From positions 16,936,760-17,000,759 of the forward strand of contig NC_136005.1 in NCBI RefSeq assembly GCF_048128805.1: a stretch of 64,000 nt of DNA, written 5' to 3'. The notes under the pieces are model-generated. The model saw nothing but the letters and a program-made list of their open reading frames with translations, searched no databases and was not told the origin of the DNA. Below are positions 1 to 64,000 of the stretch, piece after piece. The position numbers and the translations under genes were made by a program. The number at the start of each line of letters is the position of its first letter. The stretch's first letter is position 1. The DNA comes from Centroberyx gerrardi (Eukaryota > Chordata > Actinopteri > Beryciformes > Berycidae).

Positions 1-1880
1 ATGACACAAAGCATCATTATGTAAAATGTCAGTCCTATTTTTATACAAGAATGTTTTTCAAAAACAAAGTAACCATTAGACTTTCTAAACAGTGCAACTT
101 CTTTATTACTTTCTCAGAGGATAAGAAGTGTTTCTGTTTCTGTTTCTTTCTATTCAGGAGGATGTGTTCCAGACCAAATATCACTCAGATAGTTCAGGTT
201 TTTAAAAAGCTTATTTAATTCATCATGGACTGGAAGCCATTTTAGTTAATCCAAAAAGCCTTTGCCTCAGTGTTTTTTTGTTTTTTTTTTAATATTGGAG
301 GCAGATGCTGTAGCCTTTGTCAGCAATAGCAGTCCAAGTGAATAGGGGCAAAAACATTACTCTAATAAATGAGTTTCATAACACAGTTTACTATGGAGAA
401 GGGCTTCCGGTAAACACCAGTGTTAATTAATGTCACCCTCTGGTGCTAAAACGTCTTGGATAGATTCTCTATTCATTGCACTTTAGTTCCAAAGAAATGG
501 TGAGCCTGCATGAAATGCTAATCCTTTCTCATCATGTTATATTTAACCATGCAACACAATCTTGAGACCTTAGTCAGGGCTATTTTGGTGACAGTCATGT
601 CGGAAGAGGCCAAAACAAACCTACTGTTTCTTACTAAGTCTTGGAATAGAGCTCTAAAAATAGAGGTTAGATGTAAATTCCTTTGCAAAGCCCCCAGAGA
701 GAGGAGGGGTTAGTAACTTCCAGTTAGTCCAAGTCGACCACCAGCTTTCCTGTTGTCACTAGGAACTCTTCTCCTGACCACAGGCCCTTAGTTACCTCTC
801 ATAACCTGCTACAATATTTCACAATGCGACTCAAAATGGCATGCTGACATGATGTGTACAGAGCCTGTACCACATACTATGATAGCACAATTTAAGGACA
901 TCAATATGATGACGCCAAGCTGAAATATGTAACAAGCAATGACAGTCCTTAGCTTTCTGAAAGTATAGTTTGAGACCAGAAAACTGCAATGTACAGCATG
1001 TACATATATGATGGCAAAACTACATCTTTACAACAATTTAAATGGTGAATTGCAGATCTCGGACTATTGTGCAGTCTTAACCAGGGCATTCACATAAGCC
1101 TCTGATTAATATGGGCATCCTCCTTACCTACACACACTGACTCAGTCGTTCACCATTGTCTCTTTTCAAGTATTTGTCTCTATTGTCCAATGCTCTAGTT
1201 TCTCCCCACTACCTTTCTGACTCTGTGTTGCTGTATGTGTGTCAGCAGCAGACTGAGAGCTTTCCGCCGTGACCCGCCTGCCTTTCTCTGTGACCCCAGG
1301 AGCTAGACAGCGGTGCTCAGAATGTAGACCAGGTTGTATAAGAAGATGTAACCCAAAATATGTTGTTTGCACTATGTTTGGTAAATACAAGATATGAATT
1401 TGTACCAAAAAGTTACAGTTCCGTGGTAATCAGCCCATCCTGGAAGACCTTCAGCTTCTTCCCAGAAACAAAAGATACAATAAATGTCACTAAATGCAGA
1501 AAAGACTTTCCTCTTTCTGAATAATAATGACACAAAGCATCATTATGTAAAATGTCAATCCTAGTTTTATACAAGAATGTTTTTCAAAAACAAAGTAACC
1601 ATCAGACTTTCTAAACAGTGCAACTTCTTTATTACTTTCTCAGAGGATAAGAAGTGTTTCTGTTTCTTTCTATTCAGGAGGATGTGTTCCAGACCAAATA
1701 TCACTCAGATAGTTCAGGTTTTTAAGAAGCTTATTTAATTCATCATGGACCGGAAGCCATTTTTCTCTGTGACCCCAGGAGCTAGACAGTGATGCTCAGA
1801 ATGTAGACCAGGTTGCATAAGAAGATGTAACCCAAAATATGTTGTTTGCACTATGTTTGGTAAATACAAGATATAAATTC
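1..1880. repeat. Local duplication, second copy internally deleted
   Basis: The sequence from 1 to about 240 recurs at 1527-1765, and the sequence from about 1283 to 1397 recurs at about 1762-1878, with only a few percent difference. The second copy therefore looks like a copy of the first 1.4 kb that lost about 1.04 kb in the middle. The first copy may begin left of the window. No ORF of note lies in either copy. The event looks like a local segmental duplication plus deletion rather than a transposon, since no terminal repeats or target-site duplication are visible. Confidence 0.85.
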
Positions 1881-1987
1881 ATCATCTGTATGAGGTAAAA
1901 TTAAATGTTTTTGGCATTGATCATTTGCTTGAATTCAAAATATTTAATGTGTAATATGTGGAAGCATTATTGAAGCCTGTTTTCTAG

Positions 1988-2096
1988 GATTGACTGCCAT
2001 CTGATGGACAGTCAGTTTCATGATGTCCTGGTGGAGCTAGAAACTGTGTTCCAGCAACACTGTGCATCGCTGATCCAGTGCCACGGAAAAAAGAAG
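1988..2096 (+). CDS. Candidate isolated coding exon, gene unknown
   Basis: A pyrimidine-rich stretch ending in TTTTCTAG precedes an open frame that runs 36 codons (from 1989) to a possible donor AAG|GTAGAG. The peptide includes MDSQFHDVLVELETVFQQHC, which looks like an amphipathic helix and not like random translation. I do not recognise the family and find no partner exon nearby. It could be an exon of a plus-strand gene whose other exons lie left of the window (human has USP46 convergent with SPATA18, but this peptide does not resemble USP46), a remnant, or chance. If unspliced, the frame stops at about 2171. Confidence 0.3.
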
Positions 2097-2455
2097 GTAG
2101 AGACTCCACAGAGAACAAGAGCACACTGTAGTATTGATTTGATGGATATACTAATAGAGATGCAATTCTAACAGTGATGCAAGCATCTAAGTGTAAAAAT
2201 GGTGATTAAGGACAAATGGGCTAAATACTATAAATACAGCCGCATGTCTGAAACCTTAAATTCACACTGTAATAACAGACCATGGAGTCAGTTTCAGCTT
2301 TCATCATCAGGAAATAGATTGGTGTCAAGAGTAAATGGGAATCAATAAAAGAATACGCAAGAAAATCATTGCACAATAAGACTGGAAACCATATTAAACC
2401 AAGAAACACCGAAAATGATTAATATGAGCATTAACGTTATACATGTGTATGCACA

Positions 2456-2530
2456 ATCACACACACACAACATACACACACATATGACATGCGTGTGCAC
2501 ACAGTTAAAAACACACACAGACACACACAT
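2456..2530. repeat. CA-rich imperfect microsatellite
   Basis: Runs of CACACA interrupted by AT-rich bases. This is simple sequence with no coding content. Confidence 0.85.
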
Positions 2531-3122
2531 ACATAAACACAGAGTTTAAAAAAAAGTCCAAGTTCAGACACTTGAACAAACAAATAGTAGCACTCCACAC
2601 ATGCACAAAACAGTCACATATTGTCACGTCTGGAAACATGTTTTACAGCTGAGTACTAAGACCACCAAGTCTTGGAGACAGATTTGTCTTGGAGACACAT
2701 TAGTACACAGACAGTGGATTAGGGGCTGCAGCTAAGCAAATAAAGATCGTCTCTATCCCAATCATCCACTGTAACACTCTCCTACATCTTAAGCTCTGGC
2801 ATTTTAGATTCAGTAACCTGACGACAATATACAGAAATCAAACAGTCCTTTATAGGCCTCGTCTTTGTTCACTTCCTTATACACAGGAAGAGTGAATGCC
2901 CTGTAGCCTCTTGACATATACCCTTCCTTAGATCGCCTCCTGGAAAGTTTCCACCCAAGAAAGACCTGGGCTCTGTTTTCCCCGACTCGCTATGACTTTT
3001 TCCACACCACCAAATCAGCTCAGCCCGTTGGTCAGAGCCATTATTGATGGTCAGAGTCATGACCAGTGACCATGACATTTGCCTGGGTCAGTAGAAGCAG
3101 CCTCAACCCTCCTGCCATTCAT

Positions 3123-3123
<1 letters not shown>

Positions 3124-3154
<31 letters not shown>
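3124..3154. repeat. Homopolymer of 31 C
   Basis: Thirty-one consecutive C residues, G on the other strand. Such a run can form G-quadruplex or i-motif structures, and its exact length is unreliable in any assembly. Confidence 0.97.
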
Positions 3155-4164
3155 ACCTCCCCTATGTTTCATCTCTCCTTCCCAGAAGAAATATTTATCT
3201 TCCTGTCCCTTCTGGGGATGGACGGCAGGGCAAAGGACTGGGGGAGGGGGCAGCTGGTAGGACACAAGTCCCGACCGTCCCCACGCTGCCCTGTGTTGGT
3301 TCAGGGGCCCCAGGCAGACAGACGTTCATACATCATCGGAGATCAGCTGGAACACTCTCGTCCCAGTCCTGCCATTAGCAAGTTCAAGTTCAACTGAGAG
3401 GTTCACCATAACTGAGTGGACGAGGCCATTCATCAGGCGGTGCGCACTGTATGCACAGAATTACATTGTGTGTACAAAACACTGGAGTAAAATAAGCTGA
3501 TTTGTTGGGTCAAACTGCCATCTAGTGGTTACATTTAGTCAGTCATGAGACAAGCAAGACCTGCAAGTCCTACAGACTAGTGCAGAAGTGTAAAACTCAA
3601 CCCCACCCCCACAAACTCCAAGCGCCTTGACCAGTTCCCTTTCTAAATTCATCACCCAGAATCAAACACAAACTTCCAAATGTGCCCTTGAGGCCAGAGT
3701 GTTACTTTTCTGTCATCAAAATAATGCAGAAGTTGAATATCAAATAAGATCAATAGAAAAATGTCATATTGAAAGTCTCATAGTAATGTTCGCCATTCCC
3801 TTCCGGAACAGCTCCTTCATGTCTTCTCTCCTTTGAAAAACTGTATGTGTGGGAAAAAAGTTTTTCATTTCTTTCCACTTTCCACCAATGGCAGTCTCAC
3901 CTCTTCAAGTCTGTATGTGAGAGACAGAAATAGACGAAAGAGAGAGACGGACAGACAGAGATCAAGAGACAGAGTCGTATGTTTGAGTCGGTGTAAGACA
4001 TTTAGCAGCTGCTCAATGCAGCTTTGAAGACTCCGGGCCTAGGAGGTCAAGCTACAGCCATGAAAAAGTTTCTATATATTTAATATGACATGGCCTGTAA
4101 TACTTGCCCCCTGTGAGGCCAGTGTGCCTCCGACTGTCAAACATTTGATTCCCTCCAACCGAGC

Positions 4165-4198
<34 letters not shown>

Positions 4199-4218
4199 CT
4201 CTCTCTCTCTCTCTCTCT
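4165..4218. repeat. (TTTC)n followed by (TC)n microsatellite
   Basis: A tetranucleotide TTTC run passes directly into a dinucleotide TC run. It is a compound microsatellite with no gene context. Confidence 0.95.
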
Positions 4219-6628
4219 AATTCTCTTTTTCCTCCATCCCTCTACAGGGTGGGCGTGTTCAGCATTGAGGCAAGTCGGACACGAGATTGGCGCCGGGTTT
4301 GATCGCCTGTTTCCGTGAGAGTATCAAATCATGCTTAGTGTAACAAGTCCCTGTGGAGCCGTAACCTTGCGAAACTCACACCTGCATCAGCAGCAGTCTG
4401 CCCTGCCAGCGCTGGTCTGTAATGTAATGGATGGCTGCTATTCTCATTAAACAAATCGCCCAGATGTGTTTTTATACAGAGCATTCCAGCGTCCAGGCAG
4501 GACTCCCTGGTCTAAAGCACAACAGAGCTCATTGCTCTGGTGATGGACACAGCCAGTTATAAGAGGCAGCTTAAGTTCTCCGGTGTACCTGCAGACTAAG
4601 CAAATGTAATAATGTGACAGGAAGTTGGATTGTTGAGCGAGGTGAAAGTACACCACGCCTGTGTCTTCATTCATTAGGTTGACATCTCCACTTAGCAGCT
4701 GTGAGGTATGAGCTGCTTTCTCGTCAGTGATGTATAAGGGTTTTCCATTGCCAGGCAGAGCAAACAATTCAAAATCCATCGACATTCAGTTGATCTCCCC
4801 CTCCCTCAAGAAAGAGAAAAGGTCATGACAGCCTCTGAGGCTTTAACGATGTGTTAAAAACTATTTTGTGGAAAAACATGAGCCAAATCACCTCACCCTG
4901 GGCCCCCCTTGTGTGTTGTTGCTCTTTCAAGATCATGAGAGGCAGGGCGAACGATTAGCAGGACCAGGTCCAGACAGCTCGCTGGAGACCGGCTGTACTG
5001 ATTTTCATCATGAAAATATTACTGTTTGAACAAGCTAGTAGGGCCACAGAGCTCTCTGTTTTCTTCACCTCTGAATTCATCCAAAACCGATTGTTTCAAA
5101 TTCATGAAAACTGAGACATTTGACAGCCGCCCAGATGCTACTAAGCAGTGATGCGTTACTCTGCTGATGACAGCGTACCATGACATCTGAAGTTCATCAA
5201 CACAGACATCAACCTTTGTGAATAAGATATTTAATTTTTTTGAAGAGAGCTCAGAAAATCATTTGACTTCCAAACATTGTTAATCGGCCATTGCTTGTGA
5301 GAGTCCAGATGTACGATCGATGAGAGAACAGGAAGGGGAAACAGCTTGGACAAATGTCTGTATTGGGAAATAGAGTGTCCAAAGATGAAGTCGGGGTTTT
5401 TTTGTGGATTTGTCATCGGAGGGACAGAGAGGAAGTGTTTAGCCATGGTATCTCTGGCAGAGTATGGACACTTGATGTCTGACCTCAGTGGGACTGAGAT
5501 GTTGTGCAGTCACGCCTGTTTGGGTCCATCAGGCCGTCAACAGGGCCGATGGGGCTGAGGGCTCCGGCCGGCCCCCGCTATGACCTCACAGACTAGGCAG
5601 TGCCAAGGGAGGGCCCTTGGGTGTTCCATCACGGACGATTACGAGAACGAGGAGGGTGGGGCTGAGTTGTCAATGTGGTGCACTTACAATATTTAAACAC
5701 AACAATGCACTGACTAATGAAGCCACAGTCCCGTTTTTTTCTGTCTTTCTCTCTAGCTCTGCCTCGTTCCTCTGGTCATAAATTGTGTGCTCCTCCTGTG
5801 CAGCGGTTAGTCTGCGTCCTGCTCCGTTCCAGATGTGTTTAACGGCCTTTCGGGGCCTCAGAGAGCCTGCCTGTCTTGGAGATACAGGGGCCTGAAGACC
5901 AGCAGCGGCTCAGTGACTCCTCCATTGAAGGGTGACTCCATCAGAGAGAAGAGCAGAGCACTCTAACCAGAGTTTCTGTGCAGTAAGGTGATAGACTGAT
6001 AAAATTCCAACAACACAAATATATTATTTATGTTTACTGGTTGTTAGCAAAAGCATGAGCTGTTTTGTCCCTGACTACTGTTCCTCACTTGCTCCTTCTG
6101 TGTTTTTGTATCTCCCCTCTCTTTACGTTGCTCCTTCCTTCTATCCTCTGTCCATTTTTATATTGTCTTTGATTTATGCACTGCAGTCTGGTCATCACCC
6201 ATAACCATGTCATTATGTGCTGTGATATATAGCCCCGTTAATGTCCCCCCTCTGGTCTGGCTCTGGGATCAGGGTGGGTGCTCATGCTCAAGTTCCAGAG
6301 ACTCAAGGCTGTCCAGAACTGAGCGCATTAAGAAAGCCTCCGAGCGTTTGAGAGGAAGCATCACACAGTCCAACAGTGTTAAATCAGGGTTCTGAGACTG
6401 GAAACTGGAAAGTTTAGTTGGACTTGTGGATCTGAGTCTGTGTGGGGTGAGCTCCAACTACAACTGTCTCTCCAATTTGAGCCATGGATTAATATCTCAT
6501 TTCTAGCCCCTGCTGAGCTGTTGTCACCCAGGCCACAGGGGAAAGAGTAGTTTCATCGTTTTTGCTACCAGAATATAGCTAAATCCAGACATGGAAGCTA
6601 AATGCACTCTCTCTCTCACGCTTTCTCG

Positions 6629-6629
<1 letters not shown>

Positions 6630-6681
<52 letters not shown>
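6630..6681. repeat. (TC)n microsatellite
   Basis: About 26 uninterrupted CT units. It produces the low-complexity Arg-Glu reading frame on the minus strand, which is not a gene. Confidence 0.95.
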
Positions 6682-6685
<4 letters not shown>

Positions 6686-9600
6686 GTGTGAGAGAAAGAA
6701 GAGACAACAAATGTGTTTCTGTGTATGTGTGTGCCTGTGATCATGCACAATTGCACTATAACAAACACTCAGACATATCCCCCACAATTTGTCTTTCCAA
6801 AAAAACGGAAGCATTTAAAGCCAACACAACTTTCAAAAAGTCCACAAGACTGTGGCCCTTAAGAACAGTAGGGGACACTTTGGGAGTTACATCTCTTGAT
6901 TTGCCCTTGCCATATAGTATCCTGATGGCTTTCCTATGCTTGGGGTGCTTTGTTGCATTATTGTCCCCAGTAGAGACCAAGCAGAACCAATTTAGAACTT
7001 CTTTCCCATCTCCATCCGTCCAGGACTTCCAGGGTCTGCGGTTACGCCCTCGGTGACCGCAGCTGACCACAGCACACCTGAGTAAACATTCCACTGGCTC
7101 GCAGAGGGACAACTGGGCCACGACAACTGGGCCGGGACATGGCTCTACAGCCTCACTCCCATTTATATCATGGTAGTAGGACCGGACCTGGTCCCAGGAG
7201 CCGGGACCCTTCTGAACCGCTGCGGATCAGACAAGATACTCTTCATGTGGGAATGTGATGAGGAGGCGTGGCGGAAGTTTCCATGACATGGGTTTCTGCA
7301 TAGTCAACACATTTTATTTTCCCATACATATTCCCCAAGTCTCTCACCATCCATTAGCTCACTAATGCAAGGGGTAACTGAGGATACATTGTATTTTTGC
7401 AGGGATATGCTTGAATTTAGATGATTGCCTCCAGAGCATTGACATATAAATTAGTCAAGGATTCATGTTTACATTGGAATGACATTGGAACCACAACATA
7501 CATTTTGCCCACTCAGTGAGGTTGAAACCATAAGCTGATATTATATAGGATATGCTATTCTTAGCTTTCAGTGAATGGTTTTTATGGTTATACTCATGAC
7601 ACAAAATCATAGTGCAACCAACATCCTCTGATGTGGGATGCTAATCACTGCGGCTCCAAACCCACCATGTAATCTATAATCAGTATCTACACTGCTCAAA
7701 GACAAATACTGTTCCACGAATTGCAATCACTACTGGACGAACAAGATTTCATCCAATCAGCAAAACAAAGGAACTCTTTTGTTCTGAACAACAATCCAGG
7801 ATAGCAGCCAATTAACAAATGAACACTACTGTATCTCATCTACAGACTAGAACAGTGGTCAGTGAGCGCGCCCATTAAGAATGTTTTTAATCACCCACAG
7901 GCCCTGGAGGTTGGGAGGCATGTTACAGCTCAGTTTCTGCTCTGCAGAGCGAACGCCTTATTTTGGATGTTAGATAGGGCTTGAAGAGCCAACAGTGTCA
8001 TGGGTTTGCCTGATGAGGAAGCTGGTGCAGGACTGGGCATGGCCTGGAGAGGAGGAGGGCTAATTAGACTGTGTCAATTACTGGGCTGAGAACGTTAGAT
8101 CACTGTGTGAAGGCATCACCACTGGGATGCTGCTGGCTTTTCTTAAGCAAGTTCATTCAAATGTAAAGACACACTCATATACCCCCCTCCCACACACGCA
8201 AACACGCACACGCACACACACACTTCTTTTGCTCAACTTTTGCCAACTATTTCTCTTCTCTTTTTCTCTTGATGAGGTCACTTCAAGGTCCTAATTAACA
8301 CTTGTACACAGATTAGTTAAAATACGCTGATCAGCAGTGACTTTGGGAATCCAAGGACAACTCCAAACTTTGCTTGTTCATTAACTTTGGTTGCAGGGAA
8401 ACTTTGCTGCAAACACTGCAGCAATTTCATCGCTTGGGCTCACCTTTATGATGGAGCGTCAGCGCCATCTATTGTTCAAATGGAGTACAACACTGAGAGA
8501 AATGAATGAGGGAATTGGGCAGTGAGCATGGTAAAATAATCAACCTCAAAATGTGGGTTCAATCCTATAGCACATACCTAATGTAAACACTGGAAACTGA
8601 CTGACACATCCTCTTTGGTATTTATATCACGTGATAAGGGTATTGCTGTGATTGAAGGGAAGTCTAACTTGGAGGAGCTACTGAGGCTTTACATTCATTC
8701 TGCAGAAACTATTGTGGGGTTCTTTGACAGCACAAAATACAAATTGATTAAAACAGAATGCAGCATTCATGGTGGAACAAAGGGTTTGCTAGGAATTTAT
8801 AGCAACCCTGCATGTATTACCAAGCAAGCAGTTCCCTGTCAGCCCAGAGCCAGAGTCCCAAGCAATTCCAAAATGTTTGAGCAGGTGTTTAGACTACAAC
8901 ATGGCTGATTCAATTGATTAACAAATTTAAAACATACTTTTTTGGTCCGCAGAACAGTCTTTCTAAACAGTGTTTAATGCAACATTTAACAAAAAAATGA
9001 AATGTTTGCCATTTTTTATTCTTTAAAAAACTCAGCATAAAAGGCACAGTCAAAAAAATGTATTCATCACTCAGTAACACAAATGCAGTTCAAATCATAG
9101 TTAAACCAACATGGATTTATCTTCTTCACTAAATTAGTAAGTTCAAGCCAGTCAAGGCTAAATTAAGTACTGCGGTGTATAATGATTTCAGTTGTGAGGC
9201 TACAATGAGGCTACAGTACATGTAATTGAAAACAAAATTTAACATTAGAAAAACATAACATCATGCATTGCATTATATTGAATGCATCCAGACTTTGGTG
9301 CAAAATAAGTAGCTATTGATCCTACCCTTGTACACTATCATGTCGCCTACACTACTATTTGGAAAACTGGGAATTAACTAAACACAAACTTCAGTCATAA
9401 AAAGCATAATCATTTCATAAACTGGCTACTATGTTAGCAGTATAATTTCTGAAAGCACACTGGGTCTCACTTGCATCTCAAAACAATTCTCAAAATATAA
9501 AACCACAGCACCAAATAAAATCACATTAAAAAAATCACAGCAACCGATCACATTAAAAATTGCTGTGGCCAATATCAGTCACTCAAGTATTTGTGGAGTT

Positions 9601-10021
9601 GAAGTTGTCGCTGATCATTAGCACCATTATGTTCTACAGCAAGTCGACAAAGGACAAGTGGGCATTACTTTTGGTGATATGTAAAGAGAGAGAGAAATGC
9701 CTATAAGGGATAAAGACTCAATATGGTTCCTATAATTAGCTACAGTGATACCTAAGACTAAGAAAGTGCTACTGTGCAGGTCTAGTTTTCCTCTGACAAA
9801 TTACTTGAAATCTCTGTTGATCACTGAAATACTTTTTGTATCATGTATTAAAAACTAAAGTTACACTAAATATAGTAAACTAAGAGAACTGTTTAGCTGC
9901 CAGACTACTATGCTTCATCCATGATGGACTGACCTCTTCTTCTACTGTCAGGATCCCATCAAACTGCCCTGCCACAATGTAAACTCTGAACAGCCTTTGG
10001 TGCTGCTGGGATCTTAAATGC

Positions 10022-10027
10022 TTTATT
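10022..10027 (-). terminator. spata18: Candidate poly(A) signal of spata18
   Basis: AATAAA on the minus strand, about 130 bases beyond the spata18 stop codon. It would give a short 3' UTR. Further AT-rich candidates lie farther left, so the true cleavage site is uncertain. Confidence 0.45.
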
Positions 10028-10157
10028 TAGCGGGAACAGACAAGCAAAGACGTAATCCAGTAGATGAAATCAGACATGAAATTAAGACTTTGTTTCACTA
10101 ACATGAAATAGAGGTGTAGATCGTTGTCCTGTTGTCCCATAGCTGGGTGGCCTGGGT

Positions 10158-13100
10158 TTACAGCCGGCTCGCTGTGAGGCGTCCGGGAGACAGGCTTCTG
10201 GTGCTGTTAAATGCCTGAAAACATGACACAGAGAAAAGAGAAGAAGACAGGAAAAAGAAATGTTGGAATATTTCCAGAAACTAAATTAAAAGTAAACACG
10301 CTTGCAATGAAATAAAGCTGAGGTTTTGTAGTACTCACCCTTAGGGCCATGGGGCGTGAATGCATGTTATTTGGTTGGAAAGAGTGATAAGATTCTTAAC
10401 TCTAAATTATATTATTTTTAACTCTGTATTTCATGAGTAGTAAAGCTGAGCCATGTTCAACCCAACAAAAGGATGTAATCCCTTCTGCTACCAAAACCCC
10501 CAACTGGCATCTATCTTGCTGTGTGGTTGGTTTGAATGTCAAAAATCCTAGAGACTTACAAGAGTGCGAGTCGGGCTGACAGAGCGGGAACGCAGTGGGC
10601 TGGTGCTCCTGCTCCGGCTTCTACTCCTCCACTGGAGAAACAGACACATTAACCGCATAAACCTCTGCATCTAACATTCATTGTTCTCTATAGCAACACT
10701 TAAATTAATGATCGTATTTTTCGAAAAGGCGGGATTGTCTGTACCAGAGCGCCTCTTCGGGTCACAGCCTCGCCCTTCACTATCACACCGTCTCCTTCTA
10801 CCAGCGCGGGCCACACATGGTGCACCACCAGAGGAGCAGTGAACTCAGAGTCATAGCTGCGACGATACCTGCCAGACAGAAAGGGAGGGGGAGACGATGA
10901 GGGAGAGAAGGTGTGTTTGGGTATGTGAGTGTGTGAGTGTTATCCATGTGTTGAGGGTGACATCCAGTGGCAGGGATAGTAAATGAATATCTAAAGCAGG
11001 AGTATGTTTTTTCTGAAATGTAACCTGAGTGGTAGGCCACAGTTCATAACATGCTGTTGTACGTTGATTGTTTGGAAATGTAGCACGTAAGGATTATCTT
11101 CTTAGGTCTTATGTCATCATGATGTTTTTCAATATGCCTTGTGATAAGCAATATCTCAAAATCAATCTTCAGATATAATAAAGTTGCAAAATTGACCAAA
11201 TAGAACATCACAGCATTACTCTCTGGAACCTCTTAGGAGGGACAAAACAGGCTAAAAACAGGCTATTTTGCCCCTGGGCCGTACTTTGGGCAACCCTTAT
11301 ATAGGATCGGGACACAGGTGCACAGGACTTACTTGCTGTCATTGTAGAGTTCTCCATCGCTGGCAAAGGCCAGGTCAAGAGGGGGGTCCAGTGTCTGCAT
11401 AGCGAAGGCCACCCTGCATGTCTCCCTGATCAAGGTGCTGATGAGGACAAAGTCCACCTCCGGCGGGAACGAGATCCGCGGGTTCACATTCATGACATTG
11501 ATCACATCCTGAGGAGATATCATAATGCACGGTTAGATGTATTCCCTTGTTCAACACTAAAAGTCAAACTACATAAATTTGGCCATAAATGTTGCTACAC
11601 TCAATAAGTCCCTGTATTTGCTATAGAAGACACTTCAGAGCAGAAAAGAGCCCTACATTGACGCTGGCCTGAACATCATAGAGGTCCAGGTTTCTGACGA
11701 TGTAGTCCACAGCCGCCTCCTCCAGACTTTCTGGTCCAAGGTGGGATGGGGACAACGTCTTCCTCACGCGCAGCTTGAACTGACGGTAAGCTAGCTTCGC
11801 TGCCTGAAAGGCTTCCTGAGGAATGAAAACACGGTTACAAGCGGTGGAGCCATGACAAACACTCTTCATTGTTTTGGAGGAAAGCTGAGGCTAAGCCATG
11901 TAATGCAATAGATAATGCACGTTACACTGCGATCATCCCATAATGTGTACATCTCTACCGTTTGCAGTAGAATAACAACAGTCATACCATGACAGCGATG
12001 AAGATGATTTTCTGGACCATCTCTAGGTCGTCAATGTAGCGTCGCAGCAGACTCTGGGCCTCCAGACGCTCCACAGCATACAGGTCACTGAAGCGAGATA
12101 CAAGGCGTGCGTGGCGGGAGGAGTTGGTCAGCTGGGCTCTGGTGGGGGATTCACTCCTAAGGGGGCTGGAAGGGCGGCTGCGCCTGGGCAAGGGGCTCGG
12201 AGAACGACTTCTCACCAACCTGAGGGAGGGGGGAGGGAAATCACAAAAAACACATCAATTCATCGATTCTGAGAAACAATTCTGTACTGTGGTGTTTATG
12301 TGTTTGTATGTGCATGTGTGTGTGAAGGCGTGTGTGTATGGTGTGTGCACGCTTACCTTTTCTGTAGTATGTGTGTGTGTGTGTGTTTGTGTGTGTATGT
12401 GTGGGTGTGGGTGCAGGCGCCCACCTCTCCTGCAGCATGGCCTTCTCTGTGGTCAGGAAGGACACTTCATCTCTCAGCAAGCGAATCTGCCGCTCATAGT
12501 CGTCAAGAGTATCCAGCTTCCTCTTATAAATCTCCACCTGCTCATGTGTGGCACGCAAACTGAAACACACACACTCACACACTTATTAACAGAAGAGGAT
12601 ATATATTGCTACTTAAAATGAATATATCATGGCAGTATTTCACTATATCACTCACTCTGCTTTTAGCTGTAATATTTCATCTTCCGTGGCCAGCAGAGTG
12701 GTTGCTGACTTGTTCTTTGTGTCATCCAGTTCTATATGAGCATCAACCAATCTGTTATGACAAAGATAAAAAAACATTGCATGTTTGAAGTACTTCAAAC
12801 TCTGACTGCTGAAGAACAGAATGGAAAAAATCTATTCATTTTTACCAACATTTGTATTATCGTGTCATTCTAATTCAATAAATTGTTTAAACTGAATCTG
12901 TGAGTTGTCCTGACTGAACAGTTTGGGGTTTTTGTTAGTCTGTCTCAGTGTTAGACATGTTGACTCATCTGCAGCAGACTCACTCTGCTTTGACGGAGTC
13001 CAGCTGCAGGCGAGTGGAGCACAACTGAGTCTCCATCTTCTGCATGTCACTGTCATGGGAGACAGAAAGCTCCCTGATCTTCCTGTCCTTTTCCACCGAA

Positions 13101-13779
13101 TCCTGGTAACAAAATGTTTCAGGCACATTTTCAGCACAGTCAGATTGCCATGACACCATGTGACCATGAGGGATAGAATAGAATAGAATAGAATAGAATA
13201 GAATAGAACTTGAATTGAATTGAATTGAATTGTTTAGTATGAACATTTGGGGTTATTTGGATGTGGATTAGGCCTAAACCAAGTCTTACATTTGAAGTAT
13301 ATATTCATGGAACATTTAATGTTATTAATCCATGTCTAACAGCACTTGCTATAGAATAACCTTAAAATAACTATAAGCCTAATAGCAGATGATGTCACCT
13401 GGATGAGTTGCAGACTGGTATCATCAGTGACCGAGGGCCTTGCCATTGAGAAGCAGGTTCCCAGCCATGGCAGCAGGCGCGTTTTGAGAGTGTCCACTCC
13501 AGCATAGTGTCCACCTGATCAGACATTAAAACACAGTTTGCAGTGAATAGTTCCTGTGAGTGATGATGCTGCTTGCTTGTAAGTAGCTTTGTAAAAGAAA
13601 AAAAAAAGTGCTGTATTGTAAAAGTGTACCTTCAGCAGCCGTGAGGTTGAGGATGGTGAACAGTTGGCCCTGGATCTTGGCAGTGAGCTCAATCAACTCA
13701 CAACATCTATTCAGATTCTGGTCACAGGAAATCACCTGAGAGGGGGAGCATCAAAAGCAATAATGAACAAGCAAAATTA

Positions 13780-13831
<52 letters not shown>

Positions 13832-15046
13832 AAGCCATGCTAATTCCAGGCATTAACATTAACACCCCCAATCTGCAATCACCATGTGGTGCACTCTGTT
13901 TGAAACTCTTTTACCCTAGTACTGTCTTTGTTGACAGTTTGATTTAAGACATTTTGAGGCTGTAAAAGGTTTGCTTACATTTGTAACTACTACAGTAAAA
14001 CAGACCCGTATTTTGAGTTGTGGTAGCCCAGTTTAAGGGGGGGTTAAGGAAGGTCCAAAGGGCATGTTTTCTATCAAAATCTTCAAAATCGTGTGTTCTT
14101 GACAATAATCAGGTTTAGCAGACAGGTGGCGGCAGAGTGGAAGAGTCAGAGAGTGTCCGAGCGAAGCAAGAGGTTTACCTTCTGCTTACTTTCGTCTTCC
14201 ATTAAATCCTACCTCAAATCCTACCGGTTACCTGCGAGAGACTACAATTTAGCGACACAGCGTAATGCTTAATGTCTTAATAATCTACTAATAGCGTCTT
14301 GAGACGTACACATGTCTGGGAATTAGTCAAAACAAATGAGCACTTGTTTCGTGCATGCGTAGTATAGTGGTGTCTGATGTCAATCATGAGTATTCATGAA
14401 GATTCTTGCATAAATTGTCTGCTGTATGTGTTTGCTAGCTAACCTGCTAGCATCATTCTACTTAGACAGACTTGTTCCGGTGTAGCGGACAAGAGTTTCC
14501 ATACGCTGGAAGAGATGTGAACTATCTTGATAGTTCAGTGCTGGATCTTTGGAATAGTTTTACCGTAGCCATGGCGACCGGCGTCCATAGCAACCAAACT
14601 CAGCCGGGAAATCAATGTAATCTAAACAAGTGCATTCCTTTGCTGTCATTTTTTAAATTGTATTTTCATTATTTCAGGCATTTCCAAATCACTGCATTTG
14701 CTTGTAGCCATAACTCAAACAATAACGAGTCAAAATACCCACGTTTAGGAGAGTCAGTTGGAGTAAACGAAATCATTTCTAATTTTAGGGGGGTATCATG
14801 CAGACTGAAACTCAGATTTCCAATGTAGATGCAAATTGCAATTAAGGCTACTATTTCAGACACTAATTTTCATGGAAAAAATATGCTGGTCAAGGCCGAT
14901 AATTAGCGTTAAGTGGTTTGGTCAGATTTAGGTCAGTGATTATTTATTGATGAACTTACATGATAGTCTTTGTGCCAGCTCTCAAGTTTGCCCTGTAAAA
15001 CGCTGAAGGACGATGTATTCACCAGTCTCCTTAAAGTGTCGGCCAT
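10158..15046 (-). CDS. spata18: Mitochondria-eating protein (SPATA18/Mieap), 12 coding exons
   Basis: Coding exons in transcript order: 15046-14960, 13735-13630, 13514-13399, 13102-12984, 12751-12656, 12559-12425, 12219-11988, 11815-11657, 11508-11333, 10868-10745, 10631-10560, 10214-10158. All junctions are GT-AG, the frame is continuous, and the total is 492 aa (human 538). The N-terminus starts [14 protein letters not shown] and a family-typical segment with [20 protein letters not shown] follows. Residues about 104-220 form a coiled coil. Residues about 221-250 are an Arg/Ser/Pro-rich linker, then the conserved C-terminal Mieap domain follows, ending in a short RSRSRSRS tail. Mammalian Mieap is p53-inducible, binds cardiolipin and drives lysosome-like removal of damaged mitochondrial material; that function is inferred here from family. 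The gene is divergent from sgcb, as in human. Intron 1 carries about 1.2 kb with no exon seen. Exon limits were read by eye; alternative exons cannot be excluded. Confidence 0.94.
13174..13232. repeat. Pentanucleotide repeats (ATAGA)n and (GAATT)n
   Basis: Two adjacent pentamer arrays in intron 4-side sequence of spata18, just upstream of exon 4 on the minus strand. Simple sequence with no coding role. Confidence 0.9.
13783..13830. repeat. (TG)n microsatellite in spata18 intron 1
   Basis: About 22 TG units, some 50 bases from the acceptor of spata18 exon 2. A long CA run this near an acceptor on the transcribed strand can affect splicing in other genes; no effect is shown here. Confidence 0.95.
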
Positions 15047-16398
15047 GTCCTTCCCCACTAACTAAGCTAACCCTCCGAGGGTTAAAATGCTCCAGTACAA
15101 CTGTGGGAGGTTTTAATCTGGTAGGAGAACGTGCAGTAAAAATTCCTGTCCTTGACGTCTTCCTCCACCTTCGACGCAGATGCCAAGCACCGCTTCAGTT
15201 GTGGCAACCAAATTAGGAGGAGGCGAGCAACCAAAATCACACTGCTTCAAATAATCCGTGATGGATAAACTAGGAACACAATTCAGTCAGTCCGTCTTCT
15301 GCAGGCTCCCACAGCTATGATGTAAAAGCGATTGTAATGTCATACCGTCAAACGACACCGGGCCCGCAGCGTCAACCTGAGTGGGCCAGCAACAGGTTCA
15401 TGTTGTTTCCAGCCGAGTAGCTGCTGGCAGTAAAGCAGTAAATCCTATCAGACTAGAGCCTACTAGTAGCCTACTGTATGATCAAATAATAACTCTCTGA
15501 ATAGTGATAAGCAAATTACAAAAAACAGCAACTCTTTTCAAAAAGAATTCCAAACCAAAAAGACTAAATAGTAATCCTATAAGAAAATTTTGAAGGATGT
15601 GCCTATACAAATATCACAGCAAAACTATAAATTCCTATAGAACTATAATGGGAAATGATACCAGAGATTTACCATGACAATACCATGAATAGCTCACTAT
15701 AAAATCACTACTGAGAACCACAGACAAACATAGGAATAGGCTATAGGACTATTATAATGATTTCCTAAATTCCAGTCCACACATTGTGTAGATCTGCAGC
15801 AGCCACAAGCCTATGTTGTTGTTGTTTTTACGTGTTTGTTTGTGCGTGTGCGCATGTGCATGTTCGCGCCGGTGTGTACTGCCAAACAGTGTTTAAATAA
15901 AATCCCGAATTAAACTACAGAGGGAATTACCATGACCTATCAAATTTCTGCTCTTATAGGCTTGTGCTAATACTGTGAATGCATTGCCAGTCTATATATG
16001 TTTTAACCAAAATCGATTATGGCTCTATTGACAAACAACCATGAATCAAGCATATGGATAAAGCACGCTTTACGCCCCGCCTGAAAGTTTATCTATGGAA
16101 AATATGAATGGACATGCATGTTTTTCTATTTTGGGATTTTTCTGCCATTGGCTGGCTGGACTTGGAACGGACCACCATCTATTTTCGTGGGAATGCAGGT
16201 CGTTTGAACAAGCTTAGTGTACAGAAAAAGTCCCACAGGACAATTCTCCCCAAAATTTCGTGTATTTTTTTCTACAGTAAAGTATCGTCCACTCTATAGC
16301 TGATCACATAAGCTCTTTCCTCTGCGGCAGTGTGAAGTGGTTTCTCCCGCTGTCATTCCCCCGAGCAGTCAAACGCAAGCAGGAGAGGGAGGGTCAAC
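15047..16398. promoter_or_regulatory. Divergent spata18/sgcb intergenic interval
   Basis: The two start codons are about 1.35 kb apart and point away from each other, so both promoters must lie here unless 5' non-coding exons extend farther. Sequence next to each ATG is GC-richer than the AT-rich middle. I see no clear TATA box. No ORF in the interval is convincing. Confidence 0.6.
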
Positions 16399-19300
16399 AT
16401 GGCGTCGGAGCAGGTCCGTTATGCACAGTATTTGTTGTTATTCTTACATTTTACTGCTTTTGTTCTCGAGTGTTTCATAAGAGGGCTTGCTGTATTCCCT
16501 AGACTGACTTGTAATAACGAAAAGGAAAGTATTGGGCTCAGTTGTTGGCCGTAGGGTAATAAATGCGATGCTGGCCTTCGCTCTCTGCAATTTCATGGAA
16601 AAGATACAGTAATTTCAGCGAGTGGGCGATCTGACAACACAATCATTTGGTACAAATAGCATATAAACGGTATAATAGAGCCGTAGTTGAGTTGGATATT
16701 TTTATTTTGCTTCTGAAATGAGTGCCATTTATTTTTAGTTATGGCCACAGACAGGCAGACGCGGGCATTTAACTGGGTGCATATTCCTCCGCGGAGGCGC
16801 AAGAGACGTTGGAAATAACTTACAAATACAAGCCTGGATGTTATGTTGAAAACTATTTGGAGATATGACTGGTAAAGTGGTGGGCACGTTCCTCAAAAGT
16901 AATTATTACGCATGAATCACTTCAAAAGTAACGTATTACTTATTAGGCTACTTACCAGGAGCAGTGATCCGTTACACCACAACCATACTTTACTTTTCCG
17001 TTACGCTCCAAACTTGGCGGTTGTATCCTCTCTCTTACCTTCAGACATCCAGATAGCTCAGTTCCTCTCCTGCGAATGATCAGAGAAACCAAACAGCGTT
17101 TATGTCCAATGTTGCTGTCATCCTTGTGTTCAGTAAAATCACAGTAGTGTGGATACTACCATCCAGAGAAAGTCAACTTCACTGCCATTTCTTATCTGAA
17201 CGAGCTTAGTGTGAAAAGACAACGTCTAATTTTGAGGGAAATTAATCTGGGTATGGTGGTGTAATATAGATTTTAGAAAATTCAACTTCAGTCTGATATA
17301 TGGGTGATTACATAAGAAATTAGCTGTTTTTTATTGGTAAAGATAATGTCAATAATGATAATGACTGAAATTGAATAATGGTAATGACTGAAATTGAAGT
17401 ACTTGTTACTGGGAAAAGTAGTGATATTACTGTAACGCACCAGTGAGTAGGCCCTAACACTGGTCTTGTTGGGTGTATCTGAGACATTGTTTTGCCTTCT
17501 AGGAGAGTTCCAATGGGCCAGTGAAGAAGTCCATGCGGGAGAAGGCTATAGAAAGGCGCAGCATCAACAAGGAACACAACAGCAACTTCAAAGCAGGTTA
17601 TGTACCCATAGAAGAAGAGCGCCTTCACAAGACAGGGCTGAGAGGACGCAAGGGAAACATGGCTGTGTGTATCATCGTCGTCCTCTTCCTCCTCGCCCTC
17701 ATTAACCTCATTGTGAGTACTACAAGCCTGAATGCACTTGTCCATAAGGGATGATCACATTGTATTGTTTCATGAATCGTGAATCGGATTTGTCTCTAAA
17801 AGTCAGTAACAGTTTTGCCATCTCTCAGATCACTCTGGTGATATGGACGGTGATCCGAATCGGGCCGAATGGCTGCGACAGTATAGAGTTCCATGAGACC
17901 GGGCTACTGCGCTTCAAGCAGAAGGCGGACATGGGCATCGTTCACCCGCTGCATAAGAGCACAGTGGGAGGCCGGAAGGACCAGGACCTGATCATCACCG
18001 GCAACAACAACCCAGTGAGAAACAGCAGAACACACTTACAGCAAACACTTACCGAGCAAACTCAAAACCTGGAAACCTATCTATCAAAAATGACACGTTG
18101 ATTGGATAACACACACTGATCAGAACTTAATAATAATAATAATAATAGCTTTATTTATATAGCACTTTTCTAAACAAAGTTACAAAGTGCTTTACATATA
18201 AAACACAAGGAAAAAAGCGAAACGAAAATATGTCGAGACAAATAATAGTTAAAACCATAAAACAAATAAAATCATAAAGATAAAAGATAAAACCTAGATA
18301 AAAGGAAGTAGATTAAAGAGTAAATAAGTAAAACTATGAGAAGGCCTTCTCATAAAAGTGAGTTTTGAGAAGTGATTTAAAGGACGAGACTGATTTTGAG
18401 TTCCACAGCTGAGGGGCCCGGACGGGAAAGGCCCGGTCACCTTTGGTAATGAGAAGAGTAGTAGGAACGACCAGGACACCCTTGCCTGAAGATCTCAGGC
18501 TGTGTTGTGACTCATAAGGGACCAGCATATCTAAAATGTAGCTAGGAGCCTGACCCTTTGAAGCCTTAAATGTTATCAGTAAAACCTTAAAATCAATTCT
18601 AAAACTCACAGGAGAAGAGAGGATGGGTGAAATATGTTCCCGTCTCCTGGAATTAGTCAAGAGCCTAGCAGCAGCGTTTTGAATTAACTGGAGGCGGGAG
18701 ATAGTCTTCTGGCTCAGCCCTGAATACAGAGAATTAGGATGGAATAAAAGCATGAATGACTTTTTCGAAATCAGCAGTGGTTAAAAAGGACTTAATTTTG
18801 GCAATGGCCCTAAGTTGGAGGAAGCATGACAGAACGACACTTGGCTGTCAAAAGAAAAGTTGGAATCAAAGATAACGGCCAAACTTCTCAACTCTTTCTT
18901 TTTATCTCATGTGTTGTTCCAGGTCGTGTTCCAGCAAGGCACCACCAAGCTGAGTGTAGAGAAGGACAAGACCTCGATCGTCAGTGATGTCGGCATATCC
19001 TTCACCGACCCGCGCACGCAGACCACGTTCTTCAGCACAGACTTCGAAAACCACGAGTTCCATTTGCCCAAAGGAGTCAAAGTGCTCAGCGTTAAAAAGG
19101 CTTCCACAGAAAGGGTATGTGTCTTGCTCATAACTGTATTATGACCGTGACAAAACAAAAGCCACTCATGAATTGTCTGTGTTATACAACCCATGCACTA
19201 AACTGGCATATATGCTATTCAGGGAGTTGGAAAATCGAATATTTCTGTCCGTTTTCAGATCACCAGTAACGCCTCATCGGACCTGACCATTAAAGGGGAC

Positions 19301-19831
19301 AGCAAGGCCATCATTCGCGGCAACGAGGGGGTCAACATCATGGGCCGGACTGTGGAGTTCAAAATGGGTGGAGACATTGAGCTTAGGGCTGTAAGTATTG
19401 GATGTAGCAACATGCCCAGTTGATTTGATGTATGGTACTGGGTTCACAGTGGGATGGGCTATTTGGGGAACTAAATGAATAAGTGACATCTCTTGTCACT
19501 TTGGTACAAAATTGGGACACCACAGTTGTTGTCTTATCAAATTATGGCTGTGAAAACTGATTACAACATAAAGCCGATGAAGATGACAAATATGGGAGGA
19601 TTGATGGATTAAGTGTTTTTCTCTCTGCAGGAGAACAGCATTGTCCTCAATGGGTCGGTCATGTTCAATGCCACACGCATCCCCAACTCCTCAGGCGACG
19701 TGTATTTCGACGAGGGTCTGGAGAGGTACAAGCTGTGCATGTGTGCAGACGGCACTCTGTTCCGCGTCCAGGTGAAGTATCCCAACATGGGCTGCCAGAC
19801 GTCAGACAACCCGTGTGGAGCAGCTCACTGA
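16399..19831 (+). CDS. sgcb: Beta-sarcoglycan, 6 coding exons
   Basis: Coding exons: 16399-16413, 17503-17712, 17829-18014, 18923-19114, 19259-19390, 19631-19831, all in frame with GT-AG ends, total 311 aa (human 318). Exon 1 encodes only MASEQ. Exon 2 starts ESSNGPVKKSMREKA, the conserved cytoplasmic segment, and ends in the single membrane span (about residues 52-80, continuing into exon 3). The rest is extracellular, with N-glycosylation sequons such as NAS, NGS, NAT and NSS. The conserved cysteine-rich C-terminus contains CMCADGTLF and DNPCG. Beta-sarcoglycan is a type II membrane glycoprotein of the sarcoglycan-dystrophin complex; human loss causes limb-girdle muscular dystrophy (family knowledge). 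Intron 3 (about 0.9 kb) is mostly an L2-type LINE fragment. No broken or missing exon is seen. Confidence 0.98.
18129..18883 (-). mobile_element. 5'-truncated L2-type LINE, reverse transcriptase C-terminal fragment
   Basis: Read on the minus strand, the frame encodes the C-terminal part of a non-LTR reverse transcriptase, with SLYSGLSQKTISRLQLIQNA, then PSYILDMLVPY and, near the end, APQLWNS and SFKSLLKTHFY, all common in fish L2-like ORF2. A more upstream RT segment (VIFDSNFSFDSQVS) lies out of frame at about 18840-18883. At least one small internal deletion and frameshifts are present, so it is dead. The 3' end has the TATATAAATAAAGC-type tail followed by an (ATT)n microsatellite, as in L2 elements. 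The polymerase active site is absent. It ends about 40 bases before sgcb exon 4. Confidence 0.88.
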
Positions 19832-21012
19832 GAGACTGGAACGGGATCGGCTGTTAAATCAGCCTCCACTGAAGTCAGATGAACCACTTGCAAATTAAAA
19901 CCATCGGACGTCCTTCATGACTCACACATAACGATGCCTCTGCAATAACCCTTGCAAATCAAATTTCTTATTTTTTTGCCAGTTGTTTGCCAAACAAGAA
20001 TTGTGTTATGAATCATTTCCACTTGGCCAAAGATATATATATATATGTAAGTGCTTAAGTATTTTCAGTGTTCAATAGGTTTTGCTGACTGCATCTCAAA
20101 TACATGATATTGCCATAGCAGCACTTTACACTCCTATATTTCTTATTTTACTGTGCTTTACACTGCCCATTGGTAGAGATTACTAGCTACAGTAGTTACT
20201 TTTTTGCCTTACCGTCCAGTATTATTAATACATAAACCCTGTAGGGGAAGTGGTCTAGAATTTTATTTACTGTTGTTCGTTGTTTCTGGCAGCTGTGTTT
20301 GATATTTTCCCCATTATCAGGCACTGATACAAGTGTGAGGCACTATAATGATTATTATTTAATAATAGTTGCTGAAATGCACAGAATTTGGGACAAACTG
20401 TAATTAAAAGGAAATATTTTAAGCCAATCGGTATCACGAATGGCATGTCTAGAGTAGATCTCTTTCCACGTATCTTGGACTTTCCGTCATGCACGTGCCA
20501 ATGGATTTACAAGGGATGATATTGAAATATTCAAATTTTGTTGCAAAAAAATACTTTTTTTTACATTGAATTATAACATTATTTGAAAAACAGAATGAGG
20601 GTGCTTGCACTAAGTTACACTACAGATTAATGCAATTCTCTTTTTAAATGTTGACGTTCATGAAGGTAATGTGTCAGTTTCAATCATATCGTTAACTTGG
20701 TTCGAAGCCTATATTATTGAGTGGTATGAGTTTTGTGCAATATAGTATAGAAGTTTGAAATTTGACTTATTTTGCCTTGGCTTTCTCTTGTCTGTTTCAT
20801 AACATCCAGTACTTACATTGAAAGGTTGCAAACAGTGTCCTGAAATGAAGGAATCATTCTCAAAGCATTACAGACTTGATGCCTGTTGTGAAGGAACAGA
20901 CTGAGTGTGTTTGATCAACTAAGCAGAAATGTTATTCTCTGAAAGTAAAAATGGCAATGGGCCTTATTTAAAAACCTGTCTGGGATTTCATTGCCATGTT
21001 TGTTTCAATAAA
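19832..21012 (+). other. sgcb: sgcb 3' UTR with AATAAA at 21007
   Basis: About 1.2 kb of AT-rich sequence without convincing ORFs follows the stop codon. The first strong signal, AATAAA at 21007-21012, suits the end of the transcript. A short (TA)n run lies near 20034. The extent of the UTR is inferred from the signal only. Confidence 0.65.
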
Positions 21013-21746
21013 GAAATATATGTTTGAATGTCTGTCTTATGGTCAAAGTTAGACTACTATTATATGAAACTTAGGGTTAGATCATAGGTATCCATAACGA
21101 TCTAGTGTTTACACAGCAATTTTAAATCCTAAATATATTGAATAGCATGCTTCTTATCTGCTGTTTTATCATCTAATAGAAAGTGCAGCCAGGGCATGGT
21201 TCTCTTTCTCATAATCTTTTCTAGGATTCCAGTTATCTAGCAAGTATGAGGAAAACAATAACAGTAAGACATTAACTAGCCATGTGAATGATTGAAGGAA
21301 TCACCATAACATTTAATGACATCTTTGGGTATGTGCATGTTTGACTGAACATAACTCCATACACTCACTCCAGACTTTGATCAGAAACAGGAGACAAAGT
21401 CAAAGCTGATTCACTGTGAGTGTACCGGGGTTGGAGAAGAGCGAGTCACAAGTTTTCCTTTCAGCTCGATTAAAGGGACACACGGGTAAGTTTGAGGTTT
21501 TTAGTAAATTAATTCTTTGTACTATTGTACGTGATGGTTTAGTTTTGACTTTAAATGGAGTGTCGTGTAGTTAAGAGTGATGTGTTTTGTCAGTTCAGCA
21601 TGTTTTGGCACTTTCAGTGTAGATAGTTCAAAGTCTGTCTTGCATGTACCGTATCTCAATGGGAAACATGTATCTTAACTGTGGCTTGTTCCTCAGAGCT
21701 CTTAACTCTCATTCATGATGTATCTGTGCTCACTGGGCAGGTTTTG
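21013..21746 (+). promoter_or_regulatory. lrrc66: lrrc66 promoter, probable 5' UTR exon and intron 1
   Basis: A candidate non-coding first exon ends at 21485 with the donor CACGG|GTAAGT, and an acceptor at 21739-21740 (CTGGGCAG) precedes the coding exon, leaving 6 bases of 5' UTR before the ATG. The upstream start of the exon, roughly 21.35-21.45 kb, cannot be set by eye. Only about 0.4 kb separates it from the sgcb poly(A) signal, so the lrrc66 promoter is compact or overlaps the sgcb end. Confidence 0.5.
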
Positions 21747-24700
21747 ATGGCAGTGACACAGGGGCCATTCTTGGCCGCTGTGCTGCTCCTTGTCTCCCAT
21801 GGGCTCCAGTGCTCCCCTCCCCTGCCTGGCTGTCCTGCACCCTGCCTCTGTCAGAGAGCTCCCCTGTTGAACTGTTCCTCCTCTGGCCTTTCCTTGGCGC
21901 CGCAACGCATCCAAGCCACCGCCACTGAGCTGGACTTGTCTCATAACCTCCTGAACTCTATGACGCTCCACCGGCCACATCACAACCTCAGGAGCGTATG
22001 GCTGGGAAACAACAGTATCACACACTTGTCTCTCTGCATAGAGAGAACCATGGGAAACCAATATGTCAGAGGTAAACATCCACATCGCTCAAGACCGTGG
22101 AGCAGACAGGGATGTGTATCTTGGGCCCCCGCCCTGCAGCTGCTATCTGTTGAGAGGAATCAGCTAGTTCAACTCCCAGAGGGTGAGTCGGTCACACACC
22201 CGCAGATAAAACACTGTCTCAGCACCATACACATGTACAGCGCAGTCAAACAGTCTTCTCAATGGCCGGTGGACTCAACATGGTGAATTTTGTAATTTTG
22301 TTGCCACATATACACTATATAGATCAGGCGCTACTGTTATCCTTGCACGAGAGCACACTGCGGTACTGTAGCATCCTCACACATTCACATTAGCTGTCAG
22401 CTCACACTCAAACCCTTCCACAGCAGTTGTTTGTATCTCAAACAGTCCGTCCTGAACAAGTATAGGTCCACTTCATGGGCTTCATGGTGTTTCCCAAATG
22501 CTGACTCCCAGAAGTCAGCACATTACTCCTCCCTTTAAGCCTACCCTCTAAAAAGAGATAAATATGGTTTGAGGTCTACTAATTCTTCTATGATAGCAGA
22601 ATAAGTCTGTGGGCTGTGTGTATTTCAGTACTTCCATCTCCAACTCAACAAATAAACAAACATGCTCAGCAATTAATATGCTTTATCTTTGGTACTTTGC
22701 ACTATTTGGAAATGATTAAACCTCCCCAGATAATGACACAATGCATTCAACAAATTACTTTACAACCTTCAGCCAGTCACAGAGAGTTTTTATTGACATT
22801 CCAATGGGCCATAAGAAGGCGTAGACATGCAATGATTGTACTTTTAAGGAGTTTTTCCTCCTGCGTCGTCTTAGTTAATAGAATTCCCTGTAATGGATTG
22901 AACATATGGGTGTTTCAAAGAGATGTATGCGCCCGGTTCTTTTAGAGGCATGTGTGGACAGCCCATTTGCTTAGCAAGAGTTCTGTTGACAGTCATAGAC
23001 TTCTTTCCTGTTTGGTATTCAGCTCACAGAGCCCTCAGCGCCTCTAATGAAGCACAGACCCACAGTGCCTTACTTCAGCCCAGCAGTCTTAGTGAGATTG
23101 TCTCAGGCTAGTGAAAAGGAGCAGACAGCAGGAGAGGCTGAGCAGCGAGGAAAAATTCTTAGCCCTTAATTAGTAATACAGTAGGCAAATAAAGTTATTA
23201 TTATATTGAAAATAACCCAGGAGAAATGTGGATTCATATTCTAGGGATGGAATGTTCATTGATTTGGAAAAAATATATATATATTTAATAAATAAACCCC
23301 ATCTGTATTATCTATAAAGGGGAGAGGGGCCTGTAGTTTACTTTGTTTAATCTCAGCATTGAAAATCACTACTCCATGATGTTCAGCAGCCATTGCAGAC
23401 TTATTACATTGTCAAGATCTTGGAAACAATTATTACAGTAGTATTTAACAAAGTGGCTTTATAGCTACACACTCGGAAATGCACAGCCATTTCATCTTGT
23501 AAAACTCAGTGAGGAATGTCAGGCAGGACAGGACAAAGGTGGATAGATGTCATCATCGTCACAAACCTGCAACTTACATCCCTTGCTCCCTTCACAGGAG
23601 CTACCCCATCATCTTTACTGTCGAGTTCTCATCAAAGCTCTTGTTTTCTGTCAACCAGGGCTAGGAGGTAGTGAGTCTTTACAGGTTCTGCAGCTCTCCT
23701 TCAACAGGATCTCAACTCTGCGACCAGGAGACCTGAGCCATCTTGGGCAGCTGAAAGAGCTTCACCTACAACATAACCGCATCACCAGCCTCCATTCACA
23801 GGCGCTCAGGGGTTTATCCCAGCTCCGGGTAACAATGCTAATACCTCAATCACCAGACTTTCATAGTATAACCATTTGTTCTTTAGGATTTGATGTATCA
23901 TAAGCAGTTTATTATGTTTCCGCTATCTGTCAGTTTTGTCACTTCATCGGTTAACCCATAGAAAACAATGACACTAAACTTAGTATTTCAACAAACTCAG
24001 TAACTCTGTACAAAAATGCTTTGCTCATTGGTCATTTGCAGAAAAGTATTCCCCAAACAAAAGAGAATGTAGTTTAAATTATGCATTGACATAAAGTGGT
24101 ATGTTGGAATGACATATTTTAACACCCATGTTCATATTGTGTCCTCCTCCAAGGTCCTTGATTTGAGCTTCAACTTGTTGACCAGCGTCCATCCCTTGAT
24201 CTACCTCTCCCTGCGTAACATTGGGGCGGATGTTAGGCTGAGTGGGAACAGGTGGCAGTGTGACTGCAGCATGAGCAATCTAAGAAGATGGATGGCCTAT
24301 GACAGCAACAGAGGCCAGCAGGCCTGGAGCGTGGAGTGTGCTTTCCCCTCCACCCTCTCAGGCAGAGACCTGCTACATTTGGAGGAGGATGACCTTATCT
24401 GTTTTAATGCTCAGAACAGGCCAGGGCTCCACCAAGATGTGACAGTCGACAGCGGCTCTGAGATACTGCTGTCTTGCTCTACACAACAAGGTAACCTAGT
24501 CAGACAATATGTAATATCGTTTTTCCAGCACTCCACAATAATGCCTGCTAATACTAGAGGTTGCTAATGTGCAGAAAACATAAAATATGACACATATAAA
24601 AACGAAATATCAATGTAGGCCACTCTAACTGCACTTCAATGTTGTTGTGTTTGTTGTAGATTCAACATGGTGGACGCCCAATGGTCAAGTGTCTGTGAGC

Positions 24701-27700
24701 CAGACTCAGGCTGGCCTGCTGATCAGTGAGATCACAGAGAGAGATGCAGGACTATATGTGTGTGTGTCTGAATCAGAACAAGAAATTGTGTCTGTTTTTA
24801 ACCTGCAAATCAGGAAAACAGGAGAAACAAAGAGGAAAACCAGAAGCCCCAGAACTTTACGCAAGAGTAGCCAACTGATAATCCCTCAGGACATCCCTCG
24901 TATGATGGGTCAAGGAAGGAACCAGAATACTACGCAATCTGACTTGACTCTGGCTGTGTGTCTATCTGTTTTCATCACCTTCCTGGTAGCCTTTATCCTC
25001 GGAGTCCTAGTCAGACCTTTTATTGATGTTCTCTGGAGAAGGGTCTGCAACAAGAAACGCTCCTCTCCAACCCATTCTGTCTCATCTGCAGGACAAAGAC
25101 CGTATGACAATGATGCCTACTCTAGTGGTGAGGAGCCAGAGGAGATAGGGACTCACAGGGAAAGGAGAGTGACATTTAACACTGTAGAGTTTAGGGAAAA
25201 CAGAAATGTGCCATATTATGATACTGTGGCCAGTGGCAATCAGGAAAACATCAATGAAGCTGCAGTGATAGAATGTGAAACAGTTGAGGCTGACCACTGG
25301 TCTTCAGGAAGTGACAGCAGCTTACAACCAGAGGATAACCAGAGTGGAGGCAGAGACCTTTCAGGTGTCAGTGATCCAGGCCCCACCCACAGCATGGAGT
25401 TTGAACACATCCCAGACCCGAGTGAGCTGGATGAGAGGATAAGCTTGTCTTCACACTCAGATACTTCTCTATCTGACAAGGTGCAAAAACAGGAGCAATT
25501 GACCCAGAGAGACCCCTGGACATCTCAGTCTCCTCAGCTGTTGGAGGACCCTCTTCAACAGAGGTCCAAATCTCCTACAGTCAGACCAGTAGAGGTGCCA
25601 CAAATTTCTATAGATGACAGAAGTGAAATCCCTGGATTTTCCTGTGAGCCCTTTTCAGATTGGTCACCAAACATAAATAGCGCCAACCTAACAGACCCTA
25701 ATGTGTGGCAAGAGAATGGAGAAAAGTTTGAGTTCAGTGATTCTATTGGAAGTCCTTCGGCAAGGTCCAGCGTTCTCTTTGGTTCTTTTGATGATTCAAA
25801 TCAGATTGCATTTCTACCTTCAGATAATAGGAAGAGGTCTGATAGCTCCAGCTCCAGCTCCAGCTCATGTGTCAGTGGGGATGAGCCTACACAATACACA
25901 GTGAACCCAGAGAGAGGGGAAGATGAGGATGTAGAAATGACCCAAAATGACCTGCTTACTAATGATACTAAACCCAAGATCGCTAACACTTGCCTTAAAC
26001 AAGATGTTACTTTTGAACAGCAGATTCAAGGTGTAGACCCATTCAAATCTTCTCTGCAGGGGGAGGGATTTAATCAGGGTGACTACAGACATGACACACA
26101 AGGGCTTTCAGTGGGACCACAGCACTTTGATTTCTCCGATTCCAGTGACAGTGATGACGAGCCCATGGAGTACACAGTCCAACAAGAAACAGATGAGGAA
26201 AAGGAGAGGGAAGAGAAGGTCAGTAAGTCTGATAAGCCAGCCAGCAGCATAGTTACAGTAGAGAGGGACAGAACTGAGGAAGTCAACCCCATGCCATGGA
26301 CAGATCTACAGTGGCCTGACCAAAATAAAGACAGAATGGAGGTGGGAATCACAAGCCGTGAGCCAGAAACACAGTGGCCTGACCTGGATCTGAGCCGTAT
26401 CACTCACATCAAGAGGCGTTTGGATATCAAAGCACCATCACCACCACTTGATTCACCTTCAAGTAGTGAGAGTGCGGATGAAACAACAGACCGCATTGTG
26501 AAGCAGGAGCGAGGAGGGGAAATGGACATGGCAGGGCTCCCATTTAAAGAATCTCAAATTGTGAGTCAGGAGCCAGAGATAAGGTTGCCTGACCTGGATC
26601 TGAGCCGTATCACTCACATCAAGAGGCCTGATCTGGGTCTCACTAGTGCTTTCCATATCAAGAGGCATCTGGATATCAAGGCACCTTCACCTCCACCTGA
26701 GTCGTCCTCCAGTAGTAGTGAGAGTGAAGATGGGACTACAGACCCCATGGTGAAACTGGAGAGAGACAGAAATGATTGTGGGATCACAAATCATGAGCCA
26801 GAGTCAAAAAAGCCCGACCTGAGTCTAGGTGTCCCCTACATCAGTAGGCGTCTGGATATCAAAGCACCATCACAACCAGATGATTCCTACTCTTCCTGTA
26901 GTGACAATGAAAACAAGATGACAAGCCACACGGTCAAACAAGAAAGAGACAGAGCTAATGTGGGGATCATAAGTAATGAGCCAGAGGCAAAGTTGCCTGA
27001 CCTGAGTCTGGGTGTCCCCCACATCAAGAGGCGTCTGGATATCAAAGCACCACCACCACAACCAGATCTAGTTCTCAGCCGTGTGCCTCCATACCCATCA
27101 GTTGAATCACACTCTTCTAGTAGTGAAAGTGAGGATGAGAACAGAAACCACACAGCTAAACTAGAAATGGAAGTACCTGTTGTATCAATGGCCACAGAAA
27201 ATGAGCCCATTAGGCGTCCGAAAGCCTCACTGATAAGCATTCCTCCCACTCCTAAGAGAGCTCACAACATCAAATTAGAAAAGTATGCAAAGTTGGAGGA
27301 CAAAACCACAGCTGAGAACATCAGCCCAGCACCAAAGGTAAACCCAGAGCTGGAGTCACGGTGGGCAGGCATGAATCTCGGAATGTCCCGCTTCAAAAAG
27401 CGTCTGGACATCACATTGCATGAAGATGCACCACCCAAGGTGCCATCATCACCTCCACCTGAGTCCTCCTCTTCCAGCAGTGAAAGTGGGGATGAAAGTA
27501 AAAGCAGCAGAGTGAGACAAAACAAAGGGGCTGGGATGCAAGGAACCATATATAAGGAATCATCTCTGACCTCCGAGAATAAACCAGTGAACGTTTCTCT
27601 CAGTTTGAAGAATGCTGACAATATTAACTCTGACAGCTCGGTAGAGGTGAAGGAGAGGCTGAGTAAAGACTACAGCTTCCCCGCAACCGAAGAGAAGTCA

Positions 27701-29770
27701 GACCCAGAAGCTATGTTGGCTGGTCTCAGTGTTCCCCGTATTAAGAGGTACGTGGATATCAAGATCACTGAGAAGGCTCCACCTACACCACCATTACAAC
27801 AACCGCGTGATTCCTCCTCCAGCAGTGAGAACGAAGATGAGTCAACAGGCCATGCAGGTAAAGGATGGAGGGAAATGCCGCCATCTATGGAGTCTGAGTC
27901 AACGTGTCGTTATCTCAGCAATGTCCCCCACGTCAAGAGGGCTCTGGATATCAAAGCACCATCACTGAGTGAATCTTCCTCCAGCAGCAATAGTGAGGAT
28001 GAGACAGTACACCACACTGTGCAAATGGAGAGTGACAGTGTTGATATGGGGCTCACAAGTCATGAGCATGAGACAAAGTTGCCTGACCTGAGTCTGGGTG
28101 TCCCTCGTATTAAGAGGTATCTGAATATCAAGGCACCATCACCACAACTACATGATTCTTCCTCCAGCAGTGAGAACGAAGATGAGTCAACAGGCCATGC
28201 AGGTAAAGGATGGAGGGAAAGGTCTCAGCTGCCATCTATGGAGCCTGAGTCAACGTGTCGTTATCTCAGCAATGTCCCCCACACCAAGAGGAATCTGGAT
28301 ATCAAAGCACTATCACCATCACTGAGTGAATCCTCTTCCAGCAGCAACAGTGAGGATGAGACAAAGTTGCCTGACCTGAGTCTGGGTGTCCCTCGTGTTA
28401 AGAGGTATCTGAATATCAAGGCACCATCACCACAACCAACTGATTCCCCGTCTTCCAGCAGTGAGAACATAAATGAGATGACAGGACACACTGCAAAACA
28501 AAACAGAGATGGAATGGATCTGTCTGGAATTACGCACAAATCATCACAAATAATAAGTCATAAGCATTTAGGTATCAAAGCACCATCACCAACTGGTGAT
28601 TCTTCCTCATCCAGTAGCGAGGATGACACTACAGACCACGCAAAACAAAGGAAAAAAGAGGCTGAAAAGTTAACCGTCACACAAGAAGATTCATCCCGTA
28701 GTGTGGGAGGAATAAATGCTGCTCTTGCACCAAGGAGAGATCTCAATATCAACTTTGATGATGTTGTAAGGAGAAGGATTGAGCAGGCCAGGCGCACCCC
28801 AGATGTGGACCTGCCATCTGAGTTAAGGTGGACTGGCGTTACTCGTCATTTGCCTAACCTCCCGATCGCTAGCCAGAGGAGACGTCTGGATGTAGGTATT
28901 CAGCCTCCCCAAGAAGCTCCACCTGCAGTGCCAGGAAGCCCCCCACCTAACTCCTCCTCCTCCTCCTCCTCCAGCAGTGAGAGTGGAGATGAGATGAAAC
29001 CAGAGAGAGAGAAAGCAGAGATAACACAGTTGCCTAAATACTCGTCTCTCAGTCCTGTTAGTGCTACTCTTGCACCTAGCGGAGCTCTTGACAACAAATT
29101 TGACAACTCATCTAGCAGCACAGACGGGACATCAGAGGACAGGAGGGAGAGGAAGGGCCTGAGTGCTCTGAAAGCCTTGTCATCAGAGAGACAAAAGTGG
29201 GACACAGGACATGAAGAGATAGAGATAGAAGCTGGTTTTAACTATCACAGCTCTGAAAAGGACGTCAAGCCTCTTGCCAAACTGTCTCTACCAGAATTAC
29301 TCCTCGCCTCTACCTCAATAGATGAGAGAAGAGCTGGGGGTTTCCCCCGCCGCAGGAGGCATGTAGTTGGAGGTATTCAGCCACCCCAGGAGGCTCCACC
29401 TCCTATCCCAGCAACACCACCACCAGAGGAGAAGGGGGCAGCGACACCCACATGGAGGTCTCCACAGAGCAGTGGGAGACAAGAGTGGAAAAGCATGAGT
29501 TCCTATCAGCAACGGGAGAGAGGCATGGAGGGATTTGCCCCTTCTTCACCATCCTCCATCTCTCAGGGAGATGAGGGAGAAATGGGTGCAGCCCATGTAG
29601 GACTGCTGGGTGCAACTCCATATCACACAGCAAGGCGGTATCAGAGTGTGTCTCCCACTAGCACACAAAAAGTCAGCTTTGACTACGAGGAGAGCAATAT
29701 GACCTCCCCCAGCAGCTCAAAAAACTTCACATTCCATTTTGACTCCTCAAACATGATTAGTGATGTTTAA
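21747..29770 (+). CDS. lrrc66: Leucine-rich repeat-containing protein 66, giant repetitive tail
   Basis: Coding exons: 21747-22182, 23659-23828, 24154-24490, 24660-29770, frame continuous, about 2017 aa (human about 880). Order: signal peptide (1-22); cysteine-rich LRR N-cap (CPAPCLC); degenerate leucine-rich repeats (about 55-235) including LQVLQLSFNRISTLRPGDL; LRR C-cap with WQCDC; an Ig-like domain split by the last intron (about 290-365; C in LLSCS, a WW, and DAGLYVC); a membrane span near 410-432 (LAVCLSVFITFLVAFILG) that closely matches human LRRC66; then about 1580 cytoplasmic residues in one exon. The tail has about 13 units of a basic motif plus serine-acidic run, and ends ISDV, a possible class I PDZ ligand. 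Position between sgcb and dcun1d4 matches human. Molecular function of the family is not established. Start chosen as the first ATG after the acceptor, followed by a signal peptide. Confidence 0.9.
26380..29430 (+). repeat. lrrc66: Protein repeat array in the lrrc66 tail, about 13 units
   Basis: Each unit has PDLSLGVPHIKRRLDIKAPS or a variant, a proline-rich spacer, then a serine run ending in acidic residues (SSSSSESEDE), followed by a variable spacer often holding VKQER-like charged sequence. Units are about 45-110 residues apart. Variants of the basic core include KRYLNIKAP, KKRLDIT, KRYVDIKIT and, near the end, RRRLDVGIQPP. The serine-acidic runs fit protein kinase CK2 consensus sites (known preference; phosphorylation here is inferred). 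The frame is open throughout, which argues for selection on the protein. Confidence 0.92.
27809..28437 (+). repeat. lrrc66: Recent in-frame tandem duplication inside lrrc66
   Basis: A segment starting at 27809 recurs from 28154 (offset about 345 bases) with few changes, carrying ENEDESTGHAGKGWRE and ESTCRYLSNVPH in both copies. The part at about 28068-28147 (LPDLSLGVPRIKRYLNIKAP) recurs at about 28358-28437. The second copy lacks about 20 codons present in the first. Both copies stay in frame, so unit number has changed recently. Confidence 0.9.
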
Positions 29771-30293
29771 AAAAGCAGCCGTTGCATCCTAAACACTGAC
29801 AAAATAATTTGCACAAATTATCAGCATTGTTTGTTGATCTTAATTTGGTCACTGAATGAAACTCATCCACTCACGCTGACAAATGTTGTGAAATAGGTTA
29901 TATTTTTGTAAGTTCTAACCTTGAATTGAATTGTAACTGCAAGTAAATGTTAAATAATTTAAATCCAAGGGATTATTGTGAGATGGTACCCTATATGTTG
30001 CACATCTTGATTTTTTATTTCTATAACTTGTTTTTAAACTCATCCATCTATTTTGTCTACCTTTAATCAATTTTGCAAAGAAAATTCATCATGTTCTCTT
30101 AATCATGTGTCATTGATAAATTAACTGTAAGAGACCTTAAACTCGTCTGTTCATCTATGAGAAATATAATGTTCATCTAATAATCATCACATTTACACAT
30201 GACAACAGCAGTGACGGTATAGCAAGGAACATGTGTTGTATAGTTATGGATAACCTGTATTAATTGAAGAGGCCAAATATCAGACATTAAGTT

Positions 30294-30309
30294 AATAAAC
30301 CCCTTTATT
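30294..30309. terminator. Facing poly(A) signals of lrrc66 and dcun1d4
   Basis: AATAAA on the plus strand (30294-30299) can end lrrc66 about 0.5 kb after its stop. AATAAA on the minus strand (30304-30309) can end dcun1d4 with a 3' UTR of about 2.1 kb. The genes converge here, so the transcripts would overlap by tens of bases. Other AATAAA sites exist on both strands nearby, so use is inferred. Confidence 0.5.
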
Positions 30310-32428
30310 TTTGTATATAGACATAGGTTATAGTGAAAACAGACATATAGACACGTACATACATAGTTTACATACATATATACAGTTAGGACTAGGTTGT
30401 TCATCCTCCTGCATTATCATGGAAGAATACTAAATGAATTAGCTCTTATACAAGGATTTAGTGAGCAATCTATCAACTAGGTCCATCTTAAATTTTTATA
30501 TGCTGATGATCGATGCATTGCAACATTATGGCAATAGAAGCTTTTACACAGTTTAGACTGCAATGGAATGCACTGACATGAAAGCTGATAGTAATGTTTG
30601 ATATTACTTTCAAAACTAATTTCAATGTCAATTTTTTGATGTGTGTGGTTGAAAAGTTGTAACAAAGGTTAAGCACTTCCAATAAATAAAATTAGACCCT
30701 GTACACTAGAGGCCCGTTCCTAGAGCTTTACAGCATGTGTGAGGATGTGTAATATGGGGTAAATGCAGGAGGGAACTCCTGTTCCACCGTGAGGTTACAG
30801 GTGTGTTCCAGGTCTTAACAGACACGATCATGACTTTCATAAGTTAAGAGAACATGATCGTGAATATCAAATGAAGCACAAAACACTTGCACAAAATTCC
30901 TGTACAAAACAAAACAAACAAAAAAACATTTTCAAAAAACTCATCCATTCACAAAAGGCTCTGATGGAGCATGCATGCAAATATTAAATCTTCTGACGAT
31001 TCTGCATCACACCACAGCCAGAGACAAAAGTTTATACATGTGTTACAAGAACATTATACTAGGCGAAAAGAACAGCATAGCATCATTACACAGTTCCAAA
31101 CTGTCAGTGTCCATCGTTTTGATTAGACCCTAGGGGTGATACAAAGCAACGCATTCAGCAAACCTACCTTTCTACTTGAGCCTAAAGGACCTCATCCTGA
31201 GAGGGTCACTGGTCTTCCACTGTAGTTCTATTAACACTGTCAGTGTTGGGGAGAGATGCTACTAGTAATTGGAGACCTGAAACTATCAATGGACTAAGGA
31301 AGACACAACAGATGCCACATATCAAGACAAAATGGACACCAACTAGTTCTATTTCAACTCAAAACACAGCCCCAACAGTCTGAATTCATCCTGAAATAAT
31401 CCCTGACCACTCGGTGTGTTTGTGTGTGTGCGTGTGTATATACATGTGGGTTTGTTGGTATGTGTGTGAGACACACAAAGTGACTTCCATGTTTTGAGGC
31501 ACAAAAATACTCTTACCAACACAGCATAGATACATAAATTGGCCATTAGACCAATAAATGCTGATCAGAGCGCCAGTGACTGATCGCTGTACTGTAATAA
31601 GAGTTAGTAAGCAGCAATGCTGATTTGTTTAGTGTTATGAGGTCTGAAGCCTTTGCAGGGGGTTAGCAAACTGTAGCATAAGCTGGAGCAACAGAGTAAG
31701 AGGGGAGAAAAACTGAAAGAGAAAAAAAAAAAACTCACTGGCACAAATCAATAGTAAACTGTCCAGGCATCAGAAGCCTGCATTCAACCATTTGACACAG
31801 TGTGCTTCTTTAAGAATTCCAATCCAACTCAAAATAGGAGAAACTATGGTCGCTGTCATCTGTCACTGATGGTTATTGTCATCTGTCCAGACAAGCACGA
31901 GTTCAAGTTCAATGCACAGATATACAATATTCAAATGTGCCCAGGCCAAAGTGACCCTATTTAAGACTCAGACAAAATGCATGAATGGTCACTTCTGTTG
32001 GTTTCTCTGTGCTGGAGACAAGGGGTGAGGAGTGGTTCTCCCACACAATACCATTTTGCTTACATCATCCATTTATGATACCATGTTATCCTAACACAGA
32101 CAGCAATATGACATGTCACAGTGAGGGAGAGCAATGCCACTGGGGCTTGCTGCAAGCTTACCCACTATGCAACATTGGTAGGGAACATGACTCCACAATG
32201 ACAGCCCTCAGCCTTAACACTCTGGGCAGCATGCACCCAGGCTGAAACACGGCCCCCCGACCCTCACCCACCCACAGCCCAAACCCCTCCGTTACCAGGA
32301 AGCACCCACTGTCATTGCTGACATTCACCTTTACCATTTTTGTATTGTTTACTTATTAGTTGTTGATTCTCAAAGCCGTTGTTGTCATAGTCATCTTTTT
32401 TTACAAGTCTTCTGTTTTTGCTCTGCAG
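30310..32428 (-). other. dcun1d4: Probable dcun1d4 3' UTR
   Basis: No coding exon is seen. The interval contains an AT-rich left part, a short GT repeat near 31420 and no recognisable transposon. It is assigned to dcun1d4 because the only good minus-strand signal at the convergent boundary is at its left end; a shorter UTR is possible. Confidence 0.45.
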
Positions 32429-35400
32429 CTATGACATCTCTCTTTCCTTGTACCATTCCACAAACTCATCCAACAAAACTGGCCCTGACAAAAGAAGGAG
32501 ATTAGAATGGTTATTTGCACAACACTCTCCTGAAATGCTACTGTCAAATATATGTATGGCGTTCACAGTGTGTTCACTCACAGGCACCATCCTCATCATA
32601 GTTACTGAGGTCCAGGTTGATTGTCCTGCTGAACTCTAAAACATTGCACCATTGGTCTTTGTTGATGACTTTGTACTTGGATTGCTGAAGAACACATAAA
32701 TGCCTTGGGTCAATACAACACAACAACCTTTTTAGTTACAGCAACTCTATCCAAGGTCAAACTGTAACTGTAACAGTCTTAGATATACCTATGAGATATG
32801 GTCTGATCTACACTATTGTAATGGCTGCTGGGGCTGGCAGAAAATTCTGGACAAGGCTCTTACCTCTAGAAACTGATTAAACACAGGAAACAGAGGCCAC
32901 GTCTTCCCAAGAAGAAGTCCCAGCATACACTTGGCCGTGTTCAAGTCCAAACTCCTCTGATCCTTTTCCTGTCCAACCAAAAACACCCAGGGGTTCATGA
33001 GGTCAAGGTGTAATGTCTATCAACCATAGTTCAAACAGAGGGACACTCCAGTAACATCATTATCTGCAACCTTAGACCCCATACACAAAACAGATCAAAT
33101 TCTCAAACCCATTGCTTAATGATTGTGTTAATCAAATATGGCATTATTGTCGCAGTCACTGCATGTTTTCATTCACTATTATTTATGCTTTCATGCACTA
33201 TAACCTCCGAGTGAGTTGCTTTCCTGAAAGCATGTCTACTTCAGCCAAACGCCAGGATATGTAAACAGATCAAGCTACACGTTTGATAAGAGCTTTCGCA
33301 CTGCAAGTCAAACTGGAAAATGATCTTGGCATACTCAAATGATCAAGAGTGTTCCAAACACTGGTTTGGATAGGTCCTGAAGGAGGTTTTAAGTACTACT
33401 TAGCAAAGAAGTATGTGAGCATTTTAGGCTTTGCTGGACTCACCCGAGCAAAATCAAAGGCATATCTGTAAATGAGCTTAAAACTGGTGGTGTCATTTAG
33501 GACAGATCTCAGGTAGTCAAGGGAGTTCCTCAGCCTCTCCGTGGAGTCACACCTGACAACAGCAGAAAACCACCTTAGCCACACTCCTCACTCCACCAGC
33601 TGCTCTAGTGACCACTGAAGCACCATTACAAGACATGAGAGACAGAGAAAAACAGCAAGGCAAGAATCAAACTTGAATACAACATCTACAAAACAAATGG
33701 TAGGAGACCGACTTACTGCAGCGAGCCCATGCCTCTCAGCCACTCCTGCAGAGTGAAATAGCCCATACTCTGGGCATCCAGCTTCCAGGCCAGAACCAGC
33801 ATCACCACCTGGGCACAAACAACACCCTTTATGTCCACAGATATCCTTTCGTGTGAGATGATGCTATCGATCTAGATTATTCATCCAACAAGTGAACTGG
33901 CAAAGTCCATTAGATGTCAAACAGAGAACAGATGTCCAGATGCGTGTTTGATACTTTGTTTTGTCAAAGAATCAATGTAAAGAAGTAGAGGGCTAAAGAA
34001 ATTGAAACTATGCAGCTGTAACAAAAACTGTATAACTAGTCAAAAAATTGAGAAACTCTAAAAAGGCAAATAAGCTCCTTACATTCTCTGGTTCCACTCC
34101 AATGTCCTCACAGAACTTCTCCATGCCCTCTGGACCCACCACATCATCACAGCCTGTTTTAGACAGACGAGCATGAAGCCATTATCCACCATGTACAGCA
34201 TCAATCTAAACACCTGAGACTAAACACCGATTGTATTGACCAGTGGTCTTATATGACACCATGCATACGATACAGTAATACACTTTCTACAGCATAGTTG
34301 CAAAGAGTAAACAAAGAATGTATGATGGTCATTCCAATCCAAAATGCTCTGCGCACAGCAAGGTGCTAGCGGCAAGAAACATGCGAACCTGACGAAGCTT
34401 TGGCGAAATGCGTTGTTCGCCATCTTAACCTGTCTAATAAAGTAATGGTATAAATGATGGTTGGCCTGGCTTCTCAGTGAGTGCGGTGGACTACTTAAGA
34501 TTTGAAAGAATGCATGATGTTCTGAACGGAGCGGCCGATAGCTGATATTAACAAATACGCCAATACCTCACCTGCATACTCATAGAACCACTCCAAGCAT
34601 CTTTTACTGGAAAATGTCTCCTCCTCACGGATTTGTGTTGTCTCATGTTTTCTGAAAACACTGCAGATAAAAGAAGACAATTTTAGTCACACGCTGAGCA
34701 GGATTACAGCAAGCATAACACTTCCCTAACTTCAGAATATTAAAACTAGACAATGTGATTTAAAAAAAAGCCTATTTCTAACAAATCTCTGCAGGGTGTG
34801 TACACACATTGTGCTATAATAGGCCTCCTCAACACTCAATGCTTCGACATGACTGGAGAAGATTATGAGTTATCACTATGCTATTAGACAGGCAGTCTTT
34901 GAATCTTTTGTAACATTTTAATGAGAGTTATGAACAATAGGGATGGCATACCTGTCCTGACGACTTTTCTTGGCTGACATGTCATCTCCAGCAGAGGGTC
35001 TCCTCTTTTTCCTAGGAGGCATGGCTCTAGAGCAACAAGCTGGGGATGGAAGGGGAAGACAAAATGAAAGAGCATATTATAAGCAATTCATAGATAATGC
35101 ATATTTACTCTAACGTGCATGTTCTCTAACATGTTGGCAGTAAAACTCAGAGCAGCAAAACCCCACCATGGTAGGAGTTTTTACACGACTATGTCCCAGT
35201 AATAGTGACAGCATTTAAAGTTGCAAGCTATAGCAAATGCACACAAGGACCAGCTGTGTTAGTACCTGAGGGGTGACTATCCTGTCCAACGTCTTCCGTC
35301 AGGTTCTGTCAAGAGAGATACACAAAAATGTTAGCCACATGCTTGTGGGCAGACACACGTGTACACAGTGCACGCTCACACACGCACTGCGCTCACTCAC

Positions 35401-36928
35401 ACACACACACACACAGCTAAAATATACAAGCTGCCAATATGTATTTACCAGCCTGTGCAGGGTGTGGTAGATCTTGTGGATGCTGGCCAGTGTAGTCAAG
35501 TGGGAATTCAGCTGAAAATCTATTCCCACAAAAAAAGAGACAACTTTATGAAAATTAATACCATACCAGTGTACATACGCTTCAGCTCTTAATAAAACTC
35601 AAGAGCAAGATACAAGTAAATGAGCATAGTTCACACTATCCTGCATATTGAGAACAGTTCATTTTTAACTCTATCAAAGCAGTTGTGATGACTGGACGGT
35701 GACATCATTATGGCACTAAACGTATAAATCTGAGCTCGAGCTGTTTTCTTCAATAATCAAGATAGATCTTACAATGCTCAGATTACTCTCTTCTCGTCTC
35801 AATTCCTATGATTACAGGTTTAAAAAGTATAAAACGACAGAAAAATGATCATGCACGCATGAGGGAGTCTCTGTCTGCTCTCCTCGACATACATGCAAAC
35901 ACTAAAGTATTTTTTGTCGTGCAAGCTACCTTGTCGCCAAATGTCATCTAGTCATTTGTGTTCAAAAGCTGTCATCCAGTACAGTTGCTTTCAATATGTT
36001 TCCAAAGGCCAAAACGAGACAAATCAACACAGTGCCGAGTAGATAGCACTAGCTGCATACCTAAAATAGCAGTGCAGACGCACAACTTGCACAGAGTTTA
36101 CAAAGTATCTAGAGAGTTGGGTACATGGGCGTTGTAGTCCATTTCCGTAAAAGGGGCCATAGAAACCTCGGCTCTGCTTGGGAAATCAAACTACAATTCC
36201 CAAGCCTTGAAAAACAATTATTTCATTCAGACCCCTCTCCCCCCAACATTCACCCCAACTGATTGAATGCATTTTACATTGTTCCAAAAAATGTAACATT
36301 AAATGTCTACTAGCACATAAGCATTGCGCAGATCTTTTGCAGCAGCTGATGTAGGTGCCGCAGAGCCCGACAGCACTACTGCAGCAGGCAATGAAAGATG
36401 TTTTACACAACTGCGTCACAATTTTCATTCTCTGTAATTGTCCGCAGTTGACTGGAAAAATGACCGATTTACAATTGCATTATGTTGTTCCCAAGTTTGA
36501 GTTGACACGCATAGCGCAACCTCAGTAATAATCCATATAGAGACTCCAACGCATCAATTATGGCCGAAAATCTTGTTAATTTTAACTCACGTAGGCTGCA
36601 TTCAACTGAACAACGCTAACGTTACACGAAAACGGACTTAAGGACAACTGCCGTGTCAAAAGTAGCCTACTGCATGTCCACAGCAACTGAAATTACACTA
36701 TTCCTCCTTTGTTGTCGCCCCAAGACAGCACTGGAAAATACAAAGAGACCAGCAATAGCACGGAATTCATGCGTTATCAGCTTGTACAGAACCACGGGCC
36801 AAAAGCGGGCGTAGAAACACAAAGCATCTGGCTGCTTGTCTCCGATAAACGCTGTATCATCGATGTGTATTAAATGATCGACAAAAGCCTCTGTAACGTT
36901 ACTACTTACTTGCCGCATCAGAGTGCAT
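32429..36928 (-). CDS. dcun1d4: DCN1-like protein 4 (cullin neddylation), 11 coding exons
   Basis: Coding exons in transcript order: 36928-36910, 35519-35449, 35305-35266, 35039-34952, 34660-34572, 34153-34083, 33808-33717, 33552-33444, 32968-32864, 32684-32582, 32484-32429. Frame is continuous, total 280 aa (human 292). The N-terminus starts [20 protein letters not shown]; a basic segment [10 protein letters not shown] is a likely nuclear localisation signal. From about residue 90 to the end lies the potentiating-neddylation domain, with [30 protein letters not shown] and [10 protein letters not shown], ending [14 protein letters not shown]1-like proteins bind cullins and the acetylated N-terminus of the NEDD8 E2 to promote cullin neddylation (family knowledge). 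The gene converges on lrrc66 as in human. Nothing is missing. Confidence 0.97.
36122..36202. promoter_or_regulatory. Pair of inverted ZNF143/STAF-type motifs
   Basis: ACTACAACGCCCATGTA is read on the minus strand at 36122-36138, and ACTACAATTCCCAAGCC on the plus strand at 36190-36206. Both match the known ACTACAAYTCCCAGMATGC promoter element bound by ZNF143/STAF closely in its core. They lie in dcun1d4 intron 1, about 0.75 kb inside the gene, which suggests a second or main promoter there. Binding is inferred. Confidence 0.6.
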
Positions 36929-37670
36929 TTTTATGAAACATACAACTGTCTGTGGGAAGTCCGCAGACCGGCCAATAGGCGGGACTTGTCAACGTAAGCC
37001 ACGCCCACTGGTGATTTAGATTAGAAAGGAGCCTGTTGGCCGCGCCTTTGTTCGCCGTCGATTGGCTGCTCAAGGTGTCATGTCACGAGGAGGTAGACAA
37101 AGAAATACATCCCTCCCATGAACAAATATGACTGGTCAGAGTTCCCAAACAGGCTGTGCTAGCGCAGCCATTCATTGGTTGGTGAATCTATATGCACACG
37201 TCAATCACCAGAATTTCCTCGTGCAAGAATGAAAACCAGCCCACGATGGAATTTTATTGGTCAATTCAGTAATAACGAACCTCCCCTTGTAACCCGCTCT
37301 TTGGGTTCGTTCGTAAAGGCAACCGGGTTGAGATTGGTGCGTCGGTCAGTGGGAGTTTTGTCGGTCAACGCCTACCTCGCCTGCCCTCCGCCTGGGCAGC
37401 ACTCGGTAGAGACCGTTCTTACGGGCCACGGTAGAGACCTGAGGTGTCTGCTGATGTCTCGACCCAGAGCATCGGTTACGGTGCAACTCTTGAAGTTCAC
37501 GCAGTCCGGAACAACACCGACGAACAGCACTGCTCTGGTCAACTCGGTCAGATGATTGGAAATCCTACATATGATGAAAACGAGCGACTCCGATGCTTTC
37601 ACTCAAACGCAGTTACGTTGGTTGTGAAGTATGATTGGTTTGGACCGCGAAGGGTGTGATTTTCTGTTGT
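36929..37670. promoter_or_regulatory. dcun1d4 promoter region with many CCAAT boxes
   Basis: CCAAT at 36972 and ATTGG (inverted CCAAT) at 37061, 37174, 37256, 37333 and again near 37556 and 37634, in a CpG-richer stretch right upstream of the dcun1d4 start. Repeated CCAAT boxes are typical NF-Y sites in housekeeping promoters. ORFs here (for example the 126-codon plus frame at 37175-37555) have no recognised similarity and are probably chance in GC-richer DNA. Confidence 0.55.
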
Positions 37671-39278
37671 TGGCCCCCTTAGTTGTTTTTGAATTGCTGT
37701 AAAGTGAATTACATGGCACTGTGTGCAAAGCAGAGTTATACAGCGAGTAACTACCACTAGCCTAATGTACTCTGGTTAGTGTACTTGAGTACATTTTTAG
37801 AGTTAGGAGCGGCCTTGGTGATTTGGGGGCCCTATAGGTAAAGGCAAGCATGGAGCTCCCTAAATCCCAACTCTTTACAATCCCTCACCCTTTCCAATCT
37901 CCATCCTTTCTACCTTCAAGTTGCATGCATACTTCAAAGTATGTATGTATATTTTACTTGTGCATGAGTATATTTTCAGGATTTGTCCAGGAGTATATAT
38001 TTTTTTTAGACCTAAGAGTAGTTGGCACATATGATATCTGCCATTTATAGTCGATCAATAGGGTGGCAGGGTTGCATAGTGAATAGGGAGACTGCTCCTC
38101 AAATGGAGAGCTTGGGTTCAAGCCTCTAGCCAAGCCTACTGAAGTGTCCTTGAGCAAGACACTGAAGCACCAGGGAAGTTGTGCTGTCATGGATACTGCT
38201 TCCTTGTGGAGAGGGACAAAGTGATTTCCCTATCAATTGAGTATCACATTCTTATTAAACCATTCATTAAGGACTCAAATTCTCACAACTGTAGTGTAAT
38301 CTGATATGAGCTGAAAAGGAATCAGCCCCAGTCAGACCTTGGACTAGAAGCAGGAGGCTACCTTTAATTACAGTAAGTAAAATATTTCAGTACTCTTTTC
38401 TCCTCTGCTGCAAAGTAGGGTCTCACCTTTATGTAACGTATTTTGTTTGTTCGTAATTGTACTGTCCACTAAATTGTGTATTTCATGTATGAAAAAACAA
38501 CCCATTCACCTGCTTATCAGCACGAGAAACACAAGATTATTTTCAACATTCAACCATTTCAACATGAAACACTGATTGCTTCTATTTTACAGTAGACCTA
38601 ATGTTAAGATTATGGCAAGACTTTGGAAGAGACAGCAGACTTTGGACCAACTCACTCATTTATGGATTTATGATCACGTTTTATCATTATATCCCATGAA
38701 TAATTGCAAATGATAATGATTGATCTGCTAAACAAGGATATAAAAGAAAGACATGAAAGAAGCCACACTAAACGCTACCCATATAAATCAAGGTGTTTCT
38801 TGCAGTGTACAGAGGTGAGCCTGAACCTGAACACTGTATCAGCCAGATGGCCACAATGTGTGTCTTTCACCTCAAAAGACTCAGAAAAACATTTTATTTT
38901 GCATGACACATTTTCTTTTCTAATTTTTTAAATCTAGGTTTACTATCCAATTAGTTTTGTCCTGCACAATCTCAATTTACCCATAATGCCTAATCAAATA
39001 GAGTGAGAAATAGATATAGAGAGAGCTGCTCTGGTGGTCTATACTATGTTAAAATGTTTCAACAACCCTTAATGGATAGGGCCTCTTATTTACTCCAAGT
39101 GGGGTGGAGTTAAGGACGTAGTAATGGGAGGACCAATTACACTTAGATAGACTTGAGTAGCTGAGAGAGGGAAGGATACGCACGGCTGAAAAAGTTCCGC
39201 ATTACAGATCCAAAAGGGATTACTGGAAGTTGAGAGACTAACACACACAGCGATATTTTGTTGCTGACCATTTGCATC
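37671..39278. other. Intergenic dcun1d4-ociad2, holding a SINE
   Basis: Apart from the SINE described separately, I see AT-rich DNA with no exon. The ociad2 5' UTR and promoter must lie at the right end, about 39.1-39.28 kb. Human CWH43, which lies between DCUN1D4 and OCIAD2, has no counterpart here. Confidence 0.55.
38060..38280 (+). mobile_element. tRNA-derived SINE
   Basis: A pol III A-box-like TAGTGAATAGG (38077-38087) and a perfect B box GGTTCAAGCCT (38115-38125) are spaced as in a tRNA. The body then has GTGTCCTTGAGCAAGACACT, a sequence widely found in fish tRNA-SINEs. It is not a functional tRNA gene, because no acceptor stem or anticodon arm can be folded. Ends are approximate. Confidence 0.75.
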
Positions 39279-42200
39279 ATGACTTCTGAAGTAACTGAGC
39301 AAACGGTTGTAGTTAAGGCAGAGGGAGCTGCTGCTGCTGCTGGTTCAGCTGCGGTGCAAGGGGAGAGGAAGGTGAGAGGCAAGGAAGTGATTTGTACAGG
39401 TCGGTGTGGGCCAAAGTGGGCCAGATGTGATATCTGACTTGTCCTGTGTGTCTTGCAGTGTCCCCTTGGTGATCGCCACATCCATAGAGATGATGTGAGA
39501 CAGGTGTGGAAGGAATGCCAGGAGGAAAGCTTCTGGTACAGAGGTATTCTCTTTTAGACACACACACACACACACATACGTTTTAATGTTTCCTCAAATG
39601 GAAAACTAACAAATCCTCAAGGTGTGAGACCATTTGGCATGGTTGGCCAATCTTGGGTGTATTCTTCCAGGTGTATTATGTAAGTCCTCTATTATAGCAG
39701 CAGTTGGGCAGGACTCATCGATCAACACCCTGTTCACTAAACAATGTGTGTTTACATTCTGCTTAGTGAAATTCAATCTGTGGCCTCTGAAAACACCATC
39801 TGTGGAGACAGAGTGATGTTAGAAATGGCAACATGATGTTATTATTGCCATTTTACAAAAACCCCACTAATGATTTAGGTTAGGAAAGGGTTTGTCTCGT
39901 TTACTTATACTTGTACTCATACACTTACTTATTTACTTATGTTCATTCTCTATAGTGAATACAATGGATGAATAATATAATTTTTGAGTCATTTTCCAGG
40001 CCTCTATAGTGTTTTTTTAAAATGTTTTTAGAAGAGAGTAGATGATGATGTAAACTTTGCATATTATTTACTGCCATATCATGTTATTTCTAAATATCTC
40101 TGTGTAATACATTCATAGCAGTTCCTCTGCATTGTTTGTTTTACAATTTCTGTCCTACAAAGAGAAAAAACAATAACCCAGATTTTTGGTAAAAAAAAAA
40201 TAGATTTTATAATTTATGTCATATTTTGGTCTTGCTTTAGCTTGTGGGAAAATATTTTGTCTCTACTGTGTGGCATTTCAGATAAAATATGGGACAGAAT
40301 GTACCAGAGAAATCAAGGCAAATCACAGTAACTTTCCTTACTGTATTTTTGCTTTTGCTGCATCAAGCATTGAAGTAAATTACTGTACTATGGCTTTGTC
40401 CAAATCAAAATGGAAAACTTACCATAAAAATTATAAGCCTGATGAGAATATAGTAATAATGAGTAATAATAACAGTTTAAATTGTAGTTCCTACCTTTTG
40501 CTTTGGTATTACTCTTCCTTTTGTGTTGACCATACTTAGGTAGACTACAGTAATTTTCATATAAGAGGTAGAGGTCAAGCCTGAGGTCAGTATTAATATG
40601 GAAAGAATTACCACTTACTAAATCAAAAAATTTTCAAATATCACAGTCATTTGGCTTGGCAAATTACGAAACTTTAAAGGCCATTTTTCTCAGTTTTATA
40701 CTCTGAGCAGCTACTGCCTTTTCCTTTTGTAGGGAAGTTGACTAGGATGTGATATATCAAACTTTGTTCTGATTCTTATAGGTATCAGTTTCTGGGCAGG
40801 TGGCGTAATTGACCTCAGTCCTTCTGTTTACATTTTCCCATAGCTCTCCCCCTCTCTCTGGGTAGCATGGCTGTCACTGGGGGACTCATCTACAATGGTA
40901 AGACACTGACATTCAAACCTCACTCTGCTATCATATTATAAAGAGATCAGTAAAGCAACTATTTATGTAATCACCGAATTTATACTCTTTCCATGCAGAC
41001 ATTTGGAAATCATCAAAGCGATTTGGGCCCTTTCCAAAACTAGCAGGTTTGTCTATTGGACTTCATTTTGTAGGTGGTAACACTTACAACTATCAGTCAG
41101 CAGTCACTGGTTCATGATTATGACTTTTTTCTTCAGTGGCTGGAATCCTTGGTTATGCAGTGGGGAAGGCGTCTTATGTTGGAACTTGCCGAAGCAAGTT
41201 CCAGAAGCTTGGGTTTGGACCTGGTGAAAGCCATGGCTCTGGACACAGGTGGGAAAAATAAAGTGAATTTATAGGTTTCACAAACTTGTTTTGGTGGGGA
41301 GATCTAGTAAATCCTGTTTCTTATCACTGCCTTTTCATGTCAGGAGCTTATCTTGTAGTTTGGAATTAAAACACAAGTCTGCATGAGTATGCCAGCGAAA
41401 GAAATGTGGTGCTGTGTTATAGTAATAACAGAATCACTGGCGTGCACAAGGCAAGAGTGAAAATCTGAAAAAGGTGCTTCTCTAAGATAATATTCTTTGT
41501 AAATCCTACATTTTGTTGACTTCTGAGAAAGGAAACCGTATTTAATTCTAAACCTAAAACAGAGTATCCTTATCATGGAAAACCAAATGAAGGGACTGGG
41601 GACTTTTTTTTTTTTTTATGAATTCCAGAACTCTTAATTCAAGATGCTTTTGATACAAGAACCTCTTGATACTGACAGTATAAGACAGATAGTTTTGAAT
41701 TTTTTTTAATACATATTTAAATTGCAGGAGGTTTGCTTCTCTTTGTATAACAATTGCCCCCAAGGGACAAATTAAGTTCTATCTAACTGAAAACATCGGA
41801 TTGAAATTATATATGCAATGGTGGAATGACATTTTTTCAAAAAGCTTATTTTCCATCCATTAGTCATACCATTTGAGAATAGTACAAGTGAAGAAAAACT
41901 GCAGATTAAAGATGCAAAGGTCACATTTTGACTGTTAAATTGTAGCTATACTCAAATGTGGCCCCTGTGGTCCATCTGAATGAAAATAGAGCATAAAACC
42001 CAGCAAGGTGCTGATGGCATGAGTATATCAATTTCACACTCTTTTCTCAATTGTGTGATGATTATTGACCACCAACGTTTCAGCACAAGCCATTCAAAGA
42101 TGAAAGCCTTTTATCTTTGTGCTGAAACATTGGTGGTCAATAAAAGTCACACAGGGGCTTCCTGGTGACCATGTAACAGTGACGTCCTGGGCTTAAATTC

Positions 42201-42669
42201 GGCCTAAGACCTTTGTCACATGTCATCCCCCTCTCTCTTAACCATGTTTCCTGTCTTTCTCTACCTTGAGCTGTCTAATAAAACAGAAATGTCATAAAAA
42301 AAAAAATCCATCACACAATTGAGAAATGAGCCTCCTGAGTGGGTCACCTGTGTTCAGGTTTCACTCAAGGCCTTTACCAGAAAGCTTGTTCCTTAGTATG
42401 ACTTCTGTTGAAACAAATAGTCGTCTTCGTGTGTGAGCTTTTAGGCAGAATTAAAAATTACAACTGAAATTCAGACCGACAGATAGATTGCCCTTTGCCC
42501 TGCTCAGCTATTGCTTCAAGAGAAAGATGAATGTTAAAATCCCTCAGGCAGTGTTTAACCCTGTGCATGTCACTGAACACAGTCTTATCCCAACAGATTC
42601 TGCCACCATGTGTGTGAGCAATGCAAGAGTAAAGCTCCACCTGCACCTGCGGAGAAAGCGCAAAGCTAG
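39279..42669 (+). CDS. ociad2: OCIA domain-containing protein 2, 6 coding exons
   Basis: Coding exons: 39279-39371, 39459-39543, 40844-40897, 40999-41046, 41137-41248, 42597-42669. Frame is continuous, total 154 aa, the same length as human OCIAD2. An Ala-rich N-terminus (MTSEVTEQTVVVKAEGAAAA) leads into the OCIA domain, with HIHRDDVRQVWKECQEESFW followed by two hydrophobic helices (about residues 60-78 and 95-112, AGILGYAVGKASYVG). The C-terminal CHHVCEQCKSK matches the OCIAD2 CEECK end, and the protein lacks the long OCIAD1 tail. OCIAD proteins sit in mitochondrial and endosomal membranes and affect respiratory complex assembly and signalling (family knowledge). Several AATAAA sites follow (42728, 42840, 43177). 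Intron 5 holds a SINE within inverted repeats. Confidence 0.95.
42043..42326. mobile_element. SINE nested between inverted-repeat arms in ociad2 intron 5
   Basis: Outer arms of 18 bases (42043-42060 and 42309-42326) are perfect inverted copies. Inner arms of 27 bases (42062-42088 and 42117-42143) match with one mismatch. Between the right inner arm and right outer arm lies about 160 bases resembling a common fish tRNA-SINE: a B-box-like AAATTCGGCCT, then TGTCATCCCCCTCTCTCTTA, CCTGTCTTTCTCTACC, CTGTCTAATAAA and an A-rich end. The arrangement suggests a fold-back element with a SINE inside, or SINE insertion near an inverted duplication. Confidence 0.7.
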
Positions 42670-43133
42670 AGGTAAATGGATCATATACTCACAGAGCTAC
42701 ATACACAGACACACGCATGCACACACAAATAAATGCATTGGTTAAATCTATTCCTCTCCATTTTTCAGCCTCTACAGAACACCAAAGGACTGACTGTGGA
42801 CTGGTGGAGATCAGTTGCAGCTTTTTGTTTCTACAGTGCAATAAATACTGCATATAAGAATTTTTTTTTTCTGGTGCGACATACCTTATTTTGTGACATG
42901 GTATATGCATTCAGGTGAGGCCATGCAAGGCATTGCCACAAGGGAGAGCCACCATCCTTTCAGTCTCAACTCTGTACAGACTTGAGTGGGGCAGAAAGAT
43001 CTTGAGTGTGTTTACAGTTTTATTTGAATCGGGACCAAAGGATAAAGTCAATATATCAAAGTCATTAGGTTTAATTACCAGCTGCCTTGTAGTTTTGCAG
43101 GACAATCTAAGTAGGGTGAAATATAAAATCTTC

Positions 43134-43179
43134 ATTGCTGACAATTAATCTGTACTGTTACAGATTAATTGTCAGCAAT
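43134..43179. repeat. Perfect 21-bp inverted repeat, 4-base loop
   Basis: Arms 43134-43154 and 43159-43179 are exact inverted copies separated by CTGT. The right arm overlaps a candidate AATAAA at 43177-43182. The stem is too short for a normal microRNA precursor. Confidence 0.97.
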
Positions 43180-43182
43180 AAA

Positions 43183-45000
43183 ATGAACAACTCCTATTTT
43201 CAGTTGAGCGAACCAATCATGTAGACTGTCCATCAGTGAATAGAGTCACAGTTACATTTACAGTAACAGATGAACAACAATTCCTTTTCAACACAAGTTT
43301 TACAATGGCAAAACACAGACCAACACTGTATGCGCAGGCTTATCAGTCTGGTTTGACATCATAAATGCAGCTCTCTCAAACCGATAGCCAAATCCTTCCT
43401 CACTCAGTTAAACATTAAGTCATTCAAACTCGCTACAGATAGGGATGGCTTTCACCAAGATGAAAAGATACTATCAACGTTGTCCTCTTCATCCTCTTTG
43501 ACTCTGCGCTGATGTTTGGGACTTTTGTGACAATATTTGTGTTCTTCAGGAGTTATCATACTGTGCATTATGGGAATATTACTTCTGATACAGCTCCTTT
43601 AATAATCTCACTCATCCCATTTATCTCCACATTTGTTCTGACTATGAAGAAAAAAGTCAACAATAGAAAATCAGACACAAATCAGACCCTCTGATTGTGT
43701 AATTGACAGTTCATTGTCTCACTTAATGACAATAGTGTTTGCTATGTTCAACCAAGATTTCCTATTCATTGTACAGAAAATGCTCACCATCTTTTTGGGG
43801 GACAGGTATTTCAGAAGAAAAGTCCTGAACCAGTCCTTTGGGTCAGGGTAACTTCATAGTTCTCACAATTTTTGAGTCAAAGGTCCTCATATAGGACAGG
43901 CTTCTTTTTGGACGTCTCATCACCCAAGAAGACACTGAAACATGAAAAAGTCAAGGTTAACTGACATAATGAGCAAGGTTCATAATGCTCTCCTAGAAAG
44001 AAATGCCATTCTTCTTAATCAGAGTCTTGAGTTTCATTAAGACAGAGACCACCAAAATAAATATTTAGTCTAATACTCATACTACAGGCTACTTTAGGCA
44101 AGGAACCAGTGTGGTGCTGGTGTCAGGACTCCTACGTGTGGAAGACAAAGTACAAGCCGTTTCCAGAAACTTAGTTTTGAAGATATACTTTGTAAGGCAA
44201 ACTCTTGGGAAGACAGACCTCTTGAAACAAGCAATTGAGTGGCAGTCATTCAACAAACAAGGTGAATTTCCCCTTGCCCCTCATATGATGTGTGCGACTG
44301 AGAATATGTAAAGACATAGCTACACTAACTGTCCTAGTGTTATAAAGCCACTGAACAGGTTACAACATGTACTTGATCCATACATTGCATCTGTGAGTGG
44401 CTCGTTACTTCAAAAGTAATCCATGAATGTTTTAACCAATTATTTACAACACAATTTAGGTTAAGGAGAGGTCGAGCAGTTTTAAATAGAGAGACAACTC
44501 TACACACAAATTTCACAGCTGACCTCCTGAATTACCAACTTTGATGAAACTTGTTTACTAACAAGGGATAGCCCGATTGGGCGGCGCTGACGCTCTTGTC
44601 TTTCCTAACAATAAAGTGACACAAATCAGTAAAATTGTTAGAAAAAGAGTCATTTATGTTTTCCTGAAATTCATTTGATTTCTTCCATCTGATTGATACT
44701 ATTTATTACTATGTTGTTTGCTATAAATGTATGTATTATTTCGTAAAACGATATAGGTCATCAAAGGTGGGTAAACTCTACTCTATACATAAAAGGGTAA
44801 ACGGTATTTGGGTGGGTCTACCCTTCACTAAATTTGTGATAATATCTGTTTGCCTTTGGTTATCTTTGAAATTTGTTCGATCCACAAAACAAGGACTCCG
44901 ACTGTCTTTTCTCTGCCCCGTAACGGACCTTTGAAATAGAAGGTAAAAAATATCTCTCGGGTCCTGAATCGAACTCATCCAATCTCACCCCCAAAATGTC
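43183..45000. other. Intergenic between ociad2 and the fryl-like gene
   Basis: No exon is recognised. Human OCIAD1 lies at this place between OCIAD2 and FRYL, but no OCIA-domain exon is visible on either strand here. Short ORFs such as 44111-44311 (plus) have no splice context or family resemblance. Confidence 0.55.
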
Positions 45001-45309
45001 ATCCAATCACCAGGGCGTTTTCTTATGATTGCCACGTATTTGCTGAAATAGAACGGTCGATTCTATGTGGGCGTACACAATCACAGCCAATCCTAAGCAA
45101 GAAGGCGGGCCAGATAGGCTACTGCTCTGACAGTGGCGCTAGCTCCCACCACTAGAACCCAGATTGAGAAAAAAAAAAATCACACCTCTACGTAAATCCT
45201 TCCGATGGAGGAGGGCCAGGACGTTGAAGCTTGTTGGTCAAAATGAAAAGAACGTTCCAATCTGCAAGCTAGCTACCTAGCTAAAGTAAAGGAAGAGGAG
45301 ACAAAAGTT
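45001..45309 (+). promoter_or_regulatory. Candidate promoter and non-coding first exon of the fryl-like gene
   Basis: CCAAT boxes lie at about 44979, 45003 and 45088, followed by GC-richer sequence with a short upstream-type ORF (ATGGAGGAGGGCCAGG, 12 codons). A donor AAAGTT|GTGAGT sets a possible exon end at 45309. The next kilobase is rich in GTTAGCTAACGTTA-like motifs. Assigning it to the gene with coding exons at 61.8 kb is an inference. Confidence 0.4.
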
Positions 45310-46437
45310 GTGAGTAACGTTAGCTGAACGAATGTTGAAGTAATTGAGGACACAGCAGTTGCTATCTAATATAGTTAACGTTAGCTAACGTTAAGTTTCG
45401 TGATTTGATTAACTGCACCGTTAACGTTAGCTTTCAAACTATGGTACCAAAACTGGCTACCGTAGTTTAGCATGCTAAAGGAGTTTGGCTCGTCCGCTAG
45501 TGTTGGATAATTACCTAGCTACCTTGCCAGTTAAAGTGTAAGCACTGTCGAGATTCCGGTTCTCATCAGTTATAGCGTTGTCAGTTAGTTGGGCTATTAA
45601 GTCAGCTATTGTTTTGGCTTGTTGAACGTTAACCTTCAGTTGACAACTGATTGGCCAGCTAAATCAAGTTGCTGCTATTGCTAGCTAGCCACCTGCTTAA
45701 CGTTAGCAGCTTGCCCAACACAGTATCGACATCAGGCTAGTTGCTAACTAAAAGCTACCTTAGGCTAGCTAACGTTATCTTTAGCTACTGCATGCCAGCA
45801 GGCTCCATGTCTACTTATGCTTGTTTATGTTAGCTAACTAATGTCTACGTATTCACTAGCAAACTTGTAATATGCACTGACGTTGGCAAACGTTAAAAAC
45901 GTGACTTCACAGCGAATATTACAAGAATGCAAGCAAATCTGTTTGCCCATCGCATTCATCTCCAGGTATTTTTCCTTGTGGCCGTTCCATGCCACCGCTA
46001 GCTGGATAATATAGCTAACCCTAACTACAAATAGTTTTAATCTTGTCATAAACTAAACAAACAAAACTATATAGGTCTTTACAATATCAAAATGTTCTGC
46101 TATGTTCTCCCTCAGTATCAAAATAACCATGCACTCTATTAGCTACCTATGCTGTTGTTAATTGCAGTGATTTCTCTCTGGGAACCAAAACAGTTAAGGA
46201 AAGCAACCATTTTTCTGTATATATCCATGAGAACAATATTTTGTATGTGTGAGGTCACTCAACAGAAGAAAGAGATAGTGTATTTGACGGGACTAAGCAA
46301 AAAAACATGCCTAAGCATGACAGTCCTCTGACAGTGAGAGAACTGTCAGCTATCCATTTAACATTCTTCTGAGGACTTTATTTTCCCTGTTCAGAGTGCA
46401 TCAGACATACAATGAGGGATTTGTTCTTGTTCTGTAG

Positions 46438-46532
46438 CGACCCAAGCAGTGGGCCTGGGACACAGACAGAGAAAGAGGAATCTGGTCAGTCTGCTGTGAG
46501 GCTGGAGGTGGAGATGGCCAACTATTTCAGAC
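46438..46532 (+). other. Candidate 5' exon
   Basis: TTGTTCTGTAG precedes a 95-base open stretch ending AGAC|GTAGGC, a weak donor. One frame reads DPSSGPGTQTEKEESGQSAV and stays open. It may be a 5' UTR or alternative exon of the gene that begins near 45.2 kb. Splice-site quality is modest. Confidence 0.25.
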
Positions 46533-49500
46533 GTAGGCACAATGCACAATGACAGGAGACAAGTCAGTTTGTTTCACTCATGGGCCCACATGAGAGTTGA
46601 ATATGATCTGAATAATAAGTATCCACTTAATACAAGGACTTTGGTGCTCTTGTATAGTGTCTTGAATACTTTAGATCACAGTAGTTCAGCAGATAGAAAC
46701 TCTTGTACTCCTGTTAGAAGAAGATGACATTGAATTTAATTTCCACTTATCTGACAGTGTTTGCTTTTGCTGCAATGTTATGTCAGTTGGCTAATGCAGT
46801 ACTGCTGATGTGACGCTGCTATGGAGAATAATATATTTAAAGTATTTTATACACAGAGTTGACAATGTTGTGCTCGCTCTGGTCAGCCTCAGTCATGGGT
46901 CTGTGCAACTGACTGATCTCCCATGTCTCTTCAGAGATAAGCCCCTGATGGTAGTGCAGATGTGTAGTGTATTCTCCTGCACACGCACAACTACATAAAC
47001 TACAGGGAATCCCTCTAGATTGCAGATAGGCATCTATCTGCGATTATCCGGGGCATAATTCCAGGGAATGTGTGTGTTTGGTTTAATCTGGTAAGACATT
47101 AATGGCATTGATGAGTATGGGGATAAAAACCAAGCTCTGTAAAAACGCTCCCTCACTGGCCCCTCACTAAGCTGCCCCCTGCTAGGATTAACTGTTAACT
47201 CAGCAGTTCAATGGTGGCTACAAAAATATTATGTAATACAGGAATAGGAACTCCATTTTTTCCTCAGTGTTCTTCCTTTAATAATCCTGTTGTTTGACAA
47301 AAAGTCTGTTGTTTGTGGATGTGGTGGTATGTTGTGTTTTATTAACACTTCTGCAGTGATGAAATGCTTCCCTCTGTTGAATTTTTTTTTTGTGTCCTGC
47401 TAGCAGCTGCTAGCATACTAGCAGCATTTTTACCAATTAAACTGTTGGATTTATCATACCATCATTCGAATTTTTTTTTTCTATTCCTTGTTAATCTACG
47501 CGGCTGCTACTGACTGCCGTTTTGCCATCTGCGGAAAACAAATTTGAGGTGTTCCTCTGTTTACATGGACTGGGAACTCACAGCTGCACACATATCTTGG
47601 CTGGTTGATTCCCTTCACCACCTGCTTCTATGACCCATGACCTCACAGCAGTTCACCTGCTTCCATATCAGCAGCACTTAGGGGAAATCCACAACTGTGT
47701 GATGTTCTCTTATGGCCATTATAACAGGTTTCATTTGTTTGGCCAGTATGCAGCAGATGACCCCTTATCTAAACCTAGACTGAATGGTTGGATACAGGTG
47801 TGTGTGTTTGTGCATCTGCATTTGCTCAGGGCTAAATTATTAACCAGAGCAATGAAGATGTGTTTAAGGATTTGCACATAAATTTGATTTGAAGCCACTC
47901 AAATTTTAATGAAGTTAAATGTTAGGCTTGACTGTTCCACTTTTGACTAGCACCCCTCTTCGTGGTCATAATGAATGATGATAATTTTTTTTACTCCTCA
48001 ACATGGAAGTGTAGCATTTTGGAAATTAACAGGTATATCTCATTATCTCTCTGCTGTTCATGAAGCTCACCTCTGCCCAAGAGGCTTCTTCTCATCACAA
48101 TAATGCCCTCTACATAGAAACACAAATACCCTGAAACAAACCGATTGAAAGACAATTTTGTTGATAAACTTGTCAAACTTAATGGAAATGTAAGAAGTAA
48201 TATGTAACGCATATTCTGTTGTCCCCATGGAGAATATATGCTATCAGAGTAGGAATGACGTTGCGCCGCCTCTTACGGGCAAGATGAAATTGATACCAAG
48301 TCAACTGAAAATGTTGAAAATCACACACATTCATTTTAAGATTCAGTTTAAGAACTATGTTTGTTTGATAAATGTGGGTCACTGATCATAGAATAATTTT
48401 TTTTGCATTGAAAGAGTTAGTATACTGTAGTACACAACATGGAATGAGTTTAGCTAGAAATAACCTATAATTGAGCCCTGCTGAGGAAGATTATTCTTGG
48501 CTTTGGGAGAAAGGGTTTGGAGCATAATTGATGTTTGGGTCTGCCTTCACCAAAGAAACCACCCTGTCTTTGCCTTGAGGAAAGCCTCGCCTGGGTTGTC
48601 TGTATTTCTACCGTGTTTAGATCTATTGGAGCTAGTGGGATGCCTCATTTTCTGGCTATACACGTCATCCTGTACAAGATAAGGTGTGAGGAATATCTGT
48701 TGAAACATGCAAATAGGTAGTTGTTTATGCGTAGCATGAAAGCCTTCCCCGTCAGAAGAAACCAGCAATGTTTCCGCTCTAGAGGTAGTGATTACACCAG
48801 GGCCAGGCCTGTCATTTGGTGTTGGAGGAGCCAGATGTAGGCCGTTTCCCTTTGTCCCATTCGCTGTATAGCATACTGCTTGGTTATTGGCTATGAGCTA
48901 CACCAACTTTTCAGGACAAGTACAACCTATGAGATTATTGCTGTGAAGATTGGACTTCCTTGTGTTTGTCCTCTGTATCTTGATGGCCGGTGTGCAACTG
49001 TGTTGCATTTTATGGCTGAAAGTGAGGGAAAATATGCAATATTGTTGCAGAAGTCGATGTGTGGCAGAAAGGTGAAGGGCACAGGGTAAAAGCTCCAGTA
49101 ATAAGACATCACAAAAAACAAATAAACTTGTCAAGAGCAAGGTTGTCTTTGTCAGGCTTATCTGCTATTTCCTGGTTTGACAGATCAGCCTCCTATTTGC
49201 AGCATCCTCGCTGTGTGTTGGACTCAGAAAATTGCAGGGTGATATTAGGTGAAGTCAAGTTAACCATTGATCAGATCAGCACTGCTCTGATGACCTTTAG
49301 CTGTGTTCATGTGTTGCTGTTACAAGAGTATGTACAATGTTTAAACTTCTCACACAGAACCAACCATAATGTTATGTTACATAAATGGTCTGATTTGTTA
49401 GAATTATTTAGCATTGTTTTACTAGTGCCAGTGAAATGCATGTGTGTGTGACTGTTTCTGCTACACTCCAGTCTAAATATAGAGCAGGAGCTTAGTCTGT

Positions 49501-50816
49501 GGCTGTATTTGGTACAGCCTCCACAATGTACGCAGAGTTTGTCTTAGCCTTATTCTGTGGTCACACTTTTTGTTTTTTGGAGTTGCTGAGCTGGAACAGG
49601 AAGTCAGATGCATTATTCACAGGTCTGTCAGCGTGAGAAGCTGTTGTGTACGAGTGCGTCTGAGAAAGTTGAGAAAGCTTATTTTCCTGTGCTTGCGGTG
49701 GGTAGGATATGTGCGATGGTGCGTTGCTGTGACATGGGTTTTGGGTTCTCAAGGGTTTTTTCGTTTTGACTTGTCTACTCTGACCTGTTCACACACTTTG
49801 TCCACATTGCTAGAGTGGAAGTTATTCTCACACTTCAACTTCTCTGTCTGGCTCCTGTGTTGGGTCTGTGACTCACTGTCTTGCTCTTCCTCCCTTTGTT
49901 TGACTATAGTTTGAGACTGGTTAGAAAAAGCTTCTAGGCATTTCTTTTTTTTTTTTACTAGGGTTCTTTATTTTTGTCTGTCTAATGTCACTGTAGTTGC
50001 TCTGTTATGATTGCCTAATATCCATTTTCATTCTTAAAACAACCTGTGCCAGTTTTGTTTTGACCCCTTTGTATTGCTTTGGATTTATAGCTACATTCTG
50101 CTCCGAGGCACACAGCAACTGTGATTATATGACTGGAGATGAGACCTGTCTAAATGGAGGCCTTTTCAGCCACTACGATGATAAACTGGATGGAAACGTT
50201 GTGGGTTTTGGAGGCTCTGATCACTTATGTAACTGCCTCTTGGATGTAGTGGGTAATCTTCAGATTATTACTCTGCTCAGGAGGAGGTTCTAATCCTGGC
50301 CCAGCACAGAGCAAAGCAGGCTGGAGCCAACAATAGGCCGACCTACCGCTCTGTCCTATGGACTACCAAATTAAGGGTGTAGGCTTAACAATTATCTCGG
50401 TACTCAGTTACCCGTTTGAATTTTAAAACTTGGCTAATGCAAACGAATAGCTAATTGCCATAAAAGTATTATTCGCATGTGTTAAAACTGTTCGAAAAGT
50501 TCATCTACTAACCATGCACACGATGCAAAACAACCAACGCAGTCAATCATAGAGTTATTTTACACAGTCCCTTGACACTGTACAGTGCAAATTATGTGGT
50601 ATTGTTTATATGTAGGTGGTGTAAATATGTAGGTGGAACAAGTAGGCTAGTATGCCTAACCACCTAAAAGCAAATCATCCTACTGTCGCTAGCACAGAGC
50701 GTCATCTCAGCTATCAGTGCTCTCATTTACTCATTTACTAAACCCACACACACCAGAAAAGAGTAATCGAATGCTATTCGATTAGAGGAAAAAGAGAAAC
50801 TTGGTTACTAAATTAC

Positions 50817-51132
50817 TAAGGGTGCTCCAATCGATCGGCCACCGATCGTTATCGGCCGATATTCGTTCTAAATAGTTTGACTGGTGGTCTCTATAAAGGC
50901 CGATCAGAAGAGCCGATCAGATGATGCAAAACACGCAAGACAATTTCTCTACGCGCTGCTAAAATGGCTTCACCGGTCTGGCAGTTCTACCAGGTGTCTG
51001 AAAAAGACAATAAATTTGCAAAAATGTTAGGGAGAGACGAGTTGGGAAGAGATCCAAACAGAAGTAGTCTCTTTGTGCGGTCTGTCTCTCGCTCTCTCTC
51101 TCTGTCTCTCGCTCACTCCCTCTATGTCGCTG

Positions 51133-51187
<55 letters not shown>

Positions 51188-52054
51188 CGCACTCTCTGTC
51201 TCGCTCACTCTCTCTGTCTCGCTCACTCTCTCTGTCTCGCTCACTCTCTCTCTCTCGCTCACTCTCTCTCTCACTGGACCCGTCTGTTCGCCTCCCATTG
51301 CACACGCGGGCGTGAGGGATATTTTTTTTTCCATGCCAAGAAGACGACCGGCTGAATTCCCAAAAAGAAGAACTAACGTTATTCGGAATACAGCTGGGTT
51401 TCCGAGACTAGCAGATTAGCTGTATATAGGCTACTGTAGGTGCTAGTCAGTATCCACTGAGTGGACTGAAAACGTTAATATTTACTTTTTAACTCTGACT
51501 CTAAATGTTTGCTCCCTCAATCCAGATTAATATTGAAAAATATTTTGTTATGTTGCAGTTTTTATAGTCTCTAAAGTTGGAGTAAATTGATAAAGGCCCG
51601 GTGTTTTCCGTCTATTGAAATTGATTTTTGTTGCCTCAGTAGGCCTATATATAATTTATTGTTCTAACTTGGTGTGTTGTGCACATTTAGCTTTTATTCT
51701 AATTTTTATTTTATAAAATGTTATTTATTTTATTCCACAGGAAAGCTATATTTGTTAAGCTCTAAGCTGCTCCCAATAACCAAGCGTAGGCTGCTATGGT
51801 TTAAATTGTGTCTCTAAGAAAGAGAGTGGAATATGTTGCACATGTTGCCTGCCAATAAACAGTTGTCAATTCATGATACTTTCTCATCTCTTAATTTTAA
51901 TACTTAATATACAATGTTGTTAAGAATAGTTAAATAAATAAATAATGCTACACGATGAATAGAAGGCTTCAAATAGACCCGGTGATCGGTATCGGCCGAT
52001 ACTGCTTCCAGCGATCGGTGATCGGCCCCAAAAATCCTGATCGGAGCACCCTTA
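50817..52054 (+). mobile_element. Degenerate hAT DNA transposon with 8-bp target duplication
   Basis: Terminal inverted repeats TAAGGGTGCTCC at 50817-50828 and its inverse at 52043-52054, with CGATCGGCC-type subterminal repeats on both sides. The direct repeat TAAATTAC flanks it (50809-50816 and 52055-52062), the 8-bp signature of hAT elements. Near the left end an ATG at 50964 starts MASPVWQFYQVSEKDNKFAK, resembling the BED-finger N-terminus of hAT/ZBED transposases, but the frame loses similarity after about 20 residues and runs into a TC repeat. No catalytic domain remains. Confidence 0.9.
51080..51275. repeat. (TC)n tract with TG run inside the hAT element
   Basis: Long pyrimidine-rich TC repeats with a short TGTGTG section and CTCGCTCACTCTCTCTGT-like units. 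They create open but meaningless Ser-Leu and Arg-Glu frames. Confidence 0.93.
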
Positions 52055-52483
52055 TAAATTACTTGTTATTACGTCCCTACACTAAATACAGTGGCTGACA
52101 GGGATTGGTGTTCTGCGGTGTAGCAAACCCTCAGAAGCTCTCGCAAATGGAGGATGGACTGTTCGAGGGGCATAAAAGCACACAGTCTAATTTGCCGTTC
52201 AAAAACTTAATTGCTTGTGTCAACAATGAACTTCCAGCACTATTATTAGAAAATAGGTTTTCATGGCTGCAGCTTCTATTCATTTTACCCATTTTGCTGA
52301 CCGGTCAGGTTTCTGTCAGTGATTTAGATAAGAGGCTCTATAGTAAAGTTCAGGTAAAAGGGGATCTGTTGTACTTGGCAGTGATAAATGGCAACGACAT
52401 GGGTTCTCTTTATGGTTTCTTTGACTGACTGTCTGCTACTTCTGCTGTTGAAAAAGCAGTGATTTCTGTGCTTTGTGTTTCAG

Positions 52484-52553
52484 GTTCTTGTGTAGTGACA
52501 TTGTGGGACCCCCTCCTTCCTCCCAGTTCCAGCCACTGCTCTATGGCCTTAAG
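52484..52553 (+). other. Candidate 70-base internal exon
   Basis: A good acceptor (CTTTGTGTTTCAG) and a good donor (TTAAG|GTACGT) bound an open stretch; one frame reads FLCSDIVGPPPSSQFQPLLY. The sequence is GC-richer than its surroundings. It may be a 5' exon of the fryl-like gene. It does not match a family I know. Confidence 0.35.
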
Positions 52554-53939
52554 GTACGTCACACGGGTTTAGCGGGTGCTGTTCCACTGTGTGGTGTGTT
52601 TTAGGTTTTACAGGAGCTGCGAGTTAAGTAGTGTGAGAATGAATATAGTGTCGGATTAATCACTTTGTTGTTTTGCTGAATTCTGAAAAGTAGCACAGCA
52701 GAGTTTTCAGTCTTTTTGGCTGCCATTTTAAATTCTCCCTGGGCTCAGATGTGTCCAGCCTGACTGTTGTCAGGTGAGGAAGGCCTCATTCTATTCTGTC
52801 TGCATGGTTCTCTCACAACATGAGCAAGATGAAAAAAGTTTAAAAGTAATGCTTTAATCTACTACTTTCTACAACCACTAGTTGGCTTGTGTGAGTAATT
52901 TGTAAACAGTGTCTTACTTCTGTAGGCCAACTACAGGTAATATTCAACAGTGGAAGAGAACTTGCTAATGATCCTACCTGTGCTGCAGCGTTAGATTCAG
53001 TGTTGCACAAGTGCACTTCCTGATTGATTTGCAATTGAGAAGGCAATTGGCAATGGTGGCGATGGACCCCCCCCCCCCCAAAAAAAAAAAAAAAAACCTA
53101 AAACATTTGCATAACCGGTTGAGCAAATAGAGTGCATATGTGGGTAGGGTTAACCTGGTTGGCTCTAAATGCACCTCTTGCATGCATTTGTCAGTCCTGA
53201 AGATCATAGTGAGTGCTACCTGGAGTTTGACACTTGAATATTGGGTTATTGTGCTTGTTCACACCAGACATCTTTGACATCATCCTCGGCTTTGACTGGG
53301 TGCACTGCACTTGAAGGCGCTACGCACACCCCTCCCCCCCAATGCTTGTGCACCATGTCAAAGATGGCGTCACACGGACGCAGTCACATTCTCGTGCGTG
53401 CATGACATGGAGAATTTCCCCTTGCAGCTACTCCCCCATGCAATTGTTGCAAATATGAACGCAATGTTAGTCAACTTCCCTGGCTAAATAAGGGTCAATG
53501 ACTACTGTGGTTGGTTCACGTTAGTTGAGCAAGCAACTGTAAATGTTGCAAAGCTAAAATGGCACTGGTTTGTTCCTCTGAATACTGTTTTTTAGTACTG
53601 TGCATTATTGTGGCCTCTGGGACATAAGCGTGATTGAAACCCTTCAGAATGTTAATTGGCCAGGACAGAGCAGAGTGTGATTTTGACCCAGGGGCTAGTC
53701 AGGTCACATTCTCACATTCCTCAGTGGTGACAACCAAGTTCCCTGTGGGTTGCCTCACAACTGTCATTCAGGATAAGGCAGAACCAGCTTGATCTCTTTG
53801 TCTGAGTGGACTGGAGTTTGTTAACCCCCTATGCATTTGTTGTTCTTATTTACAGATGAAAGACGTTTTTGTAATATGACTGAACAGCAAACTTCACTTG
53901 TAAACATTCAGATCTGAGACACTGGCATCCAGGGTCCAA

Positions 53940-54632
53940 AATTAACTTTTTGGCTTACCTGCCAAGGTGGCTGGTAGATGAAAAAATTTACCGCCCAGAC
54001 AGATTTTTTACCAGCCAAAAATAATAAATTGCTTTTTACTATTGCAATTTGAGTATTACAAATTAATATTACATTTTGAGCTCTCATGAACCAAGATGTT
54101 CTCCAATTTCATAGTTGTAGTGCCAACAACGAAGGAATTGCCTCTGCGCTTTTCCTTTGCGTTAACACGACACACACTACAAAACATGACCCCCCTCCTT
54201 AAACTCCAGCCATGTTCTTGGAGCACCTGAATCATTGTATCGCCAGGGGGCGCTTGCATTGGCCGTGGCAGCAGTGGTCTCTTCGGCCTGAAGTTCGCCT
54301 GTTTTCTTTCTCTTTCCTGGGGGCTCCACTCCCGCAATAAATCTCCACATGGCTGGGTTTGTTTCAACTGCCCGGACGACAACAAGTACCTCACGTACTG
54401 TAACAAAAAATTACGCGGTTTGATGACTGACGCAATTACGTACTACGCACGACACACGCAGCACGGCAGATCTAGCAGATTGAAGTGACAGCAAATCAGC
54501 AGCTTTCTCCAGCGCGTGTAGGAAATTCATTTTTTTCTACCGGCCAGAGTGGCGGGTGGTCTCCATAATTTACTCGCCAAAGACTAAATTTTCCTGCATT
54601 TGGCGACTGGCGAGTGTTAATTTTGGACCCTG
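53940..54632 (-). mobile_element. Short hAT element carrying a TTF-type zinc-finger fragment
   Basis: Perfect 17-base terminal inverted repeats CAGGGTCCAAAATTAAC at both ends (53940-53956 and 54616-54632) and an exact 8-bp target duplication CTGGCATC (53932-53939 and 54633-54640). On the minus strand a frame spanning about 54056-54406 encodes a finger-like segment with GVMFCSVCRVNAKEKRRGNS and HESSKCN, resembling the N-terminal TTF/ZNF862-like finger of some hAT transposases. No catalytic core is present, so it is non-autonomous. Confidence 0.92.
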
Positions 54633-57600
54633 CTGGCATCAGTAGAGGAGTCACAGAGAATGAGAAAGTATATCATAGACAAGAACAGACAGGGAAAGTG
54701 TCTTCAGACAGCTGAGCTCTAAACTAACTTTACTTGGTAGCACTGGTGCTCCCAACCTCCAAAACTTAAGAGCCCATAAAACATTTAGGCGCACACCCAA
54801 AACATTTAAAGGAGCACCATTTAAAAAATTTAAAAAATTGAAAAATAGGCAATGCTATAAAATCATTGTTATTTTCTGTTCTGGATATGACCCATATCCA
54901 GATATGGAAAATAGAAACATATTAACACTAATTATTTACATAGAATGCCAAACACTAACTAATAATAATAATAACAATAATAAACATCACTTTTACCATC
55001 AGTTGACATGGCTTCTATGATATCTGCTCTCCAAATGTCACATCTCAGCAACTTGGTCTTCATAGAAAAACCTGAACGGTAGATTCAAAACAAACTGGCC
55101 AGTAGGGTAATGCAAGAGTCCTTGAGTGGCATTGTACTCATGTTCACTGTATATCTGAGTGCTGGACAAACCTAGACATCTCCGACTACTAACAAATGTC
55201 AGCTACTATCTAGCACACACCGGTACAAACACATGTGCACAGTTTGTAAGTTTCACTTAAGGATAACCGGCACTTGTGGAAAACACTGCCTCTTTTTTTC
55301 CTTTTTAACAGGACAAAAGAAGAAAACGCTGCCTCTTGTGAGAGGAAGCCTTAGTAAAAAAAAACATCTTTTGAACTAAATTTAAATTTGGTGTTTGATT
55401 GGCTATAAAAGAACAAATAACAAGAGTTGCCATGCTCACTCAAAAGAAGTTATTCAAATAAAGTCGCACCAAAACAGTTACTTGTATGCTCACAGTGTGC
55501 CCAAATGTAATTTCCAGGTTGCATAATTTAAATTTTGGTCACACTGCCCTGGACAGGAAGGCAGGACTGTAGCCCCAATAATGCAGTGGCACCATGAGGG
55601 GGCAGTGCAGCATTGCTTTGCAGTCCAGCTTACCTGACACAGATCTCCAACTGTTTTCTGAAACCAGATGGTGGGAGTTTCAGTTCAGATATGTGCATGC
55701 TCAAGGGTCATCAACAGGACTGTAGTAGGACCAGTGCTGACAGTGTACTGACCAGGCCCCAGCTGATTGGAGAATGGGCTCTGAGTTCTGGGCCCCAGCC
55801 CACAAGTTTTCCTGTTTTCTCATGCTTGAAAGCAGAACAAGGCAGAGGCGGGCGGGACCCAGAATGGCATAGGAACGCTGCACATTGTTCGCAGTGCTTC
55901 CTCTTCCACATTCCTGGGCTGATTGGGATCTGGGCCTCCTGTGCTGGGGTATTGTTCTAACCCGACCGCACCGCAGACCTGGCCCCAGCTTGCTGCAGCT
56001 GCCTCCACTGACCATTGTGGTGCTCAGGCCTAGCGATGACTATCTCTCCCTCATCACTCAGCTCTCTCTCTCTCTGACTCTTAGTGACTCTTACCGGGAT
56101 CTGCTGCCTCAGCCTCTCTGCATCTTTGTCTAGGCCTCAATGTCTTTCATCGGCCCTACAAGCTTCTCTCCTTGCAACTCTAGGCTGTTTTTTTCTCTCT
56201 CTCTGGTGTCTGTTCGATTTAGATTTTGTTACGTCTGCTTTGGCAACCTAATTATAGTCTGGAATAACAGCAATGCTTACTTGGATCAAATTGTCCCAAT
56301 AATCCATGTCTCCCGTCCTTTCTCCATGGCTGGACTCCAGATGGAGGTTAATCTGTGACATGGTTTTGGTTGAGAAAGGTTTTAAGATGGAGGCGGTGAG
56401 GAGGGGCTGACATTTGGGACAATGGTACTTAACTATTTGTGTAGCACTGTTTTAACCTGAAAGCTGACTTTGGTAGTTGACATGATGTATGAAAAGAAAC
56501 AGACAGTGTAGCTACTGTTTGTTGAACATAGTCGCACATGCAGCCAGGCATTTTAAATGTAAGGGAATGGGAACTTGAAGCATCATAGTCATAGTGGCGA
56601 TTTCATCATTTGGTTCATCTCGGCAAGGCCTCTTCAAATAGCGTGGACAGAGCTTTTCCACCACACAGCAGCAACTCAACATTGCATTGATATCAGTATT
56701 GGTGTAGCTTCTGTGACATTGTAATCCAGCTGACAAAACAGTTTGGAATTTAGTGAAAAACAAAACTGGAATTTTCTTTGCTTATAAATTGATTATGACA
56801 AATGGTGAACCCTGGTTGTGATTGGCCCTGTAGATAGACCTCTTAATCAACCAGTGCACCTCCTTGCTAAGGCAAATTTTTCCAGCTGACTGACAGAGCT
56901 TGCTACTACTCTCTCACTGAGGGTACTTTGGACGATTTGGCTTTTCGACTGTGACGGCCTGTTTTTTGATCGTTATGTGTGGTCACTATTATAATAATAA
57001 TTGAACGTGGTAGTTGGTCAGTTTCATTTCAGTGATAACTTAAAACATGTGGCATTAGTCAATTTTTTTCACATTCATTCTAAATTTTAAGGAAAAAAAC
57101 AAAAAAAAGGTCAATCCCAGGGGTGTCAATTCACTAAACCCCAAAGTATTGCAAAGTCCCTTTATCTAATATAACTTGCCACCAAAGCATGTTCTTGTAT
57201 CAACTAAATTTCTATGGACAAGTGGAGTAATTGCTGATGACTGACAAGATATTATTTGCTCAATGTGATAAGTCATTAGACATGGGTCACCAAAATATCA
57301 GCCTAGAGGGAACATTAGTCGTGAATGCTCCCCTGATGTTATAACTCAATCCTAGTTTCCATTTTGCAAGTTAAATGGATTATTTGTTCAAAAGTTCTAC
57401 TCTAATTCTAATGACTATAATCAGGTCCCCACTGCATGTGGCATATGGGACTGGAAAATGCTTTGAACGCACTTTTACACATATACTCGTTATCTCCTGT
57501 CATTTCCTCTGACCCACATTGTTTGTATGGGCTAGTCCTGCACACAAATCAGTTGTTGCAGGTCAAGCAGTTATCCATACACTTACTGTTGTGAAATCAT

Positions 57601-60600
57601 CGTGAGAATATTATGTGACAGCACATGGTTCAGTCCAAACGAGTATCCCATTTTTCTGAAATTATTACAATGCCTACAATGATTCATCCCTGCGATCCCA
57701 TGCATAATGAGGGGCAGTCATATCTATGTCTTACCATATCACACATCCCAATAAAATATGCATGAATAGACATGAAATACGGGTAGATATGACTTGGTGG
57801 ACACCCTCACCCTTCTTGTTTAGACAAATGTTGCTCTGGCCATCTAGAGACATTCACACTTTTAGGCACCCTTGTTTGACACTACTGAGGATTAAAACAA
57901 CCAGTTAAAGATCAGATATTGAGCAAAAGTAACAGCTATTCAGGATAGATTGGAAGATGGCTGTCATAAGAAGCTGGTAATTATGTTAAGATTAGAACCT
58001 GTAAATTACAACAGTGTCCCCTTAGTCCTCCCATACCTGCACTCACAAATATTGAACTGATCTTTGGAAACATAAGAGGACATTTTGGTACGTAAAAGAT
58101 TGAATAAATCTAGTCATTGTGCCATATTGTGATGAATGACCTTTTAATGACTGTTTTAATGCTTTTTTTCTTTTTACATCACAGATCATACTAAAATATG
58201 CACAAATTAGTTTTATCTGACAAATGTTAATGAATTTAATATATTGTTTTCCATCCATCTGGTAACCCTAACCCTTTATCTGTTGATTAAAATAAATCTT
58301 AACATGATTTATAAACATTTCAACATGGTGATGATGATGTCGATGATGCTGTTAAAGATGATATAGTTCAGTCTTGTTCGGACTGTTTGTGTATGATTTA
58401 TTGTAAGCCACATGGGCATGAATGGACACTTAAGCCTATTTTCATGGATCTGGAATGAACTCTGGTGCAGTGGTGCGAGTCACCTTTGTCACTTTTCTTT
58501 TAATGTTTGTATGTGATACTATATGTTTTATGTTGTGACGTGTTTTTATACTTGCTGCAGCAAAATCGCCCATCTGGGACAGTAAAAATTTGTCTTGACT
58601 TGACATAGAACAGTTAACAGCGAGGGGACACAATTTTATGGGGACAGAAACAAGTGCATTCCATCTATCAAAAATGCCTACATCACGTGGAGAAATGGGG
58701 TGAGGGGGTCTGAAACCCCAGCACTCTGCAAAAGCGGTGGTCAGGCAGAGTACAGCTCTAACAAGCCTTCCTGCGGTGAGGTTTGCCTTGAAATCTTGTT
58801 GAGATTTTTTTCAGCAAGCTGGGGTGGACCCTTTATCAACAGGGTTCAGTGTTTTGTTTGTGCTGCTGGCAGTGCTTTCTGCCAAATGGCCTCTAGAGGG
58901 CAGGGCTGCTGCAAAACTGCTGCACTGCATTTATCCCAAAGGCCACTTGTGTCCATTATTTGGCTGGCTGTGTTCATCGCACTCTGCCACTTTGTGCTTA
59001 CTCTGCAGTCTAGGTTTGGTGCTGGATGAATGTAATGGAGAGGCATAGTTGGACTGAATAGATAATGGGACTACAATGCATTTGTGCAGAATTTTCAGAA
59101 ATCAGTTTGTGTGTGTGTGCAAGAGAGAGAGAGACAGTGAGCAGTTTTTGCCCTCCCAGGCTGTTCAGTGGGTTTGTATATTGAAACAGTTACATCATCT
59201 CACTGACATTTTCACATGCTGCAGCAGAGGGTGTGAGCACTTCCTTAAAAAGTTTTTCTGACCACACATAGGCCTACATGCTTGCGCACATGCACACACA
59301 CACACACACCACATTATGCACTCAGTAGCTTTACGCTAAGCAACAGTTTTCAGTAAAGGAGATGGGTACTTTGGCCTGAGGACAATCAACCCAAAATATA
59401 TCTGCAACTTTGACTTAACATGAAATTGTGCTTTTTCCGTTAAATACTACTATTAGTAGGTTGTCAGGGGAGTGAACAGAATGAATTCCTAGAAGCATAA
59501 TGTAGGCCTAATTATTTGTTTTATGTCTACGGCTTACCATCGCTGTGATAGTGCAACTGGAATGCCCCATGTTAAATTCAAAAGTCGCTAAAGAATAATG
59601 CACAGGACCATGGAAGAGCATTTGCCAAACAAAACAACAAAATCAGCGAAACAGTGAGGGTATCTAAAAGGGAGGGAGCCACCCGTTATACACAGATATA
59701 ATGTGGGAATTTTCTAGCCCATTTATAAAAACAACATGAATGCCCTGTAATGAAGTTTCCTAGCCACCGTGGGTCATCATCTTCGGACATTATCCATATT
59801 GCTCTCCTCTCAAATAATCACACAAGGGGAACAAACAACTCCAAATATAGAGAGACTTGCTTAAGTCCTGCATGGTGCTGAGCTTGTGTATAGTCAATAA
59901 GTGCAGAATTTTGGCCCAGTTAGAGCTTTTGATAAGAAAAAAAATCTTAAAGGCACCTACAAAAACCTGGAAACATGTAGGCCTAAATAAAAGGATTTAG
60001 TCTATATTGAAAGCAATTCTGGTGTATCTGCTGTGTGAGTGCATTTGGCATTAGTTAGGTCTTGCTAGAAGGCAAGATGCATGATGCGAAACATAACACC
60101 ACTTTAATGGATCATCGTCATCTTCTGATGAAGCCTTTTCTTCATCACGGGAGTGGTCTCTACTACGAAATAGGTGTCATATCCCTGCTGTAGTTAGACA
60201 TTTGTAGAGTTGGCAAATGCAGCAGTAATTAACAGCATGAATTTAACATTGTCCTTGGTAAATTGCAAAGATATTTGCTTAAGATAATTGCTTAAGATGC
60301 TTAAGAAAAAATGCCATTTAGCCTATATTTGGTTGATAAATCAGTTGCCACGCAATTGTACTTTGCCCTAGTAACAGTCCAATACCACACTATTACACAC
60401 ACCAAGCCAAGTGACTTTGTCTTTGTGTTATTGCAGGATAATCTCACCTATTTGTTTTATAAACAGTCATTGTCCTCATGCTAAAACTATGCTTAGCTCT
60501 ACAAAACTGAATAAGACCTAGGTAATGTCACCTAAAAACATTAATTTTTTTGCAAACAATGTAGTGGCATAGCCCAATTGCTTGATTGCGGTGCAAGGTG

Positions 60601-61249
60601 AAAGCTGTCATTATTGATGAATCTGCAGAAAAGGCTTGTCTTGAGGGTAATTTAACAGTGTGTTGGACGCTGGTACTGCAGTCATCTTTAAATTTTGTGG
60701 AATATTATAGTTTTGTATTGATATTGAGGACTGGCTATATTTGTGCTTGGATGGGCTATTAATTTTTATACATGCTTCCAGGGAATAGCAAATTGATTAT
60801 TTCTTTAGGCAGCAAGCTTTTGTGAGAGTCAGCACAGTACACTCCCCCCCTCTCCTCAGCTGAGGATATTTGGAGGAGTTTGAATTTGCTGCAGGTACGA
60901 GCTGTGCAGCCAAGCAAAGCACAGCAGTCTGTCATCACACCGTTTCACAGACCCTGTCAGCTTGCTCATTCGGCTTCTCTTCATAATACTTCAGCACATT
61001 GAAGTAGAAGTGAAAGCAAGGAGGGAGGAGTGCTCTTGTTATTTGACTAAGTTAGCAAGTAAGCAAGTAAGTGAGCATGAGTGTGTTTGTGTGTTTGTTT
61101 ATGCGTGCTAACACATGACACAATTCCGTCCATGATAAGTGCTATCAGTAAATGCATGCGGGCAAGTGTAGCTAGTTACATGAAGCTCAGCTAATTTTCA
61201 GGGTGTCTGTCAATCTTTTTTCCTCCCCTCTTGCTCTCCCCTTTGACTG

Positions 61250-61461
61250 GCGAGAGACGCAGGCCAGCAGGGTGTGGCTGGTGTCGTCTCTGTTGTGATT
61301 GGCTGGTGGCCCAGGCGTGTGTTATCTCCTGTGGAACATGTTCTAGTCCCGCCCCAGATAGTGCCTGGCACCCAGACATGGCCCGGCCCACTCCCGATTA
61401 CATCACGGCCCATGAAGAGGGCCATGTCTGTTTGCTTTCTCCCTCCACTGTGAGCAGACAG
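61250..61461 (+). promoter_or_regulatory. Candidate internal promoter or alternative first exon
   Basis: A GC-rich patch with an inverted CCAAT (ATTGG, about 61296) and a GC box (CCCGCCCC, about 61350) ends at a donor GCAGACAG|GTAATG (61461). It lies only 350 bases upstream of the first coding exon. An ATG at about 61378 gives MARPTPDYITAHEEGHVC up to that donor, so it could even be coding, but no following in-frame exon was found. Confidence 0.35.
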
Positions 61462-61806
61462 GTAATGTTGTAGCGCAGGAAGTTTCTCACTCTGACATGT
61501 AGGCTACCTACAATAGACAGCTACTCCACTGCTAGCTAGTCCGGACAGAAAACTTTAGAGAGCCAGACAGGTAGTGTCTCTTTTGGTCTATAAGGGCAGT
61601 CTCAGGGGCCACACATACAGGCCGTTGCAGTAAGTGAATGTGTAGATGCTGTATGTAGACAGCAGCTCAACATTGGGTCTATACCCTGTCCGCCTGCTTG
61701 TCTGTAAATGGAGATGAGGCCGGCAGGTAGTTTGTGTGGGAGGATGTCACGCCACAGGCTGTTGAACTGCACACTAGAGTGAAGGAGAGAAAGAATCTAG
61801 TGAAAC

Positions 61807-63969
61807 ATGGAGTTTCTGAGGAGCTTGGTCCCGGCAGTCATCTCAGGCGAGGGGCCCATCGAGCATGGGGGAGCGTTGCCCAGGGAGACGGGCCCGCGGC
61901 TTCTTCGCATGAAGCGGCTGGGCCTGCTGGCTATGGGGCAGACCATCGAGGAGGATCCGGTAGACCCGGTGACTAGCTCCTCCAGACCTGCCCGCTCCAT
62001 CCGGACCCACCTCAAAGGTACGACTGACTGAACAGCACAGGGATGCAGGAGTTATCTGTATTGGCTTTTGTGTTCATCCGTACTTACTAGATGGACACTC
62101 TCACTTCCTGAAACTTTGCTGCTGCTTTGCAATAGTGGTTATCCCTCAGTTGGGCTTTTCACCCTGTACATTATTAGTTTAGTTTTAACATAGGGTTGAA
62201 TTATCTTTAACCCTATGTTAACACTTAGCCCAAGGTTATCTTAAACCATCTCCCCATCCCCCCATCCCCACACACACTCGCACACACTCACACACACATA
62301 CTATACTCACACACACAAACAACCCAGAGCTTGCCTTAACCTTGCTTTTGAAAATCACGTTGGCGATTATTATGGCTTTTTACGGCTTGTATCTAATCCA
62401 AAGAATCAAGATAGACCATTGCTCATTTGATTGATTGCATTTATGATCCTTGGATTTAATTATGCGATACTCATAAGTCATTGTAAAACTCAATGATTCA
62501 TAACTCAATAACAGTGTAACAACACAGCCAGCGTTATTTTGCTATTTTGCTTTTTTGCTTAGCCCAAGTAGCCCTGGGTTATCCCGAAAAATCTAACCTT
62601 GCTGCTTTTGTAGTGTGAAAAGGGTTAAGAGACATGTTAGCTTAGGGTTAACCCTGGTTTATATCAAAATGCAATGTAAAAAGCCCTAAAAGCTTGTTTC
62701 AATACAGCTGTGTTCTTGAACACCCAGCTACTCCAGTGTTGGCAAGCCCCCACCGTCTGTCACACTCAAATCATTATTATCATAGACATAGGGATTTACA
62801 ATGAATTGTGAATTTCAGATTTAATAATCATAGAATATGTTAATATTGAAATATTTGATTTCATTTAAAACACCCACTGGACTTAAAAATAATTGAGTTG
62901 TTGTAAGATGCAAAAAGGACAATACAATAATGTAGTTCCCAAAATCATCAAGACTATTAATCTTGATTAATAATCATGATCATATTATCTACCGCAATTA
63001 TTGCAATTACCATTTTAGCCATAATTGTGTGACCATACATAAGCTATCTTATAACATGGGAAGACATCTGTGGAAGTTAGGAGGCTGGCATGCTGTCATC
63101 TACTTGTCCTCTACTCCTGACAGATGGCACCGTACAATACAGAGTTTGTAGCACAAATTTAGGGGCTGTTCTTGAGCAAAAAGCAAATCCCGCTGCCACA
63201 TTTAGAATGTTTTATGGAGGTCTAAAAGTACTTTTTAAAAACACTTTATCTGCTTGTACCATGTTAATTCTGTGATTTAGCTGGCTAAATGATGGCCAAG
63301 TTTTATTTTAAAGTTTAAAAACTTTTGGTTCTTTATGGCTCTAATGATGACTTGAGTTGAGGACGTTTCCCGTTTAGTAGCCCATTTGCATCAGCAGCAG
63401 GGTGATGACTCGTCGGTCTCTCAGCATGGCTTTGTGTGCAGTGCTGCCTGTCAGAACATGCCTGTTCCCTGTTTGCTCATGGCTAAAACATGGCGGAAGG
63501 CTTCTTACTCCTCCACTCACCCTGGGCTTTAAGGATAGGGCTAGGCTACACATTGACGGCTAGCTAAACTAACCTACAGCCTACTGCCAGGGATAGGTTG
63601 GCTTGGGCAACAATGAAGACAGAAAGAAAATGTTTTGCTTTAGCTTGACTGGGTCAGTGTCGTGTGTGTTCAGCTCAGACTGACAGTGATATACAGACAT
63701 TCATATTGAAAGACAAATAGGTGACTTGCTTCTGGTTAGAATGGACAAAGATACCCCCCCCCTTCCTCTACCCTAGTTCTTTCCTGTATAGAGCTGGTAG
63801 GGTTGTCCAGGTTAACACCATCACCCCTTCACACAGAATGGCTTGGAGAAGCAACCAGGAATAAAACTGTTCTTTTTTTCTTTCCTTCTTTCTTTCCAAC
63901 TAGGACACATCCGAAATAATAGAAAAGTCTCCTTTGCAAATCTGGCTGGTCGTGGTAGAGGTCAAGATG
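61807..63969 (+). CDS. First two coding exons of a large gene, fryl by synteny
   Basis: Exon 61807-62017 starts MEFLRSLVPAVISGEGPIEH and ends THLK plus one base at G|GTACGA. Exon 63904-63969 (acceptor TTTCCAACTAG, donor GATG|GTGAGT) continues with GHIRNNRKVSFANLAGRGRG. Both keep phase 1, and an in-frame TGA two codons before the ATG fixes the start. The remainder lies right of the window. I do not recognise this N-terminus. Human FRYL follows OCIAD2/OCIAD1 in exactly this orientation, and FRY-family genes have variable, alternatively started 5' exons, so fryl is the best guess; an unrelated gene remains possible. FRY proteins are very large scaffolds for NDR kinases (family knowledge). Confidence 0.5.
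62018..63903 (+). other. Intron of the fryl-like gene
   Basis: About 1.9 kb between the two coding exons, with a CA-rich stretch at 62270-62315 and otherwise AT-rich sequence. A pyrimidine tract of CTTTC units precedes the second exon. No other feature is seen. Confidence 0.6.
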
Positions 63970-64000
63970 GTGAGTTATGTAATGGAAGGAAGAGATGTGA

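Follow-up and report, generated by a model that had tools for sequence, protein, structure and literature searches.

The closest described counterparts of the gene considered here are the LRRC66 proteins of other vertebrates, which combine an LRR ectodomain with a single membrane span. The human gene presumably lies with SGCB and DCUN1D4, its product is one that we take to be about 880 residues long, and we know of no established function for LRRC66. In a zebrafish study it is an infection-induced gene termed functionally uncharacterized (PMC9858863). Among proteins with acidic serine clusters, two papers describe a phospho-cluster/PACS-1 mechanism for furin and CI-MPR (PMC3743005) and acidic regions of NOLC1 and TCOF1 that are also pyrophosphorylated (PMC11427299).

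The window (the whole stretch of DNA that was analysed, 64,000 nucleotides of Centroberyx gerrardi contig NC_136005.1) holds a gene that reads as fish lrrc66 by its architecture and gene position. The gene model has four predicted exons with splice-consistent reading frames and encodes 2,017 residues, a length that differs from the roughly 880 assumed for human LRRC66, the figure on which the predicted threefold excess of this tail over the human one would depend. The gene order, LRR ectodomain and single span are those of other vertebrates. SPATA18 (MIEAP), SGCB and DCUN1D4 are its neighbours in the window, and it lies between SGCB, recognized by a Sarcoglycan_1 match at 18830-19141 (E 1.1e-10), and DCUN1D4, whose minus-strand exons at 32432-35520 were matched using a presumed DCUN1D4 peptide; the reference order is that presumed above. 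A probable signal peptide, LRRs, a marginal Ig-like domain, one span and the expected neighbours are all present, and the identification as LRRC66, which the original prediction had drawn from the membrane span and gene position, is supported. The coding exons and the span are as follows.

21747..22182, plus strand: lrrc66 exon 1, coding from the ATG, with the signal peptide (called by eye and hydropathy only) and the first LRRs (gene model, Pfam LRR on the spliced protein)
23659..23828, plus strand: exon 2, LRRs (gene model, Pfam)
24154..24490, plus strand: exon 3, last LRR, C-terminal cap (by eye) and first half of the Ig-like domain (gene model, Pfam)
24660..29770, plus strand: exon 4, second half of the Ig-like domain, membrane span, entire cytoplasmic tail and stop codon (open run)
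24941..25012, plus strand: membrane span at residues 409-432, with bounds placed by eye (hydropathy)

The sequence predicts for C. gerrardi LRRC66 a type I membrane topology, its ectodomain being of the LRR-Ig kind and its cytoplasmic tail intrinsically disordered. LRR_8 matches at 68.5 bits, and the Ig-like domain that follows the LRRs is marginal (PF00047 at 21.9 bits against a cut-off of 21.8; Ig_3 at E 4.3e-6, yet below its own cut-off). The best 19-residue hydropathy value is 2.95, at residue 414 in the span, as against maxima of 1.54 at the start of the protein, 1.17 across residues 25-390 and 0.92 beyond residue 440. After the span 1,585 residues were counted, in agreement with the predicted tail of about 1,580 residues in one exon, and charge-hydropathy places them on the disordered side of the boundary (0.391, below 0.430). 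AlphaFold, given an alignment of the repeats against each other only, returned for one unit a pTM of 0.14, a mean pLDDT of 66.7 and one six-residue helix.

The bounds predicted for the last exon are also borne out: an AG acceptor immediately precedes 24660, and the stop codon ends at 29770. The frame, predicted to be open for 5.1 kb, runs uninterrupted through 1,713 codons between 24629 and the stop. The exon 4 run is 1,702 codons long, whereas the longest produced by 1,000 first-order Markov simulations was 223, which rules out an open frame arising by chance.

The repetition seen in the long exon is confirmed. The tail is built of a unit of about 55 residues, present by profile in 10 full and 3 partial copies (the latter at residues 952-970, 1616-1649 and 1714-1767) together with two weak serine-acidic modules, much as the predicted figure of about 13 units had it; a profile match at residues 1786-1806 (-0.9 bits) was left out of the unit count, and candidate cores at residues 1673 and 1879, which align but were missed by the profile, were excluded from the shuffle test. 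Each unit consists of a basic-hydrophobic linear motif (xIKRxLDIKAPSP) and then a serine run with an acidic end.

25847..25921, plus strand: degenerate serine-acidic module 1, lacking the basic core, residues 711-735 (profile 1.9 bits, weak)
26135..26203, plus strand: degenerate serine-acidic module 2, lacking the basic core, residues 807-829 (profile 5.9 bits, weak)
26360..26524, plus strand: unit 1 (profile, shuffle test)
26570..26626, plus strand: partial unit, N-terminal part only (profile 14.1 bits)
26621..26779, plus strand: unit 2 (profile, shuffle test)
26795..26959, plus strand: unit 3 (profile, shuffle test)
26978..27169, plus strand: unit 4 (profile, shuffle test)
27347..27529, plus strand: unit 5 (profile, shuffle test)
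27701..27874, plus strand: unit 6 (profile, shuffle test)
27890..28048, plus strand: unit 7 (profile, shuffle test)
28064..28228, plus strand: unit 8 (profile, shuffle test)
28241..28369, plus strand: unit 9 (profile, shuffle test)
28352..28519, plus strand: unit 10, overlapping the end of unit 9 (profile, shuffle test)
28547..28663, plus strand: partial unit 11 (34.5 bits, profile built without it)
28835..29017, plus strand: diverged unit, core at residue 1721 (21.2 bits, profile built without it)

Twelve units (10 full, 2 partial) scored 21.2-92.4 bits with profiles built without them, and their shuffled versions peaked at 8.3 bits (200 shuffles each, 199 reported for three), with unit boundaries taken from the full profile and the partial unit at residues 952-970 standing outside this test; that partial unit shares 91% DNA identity with the start of unit 1 (family D9). 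The tail grew through repeated in-frame internal duplication of this one unit of about 55 residues: in DNA family D2 the copy-to-copy spacing is a multiple of three in 11/11 intervals, and the codon frame is common to all 64 of 64 aligned DNA blocks. One out-of-frame interval occurs in the 24-base family D13, one of whose sites falls within the Ig-coding part of exon 4, and is probably a chance match. Tandem Repeats Finder reports a single 37-base array in 22000-32000, which indicates that the unit copies have diverged and are not a simple recent expansion, and all 14 serine runs examined mix TCN and AGY codons and so do not stem from one slipping trinucleotide. Together these results rule out a simple microsatellite or slippage origin of the array.

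The pairing of a basic core with a serine-acidic run, as originally predicted, was found in 12/12 units examined, the core carrying a net charge of +2 to +4 in every one and the run carrying -1 to -4 unphosphorylated and, once a simple iterative CK2 rule devised for this analysis is applied, -2 to -17. The wider interpretation is partly supported, docking or phase separation being a putative element of it. Alternation is present within the units but across the whole tail is only modest (30/500 shuffles reach it). As to CK2, a rule for clustered, hierarchical sites yields 80 sites against 23.5 in shuffles (maximum 42 in 500), whereas the plain S/T-x-x-D/E count is at shuffle level (61 against 54.8, with 339/2,000 shuffles reaching 61).

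We tentatively favour, at somewhat short of even confidence, the reading in which the disordered tail serves multivalent docking and is phosphorylated by CK2, resembling Nopp140 repeats anchored to a membrane. CK2 would phosphorylate the serine runs hierarchically, starting at the acidic end, and may thereby shift most of them from a charge near -3 to one of about -10 or still lower. The charge of each run would set how tightly the adjacent basic motif holds its partner, which might be another tail, the membrane or a protein, and with many weak sites along one anchored chain docking could be graded and of the avidity type. Through its C-terminal ISDV the tail may be linked to a PDZ scaffold, class I PDZ ligands following the rule of an S/T-x-hydrophobic end, to which this C-terminus conforms. 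It is a long shot, in our estimate, that the tail nucleates a CK2-tuned, possibly inositol-pyrophosphate-modified condensate beneath the membrane, the strength of which is set by a copy number that varies between fish. Short motifs in the tail are listed here.

25163..25177, plus strand: RRVTF, PP1-docking-like (RVxF), membrane-proximal (motif match)
29669..29680, plus strand: KVSF, another RVxF-like motif, close to the C-terminus (motif match)
29756..29767, plus strand: C-terminal ISDV, candidate class I PDZ ligand (sequence and the general rule)

Loose RVxF matches in the tail show no clear excess: there are 3, where shuffles give 0.8 (115/2,000 reach 3). Sites of the SUMO type (psiKxE) number 5 against 1.4 in shuffles (26/2,000 reach 5), and are a weak lead, being few and partly of shared ancestry.

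The alternative with the best claim beside docking, possible if rather doubtful, is a near-neutral drift in length, whereby a flexible spacer changes by unequal exchange, selection keeps only frame, solubility and disorder, and copy number has no function. The uneven D2 spacing (39-119 codons in 9/11 intervals, 172 and 199 in the rest), the truncated units and the recent copies (for example blocks 92-93% identical and 345-351 bases apart) are consistent with it, as are the strongly diverged C-linkers. The repeat copies nevertheless look protein-coding and constrained. Between units of this one gene dN/dS was below 1 in 45/45 pairs (median 0.46), a value biased low by protein-based alignment and the choice of motif-keeping copies, from pairs that are non-independent and include the overlapping units 9 and 10; the signal of constraint is lost in shifted frames. 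This speaks against a neutral tail, although it is not equivalent to dN/dS across fish. Core, AP and serine-acidic parts also diverge less in protein (pN 0.16, 0.05 and 0.20) than the linkers (0.30 and, for the C-linkers, 0.43), in a comparison where the core served to define the units and "AP" is two columns, and the serine-acidic run is kept even though its synonymous sites are saturated (pS 0.81). By dN/dS the core (0.47) shows no clear excess of constraint over the linkers (0.54 and 0.52), because its synonymous divergence is also low, and this makes the docking reading less credible and drift more so.

An unlikely alternative is that the tail serves sorting, its CK2-primed, furin-kind acidic clusters being read by adaptors of the PACS-1/AP-1 type and their repetition raising retrieval. 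Serine-acidic clusters in the tail of a membrane protein are what this would lead one to expect, and S[DE][SDE]?[DE][DE] occurs 8 times against 1.2 in shuffles (0/2,000 reach 8). However, sorting leaves the equally repeated basic core unexplained, and the known signals are, as we understand them, single short clusters, that of furin being less serine-rich than those of LRRC66.

We give little credence to the core being a cyclin-type RxL docking motif or NLS with an adjacent S-P target, which would make the tail a kinase substrate with many docking sites or a nuclear fragment that can be released. Several units do have SP after the core, and the tail contains 12 [RK]xLx(hydrophobic) matches where shuffles give 2.3, 11 of the 12 lying at counted-unit cores and one at the dropped core 1673, unit 6 (V for L) being unmatched; but the matches descend from one ancestor and come near to a single chance event, the SP/TP total of 27 does not exceed the 30.0 of shuffles, and a plasma-membrane tail would be an unusual cyclin partner. 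The core would have a parallel in KRRLDL of E2F1, for which a literature search found no paper. Equally improbable is a frame partly absent from the mature protein through hidden introns or an untranscribed exon: by a simple matrix five acceptor-like tail sites, the best of which, at 28975, arises from serine codons, score 6.4-8.8 against 2.7-3.6 for the gene's own three, but no tail donor exceeds the set score of 4.5 (two of the gene's three donors, at 1.2 and 3.2, also fall below it), and in-frame constraint runs across the array.

The claim that the repeat lacks an earlier description stands for the LRRC66 literature examined, to which subscription papers are mostly external, and for Pfam; a literature search combining LRRC66 with "disordered" returned no papers. 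Scanning 12 units against Pfam gave no convincing family, two families reaching E up to 1, the better being the PT disordered repeat (E 0.034, in one unit). The best PDB profile match, B-Raf (E 0.0041), was rejected as a homologue, since it consists of a short SP plus serine run and a second tiny stretch, with an i-Evalue of 0.21 for the best stretch alone; the TAF7 alignment is a bare serine-acidic run. Pattern matches to the unit alignment in viral contigs (53), and to the span and juxtamembrane region in viral contigs (21) and prokaryote genomes (188), yielded none that was confirmed, as expected for a vertebrate gene.

If the docking reading is true, the acidic-serine/basic repeat architecture extends from nucleolar scaffolds to a surface receptor. 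One synthesised unit with and without phosphate could serve as bait for partners, making the cellular role of LRRC66 testable, and the tail is an example of a repeat that has grown within a protein while under constraint at the protein level.

The ectodomain shares the LRR-Ig-span architecture of LRIG, LRRC4 (NGL) and LINGO receptors, and when 365 solved relatives are ranked by sequence, LRIG1, LRRC4C and LINGO-type chains are among the best 60; the top PDB match is IGFALS, a protein without a membrane span. Furin-type acidic-cluster signals differ from the tail in being, to our understanding, short and without a repeated basic partner. They share with it CK2-site serines that lie in an acidic cluster on the tail of a membrane protein (PMC3743005). 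Nopp140/NOLC1 and treacle are soluble and nuclear or nucleolar, unlike the membrane-anchored tail of LRRC66, for which a nucleolar location is unlikely; the likeness is one of architecture, in that an acidic serine cluster alternates with a basic segment in 12/12 LRRC66 units, and the tail may work like Nopp140 without being a member of its family.

The plus-strand gene in this window reads as lrrc66, and the features of its neighborhood are as follows:

21747-22182, 23659-23828, 24154-24490 and 24660-29770, plus strand, lrrc66 exons (picked splice model)
11985-12254, minus strand, MIEAP/SPATA18 exon (Pfam)
18830-19141, plus strand, SGCB (Pfam)
32432-35520, minus strand, DCUN1D4 exons (tblastn with a human peptide)

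DCUN1D4, for which tblastn covers most of the human protein, lies on the opposite strand and is convergent with lrrc66, and the order SPATA18–SGCB–lrrc66–DCUN1D4 agrees with the human gene order. An open frame is preserved by eight alternative splice combinations, exon 4 being common to all eight, and the one restoring a normal LRR, as judged by eye, was picked. The predicted protein has 2,017 residues; Pfam hits in its spliced N-terminal part are LRR_8 (68.5 bits) and a marginal match to ig (21.9 bits against a cut-off of 21.8). Residues 409-432 form the sole strong hydrophobic span, whose best 19-residue window scores 2.95; the highest values elsewhere are 1.54 (N-terminus), 1.17 (residues 25-390) and 0.92 (past 440). 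Within exon 1, residues 99-127 (22041-22127; 29 residues, ERTMGNQYVRGKHPHRSRPWSRQGCVSWA) break up the LRR ladder, and may represent either a loop or a splice that the model missed. Elsewhere in the window, a minus-strand ORF at 18337-18780 resembles, by eye, a fish LINE-type reverse transcriptase fragment and has no Pfam match at E 0.01, and simple repeats rich in CT/GA at 6583-6760 and 51027-51400 are open in several frames.

The cytoplasmic tail encoded in exon 4 spans 1,585 residues and comprises ten full units, three partial units and two weak serine-acidic modules. The majority unit, ExExxxPDLxLxVPHIKRxLDIKAPSPPxxxSSSSSSESEDExTxHxxKxER, joins a basic core to a serine-acidic run. Each of 12 units, scored with a profile built without it, reached 21.2–92.4 bits (maximum 8.3 over 200 shuffles each); candidate cores at residues 1673 and 1879, aligned but missed by the profile, were excluded from later counts. 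Copies of the serine run (DNA family D2) are spaced by intervals divisible by three in 11 of 11 cases, one interval of the short family D13, which has one site in the ectodomain part, is not, and the codon frame is identical in all 64 aligned DNA blocks, each 12 or more bases long, between full units, unit pairs with a local score below 40 being omitted.

All 45 pairs of the ten full units have a Nei–Gojobori dN/dS under 1 (median 0.46, with extremes of 0.12 and 0.85), figures biased low because the alignment was protein-guided and the units were picked by motif, and drawn from non-independent copies of which units 9 and 10 overlap. Pooled pN/pS is 0.57 in frame, against 1.20 and 0.80 in frames +1 and +2, and mismatches are modestly commoner at codon position 3 (0.23 vs 0.17 and 0.15). 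The serine-acidic run is clearly retained at the protein level, since its pN is 0.20 against a pS of 0.81; TCN and AGY codons are mixed in 14 of 14 runs examined. By region, dN/dS gives no special status to the basic core (0.47, against 0.54 and 0.52 for the N- and C-linkers), which sits close to the linkers because its synonymous divergence is also low. These between-unit figures support a translated, constrained frame and are no substitute for cross-species comparison.

The array is old and its turnover is ongoing. Between full units dS is at least 0.60 in 37 of 45 pairs (minimum 0.30). Units 6-7 and 8-9 probably arose by joint duplication in recent times, given that blocks of families D8 and D10 345-351 bases apart share 92-93% DNA identity and a 22-codon part recurs with a single, synonymous difference.

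We read the tail, with somewhat less than even confidence, as a multivalent docking platform that would be tuned by phosphorylation, its partner, kinase and cellular effect all putative. The tail falls on the disordered side of the charge–hydropathy line, and AlphaFold gives the unit no fold (pTM 0.14, mean pLDDT 66.7). Net charge is +2 to +4 for the core and -1 to -4 for the serine run in each of the 12 units examined, and the windowed charge variance of the tail is modestly high (equalled in 30 of 500 shuffles). Plain CK2 consensus sites are not enriched in the tail (61 vs 54.8 in shuffles); a simple hierarchical CK2 rule yields 80 vs 23.5. Pyrophosphorylation sites in two human cell lines fall predominantly in acidic serine-rich stretches, mostly of nuclear or nucleolar proteins (PMC11427299). 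A furin-like role in acidic-cluster sorting is the natural rival for a membrane protein and has furin-type precedent (PMC3743005), but we consider it improbable. Splicing hidden within the exon is unlikely because, although the tail holds acceptor-like sites scoring above lrrc66's own acceptors, no tail donor reached the set score to pair with them. The serine codons TCC TCC AGC AGT yield such pyrimidine-AG sites, e.g. at 28956-28978, with the top one at 28975.

Beyond the repeats, the C-terminal ISDV is a candidate class I PDZ ligand by motif, and RVxF-like motifs at both tail ends are not clearly above chance in shuffles. Five psiKxE motifs occur in the tail, a count reached by 26 of 2,000 shuffles, and three follow the serine runs of units 1-3. 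These SUMO-type motifs (VKQE, VKLE, IKLE, MKPE) recur at 26498-27280 and 28994-29005.

The unit has no convincing Pfam model (best E 0.034, in one of 12 units), and the PDB profile matches, among those shown, are serine-run coincidences. LRRC66 is little studied within the literature surveyed, where 52 papers mention it and none of the text surveyed takes up its tail; a gene list drawn from human gut biopsies includes it (PMC3400627), and zebrafish LRRC66, termed 'functionally uncharacterized', is reported to be induced by pneumococcal infection (PMC9858863).
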